Source: Bryum argenteum (taxonomy: Eukaryota > Streptophyta > Bryopsida > Bryales > Bryaceae). Taken from it: a stretch of 64,000 nucleotides of DNA. Each line of letters begins with the position of its first letter. Position 1 is the first letter of the stretch. The translations under genes were made by a program, and so were the position numbers. The stretch is taken from contig CM073321.1 in assembly GCA_037043015.1 (NCBI GenBank), forward strand, positions 15,125,001-15,189,000, given 5' to 3'. The notes beneath the pieces were generated by a model. That model was not told the origin of the DNA. It searched no databases and saw only the letters and a list, made by a program, of their open reading frames with translations. Of the stretch, positions 1 through 64,000 are shown one piece after another.

Positions 1-81
1 CAAATTCATGTAATCAGAAAACAATAAGATGGAGAAAATAGAATATGGGAGCCAGCAAGAAGCAGATAGGAAAAAGGGCAA

Positions 82-108
82 CAGTTTAGCTCAAGTCGAG
101 CTATACTG
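82..108. repeat. Isolated copy of palindrome family 1
   Basis: A diverged single copy of the 27-nt palindrome (13-nt arms CAGTTTAGCTCGA / TCGAGCTAAACTG around one central G or C). It has two mismatches to the consensus. It lies about 120 bp beyond the stop codon of gene A, outside its coding part, so it may sit in the 3' UTR or in flanking DNA. Confidence 0.8.
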
Positions 109-225
109 CAAAATAGTAAAGGCCTGTATTAATTACAAAAAATTGTCTGAGTTTGATACAAAATCTCACATGTATATGTGTTTTCCGGCATTTACAGCTT
201 AAATACTATATACTCGATCCAAAAT

Positions 226-1037
226 CTAAGTTGAAGGAGGACCTGGAGATTCTTCTTCTTCGTCACCCACAGGTCGTATTTCAGGCATAGGAGAGGAAGG
301 CGTGGGCGCGGGAGGCTCGATAGTTGGAGGCGGCAAGGACGTGAGTGGTTGCGAAGTAGGACCAGCATGTGGAGCACCAGCATCACCACTCTGAGGAGTA
401 GTGATTGCCATCCTCTGAACCGAAGTTAATTCCTTCCCGGCAGTAAAACTCCGCATCATCTCCATCATACTCTCATGGTGTTCCAAGTCCCTCTGATCGC
501 GTTGCTGCTGCGCAAGGAGCTCTTCCAACTTCCTCCGGTGTGCCTTCTCCTCCTCGAACTTCCGTTGTAGTGCTGCTAATGCCGCACTCTCCTCAGCCTT
601 GAATCTACTTGAGGGTGAGTCCTTCGACATGGGATTACGTTTCCGCTTTGCACTCCCTCTGCCTCCTCCTCGCCCGGGAGCGGTACGCGACTCCTGCGGT
701 GTCCGTGGGGTCGTGTCAATTTCCATGTCTTGCTCTTCATCATCTCCACCGGAACCAAGGCTGTAAGTGTTGCCTTCGCCGTAAAGTTGCCTTCCGCTTG
801 ACCCAGAGTCCTCCCGGTCGGGGACGTTCGCCTCATCGTCGAGGGCCTCGTCATCCAAAGACGCCACAGCTTTGCGCTTGCCCTTCAAGAGCATGGCCCC
901 GACCTCCGGAAACTCGACTTTGTCGACGAAGTAGCCGTTCACGGAGAAGTCAGTGGGATCAGCCCATCGCTGTACACTTGGTCGATGTCTTCTTTATCTT
1001 CGGCATCGAATATGGAGTAGGCATCAAGAGACAACAT
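226..1037 (-). CDS. Gene A 3' exon: acidic, coiled-coil, proline-rich tail
   Basis: The exon begins after TTTTTGTAG at 1038-1040 and ends at TAG 226-228. It opens with SLDAYSIFDAEDKEDIDQ, then shifts frame by one base in the GGG at 963-965 into the long frame (ADPTDFSVNGYFVDKVEF). Then come an acidic stretch, a basic nuclear-signal-like patch (SAKRKRNP), a strongly charged coiled coil (QRKFEEEKAHRRKLEELLAQ) and a Pro/Thr-rich, Glu-rich end. Gene B carries the same kind of tail: acidic region, charged coiled coil, Pro/Ser-rich end. The weak match VQRWADPTDF against B's AKRMDKNDF marks the shared start. I see no enzymatic motif. A role as an oligomerisation or nuclear targeting tail is inference. 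Confidence 0.6.
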
Positions 1038-1113
1038 CTACAAAAAGAAATGTGCAGCTTAGACTATAGATAAAGCTGAAGCTGGAGCGAACATGGTTAG
1101 AAAACAAGCATGA

Positions 1114-1263
1114 CAGTTTAGCTCGAGTCGAGCTAAACTGTATTGCAGTTAAGCTCGAGTCGAGCTAAACTGTATTGCAGTTAAGCTCGACTCGAGCTAA
1201 ACTGTAGGGAAACATTTAAGCGTAAATAGAGTACGTCAGTTTAGCTCGAGTCGAGCTTAACCG
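1114..1263. repeat. Palindrome family 1 array in last intron of gene A
   Basis: Four copies of the 27-nt palindrome: 1114-1140, 1146-1172, 1178-1204, 1237-1263. The first three are separated by the identical 5-nt spacer TATTG (period 32); the fourth follows a 32-nt gap. On the minus strand the first copy met lies 13 nt inside the 5' splice site (donor GTAAGC starting at 1276). The intron at the same position in gene B holds a different palindrome family. Confidence 0.9.
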
Positions 1264-1276
1264 TAAGGAAGCTTAC

Positions 1277-2620
1277 TACGCTTGCGCAGACTACTTTTCC
1301 GCCGGCGTAGACAAGAAAAATATTCTCCTGCTCCTGGCAAAAAAGCTGGATGACCTGCAAATAAAAATCCATCCTCAACTCGATCAGGTACATGTGATAC
1401 CGAGACTCGTTGTACTGCCGCGGCTTCTCGTAAAGCGCATGCTTAGGAGCGCGGTACTCGGTCTCTGGCAATCTCGCAAGTTTTACGTCTTCCCTGATTA
1501 TGAAGAGAAGACGCACGGGCTGCAAGGCTTTCTTGGCTTTCGCATTGAATCCAGCGATCCGTTCGTGCAGGGATGGATAGTACAGCGATGGAATCAACTT
1601 ATAATTTGTCCCTTGGAAGTAGGCAGAATTTTTCGCAAACGCCTCGACTTGCAGGTAATCATTGTCATCCCCGCATATGAAGAACCAGCAAGGTACATCT
1701 TTGAGAGCTGGCTTGTTCTGAGATGATAAGATCGCCATGAACATTTCAAAGAATGGGTGTTCAGGCGAGGAATCTGCGGAGGTGCTACCACTACCCGGAA
1801 TCAATCTGTAGTCGATGATTCCAACGTTCATCTCAGGAGCAACCTCCAGCCATGAGTTCTCAGGCCATTCTCCGAGCCTTTGTGGTGTTATGCGGTAGAA
1901 GGAACGGAATATAACTCTACCCACAGGGCCTATGAACTTCTCGCGCTTTTCCAAGAAAACCTCGAAGAATCTCTTTGCGTAGGGAGAGAGATCCTCGCAG
2001 CTGGTATTCCTGTGTTGGGACTGCCTCTCATCCGCATAATATTTGTCAGGGATTCCCCATTCCAAAAGTGCGCGCTTGGAGGCCTTCGTGACATGGTAGT
2101 CTTTTTTCTTGAACTTCTTCCACGCATCCATGTCAAACTCGTTGTTCTTGAAGATTCCGAGTTGGGGTCTGATCTTGTGGATCTGAAGCTGGGCGGTCGC
2201 CTTCCGCTTCAACCGCTCAACGTACTCCTTGACGGAGTAGCAATCTTCAAGGAGGGTGACTGGTTGTTTCAAAGTAACCTTCGGGTATTCCAGTTTCCGT
2301 GACGGACCTGACCTATTGAGCATGTGTGTACAGAGTTTTCTGTGGGCCGACTCTGAAAGGTTACCGAGGTTCTTGAAAAATTCCCTCGACAGGGTTTGGT
2401 CGTTATCTAGTTTGAACCCTGGCTTGTCACACAGCTGCCTAAAGGAGTAGGGGTCGATAAGGGTCCCTTGCGCGACACTTCCGATCAACTCTGCCCATAC
2501 GTTCCAGAGATCATCGGGGAAGGTGATGATCTTAGCTCATTTGTTAGGGACAAGACCTTGTTCTTCACCTCTACTTGGGCCTTGGCAACATCAATCATGG
2601 CGAACCTATGCCGAATAGAG
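1277..2620 (-). CDS. Gene A exon: degenerate N4/N6 DNA-methylase-like domain
   Basis: The long open part is 1241-2488. Homology to gene B extends it upstream to about 2620 across a one-base deletion near 2530 (B has NELQMITLPDNIWKHW, A has ITFPDDLWNVW). The upstream splice site appears lost: the acceptor reads CAA where B has CAG. The fold order resembles PF01555 methylases: a strand that would end in the catalytic DPPY is here NVGIIDYRLIP; then a hydrophobic strand (CWFFICGD), a later strand (VRLLFIIRED), then FYLQVIQLF and IFLVYAGGK where motif I (DxFxGSG) should be. Neither the DPPY nor the glycine-rich SAM motif is intact, so it probably does not methylate. The donor after VYAGGKVVCASV (GTAAGC) is at exactly the same codon as in B. 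Confidence 0.55.
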
Positions 2621-2724
2621 TCAACGAATTTTTGCAATGCCACAGGAGTATGTAAGATTTCAGATTATAAGTGTGCGTCGAAAATTAAGATGCAGGTGTT
2701 TTGGGCTTCTTGAAACTGCAGTGA

Positions 2725-2817
2725 CAGTTTAGCTCGAGTTGAGCTAAACTGCAATGACAGTTTAGCTCGAGTGGAGCTAAACTGCAATGACAGTTTAGCT
2801 CGACTCGAGCTAAACTG
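2725..2817. repeat. Palindrome family 1 array in middle intron of gene A
   Basis: Three copies at 2725-2751, 2758-2784 and 2791-2817, separated twice by the identical 6-nt spacer CAATGA (period 33). They lie about 60 bp inside the intron that follows the ParB-like exon (donor GTAAGTATT, first base at 2880). Read through in frame the array gives a repeated RAKLSLQF peptide, but the clear donor and the matching intron in gene B argue that it is intronic. Confidence 0.9.
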
Positions 2818-2880
2818 CGACGGGAAATTATTTGCAATTAAAGAAGGTAGAAATGCAATGCGGCATGAGGTAATACTTAC

Positions 2881-4313
2881 GTCAAAATTTGCAAATTGTG
2901 ACAGAACTTGCTTCGCTTGCACTTGTTTCTCCGCCACCCCAGCTGCTGCATGTTTGTTGGCTGGGCGCCCGTAGTTCTCCCACATGGTGCGGGCGGCAAG
3001 GATATTCGATGCCCATGTCGGCTTAAACGGAGTGAAATGGTTCACTCTGTAATAGAACGCCGATATTTTGCGGAGCTTGGCTTCATCCTTCGTCCAAAAT
3101 ACGAAAGCAGACCACACCCAAAAGTCCTTACGAATTGTTTCTATGACTTTGGACTCAAACATCTGCTTTGAGGTGGCAACACTGTGTTGGCCGTTAATTA
3201 TCCAAAACTCGCAGTCCTGCATATCTTCAATGCCGTTCGGCTTGACATCCAATTTAGGCATCACGCAGAGCGTTTGCTTTTGCAATCTGTCGGGCATATT
3301 GATGAGAAAGTTCATCAAGTCCGTCTTGCCCCTCTTCTCGAATGCCCGAATTGTCCATTGTGGAGGGGACTCGATCATCTTCATTGTGTCGATCTCCATC
3401 TTCGTGTCAGGTTTAGGAAAGACGAAACAGTCCTGATAGTCTGTGAAGAACTTTTGATAGATGAGGTTGACGTTCTCGAAGTCAATTTCCTCCACGGTAT
3501 TAACGTTCTTTGGAATGCATTGAATAGCATCGTTCAAAGCCGTTAAAGCGTCCTCTTCCGAAATGAGCATGCTCTTTTTCTTCTTCGCCACGGCCGACTT
3601 CTTCACGGGAGCTTCTCTCCTCTGTACGGGCGAGTCAGAAGTCGTGGTGGTTGTAGGGGCCGGCCTTGACGCACGTTGCGGGCGTGATGGGGTCCTGCTC
3701 TGTACGCCGCTCCCAGTTGCAGTCAGCCCAGATCCCTCTAGTGGAGCTTTTCCTTTGAGGTGTATCGTCTTCGCCATAATGTCAGCTTGAGTTAGAGCCG
3801 AGACTACAGATTGCAGTTTTATTGCGAGCTGCTTGGCCTTGAGAGCTCCCCCCCTGTTTGGTTTGCCATGCTTTAGTAAGCATATCATGTTTCAGTGTTG
3901 TTTTGATATCATCGAAACTGGACGCCTCTAAGCTCTCCACCAACTGCCCCAAGTCAAAAGGAGTCTGCTTGATATCGATAAGTATGGCGTAGTTGTAGGC
4001 ACACTCCTTGTCATTCTCCTTGAAGTTTGTGCACGTCGCTATGACTTCCATCTTTGTTTCGTGGTCGAATTCAGTGAACTTGGACTCAATGTCAACGTAC
4101 ATGGGGTCTTCTACATCTCCTTTGTATGTGACGACAAGGGTGAGGAATGCTGTGTATGGGATCCACCTCGCAGACCACGAAAGCACTTTTGATGGGTCCT
4201 TGAATTCCCAGCAATCCAACTGCTTCGTGTCGTCGCCATTGTCTTCGTCAGAATCCAGTGGCCTAAGTTAGAAGAAGTGCTGGAGCGCCTCCTGAACTCG
4301 TGCCTTCTCTTGA
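2881..4313 (-). CDS. Gene A exon: acidic N-terminal region plus ParB-like domain
   Basis: Two overlapping open frames (4219-3782 and 3888-2665) join if one base is changed in the G7 run at 3848-3854: KAWQTKQGG continues as ALKAKQLAIKLQ. After a Thr/Pro/Lys-rich linker (APVKKSAVAKKKKS) the protein holds a ParB-like core: LCVMPKLDVKPNGIED, then FWIINGQHSVATSK, then AFYYRVNHFTPFKPTWASN. The NGQH(R/S) signature is the ParB/sulfiredoxin-fold box seen in phage-type ParB proteins. Gene B has MIINGQHSIKGTSD and then AKPTWGNQIVSCRNIW at the matching places. The acceptor at 4314-4315 follows TTTATATTCACAG; a TAA at 4268-4270 interrupts the first codons unless a nearer acceptor is used. The exon ends with FANFD before GTAAGT. 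DNA or nucleotide binding is inferred from the family. Confidence 0.6.
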
Positions 4314-4392
4314 CTGTGAATATAAAGGTTGTGTTAGTTTATAGTATCGGTCTGGATACCCATGAAGCGTAATTCTTACATCCTAGTACATG

Positions 4393-5002
4393 CAGTTTAG
4401 CTCGAGTCGAGCCAAACTGTTTAGAACTTTGTCTACTACAGTTTAACTCGACTCGAGCTAAACTGCATAGACCTCTGTCTACTAAAGTTTAGCTCGACTC
4501 GAGCTAAACAGCATGGTACATGCTACCAGTCATGTCATTTCTGCAGACCTTACTCTTATTTCGGAACTACGTCTTGAGTGAATTTCGTTGTTTACTTTGG
4601 CGACAGTTTAGCTCGAGTCGAGCTAAACTGTTGTTGACACATGCCTCTACAGTTTAGCTCAAGTCGAGCTAAACTGTACAGACATGTGTCAGTAACAGTT
4701 TAGCTTGACTCGAGCTAAACTGTAGAGGCCTGTGTCAACTACGGTTTAGCTCGACTCGAGATAAACTGTAGCTGCTTTTGTGTAGGCTTTTTTTTATTCA
4801 AAGGGCAGTTTATAGTTGGCTCTAGCTCTACTTGTATTTTAATTACATTGTTACGTCATTTAAGTACACTCTAAACCGTAATCCTTTATTTGCATTGTCA
4901 TTTAAAATTCGTTGATAACAGGGGCAGCAGTTTAGGTTGACTTAATGTGAGATATGTCACCTAGCGTAACGTCTACAGTTTAGCTCGACTTGAGCTAAAC
5001 TG
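4393..5002. repeat. Regularly spaced palindrome array (family 1) in first long intron of gene A
   Basis: Eight 27-nt copies start at 4393, 4439, 4485, 4604, 4650, 4696, 4742 and 4976. Within the two clusters the period is exactly 46 bp: 27-nt palindrome plus 19-nt spacer. The spacers differ in sequence (for example TTTAGAACTTTGTCTACTA, TACAGACATGTGTCAGTAA). The spacer at 4631-4649 is close to the reverse complement of the one at 4723-4741, so 4604-4768 is itself a large imperfect inverted repeat centred near 4686. The last two copies are each followed by a related stretch (TAGC-GCTT-TGTAGGC), indicating a longer duplicated unit of about 234 bp. Confidence 0.92.
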
Positions 5003-5141
5003 TAGCCGCTTCTATGTAGGCGGCATACTATACAAAGGGCAGTTTCTAGTTTGCTACAGCTGAACTACATTTTTAATTGCAGAGAGGACTCAAATCCATT
5101 TGCAAGCGACTTAGTGGGTTTTTGCTGATGATGATGATCAC

Positions 5142-5206
5142 CTGTCGGCCATTTTTCTTGTATATTCGGCAAAGGACTTCTGTGATGCACTTCGCTTGGG
5201 CTTTAC
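5142..5206 (-). CDS. Candidate small upstream exon of gene A
   Basis: A 65-nt open segment bounded by an acceptor (TTCTTGTGCAG) and a donor (GACAG followed by GTGATC). It encodes a basic peptide, KPKRSASQKSFAEYTRKMAD. It fits between the candidate first exon and the palindrome-filled intron. There is no counterpart in gene B, so support is only splice-site context. Confidence 0.3.
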
Positions 5207-5571
5207 CTGCACAAGAATGTGATGGTTATGGATTGGGGAGGTCTGTGAGGAACTAAGTTTGATTGTGAGCATTTGTTGTGTATTATTAGGTGCTTATTGA
5301 ATACATATGTAATTGGAATCAGAGGCTACAGAATTCTTTGTTGGAAGCGGAAGCGTGGGCTTTCTTTTAACAATACTAAGCAATCCAGCATAACATGTTG
5401 CACCTCACGTGAAATTCAAACATGTACGAGCTTCAAGGCATAGCATCAGCACTGAATTTTGAATGGAAGTGCTATGTAGAATGCACAACAATGAAAGCGA
5501 GAATACAAAATACAAAAAAGCATAACAAGTCCTGGCTGACTGATTCAAACACAAACTTTGTGTTAGCTTAC

Positions 5572-5734
5572 CTCGATATTCTTCTTCAAATACGACTATC
5601 TCCAAGTTCGAAGCAATTGAATCTCGAACCCGATCCTCAGCAAGTCTATCTCCCACAATTGTATCTGCACCTTCAGATTCGCCATTCACATTAGAGGGCA
5701 AGCTTGACTTCATACACAGAATGTGAAGAAGCAA
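5572..5734 (-). CDS. Candidate first exon of gene A
   Basis: Opens with ATG at 5732-5734 (MLLHILCMKSSLPSN), runs through an acidic stretch (SEGADTIVGDRLAEDRVRDS) and reaches EIVVFEEEY before a good donor (GAG followed by GTAAGC). No family is recognised. Its link to gene A is by strand, distance and donor phase only. It could equally be an isolated open frame. Confidence 0.3.
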
Positions 5735-7379
5735 ATCAAAGGACCTAGATAGATTTCATGTACAATAAACTTGCTAGACTTCAGGGTTGAAATTCGCTTT
5801 GAGAATTTCCACACTGTCGACGAACGAATGCACAAAAATTAACTACAAGCATTTCAAATACAAGTTCCACACTGTCGGTGTACATCAATCCCCGAAAAGC
5901 ACTAAATCCTCATTTCTCAGCCACAGCTCAACACACCGACTGCAAATTCCAAGTTGACTTCAGTTTAACAATCAGCATAGGGTTGCTAGAGGTCTTTAAC
6001 AAAAAATCCAACTGAAACGAGGGATCTAGTGTACCCAAAAATGTGTTCAGCCAAGCAAACCTGACTAAAAATGTACAAAATGGGCATTGCTATGAAAATC
6101 AATTAAGAGAAGACGCTATTAGGGTTCGACAAATTTTACACTCATGAAAAAACAGAAAGTGTCCGCAGAAGTGCTCAACCCTGAAGTGCTCAACCTTGAA
6201 GTGTCTGTGCTCAGACAGACCGATTCACAAACGTGGGTGCCAGACGCGCCATATAATACCACGGGGAAGACTCAGTGTAAGGAAGCAATGACGAACCTTA
6301 GCCGTTCGGAGGACATCAGTAGGGTTACGGGGAAGACTCAGTGCAAAGAAACCCTACAAAACAGGTAAGGAACAATGACATACCTAAGCGTAGCGCCGGA
6401 AACTTGCAGCCGCGATGAAAAATTAGTAGCAATGAACGAGCAGCACCGGCGATGCCGCAATGAACATTCGCACCGGCGATGCCGCGAAAAAGCAACCTCG
6501 CTGGACCTCCACCAAGCAGGACCTCACCGCTCGCATGTATGACCTCGCAGGACCTCCGCCACGCTGAAGCTCCGGAGCCGCGCAGAAGTAAATCCTCCGC
6601 CACAACAAAGTGACCTCCTCGACGCGGCAGCAACACCACAAAATTGGCCGCTCGCAGAAGTAGTCCAAGCCGCTCTCCGCAGAAACTCCAAGCAAATTGG
6701 CGACAAAAGAACTACAAACTTGAGCGCAAAACGACAAAACATGGAACCGTGAAATCCAGCGTAAAAGACAAGGAGGAATGCAAGCGCAAAACGACAAACA
6801 GAGCGGAGACTCAAAACAGTGCGGAGGAGATAGGGGAGTAAGTGCGCTTGTGAGTGGGAGCAAATGCGCCTGAGTGGGGGGATGGGTTCTGGCCAGTGAG
6901 TGGGGGGATGGAAACTCTGCTGAATGTCGGCGGTGATGGGACGTCGGGATCCCATCATCAGCCGCTTTTCCATGCCCATGATTATGTGCATGGGCATGGT
7001 CATGCGCACATACATGGCCATGCACATGATCATGGGCATGACAAACTTTTTTTTTTTTTTTTTTTTTACTTGATAAAATATTGTTCCCGTTTAACTTATG
7101 TTTTGAGTAATTCTTTCACTAATTCTTGGCTTAGCTTTTACTAAGATTTGTCTATGTTTGTGTCCAAGTTTTGTCCAAATTTTGACTAAGTAAATGTCTA
7201 GGTTATTAATGGAAGTTTTTCACTAAATTTTGACTAAATTTAGTAATCTAAATTCTTAGTTTTAAACACAAAATTTAGAGAGTACATTGTTCCCTATGTT
7301 TTGTAAACAAAAAGTGTGTCATTTTTAGTTTATATTTGCTGTTGTATGCATGCATGAGAAACCATTTTAGAGTAAAAAT
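5735..7379. other. Spacer with short direct repeats and low-complexity DNA
   Basis: I see no convincing gene here. The 17-nt word ACGGGGAAGACTCAGTG occurs at 6261 and 6327. Long frames at 6325-7039 on the minus strand have low-complexity composition and no family. A GC-richer block (6400-6900) gives way to AT-rich DNA after a poly-T run at about 7041-7062. Confidence 0.5.
6958..7036. repeat. CATG/CATGGGCATG low-complexity repeat
   Basis: About 80 bp built from variants of CATGGGCATG, CATGATTATG and CATGCACATG, so nearly every hexamer is its own reverse complement. It is read as His/Gly or Met repeats in open frames on both strands, which explains the spurious ORFs here. Confidence 0.75.
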
Positions 7380-7460
7380 AATTCTCCTTGAAGGTTGTGC
7401 ACGTCGCTATGACTTCCTTCTCTGTTTCGTGGTCGAAGTCAGTGAGCTTGGAGTCAATGA
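7380..7460 (-). pseudogene. Duplicated fragment of gene A N-terminal coding region
   Basis: About 80 bp closely match 4012-4092 inside gene A. Both encode FDHET-EVIATCT-FKEN on the minus strand. It is an isolated partial copy 3.3 kb away with no neighbouring gene A sequence and no palindromes. It shows that this coding segment exists in more than one copy. Confidence 0.8.
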
Positions 7461-9170
<1,710 letters not shown>

Positions 9171-9402
9171 CTGAGGCTGAATTCGTCGTCCATGCCCGTG
9201 TGAAAGTCTTCTCGAAGTACAGGCCCTTCTGCAACATGAGAAGTACTTGGAGCTTTTCATCAGGAATCTTGAAGGGCATGCTTTTCACATCGTTAGTGCC
9301 CATCGGCTCCGGTGAGCTGTACTCTGCACCTGAGTCATCGGACTCAATCTCTCGGCTCGCACTCTGTGTTGTCCGACTTTTGTAGCTCGAGTTGTTCATC
9401 AT
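9171..9402 (-). CDS. Hypothetical exon, unknown function
   Basis: An open minus-strand segment starting MMNNSSYKSRTTQSASREIE, acidic and Ser-rich, then KSMPFKIPDEKLQVLLMLQK, and ending at a plausible donor (CTCAG followed by GTACTG). It could be the first exon of a small gene running toward 8.7 kb. No family is recognised and no downstream exon can be defined with confidence. Confidence 0.3.
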
Positions 9403-11847
9403 AAACGATAAAGCAGCAATCTGTGTTAATGTTGCTCACTGTGAGAAGTGTGGATATTCCAGTTCTTAAGTTTTCAGTGGCCACGCATGGCTATAAGTGA
9501 TGCAAGATTTGAAAACTGCACAACTCTTGACGTGATACAATTGCTACGAAAGATGATTGATATCTCGAGCAAGAGTAGGAAAACATTTTTGAAATAAGTA
9601 ACCTAACATACACATGATGCTAAGCAATATGTTTGAATAATTTCTGGACAATAAAAATGAATAATTTCAGTCATAATGCTTTACAAGTTTTATTTGTAAT
9701 ACCTTTTTAGCTTGCTTGTAAAATTATAAATAAATTTTACTTAATGCTGTTTTTTTATAAATTATATTTTAATAAAGTATAGATAAATATAAATGTACAT
9801 TGCAGTGTCGCGTTGTTAATGCATAATGATATATTGTAGACTGAGTACTGTAAGATAGTCTTATAGAAAAGCTTATTCATTTAAAAGTATATTTTTAACA
9901 AATAATTTCAAAAGTATAATTTCAATAAACGTAAATAATTTTTACAATCCTTAATTTGAAGTATGAACATCTTTTTAAAAAAGAAGTGTCCAAGATTAAG
10001 CACAATACTTAAAATAAATATAAATTATATTATATTGCGTGGAATACATCATAATAAGGCGTAAAGAGTTTCATATGTTTATGACTCATTATAATTATTA
10101 CAACGAAAACAATATATGATGAAATAAACTCCATCCGGTTAAAACACGTAATTCATTATAATGGTATTATTCACTGATTTTGAGAAAATTAATGTAGGTT
10201 TAGTTTGGGTCCACCTAAATGTACCCACACAGTACATTTGGCTCAACTCAAGCTCAGTTTTCATCAATTTGATAATCTGAATATTCCCATTATAATAAAT
10301 TACGTGTTTTAAACTTACGTTTAAGCTTAAGAAGATCCAGTACTAAAAAATTTCATTTCTTTAATTGGTTTTTATAAATCTTATTCTTATAATTTCACAA
10401 GGTTAAATAATTTAAGATATAAGCATAGAATAGGTTCAATTTCTCACACATAGACTTTCTTAAATACTCAGATGTTTATTTAGTTATTTAATCCTCAAGA
10501 ATGAAAGTTAAAATCTAATATAACGTCGTAAAATAAGTAATACTAATGCTAAAAATAAAATCGCTGCACTGTTGTCTCCAACATGGACTCACTGAAATTG
10601 AACTCTCCGTGAAGATGCGGAGTTCCAACGGCTAGACGGTAAGACCCCGTGCACCTTTACTATAGCTTTGCAGTGACAACCTTGATTGAATGTGTAGGAT
10701 AGGTGGGAGGTCGTAACGTGCAACGTCACCACCAATCTTGAAATACCACTTTTTCGTTTAAGGATGTCTAACTGCCGAAACAGAGGTTGAACACTGCATG
10801 GTGGTTAGTTTATCTGGGGCGGATGCCTTTAAGTAAGGGGCGCTTGGATGGTAACATCCCAAGCTAATCTGGCTATATGCTGAAATCTTCATTTCTTGGA
10901 CGATCAGCAGGGATCTAATTAAAAATTGACAGAAAAGATACGTAATTTATAATTTGATAGTTACTGAAATTTGCAGAATTGAATTTCAACTTTAAAGATC
11001 AATGAATGTATTGATTGTATTTGATAAATGCATTTTTCAAACAAAAAGATGTCCATATTTGCAATTGATTTTGAACATTTCAATACAAAATCCAATTGTA
11101 AGGTTAAACATCTACAAACGAATTAAAACGTTCAAAAGAAATCTTATTTTGGTAAGGTTTATGTTAAAAAGAATTAAATGACATATATACCATTGAGCAT
11201 CTATACAATGAAATTAAGTTTAAATATAAAATTTTATGTATATTAAAACTTCTTTCATTGAATATTCCAAAGTGTATTTAACAAGATTTACAAATTTATT
11301 TATGAAAGAGTATAAATTTTTCATCGTTGATAACCTTGAAGATTTCATTTAAAATTTAATGTTAAAATATTTGATTTCATCAGTACAGTTTGTAGTTGAA
11401 TCAATTTTATACTCTACATAATATACTAAGATTATATTTACATTGTCTGAATTTACAATTTGAGAGATATATTTTTCATTTATGAATAAATAGTATATAA
11501 CATAATATGTAATAAATATCATTTATCATATTAAATTATATATAATTATCAAATATATTACGTATATACGAAGAAGTAAACAAAATTTAATAAAAGTTAT
11601 GTTTACTCGTACATTTTTAACGAGATATTGCATATGATAGAATTAATTTGAAGTGTATAATAATAAACATTCAATTAAGAATTGTTAGCAAGTGCATACA
11701 GAAAAAAATGTTAGTAGTATTAAACTTATAGATAAATAGCTTAATACTTAATAAGACTTATGCATCAATTCATTAAATATGGACTTTGGACTTATTATGG
11801 ACTTTAAAACATGGGGAGATACCTCCATCCATGACCTTAAAATCTAC
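9403..11847. other. AT-rich intergenic DNA around a mitochondrial rRNA insert
   Basis: Apart from the rRNA fragment at 10584-10880, this stretch is AT-rich with no open frame of note. I see no gene, no inverted-repeat ends and no palindrome copies until 11848. Confidence 0.6.
10584..10880 (+). pseudogene. Mitochondrial 26S rRNA domain V fragment (NUMT)
   Basis: The segment reads as part of large-subunit rRNA domain V of the plant mitochondrial type: TGAAATTGAACTCTCCGTGA, AGACCCCGTGCACCTTTACT, GTGTAGGATAGGTGGGAG, CTTGAAATACCAC, GGATGTCTAACTGC and CTGGGGCGG occur in the right order. The common bacterial and plastid variants differ at several of these words. Only about 300 bp are present and the flanks are AT-rich nuclear-like DNA, so this is an organelle-derived insertion and not a working rRNA gene. 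Ends are approximate because similarity fades after CTGGGGCGG. Confidence 0.8.
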
Positions 11848-12241
11848 ATATTTAGCTCGAGTCGAGCTAAATTGTCTTGCATGCATGTTCCTGTAGTTTA
11901 GCTCGAGTCGAGCTAAACTGCAATGTTCATTCGTATCTCCAGTTTAGCTCGAGTCGAGCTAAACTGCTGTATGCATCTTGTCGGACAGTTTAGCTCAAGT
12001 CGAGCTAAATTGTAGCATATATCTTGTGAAATTATTTAGCTGGTGTTGAGCTAATCTATAGCGCGGAACAGTATTTCCACTTCTGCTCGAATCAGGCTTT
12101 ACTGCTAGGGGTTTAGGTTAGACAGTTTAACTCGCGTCGAGCTAAACTGATTGATCAAATACATTATGCAGTTTAGCTCGACTCGAGCTAAACTGTAGAA
12201 TGTATTCTCTTAGTAACTTTAGCTCGAGTCGAGCTAAACTG
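11848..12241. repeat. Nine-unit palindrome array, 46-bp period (family 1)
   Basis: Units start at 11848, 11894, 11940, 11986, 12032, 12078, 12123, 12169 and 12215. Every step is 46 bp except one of 45. Each unit is the 27-nt palindrome; spacers are 19 nt (once 18) and differ in sequence, for example TCTTGCATGCATGTTCCTG, CTGTATGCATCTTGTCGGA, ATTGATCAAATACATTATG. Units 5 and 6 are heavily mutated but stay in register. Downstream come a branch-site-like TTCTAAC and ATTTCAG just before the ATG of gene D, so the array probably lies in a 5' intron. The layout superficially resembles a CRISPR array, but nothing else supports that and the organism is a eukaryote. Confidence 0.95.
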
Positions 12242-12326
12242 CACTTGTTCATTTCTCATACAGTCTTGGAGTTGTGACCATGTTTTTGCCTAATTAATTT
12301 CTAACCTTGTGAAGACATATTTCAGG

Positions 12327-15210
12327 ATGGATTTCTCTTCAGACGATGACACTTTTGGCGATGCACCTATGAATCCTGGTTTATTTGCTGCTCAAGTTGT
12401 TCCTCCACGGCTCTGGACAGGGAGGACTGTTGCAATGCTTGATTCCGATGGACTCGGAATCGCTGAGGGTTTACTTCGAAACCTACGATCTGGCGTTGTA
12501 CCGGATTGTAATGGCCTACTCGGCGATTCCTGAGTTGTGGTGTTAGTTTCAACTTTGTTTGTTGAGGTCGAGGATTCAGACGACTGGATGTACTCCTTCA
12601 AGTCGTGGCCCATCCAACAAGTCCTCCTAGACGGTGTTACTCTTTTTGACCATAGTCAGCAAGATGTTTACAACAGATGGGTCCCGGAACGTAGTCGGCG
12701 GCAGGGGTCATCTCGAACTCGATCCTATGATAATTCTTCAAGGAATGATTCTACTCCAGTTTCGCGCAAAGCACAGTTTCTGATGACAGTGGAGTCAATC
12801 AATGTGGTCGCATGTAATACCTGCTGTAAGGACAACTGTGTTCAACTATACGCAAGGGAGAAGATTAAGGTTCTCAGGTGTCGCATGTACGACAAGACAA
12901 CTGTGCAGTTCAAGAATCACGTCAAACTCGATGTCCATAGGCAATTTCACAGAAATGTTGAAAGGCGAAATGTAGTCACTTTGGAGGGTATTGATGTTTG
13001 TCCAATTGCGTGGAGGAAGATCATTGGCGCGAGCAACGGTACGTTTTATCGCAACGCCCAGAGTGCAGCTGATGGGCATGAGACCCAGTTACACGGGAAC
13101 ACGGGCTTGCGAAAGCCTAGGAGGCATCCGATTGTTACTTCTGCCGTCTTAGGGGCAATACTTGATAGACATGCCGATCACATGCCTCACAAGTCCCGGA
13201 GCCTTCCATCAGGGGAGAAGGTCGTTGCCAACGTACTTTCTTCAAGTTTTAAGTGGAAGGACCAGATTCCACTTCTTGATCATCACCTTCAAGAGTGTGG
13301 GCTCCCGCCGGTGTCTACTTCAAACCTTAGTAAGATTCGCCGCCTCAGCTATCCAGAATACTATGCCAAAAGATCGGGGGACAATTTCGCGCGTTGTTCC
13401 AAGTGTGATGAGTTACAATCACTGATGAAGCTCACTCTTCCCAGGACACAATCGTCGCTTATATGGTCGAGGAAGTTGAATTTGCACTTAGATTCCGCAT
13501 ATGCGCATAGAGACTTGTACTACCTCAACCGCTTTAGGTCTAAGGAGTCTCCTCAAGATATTTTGACTATTATGCATGACAAGATGGACCACTCAAAAAC
13601 AACTTCACCTGCCTTGTTTCATAAGGTGAAGAACTTAGACGGACTCATGAAGTTACCTCTTGCAGTTCCGGGAATTCTTGCTCATGGTCATAAAGACCAG
13701 CGATACGCTCATTATGGACTAGATGTTTATTCACATGATGCCAATTATACGGTTGGCTTGTTTGCAAAACTTCTGCGAGATCTCAAAGCTGCACCTAAAT
13801 CCTCATCTAGATAGCTCTTTACAGAGCCCCCATCGCATCCACTATATACTGCTCTTTTACGAGATTCAGAGGTGTGTATGGATCCATCAGGCACCATTCC
13901 TGACATCCTGGTTCCAGCAAAGTCTTTGCCTCCAATTTTGATTGTCCAAATGGATAATGCTGTGAGTGATAACAAGAATAGATTCGTCTTCAGTTTCTGG
14001 TCTCTTTTGGTAGCAAAAGCGGTTATTCCGAGAGACATATGTAAATTTTATGCTCGTTGGTCACACTCATGATGACATAGATGCGTTATTTGGGCGTTGG
14101 AGCATGGCGTTGCGAAAGGAGGATTATCCTACCATCCCTCTTCTCATGAAATCTTTAATGAGAATAAAGAAACTTCATGTTATTCCACACCTCGTTTAAG
14201 AGGTTCCGGACTTCAAGAAATTCATTGAAGAGTGGATGTTAGTTGGCGATGAAGCATTGGTAGGGCATCCGAAAGCGCATCAATTCAAGTTTTACATGGA
14301 TCCAAGTGGGTGCCCCGTCATGAAGTACAAGATTTTCTGTCACGACGAGGAATGGCTTCCTAGAGGTGATCATGCTGGTATTAAATTGTGGAAGGAGGAT
14401 TCTGAAGGCAGATCATTATGGCCACGTGGTGAACCGGATGCAATGCGTCCAAACGAGATGCGCCATTTGCCTGAGGTAATGAAAGGGATTTCAGGCTTTG
14501 TTGATCATTGGGAACGATTATCACGTGAGTCAATTGAATTGCGGAGATTGTACGAGCCACTCTCATATTATTGGAGCGGCGTTAAAGATGCTCTTTGTAT
14601 ACCCATGGATGTACTTGCATCGTCGCAAAATGGGATCCCGTCAAGTTTCGAGGAACCATTACCGTTACAATATGGTTTTTGGCGGCCAACTCGACTTGCA
14701 CATGCTATGGAAGATGAGTTTACTTTAGAAGGGAATGTACGCGAAGAGTACGACGACGATGATCATTTTGTTGGCCACAGACATGATCGTCCTGCTCCGT
14801 CATTTCGAGTTGGACGTGACCTTTATAAGGGTTATTTTGTTGCACTACGTCCATGCGGCACTGATGGCTGGCCTTTCTGGCTCAGGCGACCAATGTCTGA
14901 TCTAAATTCAAACCCACACCTACCCAATACGGTCGACATCCAGTTCTTCCGTCCAATGTTACGCTCCAAAGAAATTCTGAAGTATTACACAGATTGGAAT
15001 ACAAATAGAAAGCTTTGTTGGACTGTTGAGAAAGGTGTAGATGTATGTTCGCAACCTACAGATGCTATTTTCACTACTTGGAAATCAAGAATTACGCATT
15101 CTGACGAGGAAAGCAGTGAAGGTATAGACGCAATTATTACAATACCCAAGAAGCAGGTCGAAATCATCAAGGCTTCTATACGGGAGCTTGCTTCATCTTC
15201 TCAAGAGTAG
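12327..15210 (+). pseudogene. Gene D: DUF7869-like, transposase-like protein gene (broken)
   Basis: Starts MDFSSDDDTFGDAPMNPG just after ATTTCAG. One frame runs to about 14.02 kb with TGA at 12531-12533 and TAG at 13812-13814. An extra base near 14025 shifts the frame. A TAA at about 14197 follows, and the last open part is 14236-15210. Recognisable order: a basic region with FARCSKCDELQ (zinc-binding-like CxxC), HDKMDHSKT, then PPILIVQMDNAVSDNKNRF and, after the shift, LVGHTHDDIDALFGRWS. The DN...ENKNR and VGHTH(E/D)DID signatures are typical of DUF7869 proteins, repetitive genes with an RNase-H-like arrangement in early-diverging plants and animals; I assign this from memory of the family. 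TGA and TAG could come from CGA and CAG by C-to-T change. The family-1 array lies directly upstream. Confidence 0.7.
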
Positions 15211-15654
15211 TCTTCTAGTATATAGTATTTATTATGGAAGTAGGTGTGATAGTACTTAAACTTGGTATTGACATATATATTACTTTGATATTTAGTATAT
15301 AGAGTATTATATTTTTGTACTATTTACTATCCACATTCAATATATTTATTTTGTATAAGAAGATTGTTTAAGTTGACTCCATTATTATTATCAATTGAAA
15401 GAAAATTATTTTTTGTTGGTATGTTAATCTTGACATGTATAGTATCAAATATATGTATGCTTGGAAACGTTTTTTAAGATAAACATATTTTCTAAGATTC
15501 AAGAGGTCTCATATCATCTCCAAATATAATGGAAATTAGTAAATTCCGAGTACATATGCTTACGGTGAAACCCCTCTAAATGTTGATTTTTGCTTCATCC
15601 GTTGTCTTGTTTTAATTTGGGAGATAAAAATGTTCCAAATATAACGAATATGGG
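15211..15654. other. Short AT-rich spacer after gene D
   Basis: AT-rich sequence without open frames or recognisable repeats. It probably holds the 3' end of gene D, but I see no clear polyadenylation signal. Confidence 0.4.
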
Positions 15655-16005
15655 GTTGTGTGGGTGAGTGGTTGGTGAGATGTGAGAGCAAGTTTTGGGT
15701 CTTCTATCCCGAGCTACTTGTGATGCTTGTGGGGCTTGGGATGTTTAGAAGTGCTATCTGATTAGAACTTGCGAGCATGTTGAAGAATCGCCGCCTGTAT
15801 CATCGAGAACTCTGATTAGTGTGGTCGATGAGGATGTTGTGAATGCCTTCGTGGGCAGCCATTTCTGATAACTTTTTGGTGATTATTTGAAGTTACTTCC
15901 CTCGACCATGTGCTTTAGGATTGCATGTTGAACACGATCAATAGGACTTGATGAATAGCTATGTCACCAACTTGGTGTTGGTATCAGAGATGTCAAAATG
16001 CATGT
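15655..16005. repeat. Satellite unit 1 (~350 bp)
   Basis: First of three related units. Shared words include GATGTGAGAGCAAG, GGGTCTTCT, GATGCTTGTGGGGCTTG, GATGAGGATGTTGT and AATAGCTATGTCACCAACTTG. The other two units are at 19433-20120. The tandem array was split by the element at 16013-19432. No coding capacity is seen. Confidence 0.75.
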
Positions 16006-16636
16006 CTTTTGGGTTATTTTGGACGGACGTCCGTCCATGACCGTTCGGACGTCCGTCCAGGGGGGGGGGTGAATTGGAATTACTAGGACAATAGTAAAAT
16101 TTTCAAACGATAGATCTTTCTGGAGCTCGCATCTAAGCAGTTCAAATCTGATCTCCTTTAGAGTGATTGAGAAAATTCGCTCCGACCGGCCTCCGGTCGA
16201 GCCGATCGAAGGTCAGAGACTATTGGATTTTAATCGGAGGCCCACGACCGTCAGATTGATGATGGCCAACCGACCGATCGGACGCAGTCTAAGCGGTCGC
16301 CGGCTGACCGATCAGTCGGACGGTGAGACCGGAATTTAAGGAAAAAAATAAAATAAAATAAAAAAATAAAAAATAAAATAATACTAATAATAATAATAAA
16401 TCTGCTGATGGCCTGGCCGACCGAGGCCGCCCCGGTGACAGCCGACCGATCAGACGGCCCGACCAAATTCTTTTTTTTTTTTTTTTTTTCCGATGGCCTG
16501 GGCGTCGGAAGCCGCCTTGGTGGGGAGCTAAGGATGGCGGCCACTCCTCTTAACCCTAACCCTATTCTAATTTATTCCAACAAACATTTTTAATTTCTTC
16601 ACAACTCCCCTCCTAAAGTTTTTCAAGATCCAGATT

Positions 16637-16976
16637 CAAGGTTGTCATATCGAGCGTGTTGAGGTAATCGGGCGGGCAAAACGGGCGTACGAGTTGTCCC
16701 GGACGGACGGGCGTGCCCGCCCACCTTGATTGTAGGGGGTGTGTAATTTTTTGTGGGTAACAAACTTTGCAGTAAAAAGCGTGTGTGGTGTTCCACGCGG
16801 CCCGTACGCGGCGGCCAAGTGGCTTAGTTTTCACCTAAACCCTTGCCACGTCGTCGTTTTTTGACCTAAACTAAAAGTCAACAGCCATTTGATCCTATCG
16901 GGCGAGCCACAACTCAATCAGACGGACAAGGCGGACGAACGGGCGGGCGGCGTGCCCGCCTGGTATAACAACCTTG
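16637..16976. mobile_element. 340-bp hAT-type MITE
   Basis: The element begins CAAGGTTGTCATA and ends TATAACAACCTTG (13-bp terminal inverted repeat, one mismatch). It is flanked by an identical 8-bp direct repeat TCCAGATT at 16629-16636 and 16977-16984. An 8-bp duplication and short TIRs are the hallmarks of hAT-derived MITEs. The inside has GC-rich inverted segments (GGGCGGGC...GCCCGCC) and no coding frame. It is nested inside the 16013-19432 element. Confidence 0.88.
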
Positions 16977-16999
16977 TCCAGATTACACTATTTGGGGTT

Positions 17000-19000
17000 C
17001 CGGCGCAAATAAGATTCTCCTTGCTTTTAGCATTACAATCTCACTAGTGGAAAAGAATCGACGGTTTAAATTTCACAAGTGACTAAAAACTCATGTTAAC
17101 TTTAAGATCCTACCGTTGGATCTTCTACACATTGCTCCAAATGAGGCTTTACAAGCATGGAGGATGTAGGCAATTTTGCATCAAGGATATCTAGGGATTA
17201 AGATCTCTTTATTTTATCCAAAATTTGAACCATACTTAAGTTACTTTAGCGAATTGATTGATGATTCATTTAATCTTGTTATTATGGTCCGGAAGATGTT
17301 ACTTACTTCCTACTACTTATAGCATGTTGATGTTTTACAACTAAAAAAAGAAAATATGATGATGTTCATGTGTTTTCTAGTTTAAATTACGTATTTTTCT
17401 TCAATGTCCAGATCGCAAACTTTAGGAACAAGCCTAATGTCTTAATTCACTGTGAAGGGCATTTAGTATTTTGGGGGTGTAAGTTCTTAGTGTCATTTGT
17501 CAAAAACAAATAACATCATAAGGATCAAATAAGATTAAATAAAAAATCTTGACTTGAAGATAAGAAGACGCTTCCACAAAGATTACTTTTATTCAATACA
17601 AATTTTATTGCCATATAAATCAAATGGAGTTAATATCATCAAATCCCATTTTAAAATAATATATCATTGTATATTTGATCATGTAGTATTATGAATTGCT
17701 ATAATAAGATACTAAAGATACATCACTTTCTAAAAAAACCAAAAATAATATACGCCATAAACGTGGACATGACTCATATTTATTCACGAGTTATGAACAT
17801 TTACCAAGGTCAATGAAATGAAAAATCTATATTTACACATTACCACTACGTAACTTGTTAAATGATTAGGATATTCTTCTAGAAATATAATCTTCATACT
17901 CGCACATACACTTAAAAGACAAACATTAGCACATACTACTTTGTACCCATGTACTTCTCAATATGGGTTGCATGAATTTGTATTGCAAGTTTTATGTTAT
18001 ATGTCTTTTTACTACACATATTTATATATTTATATGATGCTAGTAACCTTTCAATATAGTACATGATTGGATATTCACTCTAACGCTCATCCAATAAAGG
18101 CCCAATCAACCATTTTGTGCTCTATTCCAAATTTCGACAAGATGTATCCGATTTAAAAAAGGATTTAAAAAGGATCCGAGATGTAAGATGGGTTGGGAAC
18201 CTCATTTACATTACAGAACCTAGTTTGGAATCATGTATTGTTCACACCAATCCTTCAATTACAAACATGACAAGGTTTGCATAATATTGAATAATTTATT
18301 ATAAAAGGAAACTAGTAATATTCTTCATAGATAAGAATTGGCCTTTTATCATATAAGATAAAATTTAAGGAAACCATACAAATAAATAAGTACTAAGAAG
18401 AGAAATGAGAATTTTATTTTGCTATTGAAAGATTTGGTGTCCTTAATCTATTACAAGAGAATTATTAACTATCATGAGGATTTCAACTATAACAATTTAA
18501 TCTAAGCATTAAGGTTTTTATACTGTCTTTGGGGAGAAAGTTCACAAGAGTTAGAAAACTTACATTTCTTAACACATTTATTTTTCCTTCAAACCCCCCC
18601 CCCCTAGCCTTTAGGAGTTAAATAAACAACCACCCATTTGGATTCAAATAAAATTTGCTTAGATACTTAGATCCATAAATAGTTAGCAACTATAATATTT
18701 TTCATTATCATGAGTCAATGTGAATATATTGCAAATTCTATCAAAGCATGACATTGTACCCCTAAAGAATTCCAAGTGATTCATGAATAGTTAAGATTCA
18801 TATAAACAATAAGGGGTTATTCATAATAAGTTCTATTTTTCATGTTTCTCTAAGCCCATAAGATCTTTTGAGTAATACATTCTCTTCTATGAAAAGAAGA
18901 TCTTCTCGACATTCCCTTGACAAAATTGGCATGTGCATTAATGCCTTGATTTAAGTTGTGGGCACAATGTGAGGTACCTAAACATAGAAAATTCTTAAAT
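17000..19000. other. AT-rich interior of the inverted-repeat element
   Basis: No open frame longer than background, no palindrome copies and no transposase motif. A C-run at about 18596-18604 is the only simple feature. Confidence 0.5.
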
Positions 19001-19432
19001 GCAAGCAAAGAAGAGGAAGAAGAAGAGGGAAGTAGAGAGAAGAGAGAGTGTTGGTGAGTGAGAGAGGAGGAGAGGAGTGGAAGACGTCGATCAGGATGTC
19101 GACAGATCGACCGACCAATCGGACTGCGTCCGACTGGTCGGTTGGCCGTCATCGATCTGACGGTCGTGGGCCTCCGATTTTTTTTTTCCCTGGATTCCGG
19201 TCGGCATGCCGGTCGCCCGAGCCAAAGACCGGTTGCTCGGGCCGAAGACTGGTCGCCCGAGCAGACGGCCATTTGGCGGGCTGGTCGCTCGGGCCGAGGG
19301 CCATCCCGGAGGCCGTTCGCCCCATTTACCTTAAGTTAAAAGTCCAAAATCTCTAAGTTACGAATGCTCCCTTTACCCCTTGCGGACGTCCGACGGACGT
19401 CCACCAGACGTCCGGACGCCGTGACATCCCTG

Positions 19433-20120
19433 GTTGGTATTTGAGATCTTTCACGAAGTGTATGAATGAATTTCTGATGAGATGTGAAAGCATGTTCTGG
19501 GTGTTCCATCACTAACTACTGTGATGCTTGGAAGCGCTTTGAATCCGTGGGTTGCTATTGATTAGTACTTGTGAGCATGATAATCACGGCTGCCAGTATC
19601 AATACAAACTAAGTTCGTGGAGAGTAATGTGTTTGATGAGGATGTTGTTACTGTCTACGTCGGTGGCTGTTTCTGAATAGTTTTGGGTTTCAAGAGTTCA
19701 GCAGCAGCATTTTGTGTCCCGTATTCATTTGAACATGTTAGATGGAACTTGAAAATAGCTATATCACTAACTTGTCAGTAACAAAGGTTCTTCACAAAAG
19801 TGTGTAAGTGACTGCTTGCTTAAATATAAGAGCAAGCTCTGGGTCTTCTCTTCACGAGCTACTGTGATGCTTGTAGGGGCTTGAGATTTGTGGATTTTCT
19901 TTCTGAATGTTACTTCTGAGTTCGATGATTATCGCCAGCAGTACCATTGAGAACTAAGTTCGTGGAGTACGATATGCTTGATGAGGATGTTGCCATTGTT
20001 TGCATGGGTGGCCATTTTTGAAAGGTCACACTTGAAGAGCACATCTCTTAAAAAGCACAGCAGCATCAACCCGTGTCCACGTTCTTTTCAGTCGCATGTT
20101 AGACATGATCAATAGAAGTG
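19433..20120. repeat. Satellite units 2 and 3 (~350 bp each)
   Basis: Two further units, about 19433-19790 and 19790-20120. Each has GTGAAAGCATGTTCTGGGT or the related AAGAGCAAGCTCTGGGTCTT, ACTGTGATGCTTG, CTAAGTTCGTGGAG, GATGAGGATGTTG and GGTGGC. They diverge strongly from each other, so the tandem duplication is old. Confidence 0.75.
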
Positions 20121-20349
20121 TATCAATAACCATGGCCATGTGAATACTTGCATGCATGTTGGACACAATGAAGAAACATGATTTGGAGGTGCCAACAGAT
20201 GTGGAGTTGGGATATACCAAGAGACTTTCATCGAGCATGTGGATGCAAGCTGAATTGTAAGATTTGCAGTAGCTGCAATCAAGTCCGTCTGTGAGCACTA
20301 AGAAGACGTCTTTACATGATGGAATCAACAAAGTTTTGATGAATTGGAT

Positions 20350-21161
20350 CTTGCATGTTGGCAGGTTCTGACATTTATCTATTTTCAGACACTTGGAGCT
20401 GTTGCTTGGTTACCTCAAGTGGACTGTGCCTGAAAGGTACTGCTCAATCTCGTGCTCGTTCATTCTTCAGTTTCTTTGTGAGCAGACCGTCAAACCTTAC
20501 TTTTCGCTTTTGCCTCAATTCGGTCCGGGTAGTGGTTAGTAGTAGTAGGTGGAGGAAATAAAAGCCCTTATAACGGCCTATCCGGATAATGACCGGATAA
20601 GGTTAGTTTAACTAAGGACCTGCCTACCCTGGAATAGCCTTAAGCTTAGTAGGCAGGGTAGGGGTAGCAATTTTTTAAAATTTTTTAGGGTTGCTACCAG
20701 TCCGGGTCCAGCCTCCCCTTGTCCAGTCCGGTCGATGCAGACCCGGATAGGGCTTGGCCGATCTTTCGCGGGATCGGATACAACCCGGGAAAAGGTTTCC
20801 CCGACCGGATATCCCCCGACTAGATATCGACAGCCGGGTATCGATGTCCGCCCGGGTGTTGCCGGGCCGAGTACGGTGGCCGGGCCGAGTACGGAATGCC
20901 AGGCCGCGCAGGGAAACTGCTAACGGCGGCGCCGACAGTCACGGGCTGACACGCCCGTGATTATGATGAGCCGCCAAAAGCGCAGCCACCTCCCCCACTC
21001 CGTTTTTGTCTTTAGCGGCAAAATTTGGCCGTTACCCCCCCCTTTTTCTCCCTCGCTTTCCGTGCTCCTTGCCGACGCTGCCGCTCCCCAATTGTCGCAC
21101 GCTTCAGCTCTCCACGCGTTCGTCCAGTACGCCATAGCCAGGAGAGGGAGGATACGGAAGA
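20350..21161. other. GC-rich region upstream of gene B
   Basis: Composition changes from AT-rich to GC-rich at about 20.56 kb, with CCGG-rich words (GACCGGATA, GGCCGAGTACGG repeated at 20866 and 20882). No gene is assigned. It may hold the promoter and 5' UTR of gene B, but I see no TATA box I would defend. Confidence 0.4.
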
Positions 21162-22022
21162 ATGGTCGGGGACAGAGCTTTGCGTACCCGGAGTAAAATC
21201 ATCCAAGCTGACATTCCAATGGCGGAGGATGCCCGGGCGCAGTTGGTGCAAGACCTCACTCGGATGGGGTGCGCGGGATTGTACCGGGTGCCCTGGAACG
21301 TGGAGGACGCAGGGATCATCGAGGAGGCCGTGTCCGGACAAGATCCACCAACTTTCGCAGACAACCCTGTCCGAGCTAAGCCGCATTTTTGGCAGGAGGC
21401 ATGCTGGAGGGCGACGTACGGCTTCCCGGATTCTTCCACCAGATACATACAGGTGCGGAATGATCCCTCCCTCGGTGAAATGTTCCACAACCCAGTGCAT
21501 GAGCATGACGGGTACCGAGTGGAGGATTGCGTGAATGCTCAGGAGCGGCGTTTGCTCAGGTTCGTGGCCACGATCCTCAGCCCGGAGAAGCCCCAGTTCG
21601 TCTCGAACAGGCTCCTGAAGGCGATCATGGAGTCCTACCCAGTCCGGAAGCGAATTGGATGGGGATACATCCTCGAGGAGGTGATCATCCGGGCTTCGAG
21701 GAAGACCATCATCGCAAAGGGCTGCCCCCTGGCGCCATTCATGTACCATTTGTACGCGCACACAAAGTCGAAGACAGATCTTACGTCCACGGGTGTTGGA
21801 TCCGGAAGTCGTGCTACAAAGCCCAGTCAGCCCAGACCGGTGGCCAAGAAGAGGGATGCCCCCTTTCAAGCAGCTGGAGGCTTAAGCCGAAAGCGGAGGA
21901 AAAGCGCAGGTGCTTCTCGTTTGGCTGTTGCTGACGATCCAACTGCAAGAAGCAGTATTTTGGGTATAACAACTGTAACAGCCGCCCGCACATTGTCTAA
22001 AGATGAAGTGCCTGATTATTAG
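21162..22022 (+). CDS. Gene B N-terminal domain, 'putative plant transposon protein'-like
   Basis: 286 codons from ATG to TAG. A helical region (RAQLVQDLTRMGCAGLYRVP) is followed by LRFVATILSPEKPQFVSNRL, LKAIMESYPVRKRIGWGYI and LEEVIIRASRKTIIAKGCPL. This order (a 'remain to the end' helix, a choice helix, then a 'G-L-T-IF-H' helix) recalls the putative plant transposon protein domain (PF20167), often found beside plant retroelements. The match is by pattern only. A Lys/Arg-rich linker (GGLSRKRRKSAGASR) looks like a nuclear signal. The frame continues past the TAG straight into the ParB-like domain, so the stop is a mutation and not a natural end. Gene A has a different domain in this place. 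Confidence 0.5.
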   Translation: MVGDRALRTRSKIIQADIPMAEDARAQLVQDLTRMGCAGLYRVPWNVEDAGIIEEAVSGQDPPTFADNPVRAKPHFWQEACWRATYGFPDSSTRYIQVRNDPSLGEMFHNPVHEHDGYRVEDCVNAQERRLLRFVATILSPEKPQFVSNRLLKAIMESYPVRKRIGWGYILEEVIIRASRKTIIAKGCPLAPFMYHLYAHTKSKTDLTSTGVGSGSRATKPSQPRPVAKKRDAPFQAAGGLSRKRRKSAGASRLAVADDPTARSSILGITTVTAARTLSKDEVPDY

Positions 22023-22604
22023 AAGATTGCGACGACGCCTAAGGAATTTTGGGATAATCACACGAAATGCTTCTTCTTCGATTTGGAATCTGTAGATGTG
22101 ACCATCGATCAATGCATCTTTGCGAATGATCAATACATCATTCAAACCCTTCAGAAGGACATAATGGAGAGCGTTATGGTTAGTCTTGTCAATATGATTG
22201 ACGTTTGGCAGAGACAGAAGGTTTGCTTGACGCCTGTCAATAAGAATAATTAACTTCTTAAAAGGAAGCCTTCGAAGTGGGAAGATATCAAGGACGGAAA
22301 TTTCATGATCATAAACGGCCAGCACAGCATCAAAGGCACTTCAGACTGGAGGTTGCAGAGCAGATCGCTGTAAGAGGCTTTGCACATGGAGTGCATCATC
22401 GTGTGGTCCCTCAATCCATCTCAGCTGAGGGCTATTTCCAAATTTCATAACATCGCAAACCATTTGGACCATGCCAAGCCAACATGGGGCAACCAGATTG
22501 TGAGTTGTAGAAACATTTGGACCTCGCTCGATCGTCCCGCCGAGTACAGCCTTAAAGACAAAGAGAGGGGTGACGGCGTTGTCTTCAACGAGGCGAATTA
22601 CAAG
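22023..22604 (+). pseudogene. Gene B ParB-like domain
   Basis: Same frame as the preceding segment, with TAA at 22251-22253 and 22371-22373. Matches to gene A in order: TKCFFFDLES, MVSLVNMIDVWQRQKVCLTP, GNFMIINGQHSIKGTSD, HMECIIVWSLNPSQLRAI, AKPTWGNQIVSCRNIWTSLD. The INGQHS box is intact. The exon ends NEANYK at donor AAG followed by GTTAGT (22605), the same place where gene A has FANFD followed by GTAAGT. Confidence 0.65.
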
Positions 22605-22625
22605 GTTAGTTTGCATTTCCGCTTG

Positions 22626-22646
22626 TTATCGTCGGGTTGACAATAA
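22626..22646. repeat. Palindrome family 2, single copy in first intron of gene B
   Basis: A 21-nt palindrome with 9-nt arms TTATCGTCG / CGACGATAA around a 3-nt centre, here with mismatches in the right arm. It sits 21 nt inside the intron that is equivalent to the gene A intron carrying the 33-bp-period family 1 array. Confidence 0.75.
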
Positions 22647-22720
22647 GGTTCTTCTATTACTTGATTGATTCTTATTATCTAGCTTGCGTTTACTTACCAG
22701 CACTTTCTGGTAAAATTCAG

Positions 22721-24041
22721 AGTTTCATGGACGCTGTCGTGGAAAGATTCCAGAACATCAATTCCAACGGTGAAGGATCTAAGATTCAATCCTTGAAAGA
22801 TCTGAAGAATGAACTCCAAATGATTACTTTGCCGGATAATATCTGGAAGCACTGGCAGGAATTCCTTACCTTGTACCACGACGGGGAAATTATTGACCCA
22901 ACCACGATGGAGCCCTGCAAGCTCGCCAAGGAGTACAGGACGCACGTTCTGAAGCGGGAGTTCTTTGAACGTTTCGGTTGGTTCACGGACAAGGACTTTC
23001 AAACCGTGGTTCAGCATCTGCTTACGTTGACCCCCGGTCGAAATGCACCGTATTTCAAGATCTTAGTGAACCGAACAAAATTTCTCGTTCCCGACAACAT
23101 GTCATGCGCCAATTAGGTTGAGCGGCATAAGCGCAAGAAGGTGGTGATGCAAGAAATCTTGGATCTGAAGCCTTTGCTGAAATTTGTGGAGAGTGGCGGT
23201 GATGTAATAAAGTCAACGTGGTCGGCCTGGAAAGCTAGGCACAAGTTCACGTCCGCTACATGGGATCATCTTATCGCACATATATCTGCGGATTTCTTCA
23301 CGAAAAGACTCCGCTATGAGGCAAGACATAAGCGGGCAAAAGATATGGTCAACGTTCATTCCGAGGTACAGTTTATGATGAAAAGGTTTATGGCCTTGAA
23401 ATACCGATTACCCGGGAGAGCAGGAGGAGTACAGATGAGAGGAATAGACTAGGCCAACAGGGCGTTTGTTCAGAGATCTATGTATACTTACACTACTCGG
23501 CCGGTAAACCTTGCTGTATTGGATGTTCTGAACATTCCACGTTGCCCCGCGTCCGACACACGAAGTGCCATCGATCTATTCTTGAACTTCATGCAAGAGG
23601 AGTTCGAGCCAAAGATCGATACTCCAAAGATTTGGCTCTTCATCATTCTTAGCAAGGACAACATACGGGTCGCCTCAGCATTTGCTGCTCCGGAGCTCTT
23701 TGGATACAAGACGAAGGTCTCTACCCTGCTAAAGCAGAAATGCTAGACAACTTGTCAAACCGCTTTGTTTCTCCGGAAGTGACACTCCTCTTCTTGTTCA
23801 AGAAGGACGACGAGTTTGCCGATTTAGCAAAGAACTTGATAAAGGATACATATTCCACCCCCGCAACTTGTTTGTACTATAACGACATCGCCAAGAATAC
23901 AGAGGCGAAGTGGAGGCATTACGCAAGTGAACTCTGCATGGAGTTTTACCTTGAAATACTTCACGCGTGTGCCTCACCCAGTGAGGCAGTGAGTACGTCA
24001 TCGGGGTTTACGCCGGCGCAAAGTTTCTTCTAGCGGCGAAG
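22721..24041 (+). pseudogene. Gene B degenerate DNA-methylase-like domain
   Basis: Begins at ATTCAG|AGT (SFMDAVVERFQ) in phase with the previous exon. Matches to gene A: NELQMITLPDNIWKHWQEFL, KREFFERFGWFTDKDFQ, RPVNLAVLDVLNIPRCPA (place of DPPY), KIWLFIILSKDN, then after a frameshift near 23718 LYPAKAEMLDN, TLLFLFKKDDEFADLAK, ELCMEFYLEILHACASP, and after another shift near 23980 EYVIGVYAGAKFLLAAK (place of motif I). TAG codons occur near 23114 and 23451. The donor AAG followed by GTAATG at 24042 coincides with the gene A donor. Catalytic and SAM-binding residues are not conserved. Confidence 0.55.
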
Positions 24042-24059
24042 GTAATGACACATCCTTTG

Positions 24060-24282
24060 TTATCGTCGAATCGACAATAACCTTTAGTTTGTACGCAGCT
24101 CTCGGATTGTATTGATAGTAATGTTCCCATTAGCTAGCCCTTATCGTCGGGTCGATGATAACCACCAGTGTTGTATGTAGCTCTGAGATTGGATTGTTAG
24201 ATATGTTCTCATACGCTAGCTCATATCGTCAGGTCGACGATAACACTTGACTTGGAAGTTGATATCGTGGGGTTGACTATAA
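24060..24282. repeat. Palindrome family 2 array in second intron of gene B
   Basis: Four copies of the 21-nt palindrome at 24060, 24141, 24223 and 24262. The first three are 81-82 bp apart and the DNA between them is also related (GCAGCTCTCGGATTG against GTAGCTCTGAGATTG), so these are tandem units of about 81 bp. They occupy the intron equivalent to the one that in gene A holds the 32-bp-period family 1 array. Confidence 0.85.
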
Positions 24283-24366
24283 CATTCCGACTCGGTTCAC
24301 ACTTTTGAAATGATTGCGTCATAATTTCTATGCAAATGTTCGGAGCGTACTTTTAAGGCTTCACAG

Positions 24367-26340
24367 ACCAGAAGAAAGTGAAGGGAGCCTTAAAACGTGT
24401 AGGAGTCGCAAAGAGGATGGACAAGAACGATTTTATGTTTGCGAGTTTTCCATATACGAGCACCTACGAGCGCCCAAAGAGTCGCGTGCCCGTCATGTGC
24501 ACTCTGATTCACCCCCTACTCCAGCATTTCCTCTGCTGTCATTCCACGAGCTATTACCTGCGTCTGTTAGACAGACTGAGTATGTGGCTCCTCATGTCTC
24601 TAGCAATCCTGGAATTGAAGATCTCGATCAGTTCGGGACAAATACCTTCTAGATCATGTCACTGCTGTCGTCTTCCCCCAAATTGTCCCTAAATCCGACA
24701 CGAGAAGGGAGTGATGTGAGTTTGGCGCAGGAGAATCCAGACTAATCCGACAATGAGGCGCAATCAAGAAAGGCGAGTGGGGCCAAGTCAGATTCTGACT
24801 CAATATCAGGGTCAGGAGATGATCATGCCCCATCTCCGGCGCGCACTTGTGTACATCCTGGCGGAGAAAGTCCAAACGACAACAACGCAATTGTGCCATA
24901 CGATAATACCGTTGCAGATATTGCCATGGAACAGCTGGATGACACCGCTGGACTCAAGCCTGTCGACAATGTCCTTGCGGAAGTTGTTAGGAAGGTCGTT
25001 GAAGGTGTCCTTGGGGAGGCTTTTGATGAGTATCACGATGAGGAGAATGCTGGAAACGCTTCGATGGATGAAGCTATTGGGGAGCAATATGATGGAGCTG
25101 GCGCTTTAATGGAAGAAGCAGTAGCGGAGCAGGCTAATGACAATTTAGTCCCGGGGGATGGTGCACAGCAAAACGACGAGGTTGCTCTAGATGGACAAGA
25201 CAACGTCAAGTCTTCTAGGGCACAACAGGAGAGAGCTCTTAAAGAATCAGAAGCTGCTCGCTTTGGTGACGCTGCTGCAGAAGAGGAGGAGCTTGTGAAC
25301 GATGACGATGTCACGATCTCCGCAGTAGTCAAGAAACAAACTCCGGATCCAAAAGTCCGTCATCAATTTGAGGGATAGTGAGTTGATATTACTCTTTGGA
25401 TAGCGATGATGAGGAGGATGATCTTCCCCCACCCAAAATAAAAGCTCTCGTTGTCAAGGGGAAAACAATAAAGGTCAAGAAGGACCATTGGGCCAGAGAG
25501 ACGGCGAAGTTAGAAAGGAAGAAGAAGCGGCGGGAGGCTAAGGCGCAGAAAGTGGCGGAGGAAGAGAAGGAGCGTCTAGCGGCCCAGAAGAAGCTTGCCG
25601 ATGCTGAAGACGCAATTCGACTTGCGACAGAGAAAGTTGCCCAGTTTGAGGCTGAGGCTGCGACGAAACTTCAGGCATTTCAAGATGAGACAAGAGAGCA
25701 GTTTAAGCTGTTGCAGGAACAGATGGCTAAGTTCGCTGTAGCGGCTGCTGCCTCTCAAAGCCAGTCACTGCCGGCTCCGCCAGCCGCCAGTATATCTCTT
25801 CTGTCGCCGTCTATGAGCGCTCCTCTCCCTGAGCCTCGACGAGATAATTTCCATGTCTATCGTCGAACCGACGATATGTCTGGGACATCCTCTGACGACG
25901 ACATCCTTTCAAGTAATGATAAGCTTGTCGTTACTGCTGTCGCTGAGGTTCAGCAGCCTGAGGTTTATCGTCGACCCGAAGATACGACTGACCTCACTCA
26001 GGAAGCTTCTGCTGCTACAGAAGGTGGCCAAGGAGTTAGCGCATCCGATGAGGTTGCAATCCTTCCCGATCAAGATCAGCAGGACCGGAATGACCTTGTT
26101 GAAGCTCATCAGCCTGAGGGTTATCGTCGACCTGACGATAACACTCACCTTCTTGAACATGCCTCTGGGGCTACCGTGGATGGCAACCTGGTAGGAGGTT
26201 TGAAGGAGTCGCAATCGCCATCCACAACGGATGTAGATTTGGTCGACTACGAGTTGGAAGCTGAGGACATTGCCGTCATTGGACAAGAAATCCCCCCTCC
26301 TCCTTCCAATCAACCTCCCGCCGCTGACGATCCCAATCAG
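24367..26340 (+). pseudogene. Gene B acidic and coiled-coil tail
   Basis: After GCTTCACAG the frame reads KKVKGALKRVGVAKRMDKND, matching the start of the gene A tail exon. An Asp/Ser-rich region follows (SGAKSDSDSISGSGDDHAPS) with a TAA near 24741, then an acidic run (24893-25378) and, after a frameshift near 25384, a highly charged coiled coil (KLERKKKRREAKAQKVAEEE, AEDAIRLATEKVAQFEAEA) and a Pro/Ser/Asp-rich end. Three in-frame family 2 palindromes encode the repeated peptide YRR(T/P)(D/E)D. The probable donor is CAG followed by GTACAT at 26341. The coiled coil suggests self-association. Confidence 0.55.
25857..26141. repeat. Family 2 palindromes inside coding exon of gene B
   Basis: Three copies at 25857-25877, 25965-25985 and 26121-26141, spaced 108 and 156 bp (both multiples of 3). 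Each is read in the same frame and gives VYRRTDD, VYRRPED or GYRRPDD; two are preceded by QPE. A fourth, truncated copy (GTATCGTCGAGTCGA) lies near 26736 in the last exon. Confidence 0.85.
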
Positions 26341-26459
26341 GTACATGCATCTGACCCTTACTATTTTGGGTGATTCTATATTTCATGGAGTCTTCCATCC
26401 GGCACTCTAGAAACTGGTTCTAGTTATATTTTCTAATATGAATTCATTCGTCTTGATAG

Positions 26460-27269
26460 GGTGTTAACAGCGGTTCATGATGACTAGAGCCCGGACGGCC
26501 ACTCCATAAGTCATGGATGGAAGGATCTCCCCATGTTTTATTCAGATCAGATTCTCAAGGAGCCAGTTGCGACTCACCTCCATATTCCAAACCATATTTG
26601 TTGCGATCAGCGGCGGACGCCATTTCTGCAGCCATAAACTATTCCAAAGCGGACATCGAAGATGGCGTGGTGAATAGTCCCCCTAGTCGGAGTCTAGTCA
26701 GATACCCCCTGTATTTGCCATCTACGTTGAGGCGCGTATCGTCGAGTCGAGAGGATTGTTTTTCGCCGAATGGGCCATCTGGCGAGGGGACCAACCGTAA
26801 ACTTAACCTCCTCTTCAAGGAGACGCCCGAACCTCAACAAGTGAAAGAGACGCCTGAGGTTGTTGTTTTTGGACCAACTGTACACGCAGCCGTCATCACT
26901 AGATCTCCATATGTACAAAAGAGAAGTCTTTCTAGGGATTCTATAGTTGTCGAACCTGCTCACACTGAATCGCCACAACCAACAAGTATTCATGTTATGT
27001 ATAGGAAGAAGCTTAATGCCACAATGTCCCCGCTTCTTCCTCTAGAGACACAGTCCCTTTTCGAGGGCAAGGTGGGCAAGGCCTCAGATAGCATCGAAAG
27101 AGAAAAACCAAAATACGGGAGAGTAAGATACAATAGTACATGTCATAATGCGGTAGGTGTGGATTCCACCTCTTTTCCTTCGCGTCAGGACGATATCATG
27201 AGAGGTTTGGCCAAGCTAAAAGCAGAAGAAGCTGCTAAGGCGAAAGAGGAAGCATTATTGAAGAAGTGA
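26460..27269 (+). pseudogene. Gene B last exon
   Basis: Follows a probable acceptor (CGTCTTGATAG). Two TGA codons interrupt its start near 26478, then it is open from 26517 to TGA at 27267-27269. The product is a Ser/Pro-rich, basic segment ending in a charged helix (MRGLAKLKAEEAAKAKEEAL). No domain is recognised. It is assigned to gene B by position, strand and the short coiled coil, and could be an independent fragment. Confidence 0.4.
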
Positions 27270-29800
27270 GCTCTCCAAGAGAAGATTTTTCTCCGAAATA
27301 AATCTTTACCTACCGTATATAATTTTAAAAATATGGTCCTTAAATAGACATTTCATATTCTATTTGGTCGGTGACCACCACATGGTGCCTATATATAGTA
27401 TATAAGAATCATTCACATGTATGTCTTTTCATAACTGTTGTGAATTCATCAACATATATATGTATACAACAACAATATTAAATAAACTTGTAGTCTTCAT
27501 TAAGACACTTCTTCATCATGGCTCATGGGTCCTATTCATTGCCGATGTTAGGTACTAGTCGTTTATCCACAACTTCTACGTATGGATGTTATATTTGTTC
27601 TATATTCTCTGAACTTACCTCAAGACAACTTCTGCTCCACAATGTATTGGTAATTGATGTCCAATTATTGTCATAGTTATTGTTGGGTTCAACAACTATT
27701 TTTGTTGCAACAATTTAAGACTCTCAAAACGTGCATTTTGTCTCAAATTAACAAATATGGCCTTAGAAGAGAATCCTTTGTAAGTCGATACTCCACGTTT
27801 CTTATTCAAATCGCCTATCGGCCTATACTAGAGAGCACACCAACCAGTTTGTTGAAGCAAATGTAGTTGGACACCTTGAGACAGTACCTTGTTATCCTAC
27901 ACACAACCGTCATCAATATAAAAGTTTAGCACGAGCGGTGTAGCTCTATACGCGCTATCAAGAATGTAAACTAACGGTCTATCTACAGAAAATTATGCTA
28001 AGCCAGAGAAAGTTGCAGAACAGCAGGATCGGGGTGTGGCACAAGTTTAAACACTCACACAAAACCCCAACCACACAAAATGAAGCCCCCAACACATTCT
28101 ACCGAATCAAGATCCAAATTTAAATCTAGATCTCCTATCCAGATCCGGATCAAGATCCAAAAAAAGCTATCAAGATCTAAAAACAACTCATCCTCGCAAT
28201 CTTAGGACCTTGCACGAGAAACGCGGGCTCCCTAGACCAACTTGGCTTGCCTCGTGACTAACAGACAGTTACCTGCGAAATAAAGACATGGCGTTGTTGT
28301 TGTCTAATCCTACGCTAAGTAGACGACGGTCAACCCCAGGAGTCACTACCCATTCTCAACTAATTACGATGGCTAAGTTTTGGTTTCCACACTCATTGTA
28401 CTGTCTTTAGAACACTATTTAGGCTATACTCAGCATCATCAGATGTACCAGAAGGAACAATGTTCCACAAAACGTTAATTGCCATAACTGATTTGGTTAT
28501 ACCGTCCCACAGTCTCCAAGCAATGTCATCCCAGCACCTAGATAGATTCTGAACAGCGAAGTAACCAGCACAATGTCCAACCCATCCACACCTTAGCTAG
28601 TGGGGGTCAACAACCCCAACCTTTCCGCTCGACCGTCCAGCGTAGATAGAGAACACGACTGGTACACCCTTGCCCTTTTCGTTGTTGAACAGGAGCGCCT
28701 GAGCGAGATCAACTTATAAAAACAAAGACGCACTAAATTTCACCGTTGTTTAGAACAACTCTTGTTGTGTGCAACCACGTTTATACAACAAAACCATCGA
28801 TTAATCCTTTGAAGTCCACTGGAACAGTCGATCCCCTCTTACCAGGAATCTAGTTCTCTTAGTGTACAAACTAATCGACCATGAACACCACAAAAAGGCT
28901 ATCCATCCGTTCCGGAAGACGTCGATCTCTATATGCATCAGAAGATTAAGAACATCTATTACAGCGGGGTTGACTCCCTCACATGTCGACCCACTCTTGC
29001 CAACGTCTCGACTTGCTTCCATAAGCTGGAAGATTTCACCCTAAACCCACGAGTAATACCAATATCCGACCCCCGATCGTCAAGCTTGCCGGCGACGACT
29101 TGGTACAATCATTCGATGCAGCCCCCACAACGCATTCTAGTAAAGCAACCTCTTGCATCAACCATCTGCAAGGCTTCCTCCTCGTCTATTTCACTAGACC
29201 CTACGAGTCGACTAATTGACCTCCAACTAGAAGCAGTGTGGTCGATGGCAGTGCAGCAGGAGTACTATTGAGGCGTCCCCCAGTAATTGACCACCTTGCT
29301 CCAACCACCCTTGTAACAAAACCAACCCCTCTTATGTACGTATTGTAGTACCCTAGGTCCTACAATCAAATACTGCCCTGTATTGATGGCCATCTGATTG
29401 CCTCCATATTCGGAACCACTTATATATTCCGCAGGAACAGCCTCAACCCAACCGGTTTACTCTATACCAGGAGGTCTAGGTCCATTCGTCTATCCAAAAG
29501 CGTAAGTTGCATCTGACCCGGGCTACCCAAGAGTGGGCGGAAAGGTAATACATGTGCATGGGGTGCCTATGATTCTCGTACGAATAACTGCGCAGAAATT
29601 AGTGGCCGCACTAGCATTCACATATGGTAAGTCTGCCATTACACACGTCACGTGCTTTTTGGATGCGCTTACCTTATATGGCAAAACTGACCCTGCCATT
29701 AGCATTGCCTTGTTTTGATTATCTATTGAAGATTCTAGTAACTATAGCTGGTATGTGAGTCAAAAGGCAACATTACCCCTCTAAGACTTGTGGAGTCTAC
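27270..29800. other. Region with decayed gypsy-like sequence but no gene
   Basis: AT-rich to about 27.9 kb, then GC-balanced with stop-filled frames. It is probably the 5' part of the gypsy relic that becomes recognisable at 29.8 kb. I cannot place LTR ends. Confidence 0.4.
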
Positions 29801-29803
29801 TAA

Positions 29804-30191
29804 ATGCATTCAAACATTGCTATCAAGATATCAACAACGAGTGACAACCAAGCCTACATTTTTTTCCGTAGTCTAAAACAAGACACTAAGAAGCCGCTTA
29901 ACGACTACTACAAACGCATGATGAAACTTGTCGGCCAATATGAGGTTCCACCCCACCTAGTCAATATCAACGAAACTTGTCACGCAACTCACAACCGAGC
30001 CATTTATGAAATGGAGACTCGACTTGAATCGACCCGTTGTGAAGATCCAACATATTGGTTGTTACTATATTCTAGTGGCAACTCACTATGCTACCAAGAG
30101 AGTTGAGGTGCAGGCATTGCAAGGCAACAGTGCTATGGAGACCGTCATGTTTCTATACAAGTCAATTTTGATCCGATTTGGCTTTTGTTAA
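29804..30191 (+). mobile_element. Ty3/gypsy relic: gag-like and integrase fragments
   Basis: A gag-like piece (FFRSLKQDTKKPLNDYYKRM) is followed, in another frame and with no protease or reverse transcriptase between, by an integrase core piece (YYILVATHYATKRVEVQAL, then ETVMFLYKSILIRFG). These are the usual words around the integrase catalytic region of plant gypsy elements. Joining of gag directly to integrase means a large internal deletion. It cannot be functional. Confidence 0.65.
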
Positions 30192-30199
30192 GGGGTGTT

Positions 30200-32330
30200 T
30201 TTTAAGTCCCTCTTAAAGGTGTCTAGTTTATACTTCTATGGGGCTTAACATTGTGGAGGTTATCAAAAAGAGAAAAAAAAACAGAGATCACAAGCGCAAT
30301 TCAACTTTATTTAGGTGGAGATGTGGCAAAACAACAGAAACAATACAAGGAGTGTTTCTCGAGCAACATCAATTACATGACAAAGAAAGGTCGACTAGCC
30401 GACTTGAGAATGCATTGCAGAACAAAGGAGAGAAAGATGCGACAAGGGTGGAGGATGCACTAGCAAAAAAATAATATATATCTAGCAGCACTCTTGTGTA
30501 GGAGAATGTAATACAGTCATATAGTTGGCTAGTCCAGTAGACTTGTCTTCTTGCTATATCTCATGTGGACTTGTAGCCTACATTGGGGGCTCATTTCTTG
30601 AGGTCGGATCGTAGGGGCATCAGACGGGTCGTCGATGAGGCTACTAAGAAAGGTCGAAGACATCTAGGATTGGGTTGGCTGGTAGTGTCAGATCAACACG
30701 CGTTTGTTGTACGGCCAAGGTCGGGGAAGACAAAGGGGCCTTTAAAATGCCTATAGGTGGTACTAGTGATCAGCACTGAATGAGAGGAGAGATGCTTCGT
30801 GCAATCAAATTGCATAGGAGTAGGTCAAAAGAGGATGGCAAATACTATTGCGGGTGGTCGGGTTCCAAGCCTCTCTCACGGCAATGATATGAGTGATGCT
30901 GGGCAGGGTGCTTGCATAAGGCGCAGTTGCGTGTTGTCTAGCAAGGATAAGAGGGTGAAGTCAGCCTCTCAAATGTCGAGTGGTGAAGGCGGGCTGGTGA
31001 AGTAGTCTGCGACCAAACATGGCTAGAGAAGAGGCGAAAGAATGGAAAGTTGTCCTATAGAGCCATGGGACTCATGGGTTGTGGGCGACCTTGGTCGGCA
31101 AGGTGAGTCAGTTGTGTCGGGCCGACTGGTATTGCGGGAGCGTGGGCGAAACACAATACTCTATGTGAGATGGCTATGTTTTATTTGTCTGAGGTGGCTA
31201 TCTAGGTGAGTACGGATTGCTCCATTGTGGCTGGCTCCTACAAAGTCGAGGGCGGTTGTTGACTAGTTGACGGTTTCTGTTGGTTTTGGTTAAGATGCGG
31301 CTCTTTTGTTGATCGCTGGTCAAGTCTTTGGTTGTGCTAGTCTTTGGCATCGTCATGCTTTGTCTGGCATCCGCCATTGTTCTTCCCACCATCATCGCAC
31401 CATTGTTGTCTGCCAAAGAGTTTGTCGTCACCCAACATGAGTCTTTCCGACGGAGTGATCTTGCCCTTTGATAGTTGCTCGTCACTACCGGTGGATAAAT
31501 TTTCCAGGAGTCTTGGATCAATACACTGGTCGTCATCTTCTTCTTTGTCTAGCTTGGAGACGACCACCTCTAGGTATGCCTTTTGTATGGTGTCAAGCTA
31601 TCGGCTTTATCGAGTGGGGTACCGTCCTTGGATGTTGAGCGAGTAGGTGTGGGTGAGCATGAGTTGTCGAAGGGAGTGCTTGGACGTGTGCACACTTGCC
31701 AACATGCGATCTGGTTAAGCGGATTCAACCTTCTACTCTTATGTCTAGGAGTTGATCTTCAATAGCTTTTGTTGATGGTCGTGTGTGTGTCTGTCGGCCT
31801 CCTAGAAATCCTCTTTTAGGACGGTATGCTCAACGTGAAGGATATTATAGGCCCGGTCAGTATGTTGCAGCCGCGACTAGGTGTCGGCTACAGGGGAGGC
31901 GTTGGTTTAGTAAGATGCCTCCACACGTTGATTGTTGGTATGCGCTTTCTGGAGGTGTGTTTCTAAGTTGTTGATGCGCTATTCGGTATGTTTGAGCTCC
32001 CAGACTGTCGAGTCAAGCTAGACCCAGGCCTTTGCCAAGTCCATGAAAAATTGTTGGTGCTTGAGCTCGGAAGTCTTGACTTTGTACATCAGGATGCTTT
32101 AGCAATACAGTGTCTCGTCCACATACACTTGGCATGATGTGCCTCCCCTTGGTCCAACGCCTTGCAAGAGTGCTGCGATGTTAGATTGGAATCCATCATC
32201 AACCGTAGCGTACTAACCACTTGGGATAGGGGCAAGGGCACAACGGCGTGACGGGCAAGGAAAAGTTGCTTATGAGAAGCAAAATTTTTGCGTCCGAGGG
32301 TCGATCGGCATTGGGCTAGTGTCTATTGTC
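30200..32330. other. Repeat-derived DNA, no supported gene
   Basis: Stop-rich frames on both strands with a moderately GC-rich composition. I recognise no domain. Flanking integrase fragments in opposite orientations suggest nested gypsy debris. Confidence 0.4.
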
Positions 32331-32697
32331 ATTGTGTTGATATCTATAGCGGCCAGGGTACTAAACAATAGAGGCGGTTTTTAGGACTTGCATAAAGTTG
32401 GCTTGATATTGTTGTTGGTCGCTGTATAAGGCATGTTATTTTTAGACAAGTCAAAGGCGAGGAGAGCACAATACTTCCTTATCTGACTAAGCGTGTCCTT
32501 GGCCGGCATTTGACTAGTAATTATTGTGATTGTCTTGATATCTATAGCGGCCAAGAGACTAGATAAGAGAGGTTGTTTTTGGGAATTGCCTGAAGTCGGC
32601 TCAGTATCGTTGTCGGTCGCTGTGTAAAGTATGTCATTGATAGTCAAGTCAAAGGCAAGGAAAGAACAATACCTATTCATGTGACTAAGCATGTTCT
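32331..32697. repeat. Tandem duplication of ~185 bp
   Basis: Two related units, about 32331-32512 and 32520-32697, share TTGATATCTATAGCGGCCA, AAGTCGGCT or AAGTTGGCT, GTCAAAGGC and ACTAAGC-TGT-CTTGG. The minus-strand frame across them encodes two copies of a YC-LAFDL peptide. The source is probably a gypsy non-coding or gag segment. Confidence 0.75.
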
Positions 32698-32994
32698 TGG
32701 CCAGGTTGTGGCGTCCGCGCTTCATGCCTACTGAGCAAGTTTCCATTAGTCGAGGAGTCGACTCTTGTGTAGCGCAGTGTCAACGGCATGTAAGTTTGCA
32801 CCTTTGGAGTACCATAGGACGTAGTTGCCGACATTGTAGCGCGTTGTCGATCCGTGTGTCCGGACCGATTAGCCCTTGTTCCACTGTGTCCTGCCGTGGA
32901 AGACTGCAGCAAAGTGTTGACTATTGTCTAGCTTCTTTAAGTCGGCTTAGCGTGCGGTGAAGATACGCCTAGGGTGAAGTTTATGGTTGGATCG

Positions 32995-33150
32995 ACTCTA
33001 AAATTGGGATGACGTACTCAGTCGACATAATAGGTGCTGGTCCATACACTAACTGGAAGGAAGAGTGGTCGGTGATGACCTTGTAAGAAATCTTGTAGGC
33101 AAAGAGAGCGGTTCGTAGCTGGACATCCTAGTCGGTTCAATGGGTGATAA
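32995..33150 (-). mobile_element. Ty3/gypsy integrase C-terminal fragment
   Basis: On the minus strand LRTALFAYKISYKVIT is followed by SSFQLVYGPAPIMSTEYVIP, the typical 'AYRTS-K---G-SP--LVYG---LPVE' passage at the end of a plant gypsy integrase. Upstream coding sequence stops at a CACTA-like end at 33189. The fragment has no catalytic part. Confidence 0.75.
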
Positions 33151-33188
33151 CGAGCTTCTGTAACATTCTGAAAACAATGACCTTGTTG

Positions 33189-33330
33189 CACTACTAGAAT
33201 TGGGGGGCCTTTGTGATGTGGAGCGCATGGCAAACCTAATGTATAATGCAAGTGTAGAAGATGGAGGTTTGCCATGTGCTCCATGTGGCTAGCACATGGC
33301 AAATGTTTGCCATCTCCAATGTAAATTAGG
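33189..33330. mobile_element. CACTA-like terminus with ATGGCAAA subterminal repeats
   Basis: Starts CACTACTAGAATT at 33189 and contains several ATGGCAAA / TTTGCCAT words in both orientations within 120 bp. This fits the terminal and subterminal repeats of a CACTA element. I find no partner end in the window, so the other terminus is lost or unrecognisable. Confidence 0.5.
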
Positions 33331-33677
33331 CAAAATTACCTAGGTAAGATAATTAAGGTAAAACGGTAAACTCAAATAGTGCATGCCATGTGTCAAATTA
33401 TCATGACTTTAGAGTTTTTGGAGTTTCCTCACAAATGATGTACTTGATACAAAGATTTTTGAGAATGTAGATATGATGTAGATTAAGAAAAATTTATATT
33501 ATTTGATGAAAAATATACATTTGTGGAAGTGTACATTTTAAGAAATATGTACATATTTAGCTATCTATCGACATCTAAAATCTAAACAACTCTATTTGCA
33601 TATTATCTGTCGGCGCGGCATGAGCAAAGGCAACAACTGATGTAGAATGGTGAGGGTCATGTGGACGACCCTATAAC
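33331..33677. other. AT-rich spacer
   Basis: No open frame, repeat or RNA feature seen. Confidence 0.5.
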
Positions 33678-34870
33678 TCAGGTGAGAGTCACTTCGACAA
33701 CTTTGGTCCAATTCGCTGTAAACGGCAGCACAATGTACCAAGTCAGCTAGTAGTGACAACAAGATAATCCAAAACCTCTCATCTAATTCGCTAAGTACAA
33801 TAAAATACTCGAAAATGAGGAAAATGTCCAGTGGTGGGTACGAAATAAGTTACCTAATTGGCAAGGAAGACTGAGATAGTAACTCCCTTTCAAGATCAGG
33901 CACACCAAGAACAGTCTGTAGAACTTTTGGAGGTAGTCACATCTTCACCTTTCAAGCTACTATGTGACAAGAAATCATCATCCTCTTCAGAATCAATCTT
34001 GCTAGAAGAGGAAGTAGAGCAATTGGAAGTACTGCAACTTTCACCTTGATATAAAGCCTGCATAGCTATCATCTAAACATTTCATGTGAAAGTAGTGACG
34101 ACACTATCTAAAGAAAACGAACAAACCTGTGATGCACATGCATAAAGCAAACGAAGCAACGCTTCCTCAACAGCAGAGACGTCGAGCGAACCAGCATTGA
34201 CGAAATCTAGACTTTCATCATCTGATATACGAAAATCTTCTCCAAATATTCTAGGGTAATCAGCGGGCCGAAGGACAGAGACAGAATAGAACCTGAAACT
34301 GTGATATCACTGACAACGAAATGGTGAAAAACATGCGCTACACTATGTATGCACTTAAGAATCAAAGTAATTTCAAACAGAAGCAAAGATAACAAGCTTC
34401 ATATAAAACTTCCATAACTTTGAAGGAACATGTACTCTTATTTAACAACAAAACCTTGTACCAGACCACAAATACATTCACTAGTTTTCAAACTCTTGAA
34501 TTTTGTATCTCAAACCTAACAATAACAAATTTAAATGGTACATTCTTACACTAACTTGAAAGAGATACTGCATATCAGTCTAGTGAAAGAGAAAGATGAA
34601 ACTTTGGCAACAGCAAGATTCTACTTTCTTAGCGGAAATAGGAAGGGGTTTTCTTCTTTAATTGCAAGATTTCGAAATAAGAAGCAATTTTTGAAGTAAG
34701 AAGCATCGATACAAATCTAGCAATAAGAGCACATGAAGTGGCATAGGTTACCAGAATTCGAGTTGGAATATAAGTGGGTGTCTCGTGTAGCAGTAGCATG
34801 TGGTTGTTCATATCATTGATCATCATCGGAGCACGACCTAGAATATTATCGCGACTGGCCCATGACCAAT
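33678..34870 (-). CDS. Unidentified spliced gene, 3' part
   Basis: Candidate exons on the minus strand: 34870-34752 (WSWASRDNILGRAPMMINDM, then ETPTYIPTRIL), 34292-34137 (FYSVSVLRPADYPRIFGEDF, then LDFVNAGSLDVSAVEEALLR), 34057-33949 (ALYQGESCSTSNC, then KIDSEEDDDFLSHSSLK) and 33715-33678 (NWTKVVEVTLT, stop TGA). Junctions use GT/AG and the last three exons agree in phase; the first two do not, so at least one exon between 34.3 and 34.75 kb is missing from my model. The conserved-looking, non-repetitive sequence suggests a real host gene continuing beyond 34.9 kb. I do not recognise the family. Confidence 0.45.
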
Positions 34871-34899
34871 CTGCAACCACAAACCATACGCTATTTTTT

Positions 34900-35570
34900 G
34901 TTAGGTTGAATTCCCGAAGATTGAGAGACTACCATAACAGGCTTGAAAAAAAAAAACAAGGGTTAAAAGTGCTTGAAATTGCTGGGAGGGAAGCGAATGG
35001 AAGCTGCGGGTGCACCACGGTTGGATGTGGAACGGCTTGCACTGATCTGCCGCTCAACACAGGGTGCTAGTCAGCGTGGGCGACCGCGGCGATACAAGTG
35101 GGAAAAATCGTTGTGCCCATGCCTTTACGGTGGCCGGAAAAACGAAGCGCGCGCTGTAAAAGGCGTGGTTTAGGCCAACTGATCGCTTGTGACGCTGGCC
35201 TATTGAGCTCTTCATCTGACCCGTCTTGAAACACGGACCAAATAGTCTAACATGTACGCGAGCCGGTGGGCGGCAAAACCATTAACGCGCAAGGAACCTG
35301 AGAAGTGGGAGTCCGTTCAGGGCGCACCATTGACCGATTGTGATCTTCTGTGAAAGGTTTGAGTGTGAGCACACATGTTGGGACCCTAAAGATGGTGAAC
35401 TATGCCTGAGCAAGGCGAAGCCAGAGGAAATCCTGGTGGAGGCTCGTAACGATATGACGTGCAAATTGTTCGTAAGACTAGTCAAACCATTTAGTAGTTG
35501 ATTCCTTTCGACGTTTCCCTCAGGACCTCGTGTACAAGTTTTATCACGTAAAGCGAATGATTAGAGGCAT
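34900..35570. other. Spacer between host-like gene and MULE
   Basis: Contains an A-run at about 34948-34958 and moderately GC-rich DNA without a supported frame. Confidence 0.4.
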
Positions 35571-35574
35571 TGGC

Positions 35575-38500
35575 TGCCCTCAAACCCTCGGCTCTATCGG
35601 CGCCTGGGATCGGCGCCGGCGCCGGTCTCAGCGTCAGCCGAAATATGGCCGCCGCGGCTGTGTCCCCCCTTGCCATGCCCGCCCGGCCCCGCCCGCTCGC
35701 CCGAAGCCACAGCCTCCTAGCCGGATTCAAATCTGGTTAATGTACTCTGTAGAATTCAGAATTCAGCATCTGGCATTCGACTGCGAGCTTGAGACTGCGA
35801 GCACAAGTCCCACATTTTTCAAGGGGGCTTGTGCCTGCATTCTACACAAGCCCTCCAACTACACATATATGAAACACTCCATTTGTACCCAGTTCCAGAT
35901 GGCTATAAATTATTGATATTAACCATATATTTTATGTACTTTGAGTATATTTTTGAGGTACATACGAAGAGAAAAATTACAACACACTTTGAAACACAAA
36001 AGTTGGAGGAATTGAATCTCCAATTTCATTCCAAACTCAAAACATTTTCACAATTCTTGCATGAGACATGTTCATCTCCTTTCTCCAATACCGTGTAAAC
36101 TAAACATTTGTCACAATATACCTTAGGAATTCTAGGAAATACAATCCTTTTCTGCCTAGAATGAGCTACCACCACATGACTTGAACGTTTTGAAGGCGGT
36201 TGTGAAAAACTCTTGTGAATGTTTTCTTCTACTGCACGTTTCTCCCCGTGTTCAATTCTTGTGCGCTTGACATTCTCTTGAATGGAGGCTATAGATCCGC
36301 GTGTTGGAAGTTCAATTGTTGAAGGTCTCTCCAAGGTAAGTGGCTCTGAAAGAGATGTTAGGAACTTCTGCACAAGTTTCTTTCTATGTATCACATCTTC
36401 TTCACTATAGGTTTGAAGTGAAGACTAATATCGGCTTCCACTAACACATCGAACAATCCGCCATGATGATCTATAACTTCAACAACCTCCGTAATGTTGT
36501 CAACAATTGGAACATCCATTTCAATAGGAGAGAATGGTTCCACATTGTCAACATACTCTATGATTGGCAAACTTGAAGATGAAGGAAGAGTGAAATATAT
36601 TCTTTTACAATTTCTTGCACTCCCAATATATGCTTACAAGTAGACACAATACTTGGGCACTCACATAAGTAAGTGTTCAACGAAACACTATACTTTGTGT
36701 TGAGTGAACTTTCATGTACCACATAAAACAACTTAAGCTCCAAGTCCACAACCTCCAAGACTTCACTTGAATTTAATTGGTCCGCTTTAAATATGCGTTC
36801 CCCTCATTTCAAGCGTCGTCGATGCTCCTTATCATTGCCTCTCTTAGAGTACCTTTGAGAGTCACCTATACATTACATCAAATTTAATTAAAACCAATTT
36901 CAAATAAAATACAAATCTCAAAATAACAAGCTCATATAATCAAAACATACAATGTTTCACTTAGAATAACTCACTTATAGGTGGAACCATTTGGAAATGA
37001 TCAACCAAAGTGGGCCCTCCAACACGGCTTCCATCTACCGCGGTTCCGACAATTGCAATTATAAGATCTCTTAGAGATCAATTTACCTTGGCTTGGAGTA
37101 AGGTATACTTAATCCACTCCCAATGGCGTTCAATGTGATTAGTAGTATCCATACCACCATATGTGAAGAGCCGGCCAAATCGTGGCCACAAATTCCTCCA
37201 TAAAACTCTTCGACCCGCCCATCCAGCCTCCAAATACTCTGCAACACTAGGAATATGCTGGAAATCCTCATAGAGCTCTTGAAGATTTCTTTCAAAATGT
37301 TCTTTTTTTGCACAAAACATTAAAACATGCAATGCAATCAAAAGTTTGTTTTTCTCGTGTAGGGGAACACGAGTTAAGAGATTCTTACTCCAAGCCTTCA
37401 TCACATGGAAATGGCATAACAAAACTTTGTCAGCCACTTGTTCATTTTCTCCACCACTAGTGCTCCAATAATGTTCGTCACTTCCAACCACGATGTTTAT
37501 AGCATTCAAGGAGGTTTTGACCTTGTCTATGATGATAGCAAACACTCTTACCACTTCCAAGGATGCAAAAACTGCCGTCAATGCCAACTCCAACGCGATT
37601 CTTTGGTGGCCTTGTTTTTTGTCTTTTGTGCACAACATGTAGAAAACGGGGACTCCTTTCACATCTTGGTTTGGCACAACAACCGCATACAATGATAAGT
37701 CATACTGATTAGTCTTGAAAGTAGAGTCAAGAGCCTACAAGTTACCATGTGAAAATCTTCTTCCAACATCTCTCATACAGTCATCTTGAATGACTACAAC
37801 AAACGCTCGCTTTCTGGCATCCTTCTCCTTTGGTGCATAAGGTGGATAACAAATAACCTTTCCTTGATTTTGTAACCTTAAAATGTCCACTTGAGCAGCA
37901 TCCCAATCATTTTTGCGTACGGTATCTACAAAATACGCACCATCGATTTAGTCACACATTCAAAAGTTAATTAATGGTACACAATCAAAATACAAAACAA
38001 AAATGTATTGAATAATTGAATAAGAACGTACAATTTATTCGCATAGAATACTTGAGCTGAATTACCTCTTTTGGTATAATGAAGAAACGGTAAGTAACAC
38101 GCTCCAAGTCTCCAACCATTGCTTGTAATTTTTTTTGCATCACGTTTGGATGCAAAAGAAACTGTAGATGTTGAAATCATCCTCTTCAAATTTTCTTTGG
38201 CCATGGTTATAACACTAGGGTGCACATGTAGGAATAAAATGTCACTTTGTAAATCAATTACATAGCCACTATGTTGTGTACGCACGGAAATAGTACACTC
38301 TCTTCCTTTGGATGCTTCAATATTTTTGTCATCCAGAATAGGCTCTACAGTTTTCAATTGAAAGATAAAATCCCGTAACCTACTCTTCCTCTCTTGTCTA
38401 GTACCCCTAGTTTCAGAGGGTCTTACAGCGGGTGCCTTCACATGAGGCTGGTTTTTATTTCCACTCCTATGACAATGGTAGTACTTGACAATGTGATATT

Positions 38501-39835
38501 GGTATCGAAAGGTTCCACACAACCTACGTAAAACATGTTTCACGCATATTTTGTCAAGGGTGATATCTAAGGTCGTGAGGAACATTGTGAACCTCATCTC
38601 ATGACTTTGAATCCTTGCAAGTGGAGCAAGATTCCTTACAACTCTCCACAAACTTAGTGTTGATCCCTCCTACTTTAAAATCCGTGCTCCAATGTGCATG
38701 AATTGCTTCAAGAGTAGAAGCCATGCTCAAGTGTTTGCCATGAACATCAACATGAGATTTCTCTATAATCGAGCACCAATATTCGATAGGAGGAATCTGT
38801 CTTCCTTTGAGATCTTGTTTCAAGGGAAACAAACCAAGATTGTCATTCACAATAATCAGTTTCACACTATCTTAAAGTTTCCTCCGTCGATTAATAGTGT
38901 GAGGCACATCATTTACATCTATAGGACGACCATGACTCTCGGGAAGAGGGCAAAAACTAGGATCTACACCACAAATTTCCTCAAATGTCGATGACAATTC
39001 TTTTCTTAAACACTCAATCATGAGGTTCATACTTCCAAGAGTGAATCGAACATACTTAAGGAAAGTCTCGATAGCGACATGTTCAAAAGAAGGAAGAGAA
39101 GGCTCATATAATGCAAAGTCTATGTTGTCACTTGAAGAATGTGGAAGCTCCTTGCGAACACCATCCATCTCCTTGTGCACTTCATCATCACCATCATATT
39201 CGGATTCGTAATCCAAAATGTTGAAGTAAGTCTCACCAATTGTTGAAGTGAATTCTAAGTCACTATTACTTGCATAAGAACCTCCAAGAATCTCCTCCAC
39301 ACCTACAACATACTCTAATTCTTCTTCAAAATCCGAATGATTGAAGTAATCATCCTCTTGCAAAGAACTACCTACCTCCATGGATCCTAAATCTTACATA
39401 CACTGAACTTGATTGAACAAGACTAATGTGAGAATTTGGGGAACAAACCCTAAAAAAATTAAAGAAGTTGTAAAACAAACGTAGAAAAGAGATGGAGGTG
39501 CTTCGATGGGAGTGAGAGGAGTGTGAGAAGGAGGGTGGGTGTGAGAGGGAAGGGGAGGGAGGAGTGAGAGAGAGTGCAGTGGTACTACGCTTGCGAAATA
39601 GCTCACAGTCCCGAGCTCGCAGTCGACTACCAAATGCTAAAATCTGAATTCTCCAGAGTACATTAACTGGGTTTCAATCCGGGTAGGAGGCTGTGGCTTC
39701 GGGCGGGCGGGCGGGCGGGGCCGGGCGAGCTGCGGAGTTTAGGCGGGCAGAAAAAGGCGGAGCACAGTTACGACGGCCATATTTCGGCTGACGCTGAGAC
39801 CGGCACAGGCGCCGATAGAGCCAAGGCCCTCGAAC
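35575..39835. mobile_element. MULE transposon with ~220-250 bp inverted repeats
   Basis: Left end about 35575-35795 and right end about 39588-39835 are inverted copies. Shared words are GGCTCTATCGGCGCC, GACGCTGAGACCGGC or its variant, GCCGAAATATGGCCG, CCGAAGCCACAGCCTCCTA and TTAATGTACTCTG. Long TIRs around a MULE transposase with a SWIM finger define a Mutator-like element of about 4.26 kb. The TIRs are much more GC-rich than the AT-rich interior. I could not fix the outer base or a 9-bp duplication. Confidence 0.8.
36026..39381 (-). pseudogene. MULE transposase (decayed)
   Basis: Minus-strand parts in order: acidic N-terminal region 39381-38872; 38865-37971 with a DNA-binding-like region (CGTFRYQYHIVKYYHCHRSG); the catalytic region just above and within 37692-37078 (ALDSTFKTNQY, then VFYMLCTKDKKQGHQ, then KVLLCHFHVMKAWSKNLL); a C-terminal SWIM-type finger at 36758-36558 (CECPSIVSTCKH); and a last open part 36394-36026 with two CxxC pairs (YCDKCLVY, VSCKNCENV). 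An in-frame TAG precedes ALDSTF, and further stops and frame changes separate the parts, unless some are introns. As it stands it is unlikely to encode active enzyme. Confidence 0.75.
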
Positions 39836-39989
39836 TATTCTCTCATAATGTACAGTCCGTGAAATAAAACCTCTTTTATCATCCATACTTCCATCTAGAT
39901 GAGGTAATTAGGGATTTACCGTCTCTGCCCATCCGCTTGGTTGAGAGTTTGTGATGTGAGCACTTCACAAAGCCCCCCTCATCCTAGTA

Positions 39990-40700
39990 GTGTTGATTGA
40001 CTCCGCTTGCTCGTTTCCTTGCAGGTGGTATGTCGTGGATGTGGTATGTCGGTGGAAAAAATGCTTGATCAGGGCGTGGAATGTGGTGTTGATGTAGTGT
40101 ATCCCTTAATAGTTGACGAGCTTAAGGAGATAGTCGAATCGGGTTAGAATTGCCTCGTATAGAAACTTGAAGATTTCCATGCCGGTGTTGCCTCGCAGTG
40201 CCCGCGTTTTCATCCACTTGGTAACATACTCGATAGCCATCATGATATATTGAGAGCCGGTTTACCAAGTCTTCACAACGAATCCAATAGAGCTGAGCCT
40301 CTTTTCTTAAATGGCTTGACAGGGACTTGCGTGACAAGTTTCGTGCATACTAAGTTGGTAAGACTTCTTGTGAATTGATTTTCGTGGCAAGATTGACAGG
40401 ACCGAGTAGTGTCATAGTAGAAAGTGAGCCACTAGTAATCTGCATCCAAGATATTTCTTACCAAGAGTCGTAGGAAAAAGGCCCGTATTTGGCTGCTACA
40501 TAGGATCTGTCAGAGCCGGTTATCCTTTCCTCGATAGTAGAGTCGATCTTTCACAAGTTCAAAAAGAATGGCCTTATGGGACAACCGCTTCCAATCTTCT
40601 TTTGACATAATTGTCAGAAATGTATTAGTCTTGAGGTAATCGGCTATTTGAGCAAAGCAGTCTGGTTTAGTGTCATACCTTACCAACCGAAGTGTCACCT
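39990..40700 (-). mobile_element. Ty3/gypsy integrase fragment
   Basis: On the minus strand 40698-40510 encodes the integrase N-terminal region (CFAQIADYLKTNTFLTIM, then LVKDRLYYRGKDNRL). About 40260-40130 encodes the catalytic-core words YIMMAIEYVTKWMKTRALRG and FKFLYEAILTRF. The parts are in different frames with stops. The fragment has no LTR that I can see. Confidence 0.75.
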
Positions 40701-41068
40701 AAAGTCAACCATTCAAGCAATAAGATAGAGCAATTTATAATACTTTCGAGGCAATGGTCGATTGAGATTTTAGTAAAAAGTGATTCTTTCAGTCTACAGT
40801 CGATTACAACACTGATTCTAGCCACGACTTGTACAAGTCCTAGTACTATTCCTTCATTGTACCACAATGGGGTACTACTATTCCAACAATATTGCTTATG
40901 AATACCGCCTTCTAATACTATTCCCTTAATAAACTAGAGTAGAAATCCCTCCAGTAAGTTCCAACACATTTATATACAAATCATGTCATAACTTCTTTGA
41001 AAAGAAATGATGGTACAAACAACTTCTGCCCATAGCCGTACTAACTGTTCACTAAGTAGTAGTTTCCT

Positions 41069-42390
41069 CACTACAAGAAAACCATCGAATTTTAGATGTC
41101 TTCAGATTTAGGAAGATCAATTTCAAGATGTCTTCCTGTCTTGGGAATTGTCTTTTAAGATGTGAAGATATTTTGCCGTTTTAAAGATGTCTTCAATTAG
41201 AAGTGCAGGATGACTTGAAGACATTCAAAGATACGTGGATGTTTTATAAGCTGTCTATTAAAGACATCGCGTTAGACATGAAAGTGCCACGTTGGCAAGC
41301 AATTCCGGTTTCACCAAGTAAAAAACTCTGAAAGTTACCGGTACAAGGGTACAAAGTAGTCCGGTTGTAAATAAAACATGATATTGGGCAGCGGTTTGCA
41401 TGAGGAAAAATAAAGGAACTTCATCCTTCTAAATACTCTTTCGTTATTTGTGCATTAGAATTTTATTTTGTACAACTAAAAATTTTGAGATATGAATTTC
41501 ATAATATTAATCTTGTAATTTTAGATTTTTTCATTAGTTCAATTTTTATAATAATATTTGAATATTATAATTTAATTTAAAATATATATCATAGGTATTT
41601 TTGAGAATATATTAATAATAAATAATAATAAAATACTTTGATAAAACCAAAAAATATAAAATGTTAATTATTAAATATCAAAATATTATATTATTATTAT
41701 TCAATTATTATTTAATTAGTGCAATAACTTGGTTAGCAAATATAGTTATTTCAATATATACGGCAATTATCGCATATTTATGAACAAAATTATTCGTGGA
41801 TATTTCATTAATGTCATAATTTACAGTTGTTTATCCACATGGTAAACAAAAGTCGACTTCTGACGCGAGTACATGTCATACAATGTCTATGGCAGTGTCC
41901 TCATAGACTTTTAAATAGATGTCTTCTAAAACATCTTAGAAGACATTGTGTTATACGTCTAGTACTGCAATCTCTACATTGAAAAACATGTTTTTGAAAA
42001 CATCTACAAAGACATCCATCCAGTTGTCCACTACTGCAAGCCGTCAGTACAAAAAGATAGTATCAGTAATAAGAAGCATATATATTTACTACTCCTCTTC
42101 GATCTCAGTATGATTGACTGTGTGTGTTGCAGCTGGAACATAGAACCATCCCCTAGCAGATGCTCTTCAAATTGCCTCTGTCATCAAAGTTTATCACGAC
42201 GTAGACGTCTAATGGGATGTCTATGAAGATGTGTCTCCAAAGTTTAACACGGTGTCCAACTTATTATGACTACGGTCAGACACAAATGTCCGCGTAGACG
42301 TTTAATGGGATGTCTATGAAGATGTCTTGCGCAACATCATCCTAAACGACATTTATCAAAAAGCGGCAATACTTTAGGGTATCTCAAGAA
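41069..42390. mobile_element. CACTA element end with AAGATGTC subterminal repeats
   Basis: Begins CACTACAAGAAAACC, a standard CACTA terminus. AAGATGTCT/AGACATCTT words recur many times to about 42.35 kb. The stretch matches 47325-48310 in the same orientation and the right part of the 59390-63003 element in the opposite orientation; all end near an AAGCGGCAATAC-like word. A matching second terminus for this copy is not found. Confidence 0.75.
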
Positions 42391-43241
42391 TAATACCAAC
42401 TTCTTCTTTTCCTACTCCTCCATTGTTGCAATGGGCATTGTTGCAAGGGCATGAGCGTTAAAGAAAAAGTGAAGCTTGAGCCAAATTTATCAACATATCA
42501 CCAGATTAAGTAATTGGCCTCTACGATAGCCATTATATTAATTGATCCATTATACATCCATGCTCTTCTCATACTACAATTGATCATATTCATATACGGT
42601 ATCTTTAAGGCACTAGTGGATAGGTAAGAACTGGCATTGTGTTCCTCCCAAGAGGGGTTAGTGGTCCTCCCATTGATATGATGACCTCCGGGCATACATT
42701 CAAGGATAGGTCGAACAAACACTCTATTCACACCAGCAGGTCCTCTATTCATCCTGAATGTGTGTTCCATCTGTACATTCGACACTAGATCCATCCTGCA
42801 TACACTTTTCACACTCCGATTGATCAAATTCGGCAGTGTGTAGTACTGTCGTCAAACTTTTGTAGGGAACGGCATCGGGAGGTGCCTGCCAATAGGTGTC
42901 TGCACCATACTACGCCTCAAAAATCTCAGTACGGTGCAACAGGTGAGATCCTCAAATTCCCGATGGATGTTCCAACCCTATCCATTCCAGCCGTTCCAGA
43001 GATAAATCTGAGACTGACCCATTCTCGAGATGTTGAGACAATTGAGAAAGAACGAGTAAGTCGTGACTCATTACAAGATAAAAAAATTCAAGTATCTATT
43101 CGGAGACAGGTAAAATTACCATGACAACAACTCAGCATGAGTGTACATATCCTATAACGTAGTCACTACTAATTATGAAGGCAGTTTGAAACCGGATTCT
43201 ATAGAACTTGCAGGCCAAGCCCAAAACAATCAATGCCTTCG
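42391..43241. other. Spacer between CACTA end and eIFiso4G
   Basis: A 109-codon minus-strand frame at 42498-42827 has no recognisable family. No poly-A remnant or direct repeat flanks the eIFiso4G coding region on this side. Otherwise nothing is seen. Confidence 0.4.
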
Positions 43242-45719
43242 TCAACCGAGGAGCTTCACAAGGTCACTGGCTACCGACACGGCCCAAAGGGCCTCCTTCT
43301 CCACCGAGAGCTTCCGACACACATCGTTCAATTGCACCTCGTTCTCCTTCAACTTCCACTTTCCAACCACAGCCTTCAACACGTCCTTTTGTAAGAACTC
43401 GTCTTCCAGCTTCACCGCCACTTCATGTACGAGCCCAAGCTCCACAGCTCCAGACAGCACCAGCCCCGCCAACATGCCGCCAAACCCCTTCGGTGCCAAT
43501 GGCGCGTCCATTGCCATGTCCTCCATCCCCTCTGCAACCAGCAACACGCCCCTCCTCAAGTCCAAGCTCGAAATTACCCCCTTCCCTTGTAGGTGCACAA
43601 GCAGCTTCAGCATCAATCCCCACTCCTTCTCTCGCATATCTAGCGCCGCAGATATCGCCAGCCGCACAAATTCTGGATAAAACCCAGGACTCTTCAGCTC
43701 CTGCACACACAGCAGAGCCTCGCCTAGGTCCATGATCGACAGATACTCCTTCAGCAGACTCTCTGACTTCTTCGTCAAATCCGCGATCGGGGCAACCACT
43801 GCTGCCGAAGCAGGCCTTGTCACCTCTCGGGTTGGCTCTGGTGCCTTCATTGCCTCCGCTACTGGCTTTACCGGTCCCGAACCCAACAACGCACTCGGTT
43901 TCCCCATAAACCCATAGCCCCCACTGCCTTGCGGAAGAACCCTTGCTCCAGCCGCACGCATCGCTGGAGACCCGAATCGCGCCTGACTGCCCCCACCTGA
44001 CATTGCCCCACCCATCGCACCACTCATTACACCAAAACCTCCAGATCCTGGCATCGGCAGCACTCCCGAATTGTCCTTCCGTCGACCTCCTGCCCGAGCC
44101 GTCACCGTCTCCCATCCGTCACCCTCCAGCCCTGACACAATGAAGTTCCCCATCATCGGAGCCCCGGGCATACCGCCTCCACCACCGGGCATTCCAGGCA
44201 ATCCCGGCATCCCAGGCATCATACCTCCCGCCCCAGGCATGAACCCTGACATGGCCGCTGCTCTCCCGTTCCGCAGTGCCATCATCCCCGGTCGCAGCCC
44301 TAATTTCGCCTCTGCCTCCGCATGTATCTCATTGATTGTCTTCGCCTTCATCTCCTCCCGCCGCGGCACCCACTTGTTCGACCTCATGTCCATAATGTCT
44401 CGCACCATGAACCGAATTCGAGATGGTAGGGCCCTGCTCTCCCCCATCACCTTCAGCCGCGCGAAGTACGTGTCGAACGCCAGCTTCGACTTCGCACTCT
44501 CCTCCAGCTGCTTTCCCACTGTCGTGAACAGGTGGCACAGCGCCTCCACGTTCTCCTCCGCCGAGATGGCCTTCGGGTCCTGCCCTAGCAACTCTTGGAT
44601 GCAAGCATGCACGATTTTTTCCGGAAGCATTTTTTGTTTAAACAGCTCGCCAATCAGCTTGATGTTCCCCAGCGTCCGCAATTTAACCCTCTTCTCCTTC
44701 TCGTCCCGCTCCACAGCCTGCTCCGGCTTCGTCAGCTTCTTGATCTCCTCGCGCAACGCATCAGCGCCTTCGAACTCCTCCTGGCAGGTGTTCAGCAGCA
44801 CCCGCCGGAATGTTATCGGCTTGTCCCCAGGCTGCTCGCCGGGAAACTCCGGCAGCTCCTTACTCAACTGCACGCATAGCTGTGCATACATGGCGCAGAA
44901 TGTCGGCTCCAGCACCGCCTTGTCGAAGATGAGCGATATTACGCCCTGCAGAATCTCCGCGGAGCTGATCCCCGCATGCATCATTTGATCCGCAAGCAGG
45001 TCGTACTTCTCCGGTGTCAGCTTGTTCAGAATCCCCTTCACAGTGCGGTATACTTTTTCCTTCTCCGATTGAGCACCTCGACGAGCCATCCATGGATTGG
45101 CGGCCTTGACAATTGCGGGGGCTGGCCCAGCAGGAATATTCTCCTGCTGCTGATGCTGCTGCCGCTGCCCTTGAGTACCCGAATTCGAATGGTCACGACC
45201 GCCACCACCCCGATTCTCATTCCTCTGCTTAGGGTTTCTCTCTCTTTGCAGCTCACGCGGCGAAGATCTTTCCTCCGACGATAACGTACTTGCAGGCGCC
45301 CGCGCCTTCCAGTCGCGCGTATCAAGCTCGACAGGGCGACCGGCAGGTTGCTGAGGCGAATCCCGTGGCTCTCTGCGACTCCACTCCTCCTCCACACTCG
45401 TGTCGGCAGTCAAGCCATCGATCCCCGAGTTCACTAGCTCCTCTGGCGCTCCTGTGCACGCATCGCGAAACTGCAACAGCTGATCCCGAGAGTACCGAAT
45501 CGTGTCATTTGGTGCGCGGGGCAGTTTCTCAGCAGCCCGCATCACGAACTTGCTAGACGCCACATTAGGGTATATTAAAACTGCAGCAGCATCCGTCCCC
45601 TTGGCCCCGTTCTGGTTAGGCGCACTGTGAGGGCGGAAGGAGAGGGATCGACCACCACCGCCGGGACGCAACGACACGGACGAGGCGGGGTGAGAAGAAG
45701 GCGGCGCGGCGGCATCCAT
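43242..45719 (-). CDS. eIFiso4G: Eukaryotic translation initiation factor isoform 4G (eIFiso4G)
   Basis: An 825-residue single open frame. It starts MDAAAPPSSHPASSVSLRPG; the SLRPGGGG start is typical of plant eIFiso4G. Residues 76-82 (YSRDQLL) fit the eIF4E-binding motif YxxxxL-hydrophobic. The MIF4G domain (about 223-455) has KVYRTVKGILNKLTPEKYDL and RRVLLNTCQEEFEGADALRE. A Met/Gly/Pro linker (MMPGMPGLPGMPGG) follows. The MA3 domain (about 650-770) includes LLKEYLSIMDLGEALLCVQE. The protein bridges eIFiso4E, eIF4A and eIF3 to recruit mRNA cap complexes in the cytosol. eIFiso4G is plant-specific and is shorter than eIF4G, as here. The frame is GC-rich and lacks introns, unlike many angiosperm eIFiso4G genes, and sits among CACTA sequences. 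It appears intact; whether it is the main locus or a retrocopy cannot be told. Confidence 0.95.
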   Translation of the reverse strand: MDAAAPPSSHPASSVSLRPGGGGRSLSFRPHSAPNQNGAKGTDAAAVLIYPNVASSKFVMRAAEKLPRAPNDTIRYSRDQLLQFRDACTGAPEELVNSGIDGLTADTSVEEEWSRREPRDSPQQPAGRPVELDTRDWKARAPASTLSSEERSSPRELQRERNPKQRNENRGGGGRDHSNSGTQGQRQQHQQQENIPAGPAPAIVKAANPWMARRGAQSEKEKVYRTVKGILNKLTPEKYDLLADQMMHAGISSAEILQGVISLIFDKAVLEPTFCAMYAQLCVQLSKELPEFPGEQPGDKPITFRRVLLNTCQEEFEGADALREEIKKLTKPEQAVERDEKEKRVKLRTLGNIKLIGELFKQKMLPEKIVHACIQELLGQDPKAISAEENVEALCHLFTTVGKQLEESAKSKLAFDTYFARLKVMGESRALPSRIRFMVRDIMDMRSNKWVPRREEMKAKTINEIHAEAEAKLGLRPGMMALRNGRAAAMSGFMPGAGGMMPGMPGLPGMPGGGGGMPGAPMMGNFIVSGLEGDGWETVTARAGGRRKDNSGVLPMPGSGGFGVMSGAMGGAMSGGGSQARFGSPAMRAAGARVLPQGSGGYGFMGKPSALLGSGPVKPVAEAMKAPEPTREVTRPASAAVVAPIADLTKKSESLLKEYLSIMDLGEALLCVQELKSPGFYPEFVRLAISAALDMREKEWGLMLKLLVHLQGKGVISSLDLRRGVLLVAEGMEDMAMDAPLAPKGFGGMLAGLVLSGAVELGLVHEVAVKLEDEFLQKDVLKAVVGKWKLKENEVQLNDVCRKLSVEKEALWAVSVASDLVKLLG

Positions 45720-47324
45720 GGCTGTGTCTCAAAGACGAGAGAGGTTAGAAAAAAGGCGAGTACGAAGACCGCAAACACCTAAGCGTGGCGGCCGGGCGTC
45801 GGCACGACGATGACGACGGTAGGGACTGGAAGGATTTCCCCCTATCCCTTGCAGCAGTGTGCAAGCCAAGACCTTGGCCTTGGAACAATAGCCTCTCTCA
45901 GTTCTCCTTTGGACCCTTTCTCTTCAGAAGTCACTACTGCCTCGACACACACCATCACTGTGAGATACGTATGTTTACTTACTCCTGCTTCGGTCCACTG
46001 ACCTAACTCTATTCTAACCTTTCTCCGTCTCGTAATGGCCCACCCCACCATATACTCCTCTGTACCTACCTTCGGAATTCTTGGAAGTAAAAATTAAAGT
46101 CCTACAAGTAAATTAGGGGCTTTTTACGATGATTGAGTTGATATACAAACTTAAGTGTGGCTAGCAATCAATAGGGAAATAAAAAATTGATTACCTTGAA
46201 ATGAAGAAGAAAACAAAAACAAGGAATCACGCAATGTCAACCAATTGGATTAAACCTTTAGAATTTAAAGGTCCAATTTGATTGATTGATGGAAATTGCT
46301 CAAGAAAAAACTCTTATTCTATTTTTGTTTGAAGCCTTACAAAAAAAACAACTACAAGGCCATATGCAAATCATTAGATTGCACACCAAATTCTTAATAT
46401 TATACAATGAAGTTTGTAAAGATGTATTATGGCAATGCAAATTTTTTTAATAATCTTTATTTTTGGTAAATTTTGTACGATTTTAGAAAAACTGTACTCT
46501 GTCTCTTTCTTACACATTTAGCAAAAAATACAAGTTGTAAAGAAGTACTAAATAACATTTCCGTGCGATTACACTAAAATTTTGGGATGAACCTAGTTTA
46601 TACAATTAAGCATATACTTCATGGTACTATATGTACAATTGTTTGTCACATAAATGAAATGTAGTTTTTATATAACTAATTGACATTCTATTGGTTTTAA
46701 GCTGCAGATAACAGTCAATTTCTACTTCTCTTTACACTATGATATTTTATGATCACAAGCATATTTATGCATCCTTTATCATTCTTGGAACATCAATTAT
46801 GTGACTATTATATACAAAATTAGTTCATGGATATGAGAATTTGCTATGATTAAGCATGCATACTCAATCTTGATACATGATAGCACATGACTATGGAGCA
46901 AAAGGTTGTTCACAGCCTCTAAGTGTCTTACTTATGGTCGTATCAAGGCAGTTTTTTGAAGTAGAAAACCTTACAAGTCTAGAGAGATGCTTCTAGTAGC
47001 AACCGGTAGCCACTAAGTGGAAAGTTAAGGTAAGTAGGATAGAATTTAGAGAGACTCTTAGATAATACGATGTTTGTAGGAGAAGAAAAAACCATACGCT
47101 TGTTGACCCTTTGCATACCATAGTATTGTGTCCAAGACACATAAATTCAAATTAATGAATATTACAAAATTTGCAACTTTTCCAATTTAAACTCTGAATT
47201 AAAATACACACATAACACAAGAGTGCTCTAGTCTTATAACATAAGCAGTACAACTCTAGCTACTCGTAATAAATAGGAGGTGTATAATAAAAAACAATGT
47301 CCATCTCTATGGAAGTAAGTTAGG
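45720..47324. other. Upstream region of eIFiso4G
   Basis: The first 100-200 bp upstream of the ATG are purine-rich on the coding strand (GACGAGAGAGGTTAGAAAAAAG), as in many plant 5' UTRs. Beyond about 46.08 kb the DNA becomes AT-rich with no gene. I see no convincing TATA box. Confidence 0.45.
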
Positions 47325-50300
47325 TTCAATATGAGAAAACTCTGTTTTTTTTTTGTTTTTTGAAAAAAAAAAATGTATAAGATAGACATTTTGAAGCTTG
47401 TAAGATGTCTTCGTATCTACAATGTTGTCTTAGTGGACATTTCAATGTCTAAGATGACTTGTAAGACCACTTGAAATTGGCAGGGCATTGAGACAGGGAT
47501 GTCTTGAGAAGTGAATTAAGACGTCGTGGTTTTTGGGATGTGTTACAAGACATGGCCGATAACATCAAATTGCTACGTTGCCAAGAATTTTGGTCCAGCG
47601 AGGTGAAAATGTGTCAAAGGTACTATAGGCGAGGTACAAAGCATGATTATTGTTCAAAAAGTAGCTCAATGTGCAGCGCTTTTTAAGAGTGAAAACAAAA
47701 AGACATATCACTTTGCAGAAGTGTTTTTTTTCTCCTTTTGAAAACTATTTTGTAACATGGCAATATTGGAAAGATTAACTTTACAATATTCTCACTATTT
47801 TGTCATTTGTCCATTTTTTATCAAAAATAGAATATAATTCATAATCTAGTAAAAATATACTCTGTAATTTTTAAATATATATAAGCAAATTATAATAATA
47901 TTTCAAAGATAAAATTATCATTCTTTATAAACATTGAAATATGAAAACAGATAAATATTAAGTAATTAAATATCAGTAGAATAATATTAGTCACGAAAAG
48001 TTGATTTTCAAAGTATAAGTAATATTGCCGATATTTAATTCTCAGAAAACATGTGGATATATATGGAAAAAAGTAATTTATAGAGCTTCATCTACATGGC
48101 AAGGAAAACTTGACCTTGGACGACTTGAGAAGTCATACTACATCCTGGCGGATGTTTAATAAGATGACTAACTTACTATGACCACAGTTATGTATAAATG
48201 TCACCGTAGACGTCGAATAAGATGTCTATAAGGATCTCATGTACGACATCTTAGTTAATGTCATTTACCAAGAAGCGGCAATACATAAGGGTGTAACGTA
48301 CTTATCCACTTCTTCCCTTACTTCTCGTCATTTATTTCACCATCACTGTCCCTATTTGTTGCAGGTGTGTTGTAAAACCCTCCCATTGGCATAGGTCTGT
48401 AATTAGGCTTTGGCTATGAGATCTCAAGTTGTAAGCCTTAGAAGTTTAAGTCGTCACCGATGGCAATTCCATTTGTACATCATTCCATGTGCGTGTAAAG
48501 ACATGAGTATGTCCTTCTCAACATCCTTCTAGACACGTGGACATTTGGAATGATGTCTCAAAGTAATGTATGTTTTTACTTTATTCACATCTTTTTATAA
48601 CTTCAACTCCTCCACATACCTTAGGTTTTCCATAACTCATGTCCACTTCAATTTCAAACCTACTGCATAAGGCCGTGGTAGTCGTGCGTCTTTGTATATT
48701 GTAATTTCTTGTCGTGCAACCGCTTGTGAATTGCCTCGATGTTCTTTGTTGGAGCTTGCATACTTGAAACTATGTGAACAAACTCTTGCTTCTTGTTTGG
48801 GTTCACAATGTATGAAGCGTGCGGCATGTAGTACTCATCACCTTTCCAACCTGGGGACTAGAGCTAAATCTCCTCACATGTCTTCAAGTCCTGTAAATCT
48901 TGGCGACTTCCAGGGCTATCGTTCATTTCAAACAAATTCTTGAAAACAAACTATAGGTTTTTCTCAGAGTCCATGACATCCAAAATGTGTTGAACCTTCA
49001 AATGTTGTTAGATAGTTACCACTCACGTCATTAGATCCATAGTCTTCGTCATTCAAGCATCTGTCTATGGGCCACACCAAGGACAACCTTTATACACCTT
49101 ATATGATGGACCAAAAATCAACCTGTACACCACGAAATCTTAATTGCCCATATTAACAACTCGCTTAGGTTGAAGCGTCAAAATCCCACGGGTCGGCTAA
49201 AATCCTGTGCTTCCACACCTTGCCAAAGTTGTCGTAGCTCATTTAATATCTGGCGGAAGTTTAAATCAATATTTGTTGCCGTAGAGGACTGCTTTCTTCA
49301 AATCAATATGCACAATGATATGAAAAACTTCTTCGTAACAAACTACGACTCCAAGTTATAAATCTATACCAATACTAGCCGCAAGGACCGGTTTGTATTG
49401 CTCAACATAAACGGATTGACTCCATAAAGTGCTATAGCAAGTTGCACGTTTTGGTGCTCAAGTCTGAAGATGTCAAACCCAACGTCTATACAAGACCGGC
49501 AAGTACAGATCATATAATTCCATCGTTACTTACTAGTTGGTGTAACTGGTAAACATGATGGAAATCTTCGAAGATTTCCAGAGTCGTTGGAGCTGTGGAA
49601 TGAGAGGAAAGTGTCTTATTAGATTCCAAACACATTACACATGTTCATCACATTGATTGTAGCAGATACAACACTAATTTTTGCTCCTAAATACATTGGC
49701 GTCGTGGCTTCCACGTGCAAGTTCTCGAGTTCATCAACTCTGTTGCTCTCAAATTCATCATTGTCAACCACATTGGGTTCGCCTCGAGCATCTCTCTGTA
49801 GTGCATTACCCAATCCAAAGCATTTATAACTCTGCGCTAGACGTTGTGAAACAGATCGAGTGGTATAACGTCTATGTTGACATCATTTCCTTATAGACAT
49901 CTTCAACAACGTCTTAGGGGACATCTTCAACGCCAGTCGTCCTAGCATCATATATGACATCGTCATCGTATGCAACATCCTCCACCCATAAACCATCTGC
50001 TAGATACTCGCGAGGCATATCACTCCAATTATAGACTTAGTGAGAAATGGGTCTCTGCTATTAGCTGCGAGGTACTCTCTGATGACCGCTGTTCCTTGGT
50101 GTCGACCTCCATGGCAGATTTGGCAAGACTTGTAGAAAAATGATAACCTTTGCGTTGTTGCTTCTCAAAGTTGTGTCTACAGCATAAGATCGTCAAGCAT
50201 GATGTAATGCATTGTACGCTTATCAGCATTATTTTTAATTGTTGCGCCATAGACGGGCCGCTGTGTACTTATTGCTGCAACTTTGATGCGAAGTACAAAA

Positions 50301-50470
50301 AAATATATGATACTATGCTAGAAATCATATTGATCGTAAGGAACACGCAAAAAATGCCACGATGATGACTCCACATTGTTTAAATTTGGCATCATCTACT
50401 GCATAATGTGTACAATGATGTCCATGTACACGGACAAACGTCTATGTTAGTGTAAGATTATAGATGTCAA
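47325..50470 (-). mobile_element. CACTA element relic with TNP2-type transposase
   Basis: The left end (CAATATGAGAAAACTCTG) looks like a mutated CACTATAAGAAA terminus and is followed by AAGATGTC repeats. At about 48840-48660 on the minus strand the words YYMPHASYIVNPNKKQEF and LQYTKTHDYHGLMQ match the 'LKSHDYH-LMQ' passage near the end of TNP2/DUF4218 transposases. At about 49470-49380, VQLAIALYGVNPFMLSNTN matches the 'G-NPF--ST-YS-WPV' region. Frames are broken by many stops. The right end is not found; AAGATGTC-like words persist to about 50.47 kb. Confidence 0.7.
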
Positions 50471-50749
50471 AACAATCGTATACAAAGAAAAATGATAAAA
50501 ATCCAAGAATTCAGTTTACAACAAGTAAGTATCTACTTATATACTAATATCTTTTACTTTGTCTAGCTTTTATTTTAATTAACTCATGGTTAGATTTTAC
50601 ATAAAACTCAATTGGAAGTTGCACACAACTAAGAGTTATGTTAGACTAGCGAGTGTATATCCGAACTTTCAACTAGGCCTTAACCCATAACATATGTCTC
50701 CTCCTCGGCTGCCGCAACTAAGAAGAGAAGATGATATGTGCCCAAGGAA

Positions 50750-53700
50750 GAACTAAGCCCCCATCACGTAACAAGTGCTCATAATCATCCAAGGCCGCTG
50801 CATCTTGCAAATGGCGCAATGGTTCCCAAGTGGGCTCAAGCCAACCAAGTCACTTAACAAGCAATTGCCAACCACGTCCTTGGCGCCGATGTCGTAACAC
50901 TCGTTCAACGGCGTACTCGCCGTCAATATTAGTTGACGCACCTGAAGGGTGTAGTGGGTTGTGCAAAACAATACCAGACTTGTTATCATGTGCCGATATT
51001 GAAGGCAAAGAATCCACTCCTGCCTTCTTAACCAAACTCACATGAAAATCAAGATGAATACTGATCGGTCGTGTTGTATTGTTGTTTTTCAATTTCAACC
51101 ACACATAGTCATCTGGTCGAAAGACCTCGGCTACGGAACGTTGTGCGTTAGATTGACGTTTCTGAGTCCCATAAGCTATTGCCATTGCTGTTTTACCTAT
51201 ATCAGCACAAATACTCCATTGCTCAACTTGCTTGCACCTCTCCTCCGCTAGTGGTAAGGAAGAGTCTTGCTCATGTGCTATGGTAAAATCCATGAGATAT
51301 TAATGAAAGATGTGGGTCATAAAAATTGTTGATATACTTCTAGAGTACGTCATCTGATTATTCAATGCCATCATTGCTATTGGAAAGTCGATAGCCCAAT
51401 TGTCTTGTTGAAATGTAATGAAGATGCGAAGGTATGTCTCAAGCTCTTAATAGGCACGCTTTGTTGCACCGTCCGTCTGTAAATGAAAGGCTGTTGACAA
51501 TCTCCGTAAAATCTTCAGCAATCGACATACTTCTCTCCACATCATACTCACAAATTGACTTCTGCGGTCAAAAACAATTGCGGTCGGTAGTTAGTAATGT
51601 TGAAAAACTTGCTCAAAGAGTTTTTGAGACACATCAATAGCAAGAGTTTCCTTCATTGGAACAACAATGATTGATTTGGACAAACCGTTCGTCACAACTA
51701 AGATATTTGTATAAGTTTTACTTGGTACCAAACTGATAAATAAGTTGATGGGGAGTTCCATCCATATCCGTACGGGAATTTGCAAAGGTTTAATAATCCT
51801 TGCTTTTGCTCTCGCCAAATCTTAGAGTTGCGACAGAGTTTACCATTTTGTACAAATCGTCGAACGTCTTGAGTAATTTTAGGCCGCAAATATTTGCGTG
51901 TAAGCAAGTCGCGTGTCCCTTCACAACCTGGATGTTGTGCCAATGGAAAGTCATGAATAGACTAAATTAATTGCGTTCAAAGTGATCTGTACGACGGTAT
52001 CCATATGCGTCCACGCCACTGTAGCCAATAAGCTCCATCTTCAGAGCATTCACTAATTGTAATCAGTAGGCTCCATTTCTTTGGTAGTCTACATTTGCCT
52101 TCTATTACAGCCTTCCGCATCTTCTAATATGTTGGTTCATTTTTGGTCTAGCATTCTACAATGCAATCATCTCTGCGTGTACAAACGGACATAAAGTACG
52201 TGGTGTCATCATAGACTCTGTAGCCGCAATTTGCTTTGCTGAATATGCATCATTATCTTTTATCCATGCAAATTTTGCGACAACTTTCTAAGCCTTGTCA
52301 TCTCCTTTAGATAGTAGATGATGTCGCTTCATGATCCGATCATCACTCGTAGCAATGAGAGTGTCTTGTTCCCGACAAGAAAGTGCGTCTGACTGAACTT
52401 GCTCTTTTTGGGTTATGCACTATCTTTTAGTTAATGTCACTCAACTCGTAAGCCCAAGGCATTTGCCGCTCTCCCAAATTTTACTTCTTTCTAAAATGAA
52501 CCAAATTATGATGGTCCGACTTTACTTCAAAATGGTGTCCAACAAGCTCTGTACGCAATTTGCGAATGCAACGAACAACTGATAACATCGCTTTGTCATG
52601 AATTGTATAGTTGGATTCTGTTGTACCGTGTTTCTTCAAAAAATTAGCAACCGCATGCCAAAGTCCATCCACCTTTTGCATCAAAGTGTCACCAACCGCA
52701 TTTCCAGAGGAATTACATTCAATTGCCGTTTTCAATCATGGAGTCCATTTTGCTAATACTGACACATTTATTTAAGCTTCCTTCAACTGATCAAATGCAA
52801 ATTGACAATCCAGTGTCCAATTGAAAGGTTGGTCTTTTCGCGTCAATTGAGTAAGTGGTTCTGCAATATTTGACTATCCATCTATAAATTTTTAATGATA
52901 ATTGCAAAAGCCCAAAAAACCACGAACTTCTTTCACTTTTGTTGGCGGCTCCCATTTCCGAATGGCTTCAAGTTTCTCGGGGCCGGCCCGCAACCCCTTA
53001 CCTGTTTCCACCAACTATCAAAGATACTTAATGATACTAGCTTCAAACTCAGTTTTGTAGAAACGAAGTTGAAGCTTTGCGTTAGCAAGTTTGCAAATGA
53101 TCCTAAGTACATCGTCGGGGTGTTCTTTTCTCTATCATTATAAATGACCACGTCATCTATATATGGAGAGCAACATACATCTAATTCGTCTCAAAATACC
53201 TAGTTGATGTATCGCTCAAATGTTGCGGGTGCACTAGTGAGTCCAAATGGTGAGACTAACCACTCGTATAGACCAAAACGTGTGTTGTACGCCTTCTTCC
53301 ACTCATCACCTTATTTAACTCGTATTCAATGAAATGTGGAGATGACATCAACCTTCGAGATGTACTTAGCTGCAGCAATAGTTCTCAGTATCTTGTCAAT
53401 GCGTGCGATCATATAATTTTCCTTTCGACTTATCTCATTCAATTGACAATAATCAACACGAAATCGTAATCTTCCACCAGACTTTTTGACAAATATCACC
53501 GGGGCTGCTGCACGCAAATTGCTAACACTAATGAATTTGTTGTTTAAATTTTTTGTAAGAGTATTGCGTAGTACCAATAGCTGATCCTTAGACATTTGGT
53601 ATAATGGCATTGTAGAGATGTTGTCATTGGTCTTTCCTTCAACAAGAATGATTTCGTAATCAATCACTTTCATGTGTGGCGGCAACAACTTGAATTGATC

Positions 53701-54560
53701 AAAATATCAGTGTATACACCAGCCCGGTCAAGATTTTTATGTAGACGCCAACTTTTCAACTTCAAAAACTTACCTACACGCTTCAGACTAGGTCTTTTGT
53801 TAGAAGCTTATCAATTTCCAACACCATCTCAGAGTTGAAAGTCTCGACTTCTTTGACCTCCTCTATGACATGATTATTCTTCCTTTTTGATGCGCGCACT
53901 TTCGAAATTTTCTTTGCGTCTTCCTTTTTAATCTTTTCTTGGGCATCACCCTTCTTTGACGAATAGTCATTTGCTCGGTAGCTACGCTTTAAACATAAAA
54001 AACATTGACCTTCTTGTCAGCACTTCTTTTGCTAATCTAGCGTCAGGCGTCTTTGAAGCTTTTCTATCTGCACCGTAGGCGTCCAATCCATCTCATCTCC
54101 ATCCCGCCACATGCGATTTGCGATCGCCATCACAGTTGCACAACCTTTTTCATATTAAAGGCAGTCAAATTGAGAACCAACAGCCAACAATGTTGCACAA
54201 ACGTGTCGTAGAGAACATACGTGATGGGTCCAATCTTCGCGCGTTGCATCTCTAAGTTAAGAGCACCTCAAAGATATCCAATCTTCACTATGACGGGAAC
54301 CATGGTAAGCCGACTTTCACCAAGCTCGTTTTCAAACTTAGGCAAAAAAATCGAAAATTATTTTCTGCCCTGGTTCATTGCATGAAGCCTATTCAACGCC
54401 CACGCCACTACATTCGGGTCGATGAAAACGCTGTCAAGATGGTGAACAAACGTTCTTGCATCACAACCCGGTTGGTTTTGGTAGAATGATACTCCCGACA
54501 ACTGCGCTTTTGCCTCCATTCTAGACAACAAATACGTCGCTTGGTCTTGGCGTGTCCCGA
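50750..54560 (-). mobile_element. Ty3/gypsy chromovirus relic
   Basis: Minus-strand order from high to low coordinate: gag-like part (about 54560-53800, with a degenerate zinc-knuckle region), reverse transcriptase start (53688-53326, with AAAPVIFVKKSGGRLRFRVD), RNase H (52735-52481, with YTIHDKAMLSVVRCIRKLR), integrase (51943-51591) and a C-terminal chromodomain (about 50970-50860, EYAVERVLRHRRQGRGWQLL). The order gag, RT, RNase H, integrase, chromodomain defines a chromovirus. Every part has stops or frame changes, and no LTR pair is evident. It is dead. Confidence 0.8.
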
Positions 54561-55200
54561 GTACCGCCTTATTAATTCAAAGCTTATTTTTTGCTTTGAC
54601 CTTCCACATCAGGTAGCCTTTCCAACTACCATCAAACCTCGAAATGTCCGGCAATCAATTACGCAATGTAGAAGCGGTAATGCTATAGTGCTCTTGTTGC
54701 AATGCTTGCGGCATCATGTGTAACAAAGATGGACCATCCAATCGCTTTTCAGCCTATTGAAAAGCAGCAAGTTGCAAAAGCAACGTCATAATCTCTCATC
54801 GATAGTCCTCGTTCGTGTATTCGTGCTGCAATTGGATATAATGTTAGTTTCTCTTTAGAGTTTTCTTTGCTTAATTCCTTATGTTGTGGATAAAGAACGT
54901 TTTTGATATGGTAGCTTAAGTGTCAACTGGTAAGAAACCTTGTCAAGGTGGAGGCGTAGGTGATAGAGATCTTGGGATCTTTGTTGTGCAAAGAAAACAA
55001 GGTAGTTGCAAAAGAAGAGAGTAAGGTGATCAAGAGAGAGATGTTTGACAAGTGCAAGAAGCTGTACTAGAAAGTAGTGAAGATTTGGTTATTATCACTT
55101 CAACACCTTAGGCGATACAAATTTTGAAATATCATATGGGCAACGTTTTTGAAGTTCATAGAAATGGTGTGTTAGTAGATTGTATGAATTATCTATTTGT
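54561..55200. other. Spacer between two gypsy elements
   Basis: No supported gene. The segment from about 54.84 kb may be the body of the damaged 5' LTR of the plus-strand element that follows. Confidence 0.4.
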
Positions 55201-55204
55201 GATC

Positions 55205-56430
55205 ACTTAGGAGTTGGCGTCTTTCTTGGTGTTGTTCGTGTTCTTGTTCTGTTAATCCGAGTTCTTGTTAGTTTCTGTTCCGAATATCCTTTAATCTCTC
55301 CGTGTCCTTGACAGTTTGTCGAGACTATACACATCCTTGATATCAGAGCTAGTTCCTTCTTGTTCGAGGGTAGATTACCCCCTACTCAAAGACATACTAG
55401 CGCGTCAGAGGTTGCGAATTACCATCCTCTAAACCAATATTGTCTTCTGTATACTCATCTTTTTCTTCTCCTACTTAGTATGGTTGGAGGTCCCGACGGA
55501 TTTACAAAGCAACTATCAGAGATTCAAGCCACGTTGAAACTTCAATTCCAAGCTGCACATGAGTCTTACAAGGCGTCTGCAGATAAATTTCGGAACGAGG
55601 CACCTAGTTTCAAGATTGGAGATAAGGTATGGCTGCTTCAACAGAACATTAAGACCAAGCAACCGTGTGATGAGTTGGACTATCGAAGATTGGAACCATT
55701 TGTCATCGAGAAACAAATCAATCCAGTGGCGTACCTGCTAGAGTTACCAGCTGCTATGAAGGTACATCCAGTCTTCCACGTGTCTTTGTTGGAATCTTAT
55801 CGCGAGTCGACTTTTCCTGGAAGAGCGCAGAGGCCGCCATCTAGTATCAAAATTGAGAACCAAAAAAAATATGAGGTGGATACAGTATTAGATTCATGAC
55901 ACAGAAGGGAAAAATTGGAGTATTTTGTGCATTAGAGCGGCTACAATATCAATGAAAGAACGTAGGAGGATGCCGAAAATCTTGCCAACGCGCTGGAAAA
56001 GGTACAGGAATTTATCAACGATACCCTCATTAGCCTAAGCCATCCCAACAATAGCTTCTCTCTGACGCTTGTCTACCCAGGAAAATAAAAGGGGAGAGAG
56101 TACACCACCATGATTGACAGTATTGCTTCTCGAAGACCTCGAAGTTAGAAGGGGAGGTGATGTCACGGACATACATTAGAAATTTCTGAAAGATTGAGAA
56201 GCGTCTCGAAGCGTCTCGGAAGTCGCTTGAGAAGTCTCGGAAGAAGCTTCCTATCTGGTAGTATATATAGGAGCCGAGGCTGAAGGGTTCTTTAGTCTCG
56301 ATATCACATCCCTTGGAGTTCTCACCTTTCTTGGTGTTGTCTGTGTTCTCATTTTGTTAATCCAAGTTCTTGTTAGTTTTTGTTCTGAATATCCTTGTGT
56401 CTCTCCGTGTCCTTTACAGGTTTGAGAATC
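55205..56430 (+). mobile_element. Internally deleted Ty3/gypsy LTR element
   Basis: The end of a 5' LTR (about 55205-55335) shares TCTTGGTGTTG, GTTAATCC-AGTTCTTGTTAG and CTCTCCGTGTCCTT with 56310-56430. TATCAGAGCT at 55341 fits a primer binding site for initiator Met tRNA. Then comes integrase C-terminal coding sequence (55480-55899: FKIGDKVWLLQQNIKTK and HPVFHVSLLESYR), a polypurine tract AGAAGGGGAGG at 56147-56157 and a 3' LTR starting TGATGTCACG at 56158. Gag to most of integrase has been lost, so it is non-autonomous and inactive. Confidence 0.75.
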
Positions 56431-58630
56431 CCTTTTGTAATAGTTGACTAGAGTTTTGGTGTATTATTGATGTCGTAGGACAAGCTGCATATAAAGAGTG
56501 AAGGAAACAATGTTTCTCTGTTTTGGATAAAATCACTTTTATATTAATTTCCAAATTAAGTCAATTTTTTGTCGTGAAAATTACACAACCATACAATGAA
56601 TTATGAATAAACGGTAACCTTTTCAAAAAGAAAGCTTTTCTTTTTGAGTTTCAAACTTGGAGTATGTTTTACCGATAAAAGGCAATTATTGGAAATAAAA
56701 AAGAATCTTATATTATGGAATTAAGATCTTAAGATGAAGACTAAAACCTTTTGAGTTGGGAGATTTTTAATTCAAGTAACTCTAGTATTGGATTTGAAAT
56801 GATGTTTTATATTAAAAAGAGGGAATAAGTGGATAATTTTTTAAGGCGGCTCAATTTTTACACTGGATAGCAAGGGGAGCTTAATGTTGCCGGGGGGCAG
56901 TGAGCACATTTCAATTTTGCCACCAAGTAGTAGGGGGTCTTTTTTGCAGGAGTCTCTCCTGCCTCATTGCAATCTGTTACTCTACATTCCACACTGACTC
57001 TTGCACTTCACTTCTCGGGCTTCAGCAATTCTGTAATTTTGCGATTCCGCTATTCGGCGCACTTCGATTTTTCACCCACAGTTGCGCTCACACATTTTGG
57101 CCACTCTCTACCCTCTCATGCCCTTGGGCCACCTTCTACGCGAGTTACGAAGCTTTAGGGTTTTCCGAGGTGCGCTTTTGGAGCTTTGTGTTTGTATTAC
57201 CTTTGTTTTTGTTTGAATTCCGAGCATGTTTGCGTGTGCTTATGCTTTCGGTATGAATGTCCTTTCTCTTTAAAATTCCAAAGTGATTGATTTTTCAAAC
57301 TTTTGCACAACCGCAAGAATCGTTGCACTGTATCCTATTAGTTTAATGTCAAGTTAGCTTTATGCCACTTTTGCTCAAATATTTACAGGATTTTAGCTTG
57401 ATTCGTACTAAATCAATATTCTTCCTCACATTAAAGCAAATTCTTATCAAACTCGAGGCTACAATTTTGCTTGAAGTCAACGAAACCACTACTTAATAGA
57501 GTCAATTTAGCTCAAATCAAGCTAAATGTTCTCCAAATCTACTACACTAGTCTTGTAAAATTGAGTCAATTTAATAAAATCTCTTTATTTAGTTCAAATC
57601 AAGCTAATTATTATCAAGATCTACAACAATCTACTCCTCTAAACACATCAGAGAAGTTAATTTTGGGGGAAACCACCGGTGTGAGCGTTGAGCGGTGAGC
57701 GGTAAAGTTTGAGCGGTAAGGAAAAAAAAATTTAAAGTTAATGGCCCTATTACCATGGAATGGGTGGTTTAGAATTTTTGAAATGGTCCTTTTTAGGCAT
57801 AAAAGTACCCAAAACCGTGGACATAGGTCATACAATTTTTCAAAAAGTATCCACACTTGTAAGTTTAAATAAAAGTTAATTAAATTATAGACTAGCATCA
57901 TTATGTGTAACCAACACAATTCAAATCATATCCAAAATATAAACCGAAATTTGGGATGATCCATTTAGGTAATCAATAAGTTTAATTTATCGACAGTAAG
58001 CTTTAGAGACTAATTAGGGCTGACGTCATCAATTGCGTATTGCACTTGTTAGAATTATATGTAAATGCTTCGGCATATATTATCTGAAAATTATCACTAC
58101 ACGTCGTCTTTCCGTGTCTCCTTGTAAGGTGTACGAAAAGACATTCACGTGGCATTGCAGTGGTCCGAGTTCGATTCTCCTCGGCCTCGTTTGAGCGTTG
58201 CACTGCGTCTTAAATCAGCTATCCTGAGCTATACAAATACTGCACTATAGCCCCTACCAACATTGGCAAAATTCAATCACTCCAATGGAAATAAAAAAAG
58301 ACCTTCTCAAACTTTTAGTCTGCATTTAGTTTAGAACTTAAGCATTTACATACACCGGTGCATCGAAATTGGAGATTAAGAAGTTACATCAAAATTAGGG
58401 CTGACGTCTTCATTACAGGCAAGCATGGCTTTAGATTACATTGTAGTGAGAGACTTAGAGTCTTACTTGAAACACTTAGTGTAGCTTAAGCTATAAACGA
58501 TAATCACAATAAATAAATATATAAAACCATGTATATTGAAAAACACAAATACATGCTATAGCAGTAATAGATCGAGGTAAACGAATACTCTAGTACCATG
58601 TCCAGTACCTATCAGAAAACAAATCACACT
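56431..58630. other. Gene-poor region with two decayed family 1 palindromes
   Basis: No supported coding gene. The open frames at 56900-57256 have no family. Two diverged family 1 palindromes lie at 57503-57612. A T-loop-like GAGTTCGATTC occurs at about 58167 but does not fold as a tRNA. Confidence 0.45.
57503..57612. repeat. Two decayed family 1 palindromes
   Basis: Copies at 57503-57529 and 57586-57612 have the core TTTAG(C/T)TCAAATCAAGCTAA in place of the consensus core. The shared changes turn both CpG sites into CpA and the central G into A. They are the only family 1 copies seen far from genes A and D. Confidence 0.6.
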
Positions 58631-61600
58631 CTAGGCAGAAGGTGTTGAACCATTAAAGTGCTGATCACACTGATCAGCCTCAAAGTCTATAAACTTAAGC
58701 ACACTATTGCTATAACGGCGACGTGGAGTGTCAGAGAGAATGGGAGATGGAGCTTGAACAAACTCTTGAGCAAGCCGCTCAGCGTACGACGGTAGGGTGA
58801 ATTTTGATGGAGGGCTCTTGTAGAGATGAGCGTTGCGAGTCAATCGCTCCTTCAGACCTGCGATCCTAAAATTGCAAAGAAAGTCAGTCCAACAGATTTT
58901 AAAGTGCTGAATAAAAAATCGAGAAAGAGAATACAAGATGGAATTACGCACCAATGAACTTTCGCGGCTTCTTCACGACCGGTTCGTCAGAGTCATAATC
59001 CGCGGGAGGGGCAGATTCTCCACTTTCTTCATCACCAGGAGGACCATTCTTGTAATCGGCTAGCACACCATCAAAGATTTCTTCGTCAGGTTCCATGGCG
59101 ATGAGGTGTCGGTTGGAGCGCGCGCAAGCAATGACAGATGCACCTACAAAAACAGAAGCCCACGTTAGAAAAGCGAAATGTATAAACGAACTCGAATGTA
59201 GTGTTTACCGAAACATTACCTGTACTAGCGCTCCAATCGAAGACTATACCTCCGACGTCCGTGAGACAATCAACGAAACACTGAATGAAGGAGGGGTCCT
59301 TCTCTCGTGAGCCACGCCACGGCGTACCGTCCGGACGATAACGTAATGTTTCTTTCTCTGCAAAGTTACAGAGGTGGTCTTCCTCATCACACTATAAGAA
59401 ACCTGCGTTTTTAATGATGTTGTAAATGATGTCTAAAAAGACATCGTAGACATTAATTCAGATGTCTTATAGACGATAAGACATCCTAGACAGCTCAAAT
59501 GTCTTAGCAGACGTCTAAAAAGACAGGAAAATGTCTTAAGATCGAAGATGTGTTAAGGTAATTTTGGAATGGTAAAAAGTGTGCCACGTAGGTGCCACGT
59601 AGATGACACATCAGCTTGAATTCAACGGCGCAAAGCGTACGTGGGGATGAAATTCATCATGATGTGGAATTTTACATGGTCCCCCGAAAAATGACATGGC
59701 GGCGCCAGAATCCTACGTGGACCCGGGAAAATCCGATGTGGCACGCGGGAAAATCTGACGTGGCACCCGGGAATATCCGACGTGGCACGCGGGAAAAGTT
59801 GACGTGGACTTGGAAAAATGACATGGCATGCCACGTCAGCATATTGCGGAGGTTTTATGCTCATATCATGATAGTTTTAGACATCAGTTAAGACGACTTA
59901 AATGTCTTGCAAGACATCTTAGATGTTGTACAAGATGTCTTGCAAGACGTATGCAATGTCTTACAAAATATCTTAGAAGACAATTTTTATGTCTTATAAG
60001 ATGTTTCCAGTGCGTAGAATGATGTTTACGTTGATGTCCTTATTAAGTTTGTGAGGTTTGCTCGGATGTTTGTAGCGACATCTCCTAGGACATGATGTTT
60101 GCAACAGTGTTACTACTGATGTTTTTTGGGCATATGAAAGGTCATCTAGGATGACATTTTTAGATGTTTATATAGTCATCAGATCTGTAATCCACAGACG
60201 TCTCACATAACATCAACTGTAAACACTGTCACATCAAAAAGTATGAATCAAACATATATTGCTTAGGTCATTAAAACCTCAGATAACACTAACTAGAATA
60301 TTTACTAATACGCCTGTCAACAACTACGATATACTACGCACCCACAATTTGAACTCCGTAAGTCCCTCCACTTCCATCGCTTGCTGTCAGTACCCGTATG
60401 GTCATGTGCATGTCCCGCCGCTACACATATTCAATAAGCCAATATCAACTGCATTTAAAGAAGGGTTTGTAAAGGTAAAAAAATTCTGATTTAATTCCAT
60501 TTAATTGCACTACCTAGGTTGAGATGGTTTACTTCCTAACCTCAAGATATCGACACAGTTAGACATTCTTGCAAACATCTGCTTAGACATTTCTTCAGAC
60601 ATCCTTCTAGACATCATTAAAAACAACGTTATAGACATCCATACATACATCTGTTCCACTCACCTACAAGCACGCATGTTGCTTCGCGGCCTCAGATCGT
60701 GCTCGCTGCCCCGACCTCTTATGTCCCACCTTCCAAAATAGAATTCCATCAATACATTTAGACATCTTCATAGACATGCTCTAAGACATCTTGCAGACAT
60801 CATCATAGACATCTTCTACAACAAATCAAATACTACAAGTCCTAGGGTTTCTTGTACAAGATGCTTTTGAAATCCAGTACCTCTTAAGTAGCAAATCTTA
60901 GCCACATGAAGAAGGAAACCTACTCTTGAGAGCTATTGGATTTCTACAAATACTATTCTCTTATTGCAGTTAACAATCATTCTGAAACTGAATGGAAACA
61001 ATTTCGAAATCCTCTATACTTTAAACACAAACTCTTTGGAAAAAAAACTAAGGCAAAAATGAGCTTTGTAATTCCATTTGAAGATCTCATGACCTAACTA
61101 TGGCGGCGGCAACAAACCCTAGCCACATGAAGAAGCAAACCTTAGCCTCTACACTCCAAACACTAACTCTTTGAAAAATGAAGGCAAAAATGAGCTTCGT
61201 GCGGCCTCTAATTCTACTTAAAGGTCTCATGACCTAACTATGGCGGCGGCAGCAAACCCTAGCCGCCTCTGTTCATCCATTGAAGTCAATGAAAATCATC
61301 CTCAGATGGTTCTGATCTTTGTCATAGATGTCATCTTCGACATCTTCATAGACATCATGTTAGACATTTTCATAAACGCTCATCTTAGACATCCTGCAGA
61401 CATTATCATAAACATCGATGACATTTTCGTGGTTTCAATCACAACACATTAACTATAAAAGGTCTTTTGTTTTCCCTCACAACATATCAAATACGAGATG
61501 CTTTAAAGTTCTTTCCACAACAAAGCACATATTGTAAGTCTTAGAGTTTCTTCCACAACAAATCAAATAATCTTTATTGATAGAAAAAGTGTGGAATTAC

Positions 61601-64000
61601 AATTATGAGACTATTTATAGTCTCCCATGGTGATAGGCTCTCTTTTAAACTCTCAACTACCTTTTATTTCTACCCTAACTAACTTTCCAACTAACTTTCT
61701 TAATACTAATTCTATTCTTGAATTGTCTCCTAAACTGTATTAAATAGCTACTTTCATAAATTCATATTTCTTGTAAATTTGCTTTAATTTGTATAATATT
61801 GGTTGATGATGATAGAGTAATGTATAGTCTTGCCATTAGACTATAATAATCTGATCTATAAGTAATAAATAATATTTAATTCCTTCTTGAAGTAAGCCAT
61901 AAAACACTGTTTATTGTTTTTATTTTCTTTTTATATTTTCTTTATGTATTTGAGGATTACCCCAATCGAGACCCGCGCCAATGGAGGACAAGCAAGAAGA
62001 GAAAAAGTTGATATTATTCTTTAAAAGACTCTTAAGATCGCGCTTTTTAGTAAATGACGTCTAGGAGGATGTCGTGCAAAACATCTTCATAGACATCCAA
62101 GTAGATGTCTATGCGGACATTCATGCCTCGATCGTAGTTATGGTAAGTTGGACATCGTGTTAGACATCCGACTAGATGTTGAATGACTTGTCAACCGGTC
62201 CGACGTGGAGTTTTTGTTGCCATGTAGATAAAGCGTAGATAACTTTATTAATCTATGTCCACGTGTTTTTGAGGATTAAATATCCACGAAATCACTTTTA
62301 CTTTTTTTTTTGGCATCATTGTTATCTTGTAGATATTATATATATTATATTTTATACATAATATTTTTTAATATTTAAATATTTCTTAACCATAAAAAAT
62401 TACAGAATTATAATATTCTAATTTATTTGAATATAATAAAAATTTACAAAATATTTTTTTATTGAAATATAATTATATATTTTAATATTTAAAAAATAGA
62501 CCAATGAAAAAATAGTGAGAATAGCCTGAAATTAGTATTTTCAGTATTGCCACGTCACATAATGTTTTAGCAAGAAGAAGAAAAAAAAAGAAAAATTAAA
62601 AATTAAAAAAAATTAAAAAAAAATAAAAAAAATAAAAAAACTACTAAAATGTGATGTTTCTTTTTCTACTTTTGAAAACGGCTGCCCATTCACCTACTCT
62701 TTTAACATTGGAAATGCTTTTTACCCTGTCTACCAGTAAGTTTTGGTCGATTTTACCTTGCTGGTCTAAAATCCCTTGCCAGCGTGGCAGTTTGATGTCT
62801 ATCAAGATGTCTTCAAAGACATCCATGTCTTCACCAACATCTTTTTGTTTGGTGATGTCTTCATGCCCCCCCAATCCAAAATGTGCCCGTTAGACGTACA
62901 GACATCCTCCCGTCTTCGAAGACATCTTTTAAGACAGTAAGACATCACAAAATACATTAGACATTACACAAGACATCACAAAAAACAGGGTTTTTTTATA
63001 GTGTCAGGTACGATTGCCACACCCCGGTATGCGTGTGCCACTTGCCGAGTCTGGAACTTCGAAACATACTCTTTACGAACATAGACTTTGATGAGGAAGC
63101 AGTGAGTCTGCAAAGCACAAGTAAAAATACGTTAACATAGAAGCATAGCCGGAAATAATCATGAATCGTGAAATTTAAAATTGGACTCTGTTACGTACCG
63201 CTTTCGGTTTGGGTACGGTAGAGGCCATTGGAAGGGGATTATATCCCCACCAGTCTCGAACCAGACGAAAACTATATGTTGCAGACTCAGAATCGAGAGT
63301 ACGCTCGATTCTACGACATTTTGGATGCATCAGAAGTATGGCTCCAACGTCAGTCAAATGATAAGCGGCAAACACGAAGAGGCTCTCAAAGTAGGTTTTG
63401 TCACGCCGATTCCAGGATGGAATTTCTGTTGGAGACACACCCGGCACAGGCAAGTTCTCGGGAGCATCTGCAAAAATGAGATCAATTCCTGGATGCTTGG
63501 GTTCATACTCCATCGCCGAACACGGGTACTTACGGTCTTTGCCAATCTGAGATAGAAGAGAAAATTTAGATACTGGCTACTAGATTCACAAGTACTCAAC
63601 TTACATATGGAAAATATAGTTGACAAATCTATGAAACAATACCTTCTTGATGTGCTCAACGATATCGAGGATTTGCGAATCCCATTTTGCAGTCTTCGAC
63701 GACTGATGAACCAAGTCTCCAATGTTGCCCTTCTCGAGATACATTGGCAGAGTCACCGAAATTTTTGACGACGAGCTGCTACCAATGTGCTTGGGTTTCG
63801 GAAGAGTGCGTTTCGGAAACAATGGATGGCTGATGCGACGCGGAGACTGCTGTGAGTTGTGGTCCACGGTGAACGATTGAGGAGGGGACCCTGCATTCGT
63901 AAGTCCACCTGTAGAAAGCTGAGTCAGTCTTGCATTGCGTCGATTTGCATTGTTTGTCACTCCCTCTGAAGCCTGAGTCAGATCAGCATCTTCTGGCCCT
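58631..64000 (-). CDS. Gene C: degenerate N4/N6 DNA-methylase-like gene, split by a transposon (partial)
   Basis: Minus-strand exons: beyond 64000 to 63643; 63546-63199; 63107-63004 continuing at 59389-59220 across the CACTA insertion; 59143-58952; 58857-58631 (TGA). All junctions are GT/AG and in phase. The order fits a beta-class PF01555 methylase: IDLIFADAPENLPVPG where DPPY should be, a hydrophobic strand (DVGAILLMHPK), WWGYNPLPMAS, FLIKVYVRKEYVSKF, then GGIVFDWSASTGASV (place of the DpFxGSGTT SAM motif) and RHLIAMEPDEEIFDGVL (place of 'R-iGiE-d'). The catalytic tetrapeptide is ADAPE and the SAM loop is altered, so methylation is doubtful. The acidic C-terminal part has a basic patch (VVKKPRKF). 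No other stop or shift is seen. The N-terminus, where a ParB domain would be, is outside the window. Confidence 0.65.
59690..59840. repeat. ~29-bp minisatellite with ACGTGGCAC
   Basis: About five diverged units of the form GACGTGGCACSCGGGAAAA follow each other inside the CACTA element. Each holds ACGTGG, the core of the plant G-box/ABRE. Regulatory action is only inference. Confidence 0.75.
61087..61270. repeat. Tandem duplication of ~140 bp in the CACTA element
   Basis: CTCATGACCTAACTATGGCG, GCGGCAACAAACC or GCGGCAGCAAACC and CTAGCC occur at 61087 and again at 61227. A related AGCCACATGAAGAAG occurs at 60900 and 61120. It is non-coding. Confidence 0.75.

Follow-up and report, generated by a model that had tools for sequence, protein, structure and literature searches.

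A palindromic site in giant moss transposons: candidate operators for an element-encoded ParB-like protein

The locus

The window, that is the whole stretch of 64,000 nucleotides of the Bryum argenteum genome analysed here, carries in its left part (1..15657, + strand) most of an 18,028-bp transposon, transposon A, whose right end lies within the window and whose left end lies about 2.4 kb outside it, at C1:15122630. Nine 20-kb sister neighbourhoods that we compared show homology on both sides of the palindrome array described below, and in the eight sister copies inspected at the right end this homology stops at 15657, give or take a few bases. The right 25-bp terminal inverted repeat (15633..15657, + strand) ends in CGAATATGGGGTT and matches the left repeat, read in locus L027, at 24 of 25 positions; the length of the element follows from the inverted recurrence of the right terminal sequence at C1:15122630. 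An exact 4-bp target duplication is present at eight of the ten sister end pairs fetched and absent at the other two, and the window copy has none at its own ends. The left end of the window copy (L027) lies inside a frame that by eye resembles a retrotransposon gag/protease, and the flanks share no 4-bp duplication there.

A 20-base terminal motif has 116 exact copies in the genome, which often form inverted pairs at distances of 12-21 kb. Contig C1, which accounts for 44.1 Mb of 258.8 Mb, carries 84 of the 116. It is possibly a sex chromosome, or free of recombination for another reason; a relative in Ceratodon bears the locus tag KC19_VG, which we take to denote the V chromosome.

The transposase gene of transposon A (12327..15210, + strand) is interrupted in the window copy, and an open sister frame of 947 aa (in L015) matches DUF7869 with E 9.2e-42. 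On the opposite strand lies an accessory gene predicted to join a ParB/sulfiredoxin fold and a DNA-methyltransferase fold. Its ParB/sulfiredoxin-fold part occupies 2818..4267 (- strand), with the fold predicted for 2818-3891 (motif IINGQHSVA) and an open frame, 3782-4267, before it; the exon with the predicted methyltransferase fold is at 1241..2536 (- strand). The next open frame on that strand (226..993, -) is basic and charged, coiled-coil-like by eye, and gives no Pfam match above cut-off.

The predicted model of the ParB-like part matches the ParB/Srx nucleotide-binding fold with a mean pLDDT of 66 and block means of 86-97 for residues 151-280. The Foldseek match to ParB covers the nucleotide-binding domain (model residues 163-289); only one match has E <0.001, and the best whole-chain TM-scores are low (0.24/0.45). 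In ParB proteins the DNA-reading helices sit in the part that corresponds to the sequence after residue 290. The confidence of our model is low in this very part, and a DNA-reading head of the ParB-like protein is thus putative. The methyltransferase part has, in predicted structure, the fold of N6A/N4C DNA methyltransferases, the catalytic motifs of which are motif IV, [DNS]PP[YFWH], and motif I, FxGxG; each of the two is found in 0 of 29 aligned sequences. Sequence searches with the accessory domains returned nothing significant from solved structures and NCBIfam, and sub-threshold matches only from Pfam.

Two further stretches of transposon A deserve mention. Positions 10647-10872, shared by several sister copies, match the bacterial-type large-subunit rRNA of Rfam with 87 bits and are perhaps a piece of organelle rRNA carried by the element. 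Near its left end, L027:6029-6688 encodes a NIF-type phosphatase domain (E 1.8e-9), possibly a captured gene. Elsewhere in the window there are fragments of eukaryotic large-subunit rRNA (34943-35501), a MULE transposase domain (37078-37734, E 4.6e-11) and a long open frame (43242-45728) whose product has the MIF4G and MA3 domains of an eIF4G-type translation factor and which is probably a host gene.

The palindrome array

Between 86 and 479 bp upstream of the transposase ATG lies an array of nine 27-nt palindromes (11848..12241, no strand) with the consensus CAGTTTAGCTCGA-S-TCGAGCTAAACTG. Units start at 11848, 11894, 11940, 11986, 12032, 12078, 12123, 12169 and 12215, and the steps, when recomputed, are 46, 46, 46, 46, 46, 45, 46 and 46 bp, so the nine palindromes and their near-46-bp period, as reported in the initial annotation of this DNA, are real. 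The gene D that was said to follow the array is the transposase, and its frame starts at 12327 beside an acceptor-like TTTCAG.

Pairing between the two arms is complete (13 of 13 positions) in two units; five units have 11-12 pairs, and the two worn units, 12032 and 12078, have 7. The 394-bp array thus holds seven palindromes with at least 11/13 pairs, a quality reached only eight times in total in 2000 shuffles and never more than once per shuffle. It had also been claimed that within the array the spacers are more diverged than the palindromes, and this is correct: mean pairwise identity is 79% for the palindromes (89% without the two worn units) and 30% for the spacers (33%), the latter being barely above shuffled spacers (30% vs 27.4%, p = 0.04).

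The site and its distribution

The site can be described as the half site TTTAGCTCG used twice, with three free bases between, TTTAGCTCG-NNN-CGAGCTAAA. Homodimer sites usually have this shape, with half sites of 9 bp on either side of a free gap of 3 bp. Sixteen further palindromes occur in the window at 82-5002, in steps of 32, 33 and 46 with some irregular ones (none has a strand). A single palindrome stands at 82..108. Four at 1114..1263 (steps 32, 32, 59) begin where the methyltransferase-fold frame ends and continue past it, in an inferred intron, and three at 2725..2817, with a period of 33, lie in an inferred intron between the ParB-fold and the methyltransferase-fold exons. The remaining eight, at 4393..5002 and mostly in steps of 46, are upstream of the ParB-fold frames. 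Far to the right, at 57389-57529, the palindrome has two weak relatives, which score 19 and 21 of 27 and are separated by 114 bp.

Given that several of these groups fall into inferred introns, one may ask whether each unit acts as an RNA hairpin in the transcript, as a small-RNA precursor, in splicing or as a decoy. The hairpin that the initial annotation proposed is possible, and the RNA of the array folds far better than its shuffles (z -12.9), as that of any inverted repeat would. A sign of selection as RNA is what is missing: in 115 units the mismatches are 18 G-U, 20 A-C and 28 other, so that G-U is not preferred, and three free central bases between fixed half sites suit a protein dimer better. 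We therefore regard an RNA function as highly improbable.

In the whole genome TTTAGCTCG-NNN-CGAGCTAAA occurs 6193 times, 4929 of these in the A-C/G-T-centred form, while the symmetric G-type, TTTAGGTCG-NNN-CGACCTAAA, occurs 106 times. If C or G is allowed at base six on either side, the genome-wide sum is 6389, of which 90 are asymmetric. The type found in a second element, element B (TTATCGTCG-NNN-CGACGATAA), has 127 occurrences, and genome-wide counts of the reversed control motifs are 0 for all. Perfect-arm palindromes of the form N6-XYZ-NNN-zyx-N6 number 108 for XYZ = TCG and at most one for every other triplet in 255 kb, much of which consists of copies of the element, so that the 108 are not independent of each other.

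Among the first 100 exact sites listed (C1, 0-1.57 Mb), 71 are within 10 kb of one of eight listed ParB copies and 29 are farther than 10 kb from any; shifted positions place 10.8 there on average, and 71 were reached in 11 of 2000 shifts. The lists of ParB copies are lower bounds, as scoring covered 114 of 862 candidates for one list and 150 of 712 for the other. In viral contigs we found no palindrome of this kind.

Paralogous elements

Element B is represented in the window by a ParB/methyltransferase-fold gene (22002..23991, + strand), with a ParB part at 22002-22538 that contains stops and a methyltransferase part at 22715-23991. Between the two parts, within an apparent GT-AG intron, lies a palindrome of the TTATCGTCG type (22623..22646, no strand), and there are further ones, also without strand, at 24057-24282 and 25855-26147. 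The outer arm of this site is fully different, while the core TCG-NNN-CGA is common to it and transposon A. Element B is known to us from this one window copy and from the 127 genome sites. The palindromes at 25855-26147 are inside a long open frame (25387-26373), where they are read as the recurring peptides YRRTDD, YRRPED and YRRPDD.

Element C (L012) has the same arrangement, with palindromes between the ParB and the methyltransferase parts. Of 50 listed places of the TTTAGG type, 43 have a listed ParB copy no more than 8 kb away and seven do not (33 ParB copies of C1 were entered in this comparison); the offsets to the ParB copy are 272 bp and roughly 2.7 and 4.2 kb. We first judged a clean change of code from C to G in element C to be likely, given 106 symmetric against 90 asymmetric sites, and rejected it on finding mixed units in one array. 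Sites of the C clade have C or G as their sixth base, and units of asymmetric form stand within a single array; this was seen over 22 loci (16 plus L029-L034), one of which, L090, showed no site. Judging by these sequences, base 6 of the C-clade site is better called tolerant, and a different site code appears clear only for element B.

A separate group of five palindromes was noted in L014, about 475 bp past the right end of its element copy and hence outside element A. They have the same core and CCCATTTAGCTC-type outer arms, in steps of 53, 53, 53 and 52.

These paralogues bear upon another explanation, namely that a host transcription factor binds the sites and that the element captured this factor to drive its own genes. 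The presence of sites upstream of both genes and between exons could be understood in this way. However, element B uses another outer arm, and 71 of the first 100 listed sites are close to ParB copies; in our opinion a host factor is very unlikely to be the reader.

Conservation across diverged paralogues and a foreign contig

For a comparison that does not presuppose the motif, we sampled 20 of at least 151 paralogue matches (150 of 712 candidates were scored), spread over 48-84% identity to the ParB piece of element C, and took from each 801 bp from the end of the ParB match onward. The scan accepted any palindrome with at most two mismatches, all four bases and at least four G/C. It returned 25 palindromes, all 25 of them this motif, present after the ParB exon in 18 of the 20 paralogues. 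Five dinucleotide-shuffle sets yielded one or two palindromes each, and raising the threshold by one step left none. As to the remaining two paralogues, L050 has a 20/21 match and L040 none.

When contigs of prokaryote genomes were scanned for the pattern, one record emerged, L028, a contig of 4327 bp filed under a cyanobacterial metagenome bin. It encodes a 963-aa relative of the transposon A transposase, with 64% identity over 928 aa. Upstream of this gene there are palindromes with 27, 26 and 23 of 27 positions, the exact one letter for letter, and downstream there are two weak ones (20/27).

At the protein level, we compared 101 sequences homologous to one or other accessory exon. The translation of the palindrome was recognized in 23 of them, in most cases directly behind the end of the conserved exon; shuffling predicts about 0.5 for similarly loose patterns, and peptide letters fall short of proving DNA letters. 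None of the 101 showed a translated footprint of site type B or C, and a footprint of any site type was seen in one of 51 transposase homologues.

Contig L028 also raises the question of whether the DUF7869 transposase itself reads the sites, as internal, subterminal-like transposition sites. In En/Spm elements the TnpA sites are subterminal binding sites of this sort. The array is directly upstream of the transposase, and L028 has a transposase and palindromes without a ParB match on its 4.3 kb. On the other hand, the sites cluster by genes and between the exons of the ParB gene. In the window copy, no palindrome of >=18/27 lies in the interval of 5.0-11.8 kb or anywhere right of 12.3 kb up to the element's end, and none of >=20/27 was seen in the leftmost 2.4 kb of transposon A. 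We consider it unlikely that the transposase is the reader.

History of the array

Near-full-length relatives of the array exist in at least about 40 places at 80-92% identity (40 of 528 candidates scored). Nine sister copies have 10-17 units scoring >=20/27 upstream of the transposase, mostly in steps of 45 and 46, and by the same measure the window array has eight. Three sister arrays were compared with each other. In L023 two spacers alternate in a 91-bp repeat over the 5' units; the alternation is partial in L013, and there is hardly any in L021. The 3' units of all three are the units of the window, with private spacers. Given the alternation of spacers in the 5' parts, the nine units of the window look like the old end of a longer tandem array.

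The 46-bp period mirrors tandem duplication and is no general rule, since among the adjacent gaps below 300 bp (n=64) between the first 100 genome sites listed, 46 is the commonest gap and yet accounts for only 8 of 64.

In an alignment of nine copies including the window (L017 was left out, its match beginning three bases late), the two worn units, 12032 and 12078, recur at identical array positions in every copy. Divergence between copies is 0.084 for palindromes, 0.108 for worn units, 0.110 for spacers and 0.083 for the flank. As the palindromes differ about as much as the flanks, these values count against conversion and against constraint on dead copies. After insertion the palindromes decay as fast as their surroundings, apparently without protection, and constraint, if it acts at all, would act on the few active elements.

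Two proposals of the initial annotation find no support here. Conversion among the palindromes is unsupported, since each unit keeps its own variant, and unit identities are stable, across the nine aligned copies. Targeted insertion of palindromes is unsupported as well, the 5' part of the sister array L023 being plain tandem duplication with repeated spacers. We likewise discarded a CRISPR-like array, because the spacers are common to the copies slot by slot instead of unique per locus.

A sceptic could conclude from the same data that we are dealing with a plain minisatellite, a tandem duplication without function; the 5' part of L023 is indeed ordinary tandem duplication with repeated spacers, and the copies do decay neutrally. 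Against it stands a core that keeps its place in diverged paralogues as well as in a foreign contig, and we give this explanation almost no credence. It is on this recurrence of the core, and not on comparisons within the array, that the initial suggestion of a selected palindrome can be upheld.

Interpretation

In our opinion, the palindromes are best understood as candidate operators for a dimeric protein encoded by the transposon, most likely the ParB-like/methyltransferase-like accessory protein; we would put the probability of this reading, which is drawn from sequence data, at roughly two in three. Self-binding by the ParB-like protein is favoured because the site is shaped like that of a homodimer, because of the predicted fold, because the sites are near genes rather than near the ends, and because the arms resemble those of the KorB operator. 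The ParB-type fold is otherwise known from dimeric proteins that load at sites. Counting against the ParB-like reader is the occurrence of the transposase in the same elements, where it could be the reader. The 29 of the first 100 listed sites that are remote from listed ParB copies, the decay of inserted palindromes at the pace of their flanks and the lack of B- and C-type footprints among the 101 homologues also weigh against this reading. Given the anatomy of the element, the distribution of the sites, their conservation across paralogues and a foreign contig, and folds that are predictions, we infer that a protein binds the sites, that its identity is that of the ParB-like protein and not of the transposase, and that binding has an effect of the following kind.

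Each half site TTTAGCTCG would be read by one subunit of the dimer, with three bases left free. With sites upstream of both genes and between the accessory exons, the protein, once bound, would label the DNA of the element that encodes it. Such marking may serve regulation, may keep host silencing off, or may bring the element ends and the transposase together; regulation or anti-silencing as the purpose of binding is the weakest step in this argument. Arrays would grow by tandem duplication, active elements would keep their sites while the spacers drift, and copies would decay after insertion.

Bacterial ParB has its own palindromic sites, called parS, and it is tempting to speculate about a complete ParB-parS-like marking system in a eukaryotic transposon. 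In such a system the ParB-like protein would load as a clamp at dozens of the element's own palindromes and spread over the element, and its inactive methyltransferase-fold domain would be a reader or shield. The element would then stay recognised as self and open against host silencing, and related elements would have drifted to different site codes. We offer this extension tentatively and would not expect it to hold in full.

Comparison with known systems

The closest known relative in gene content is Sola1-1_Ec32 of Ectocarpus, a 21.5-kb Sola1 transposon with a ParB-like and methyltransferase gene on the strand opposite to the transposase (PMC12477816). Transposon A, likewise a giant DNA transposon, has one opposite-strand gene that joins ParB-like and DNA-methyltransferase domains. 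The same article cites similar elements of green and red algae, and it already suggests that the accessory gene binds and modifies the element's own sequence. Set against Sola1-1_Ec32, the methyltransferase part of transposon A is without motif IV and FxGxG in 29 of 29 aligned sequences. Unlike that article, in the main text of which the string 'palindrom' is absent, we name candidate target sites. Within the titles and abstract openings of the open-licence papers listed by our searches we found no description of palindromes with these genes, and the identification of sites for ParB-methyltransferase transposon genes appears to be new. These genes now have a concrete candidate site, with thousands of copies and a second code in a paralogue, which makes their function testable.

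The ends of transposon A, with 4-bp target duplications and 25-bp terminal inverted repeats, are like those of the Sola superfamily, which has 4-bp target duplications and terminal inverted repeats and is reported in the moss Physcomitrella (PMC10741241, PMC3627910); this likeness concerns the ends. In bacteria, fusions of ParB domains with adenine methylases are known as well (PMC5512222). The KorB operator is printed as TTTTAGCGGCTAAAA in PMC11790492, and it shares with our site a palindromic form, a protein of (here predicted) ParB fold and the same TTTAGC/GCTAAA arms, a likeness of six bases that may be due to chance. Unlike the KorB site TTTAGC-G-GCTAAA, the site described here has the inner TCG...CGA and belongs to a eukaryotic transposon (PMC11790492).

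In function, the nearest parallel is the VANDAL family of Arabidopsis, where VANC proteins bind element-specific motifs that were spread by tandem duplication; the motif of VANC21, YAGTATTAY, has nine bases and is supported by ChIP-seq and EMSA (PMC5735166). In both cases there is an element-encoded protein (the binding of which we infer here), with arrays of a short motif in non-coding parts, tandem duplication and a motif that differs between families. Our non-coding arrays do differ between related families, with some sites of element B in a long open frame. Unlike VANDAL, the elements described here have a palindrome of 21-27 nt, 4-bp target duplications and a DUF7869 transposase. Beside VANDAL and VANC, they may be a second example of transposons in which a private DNA address code has evolved.
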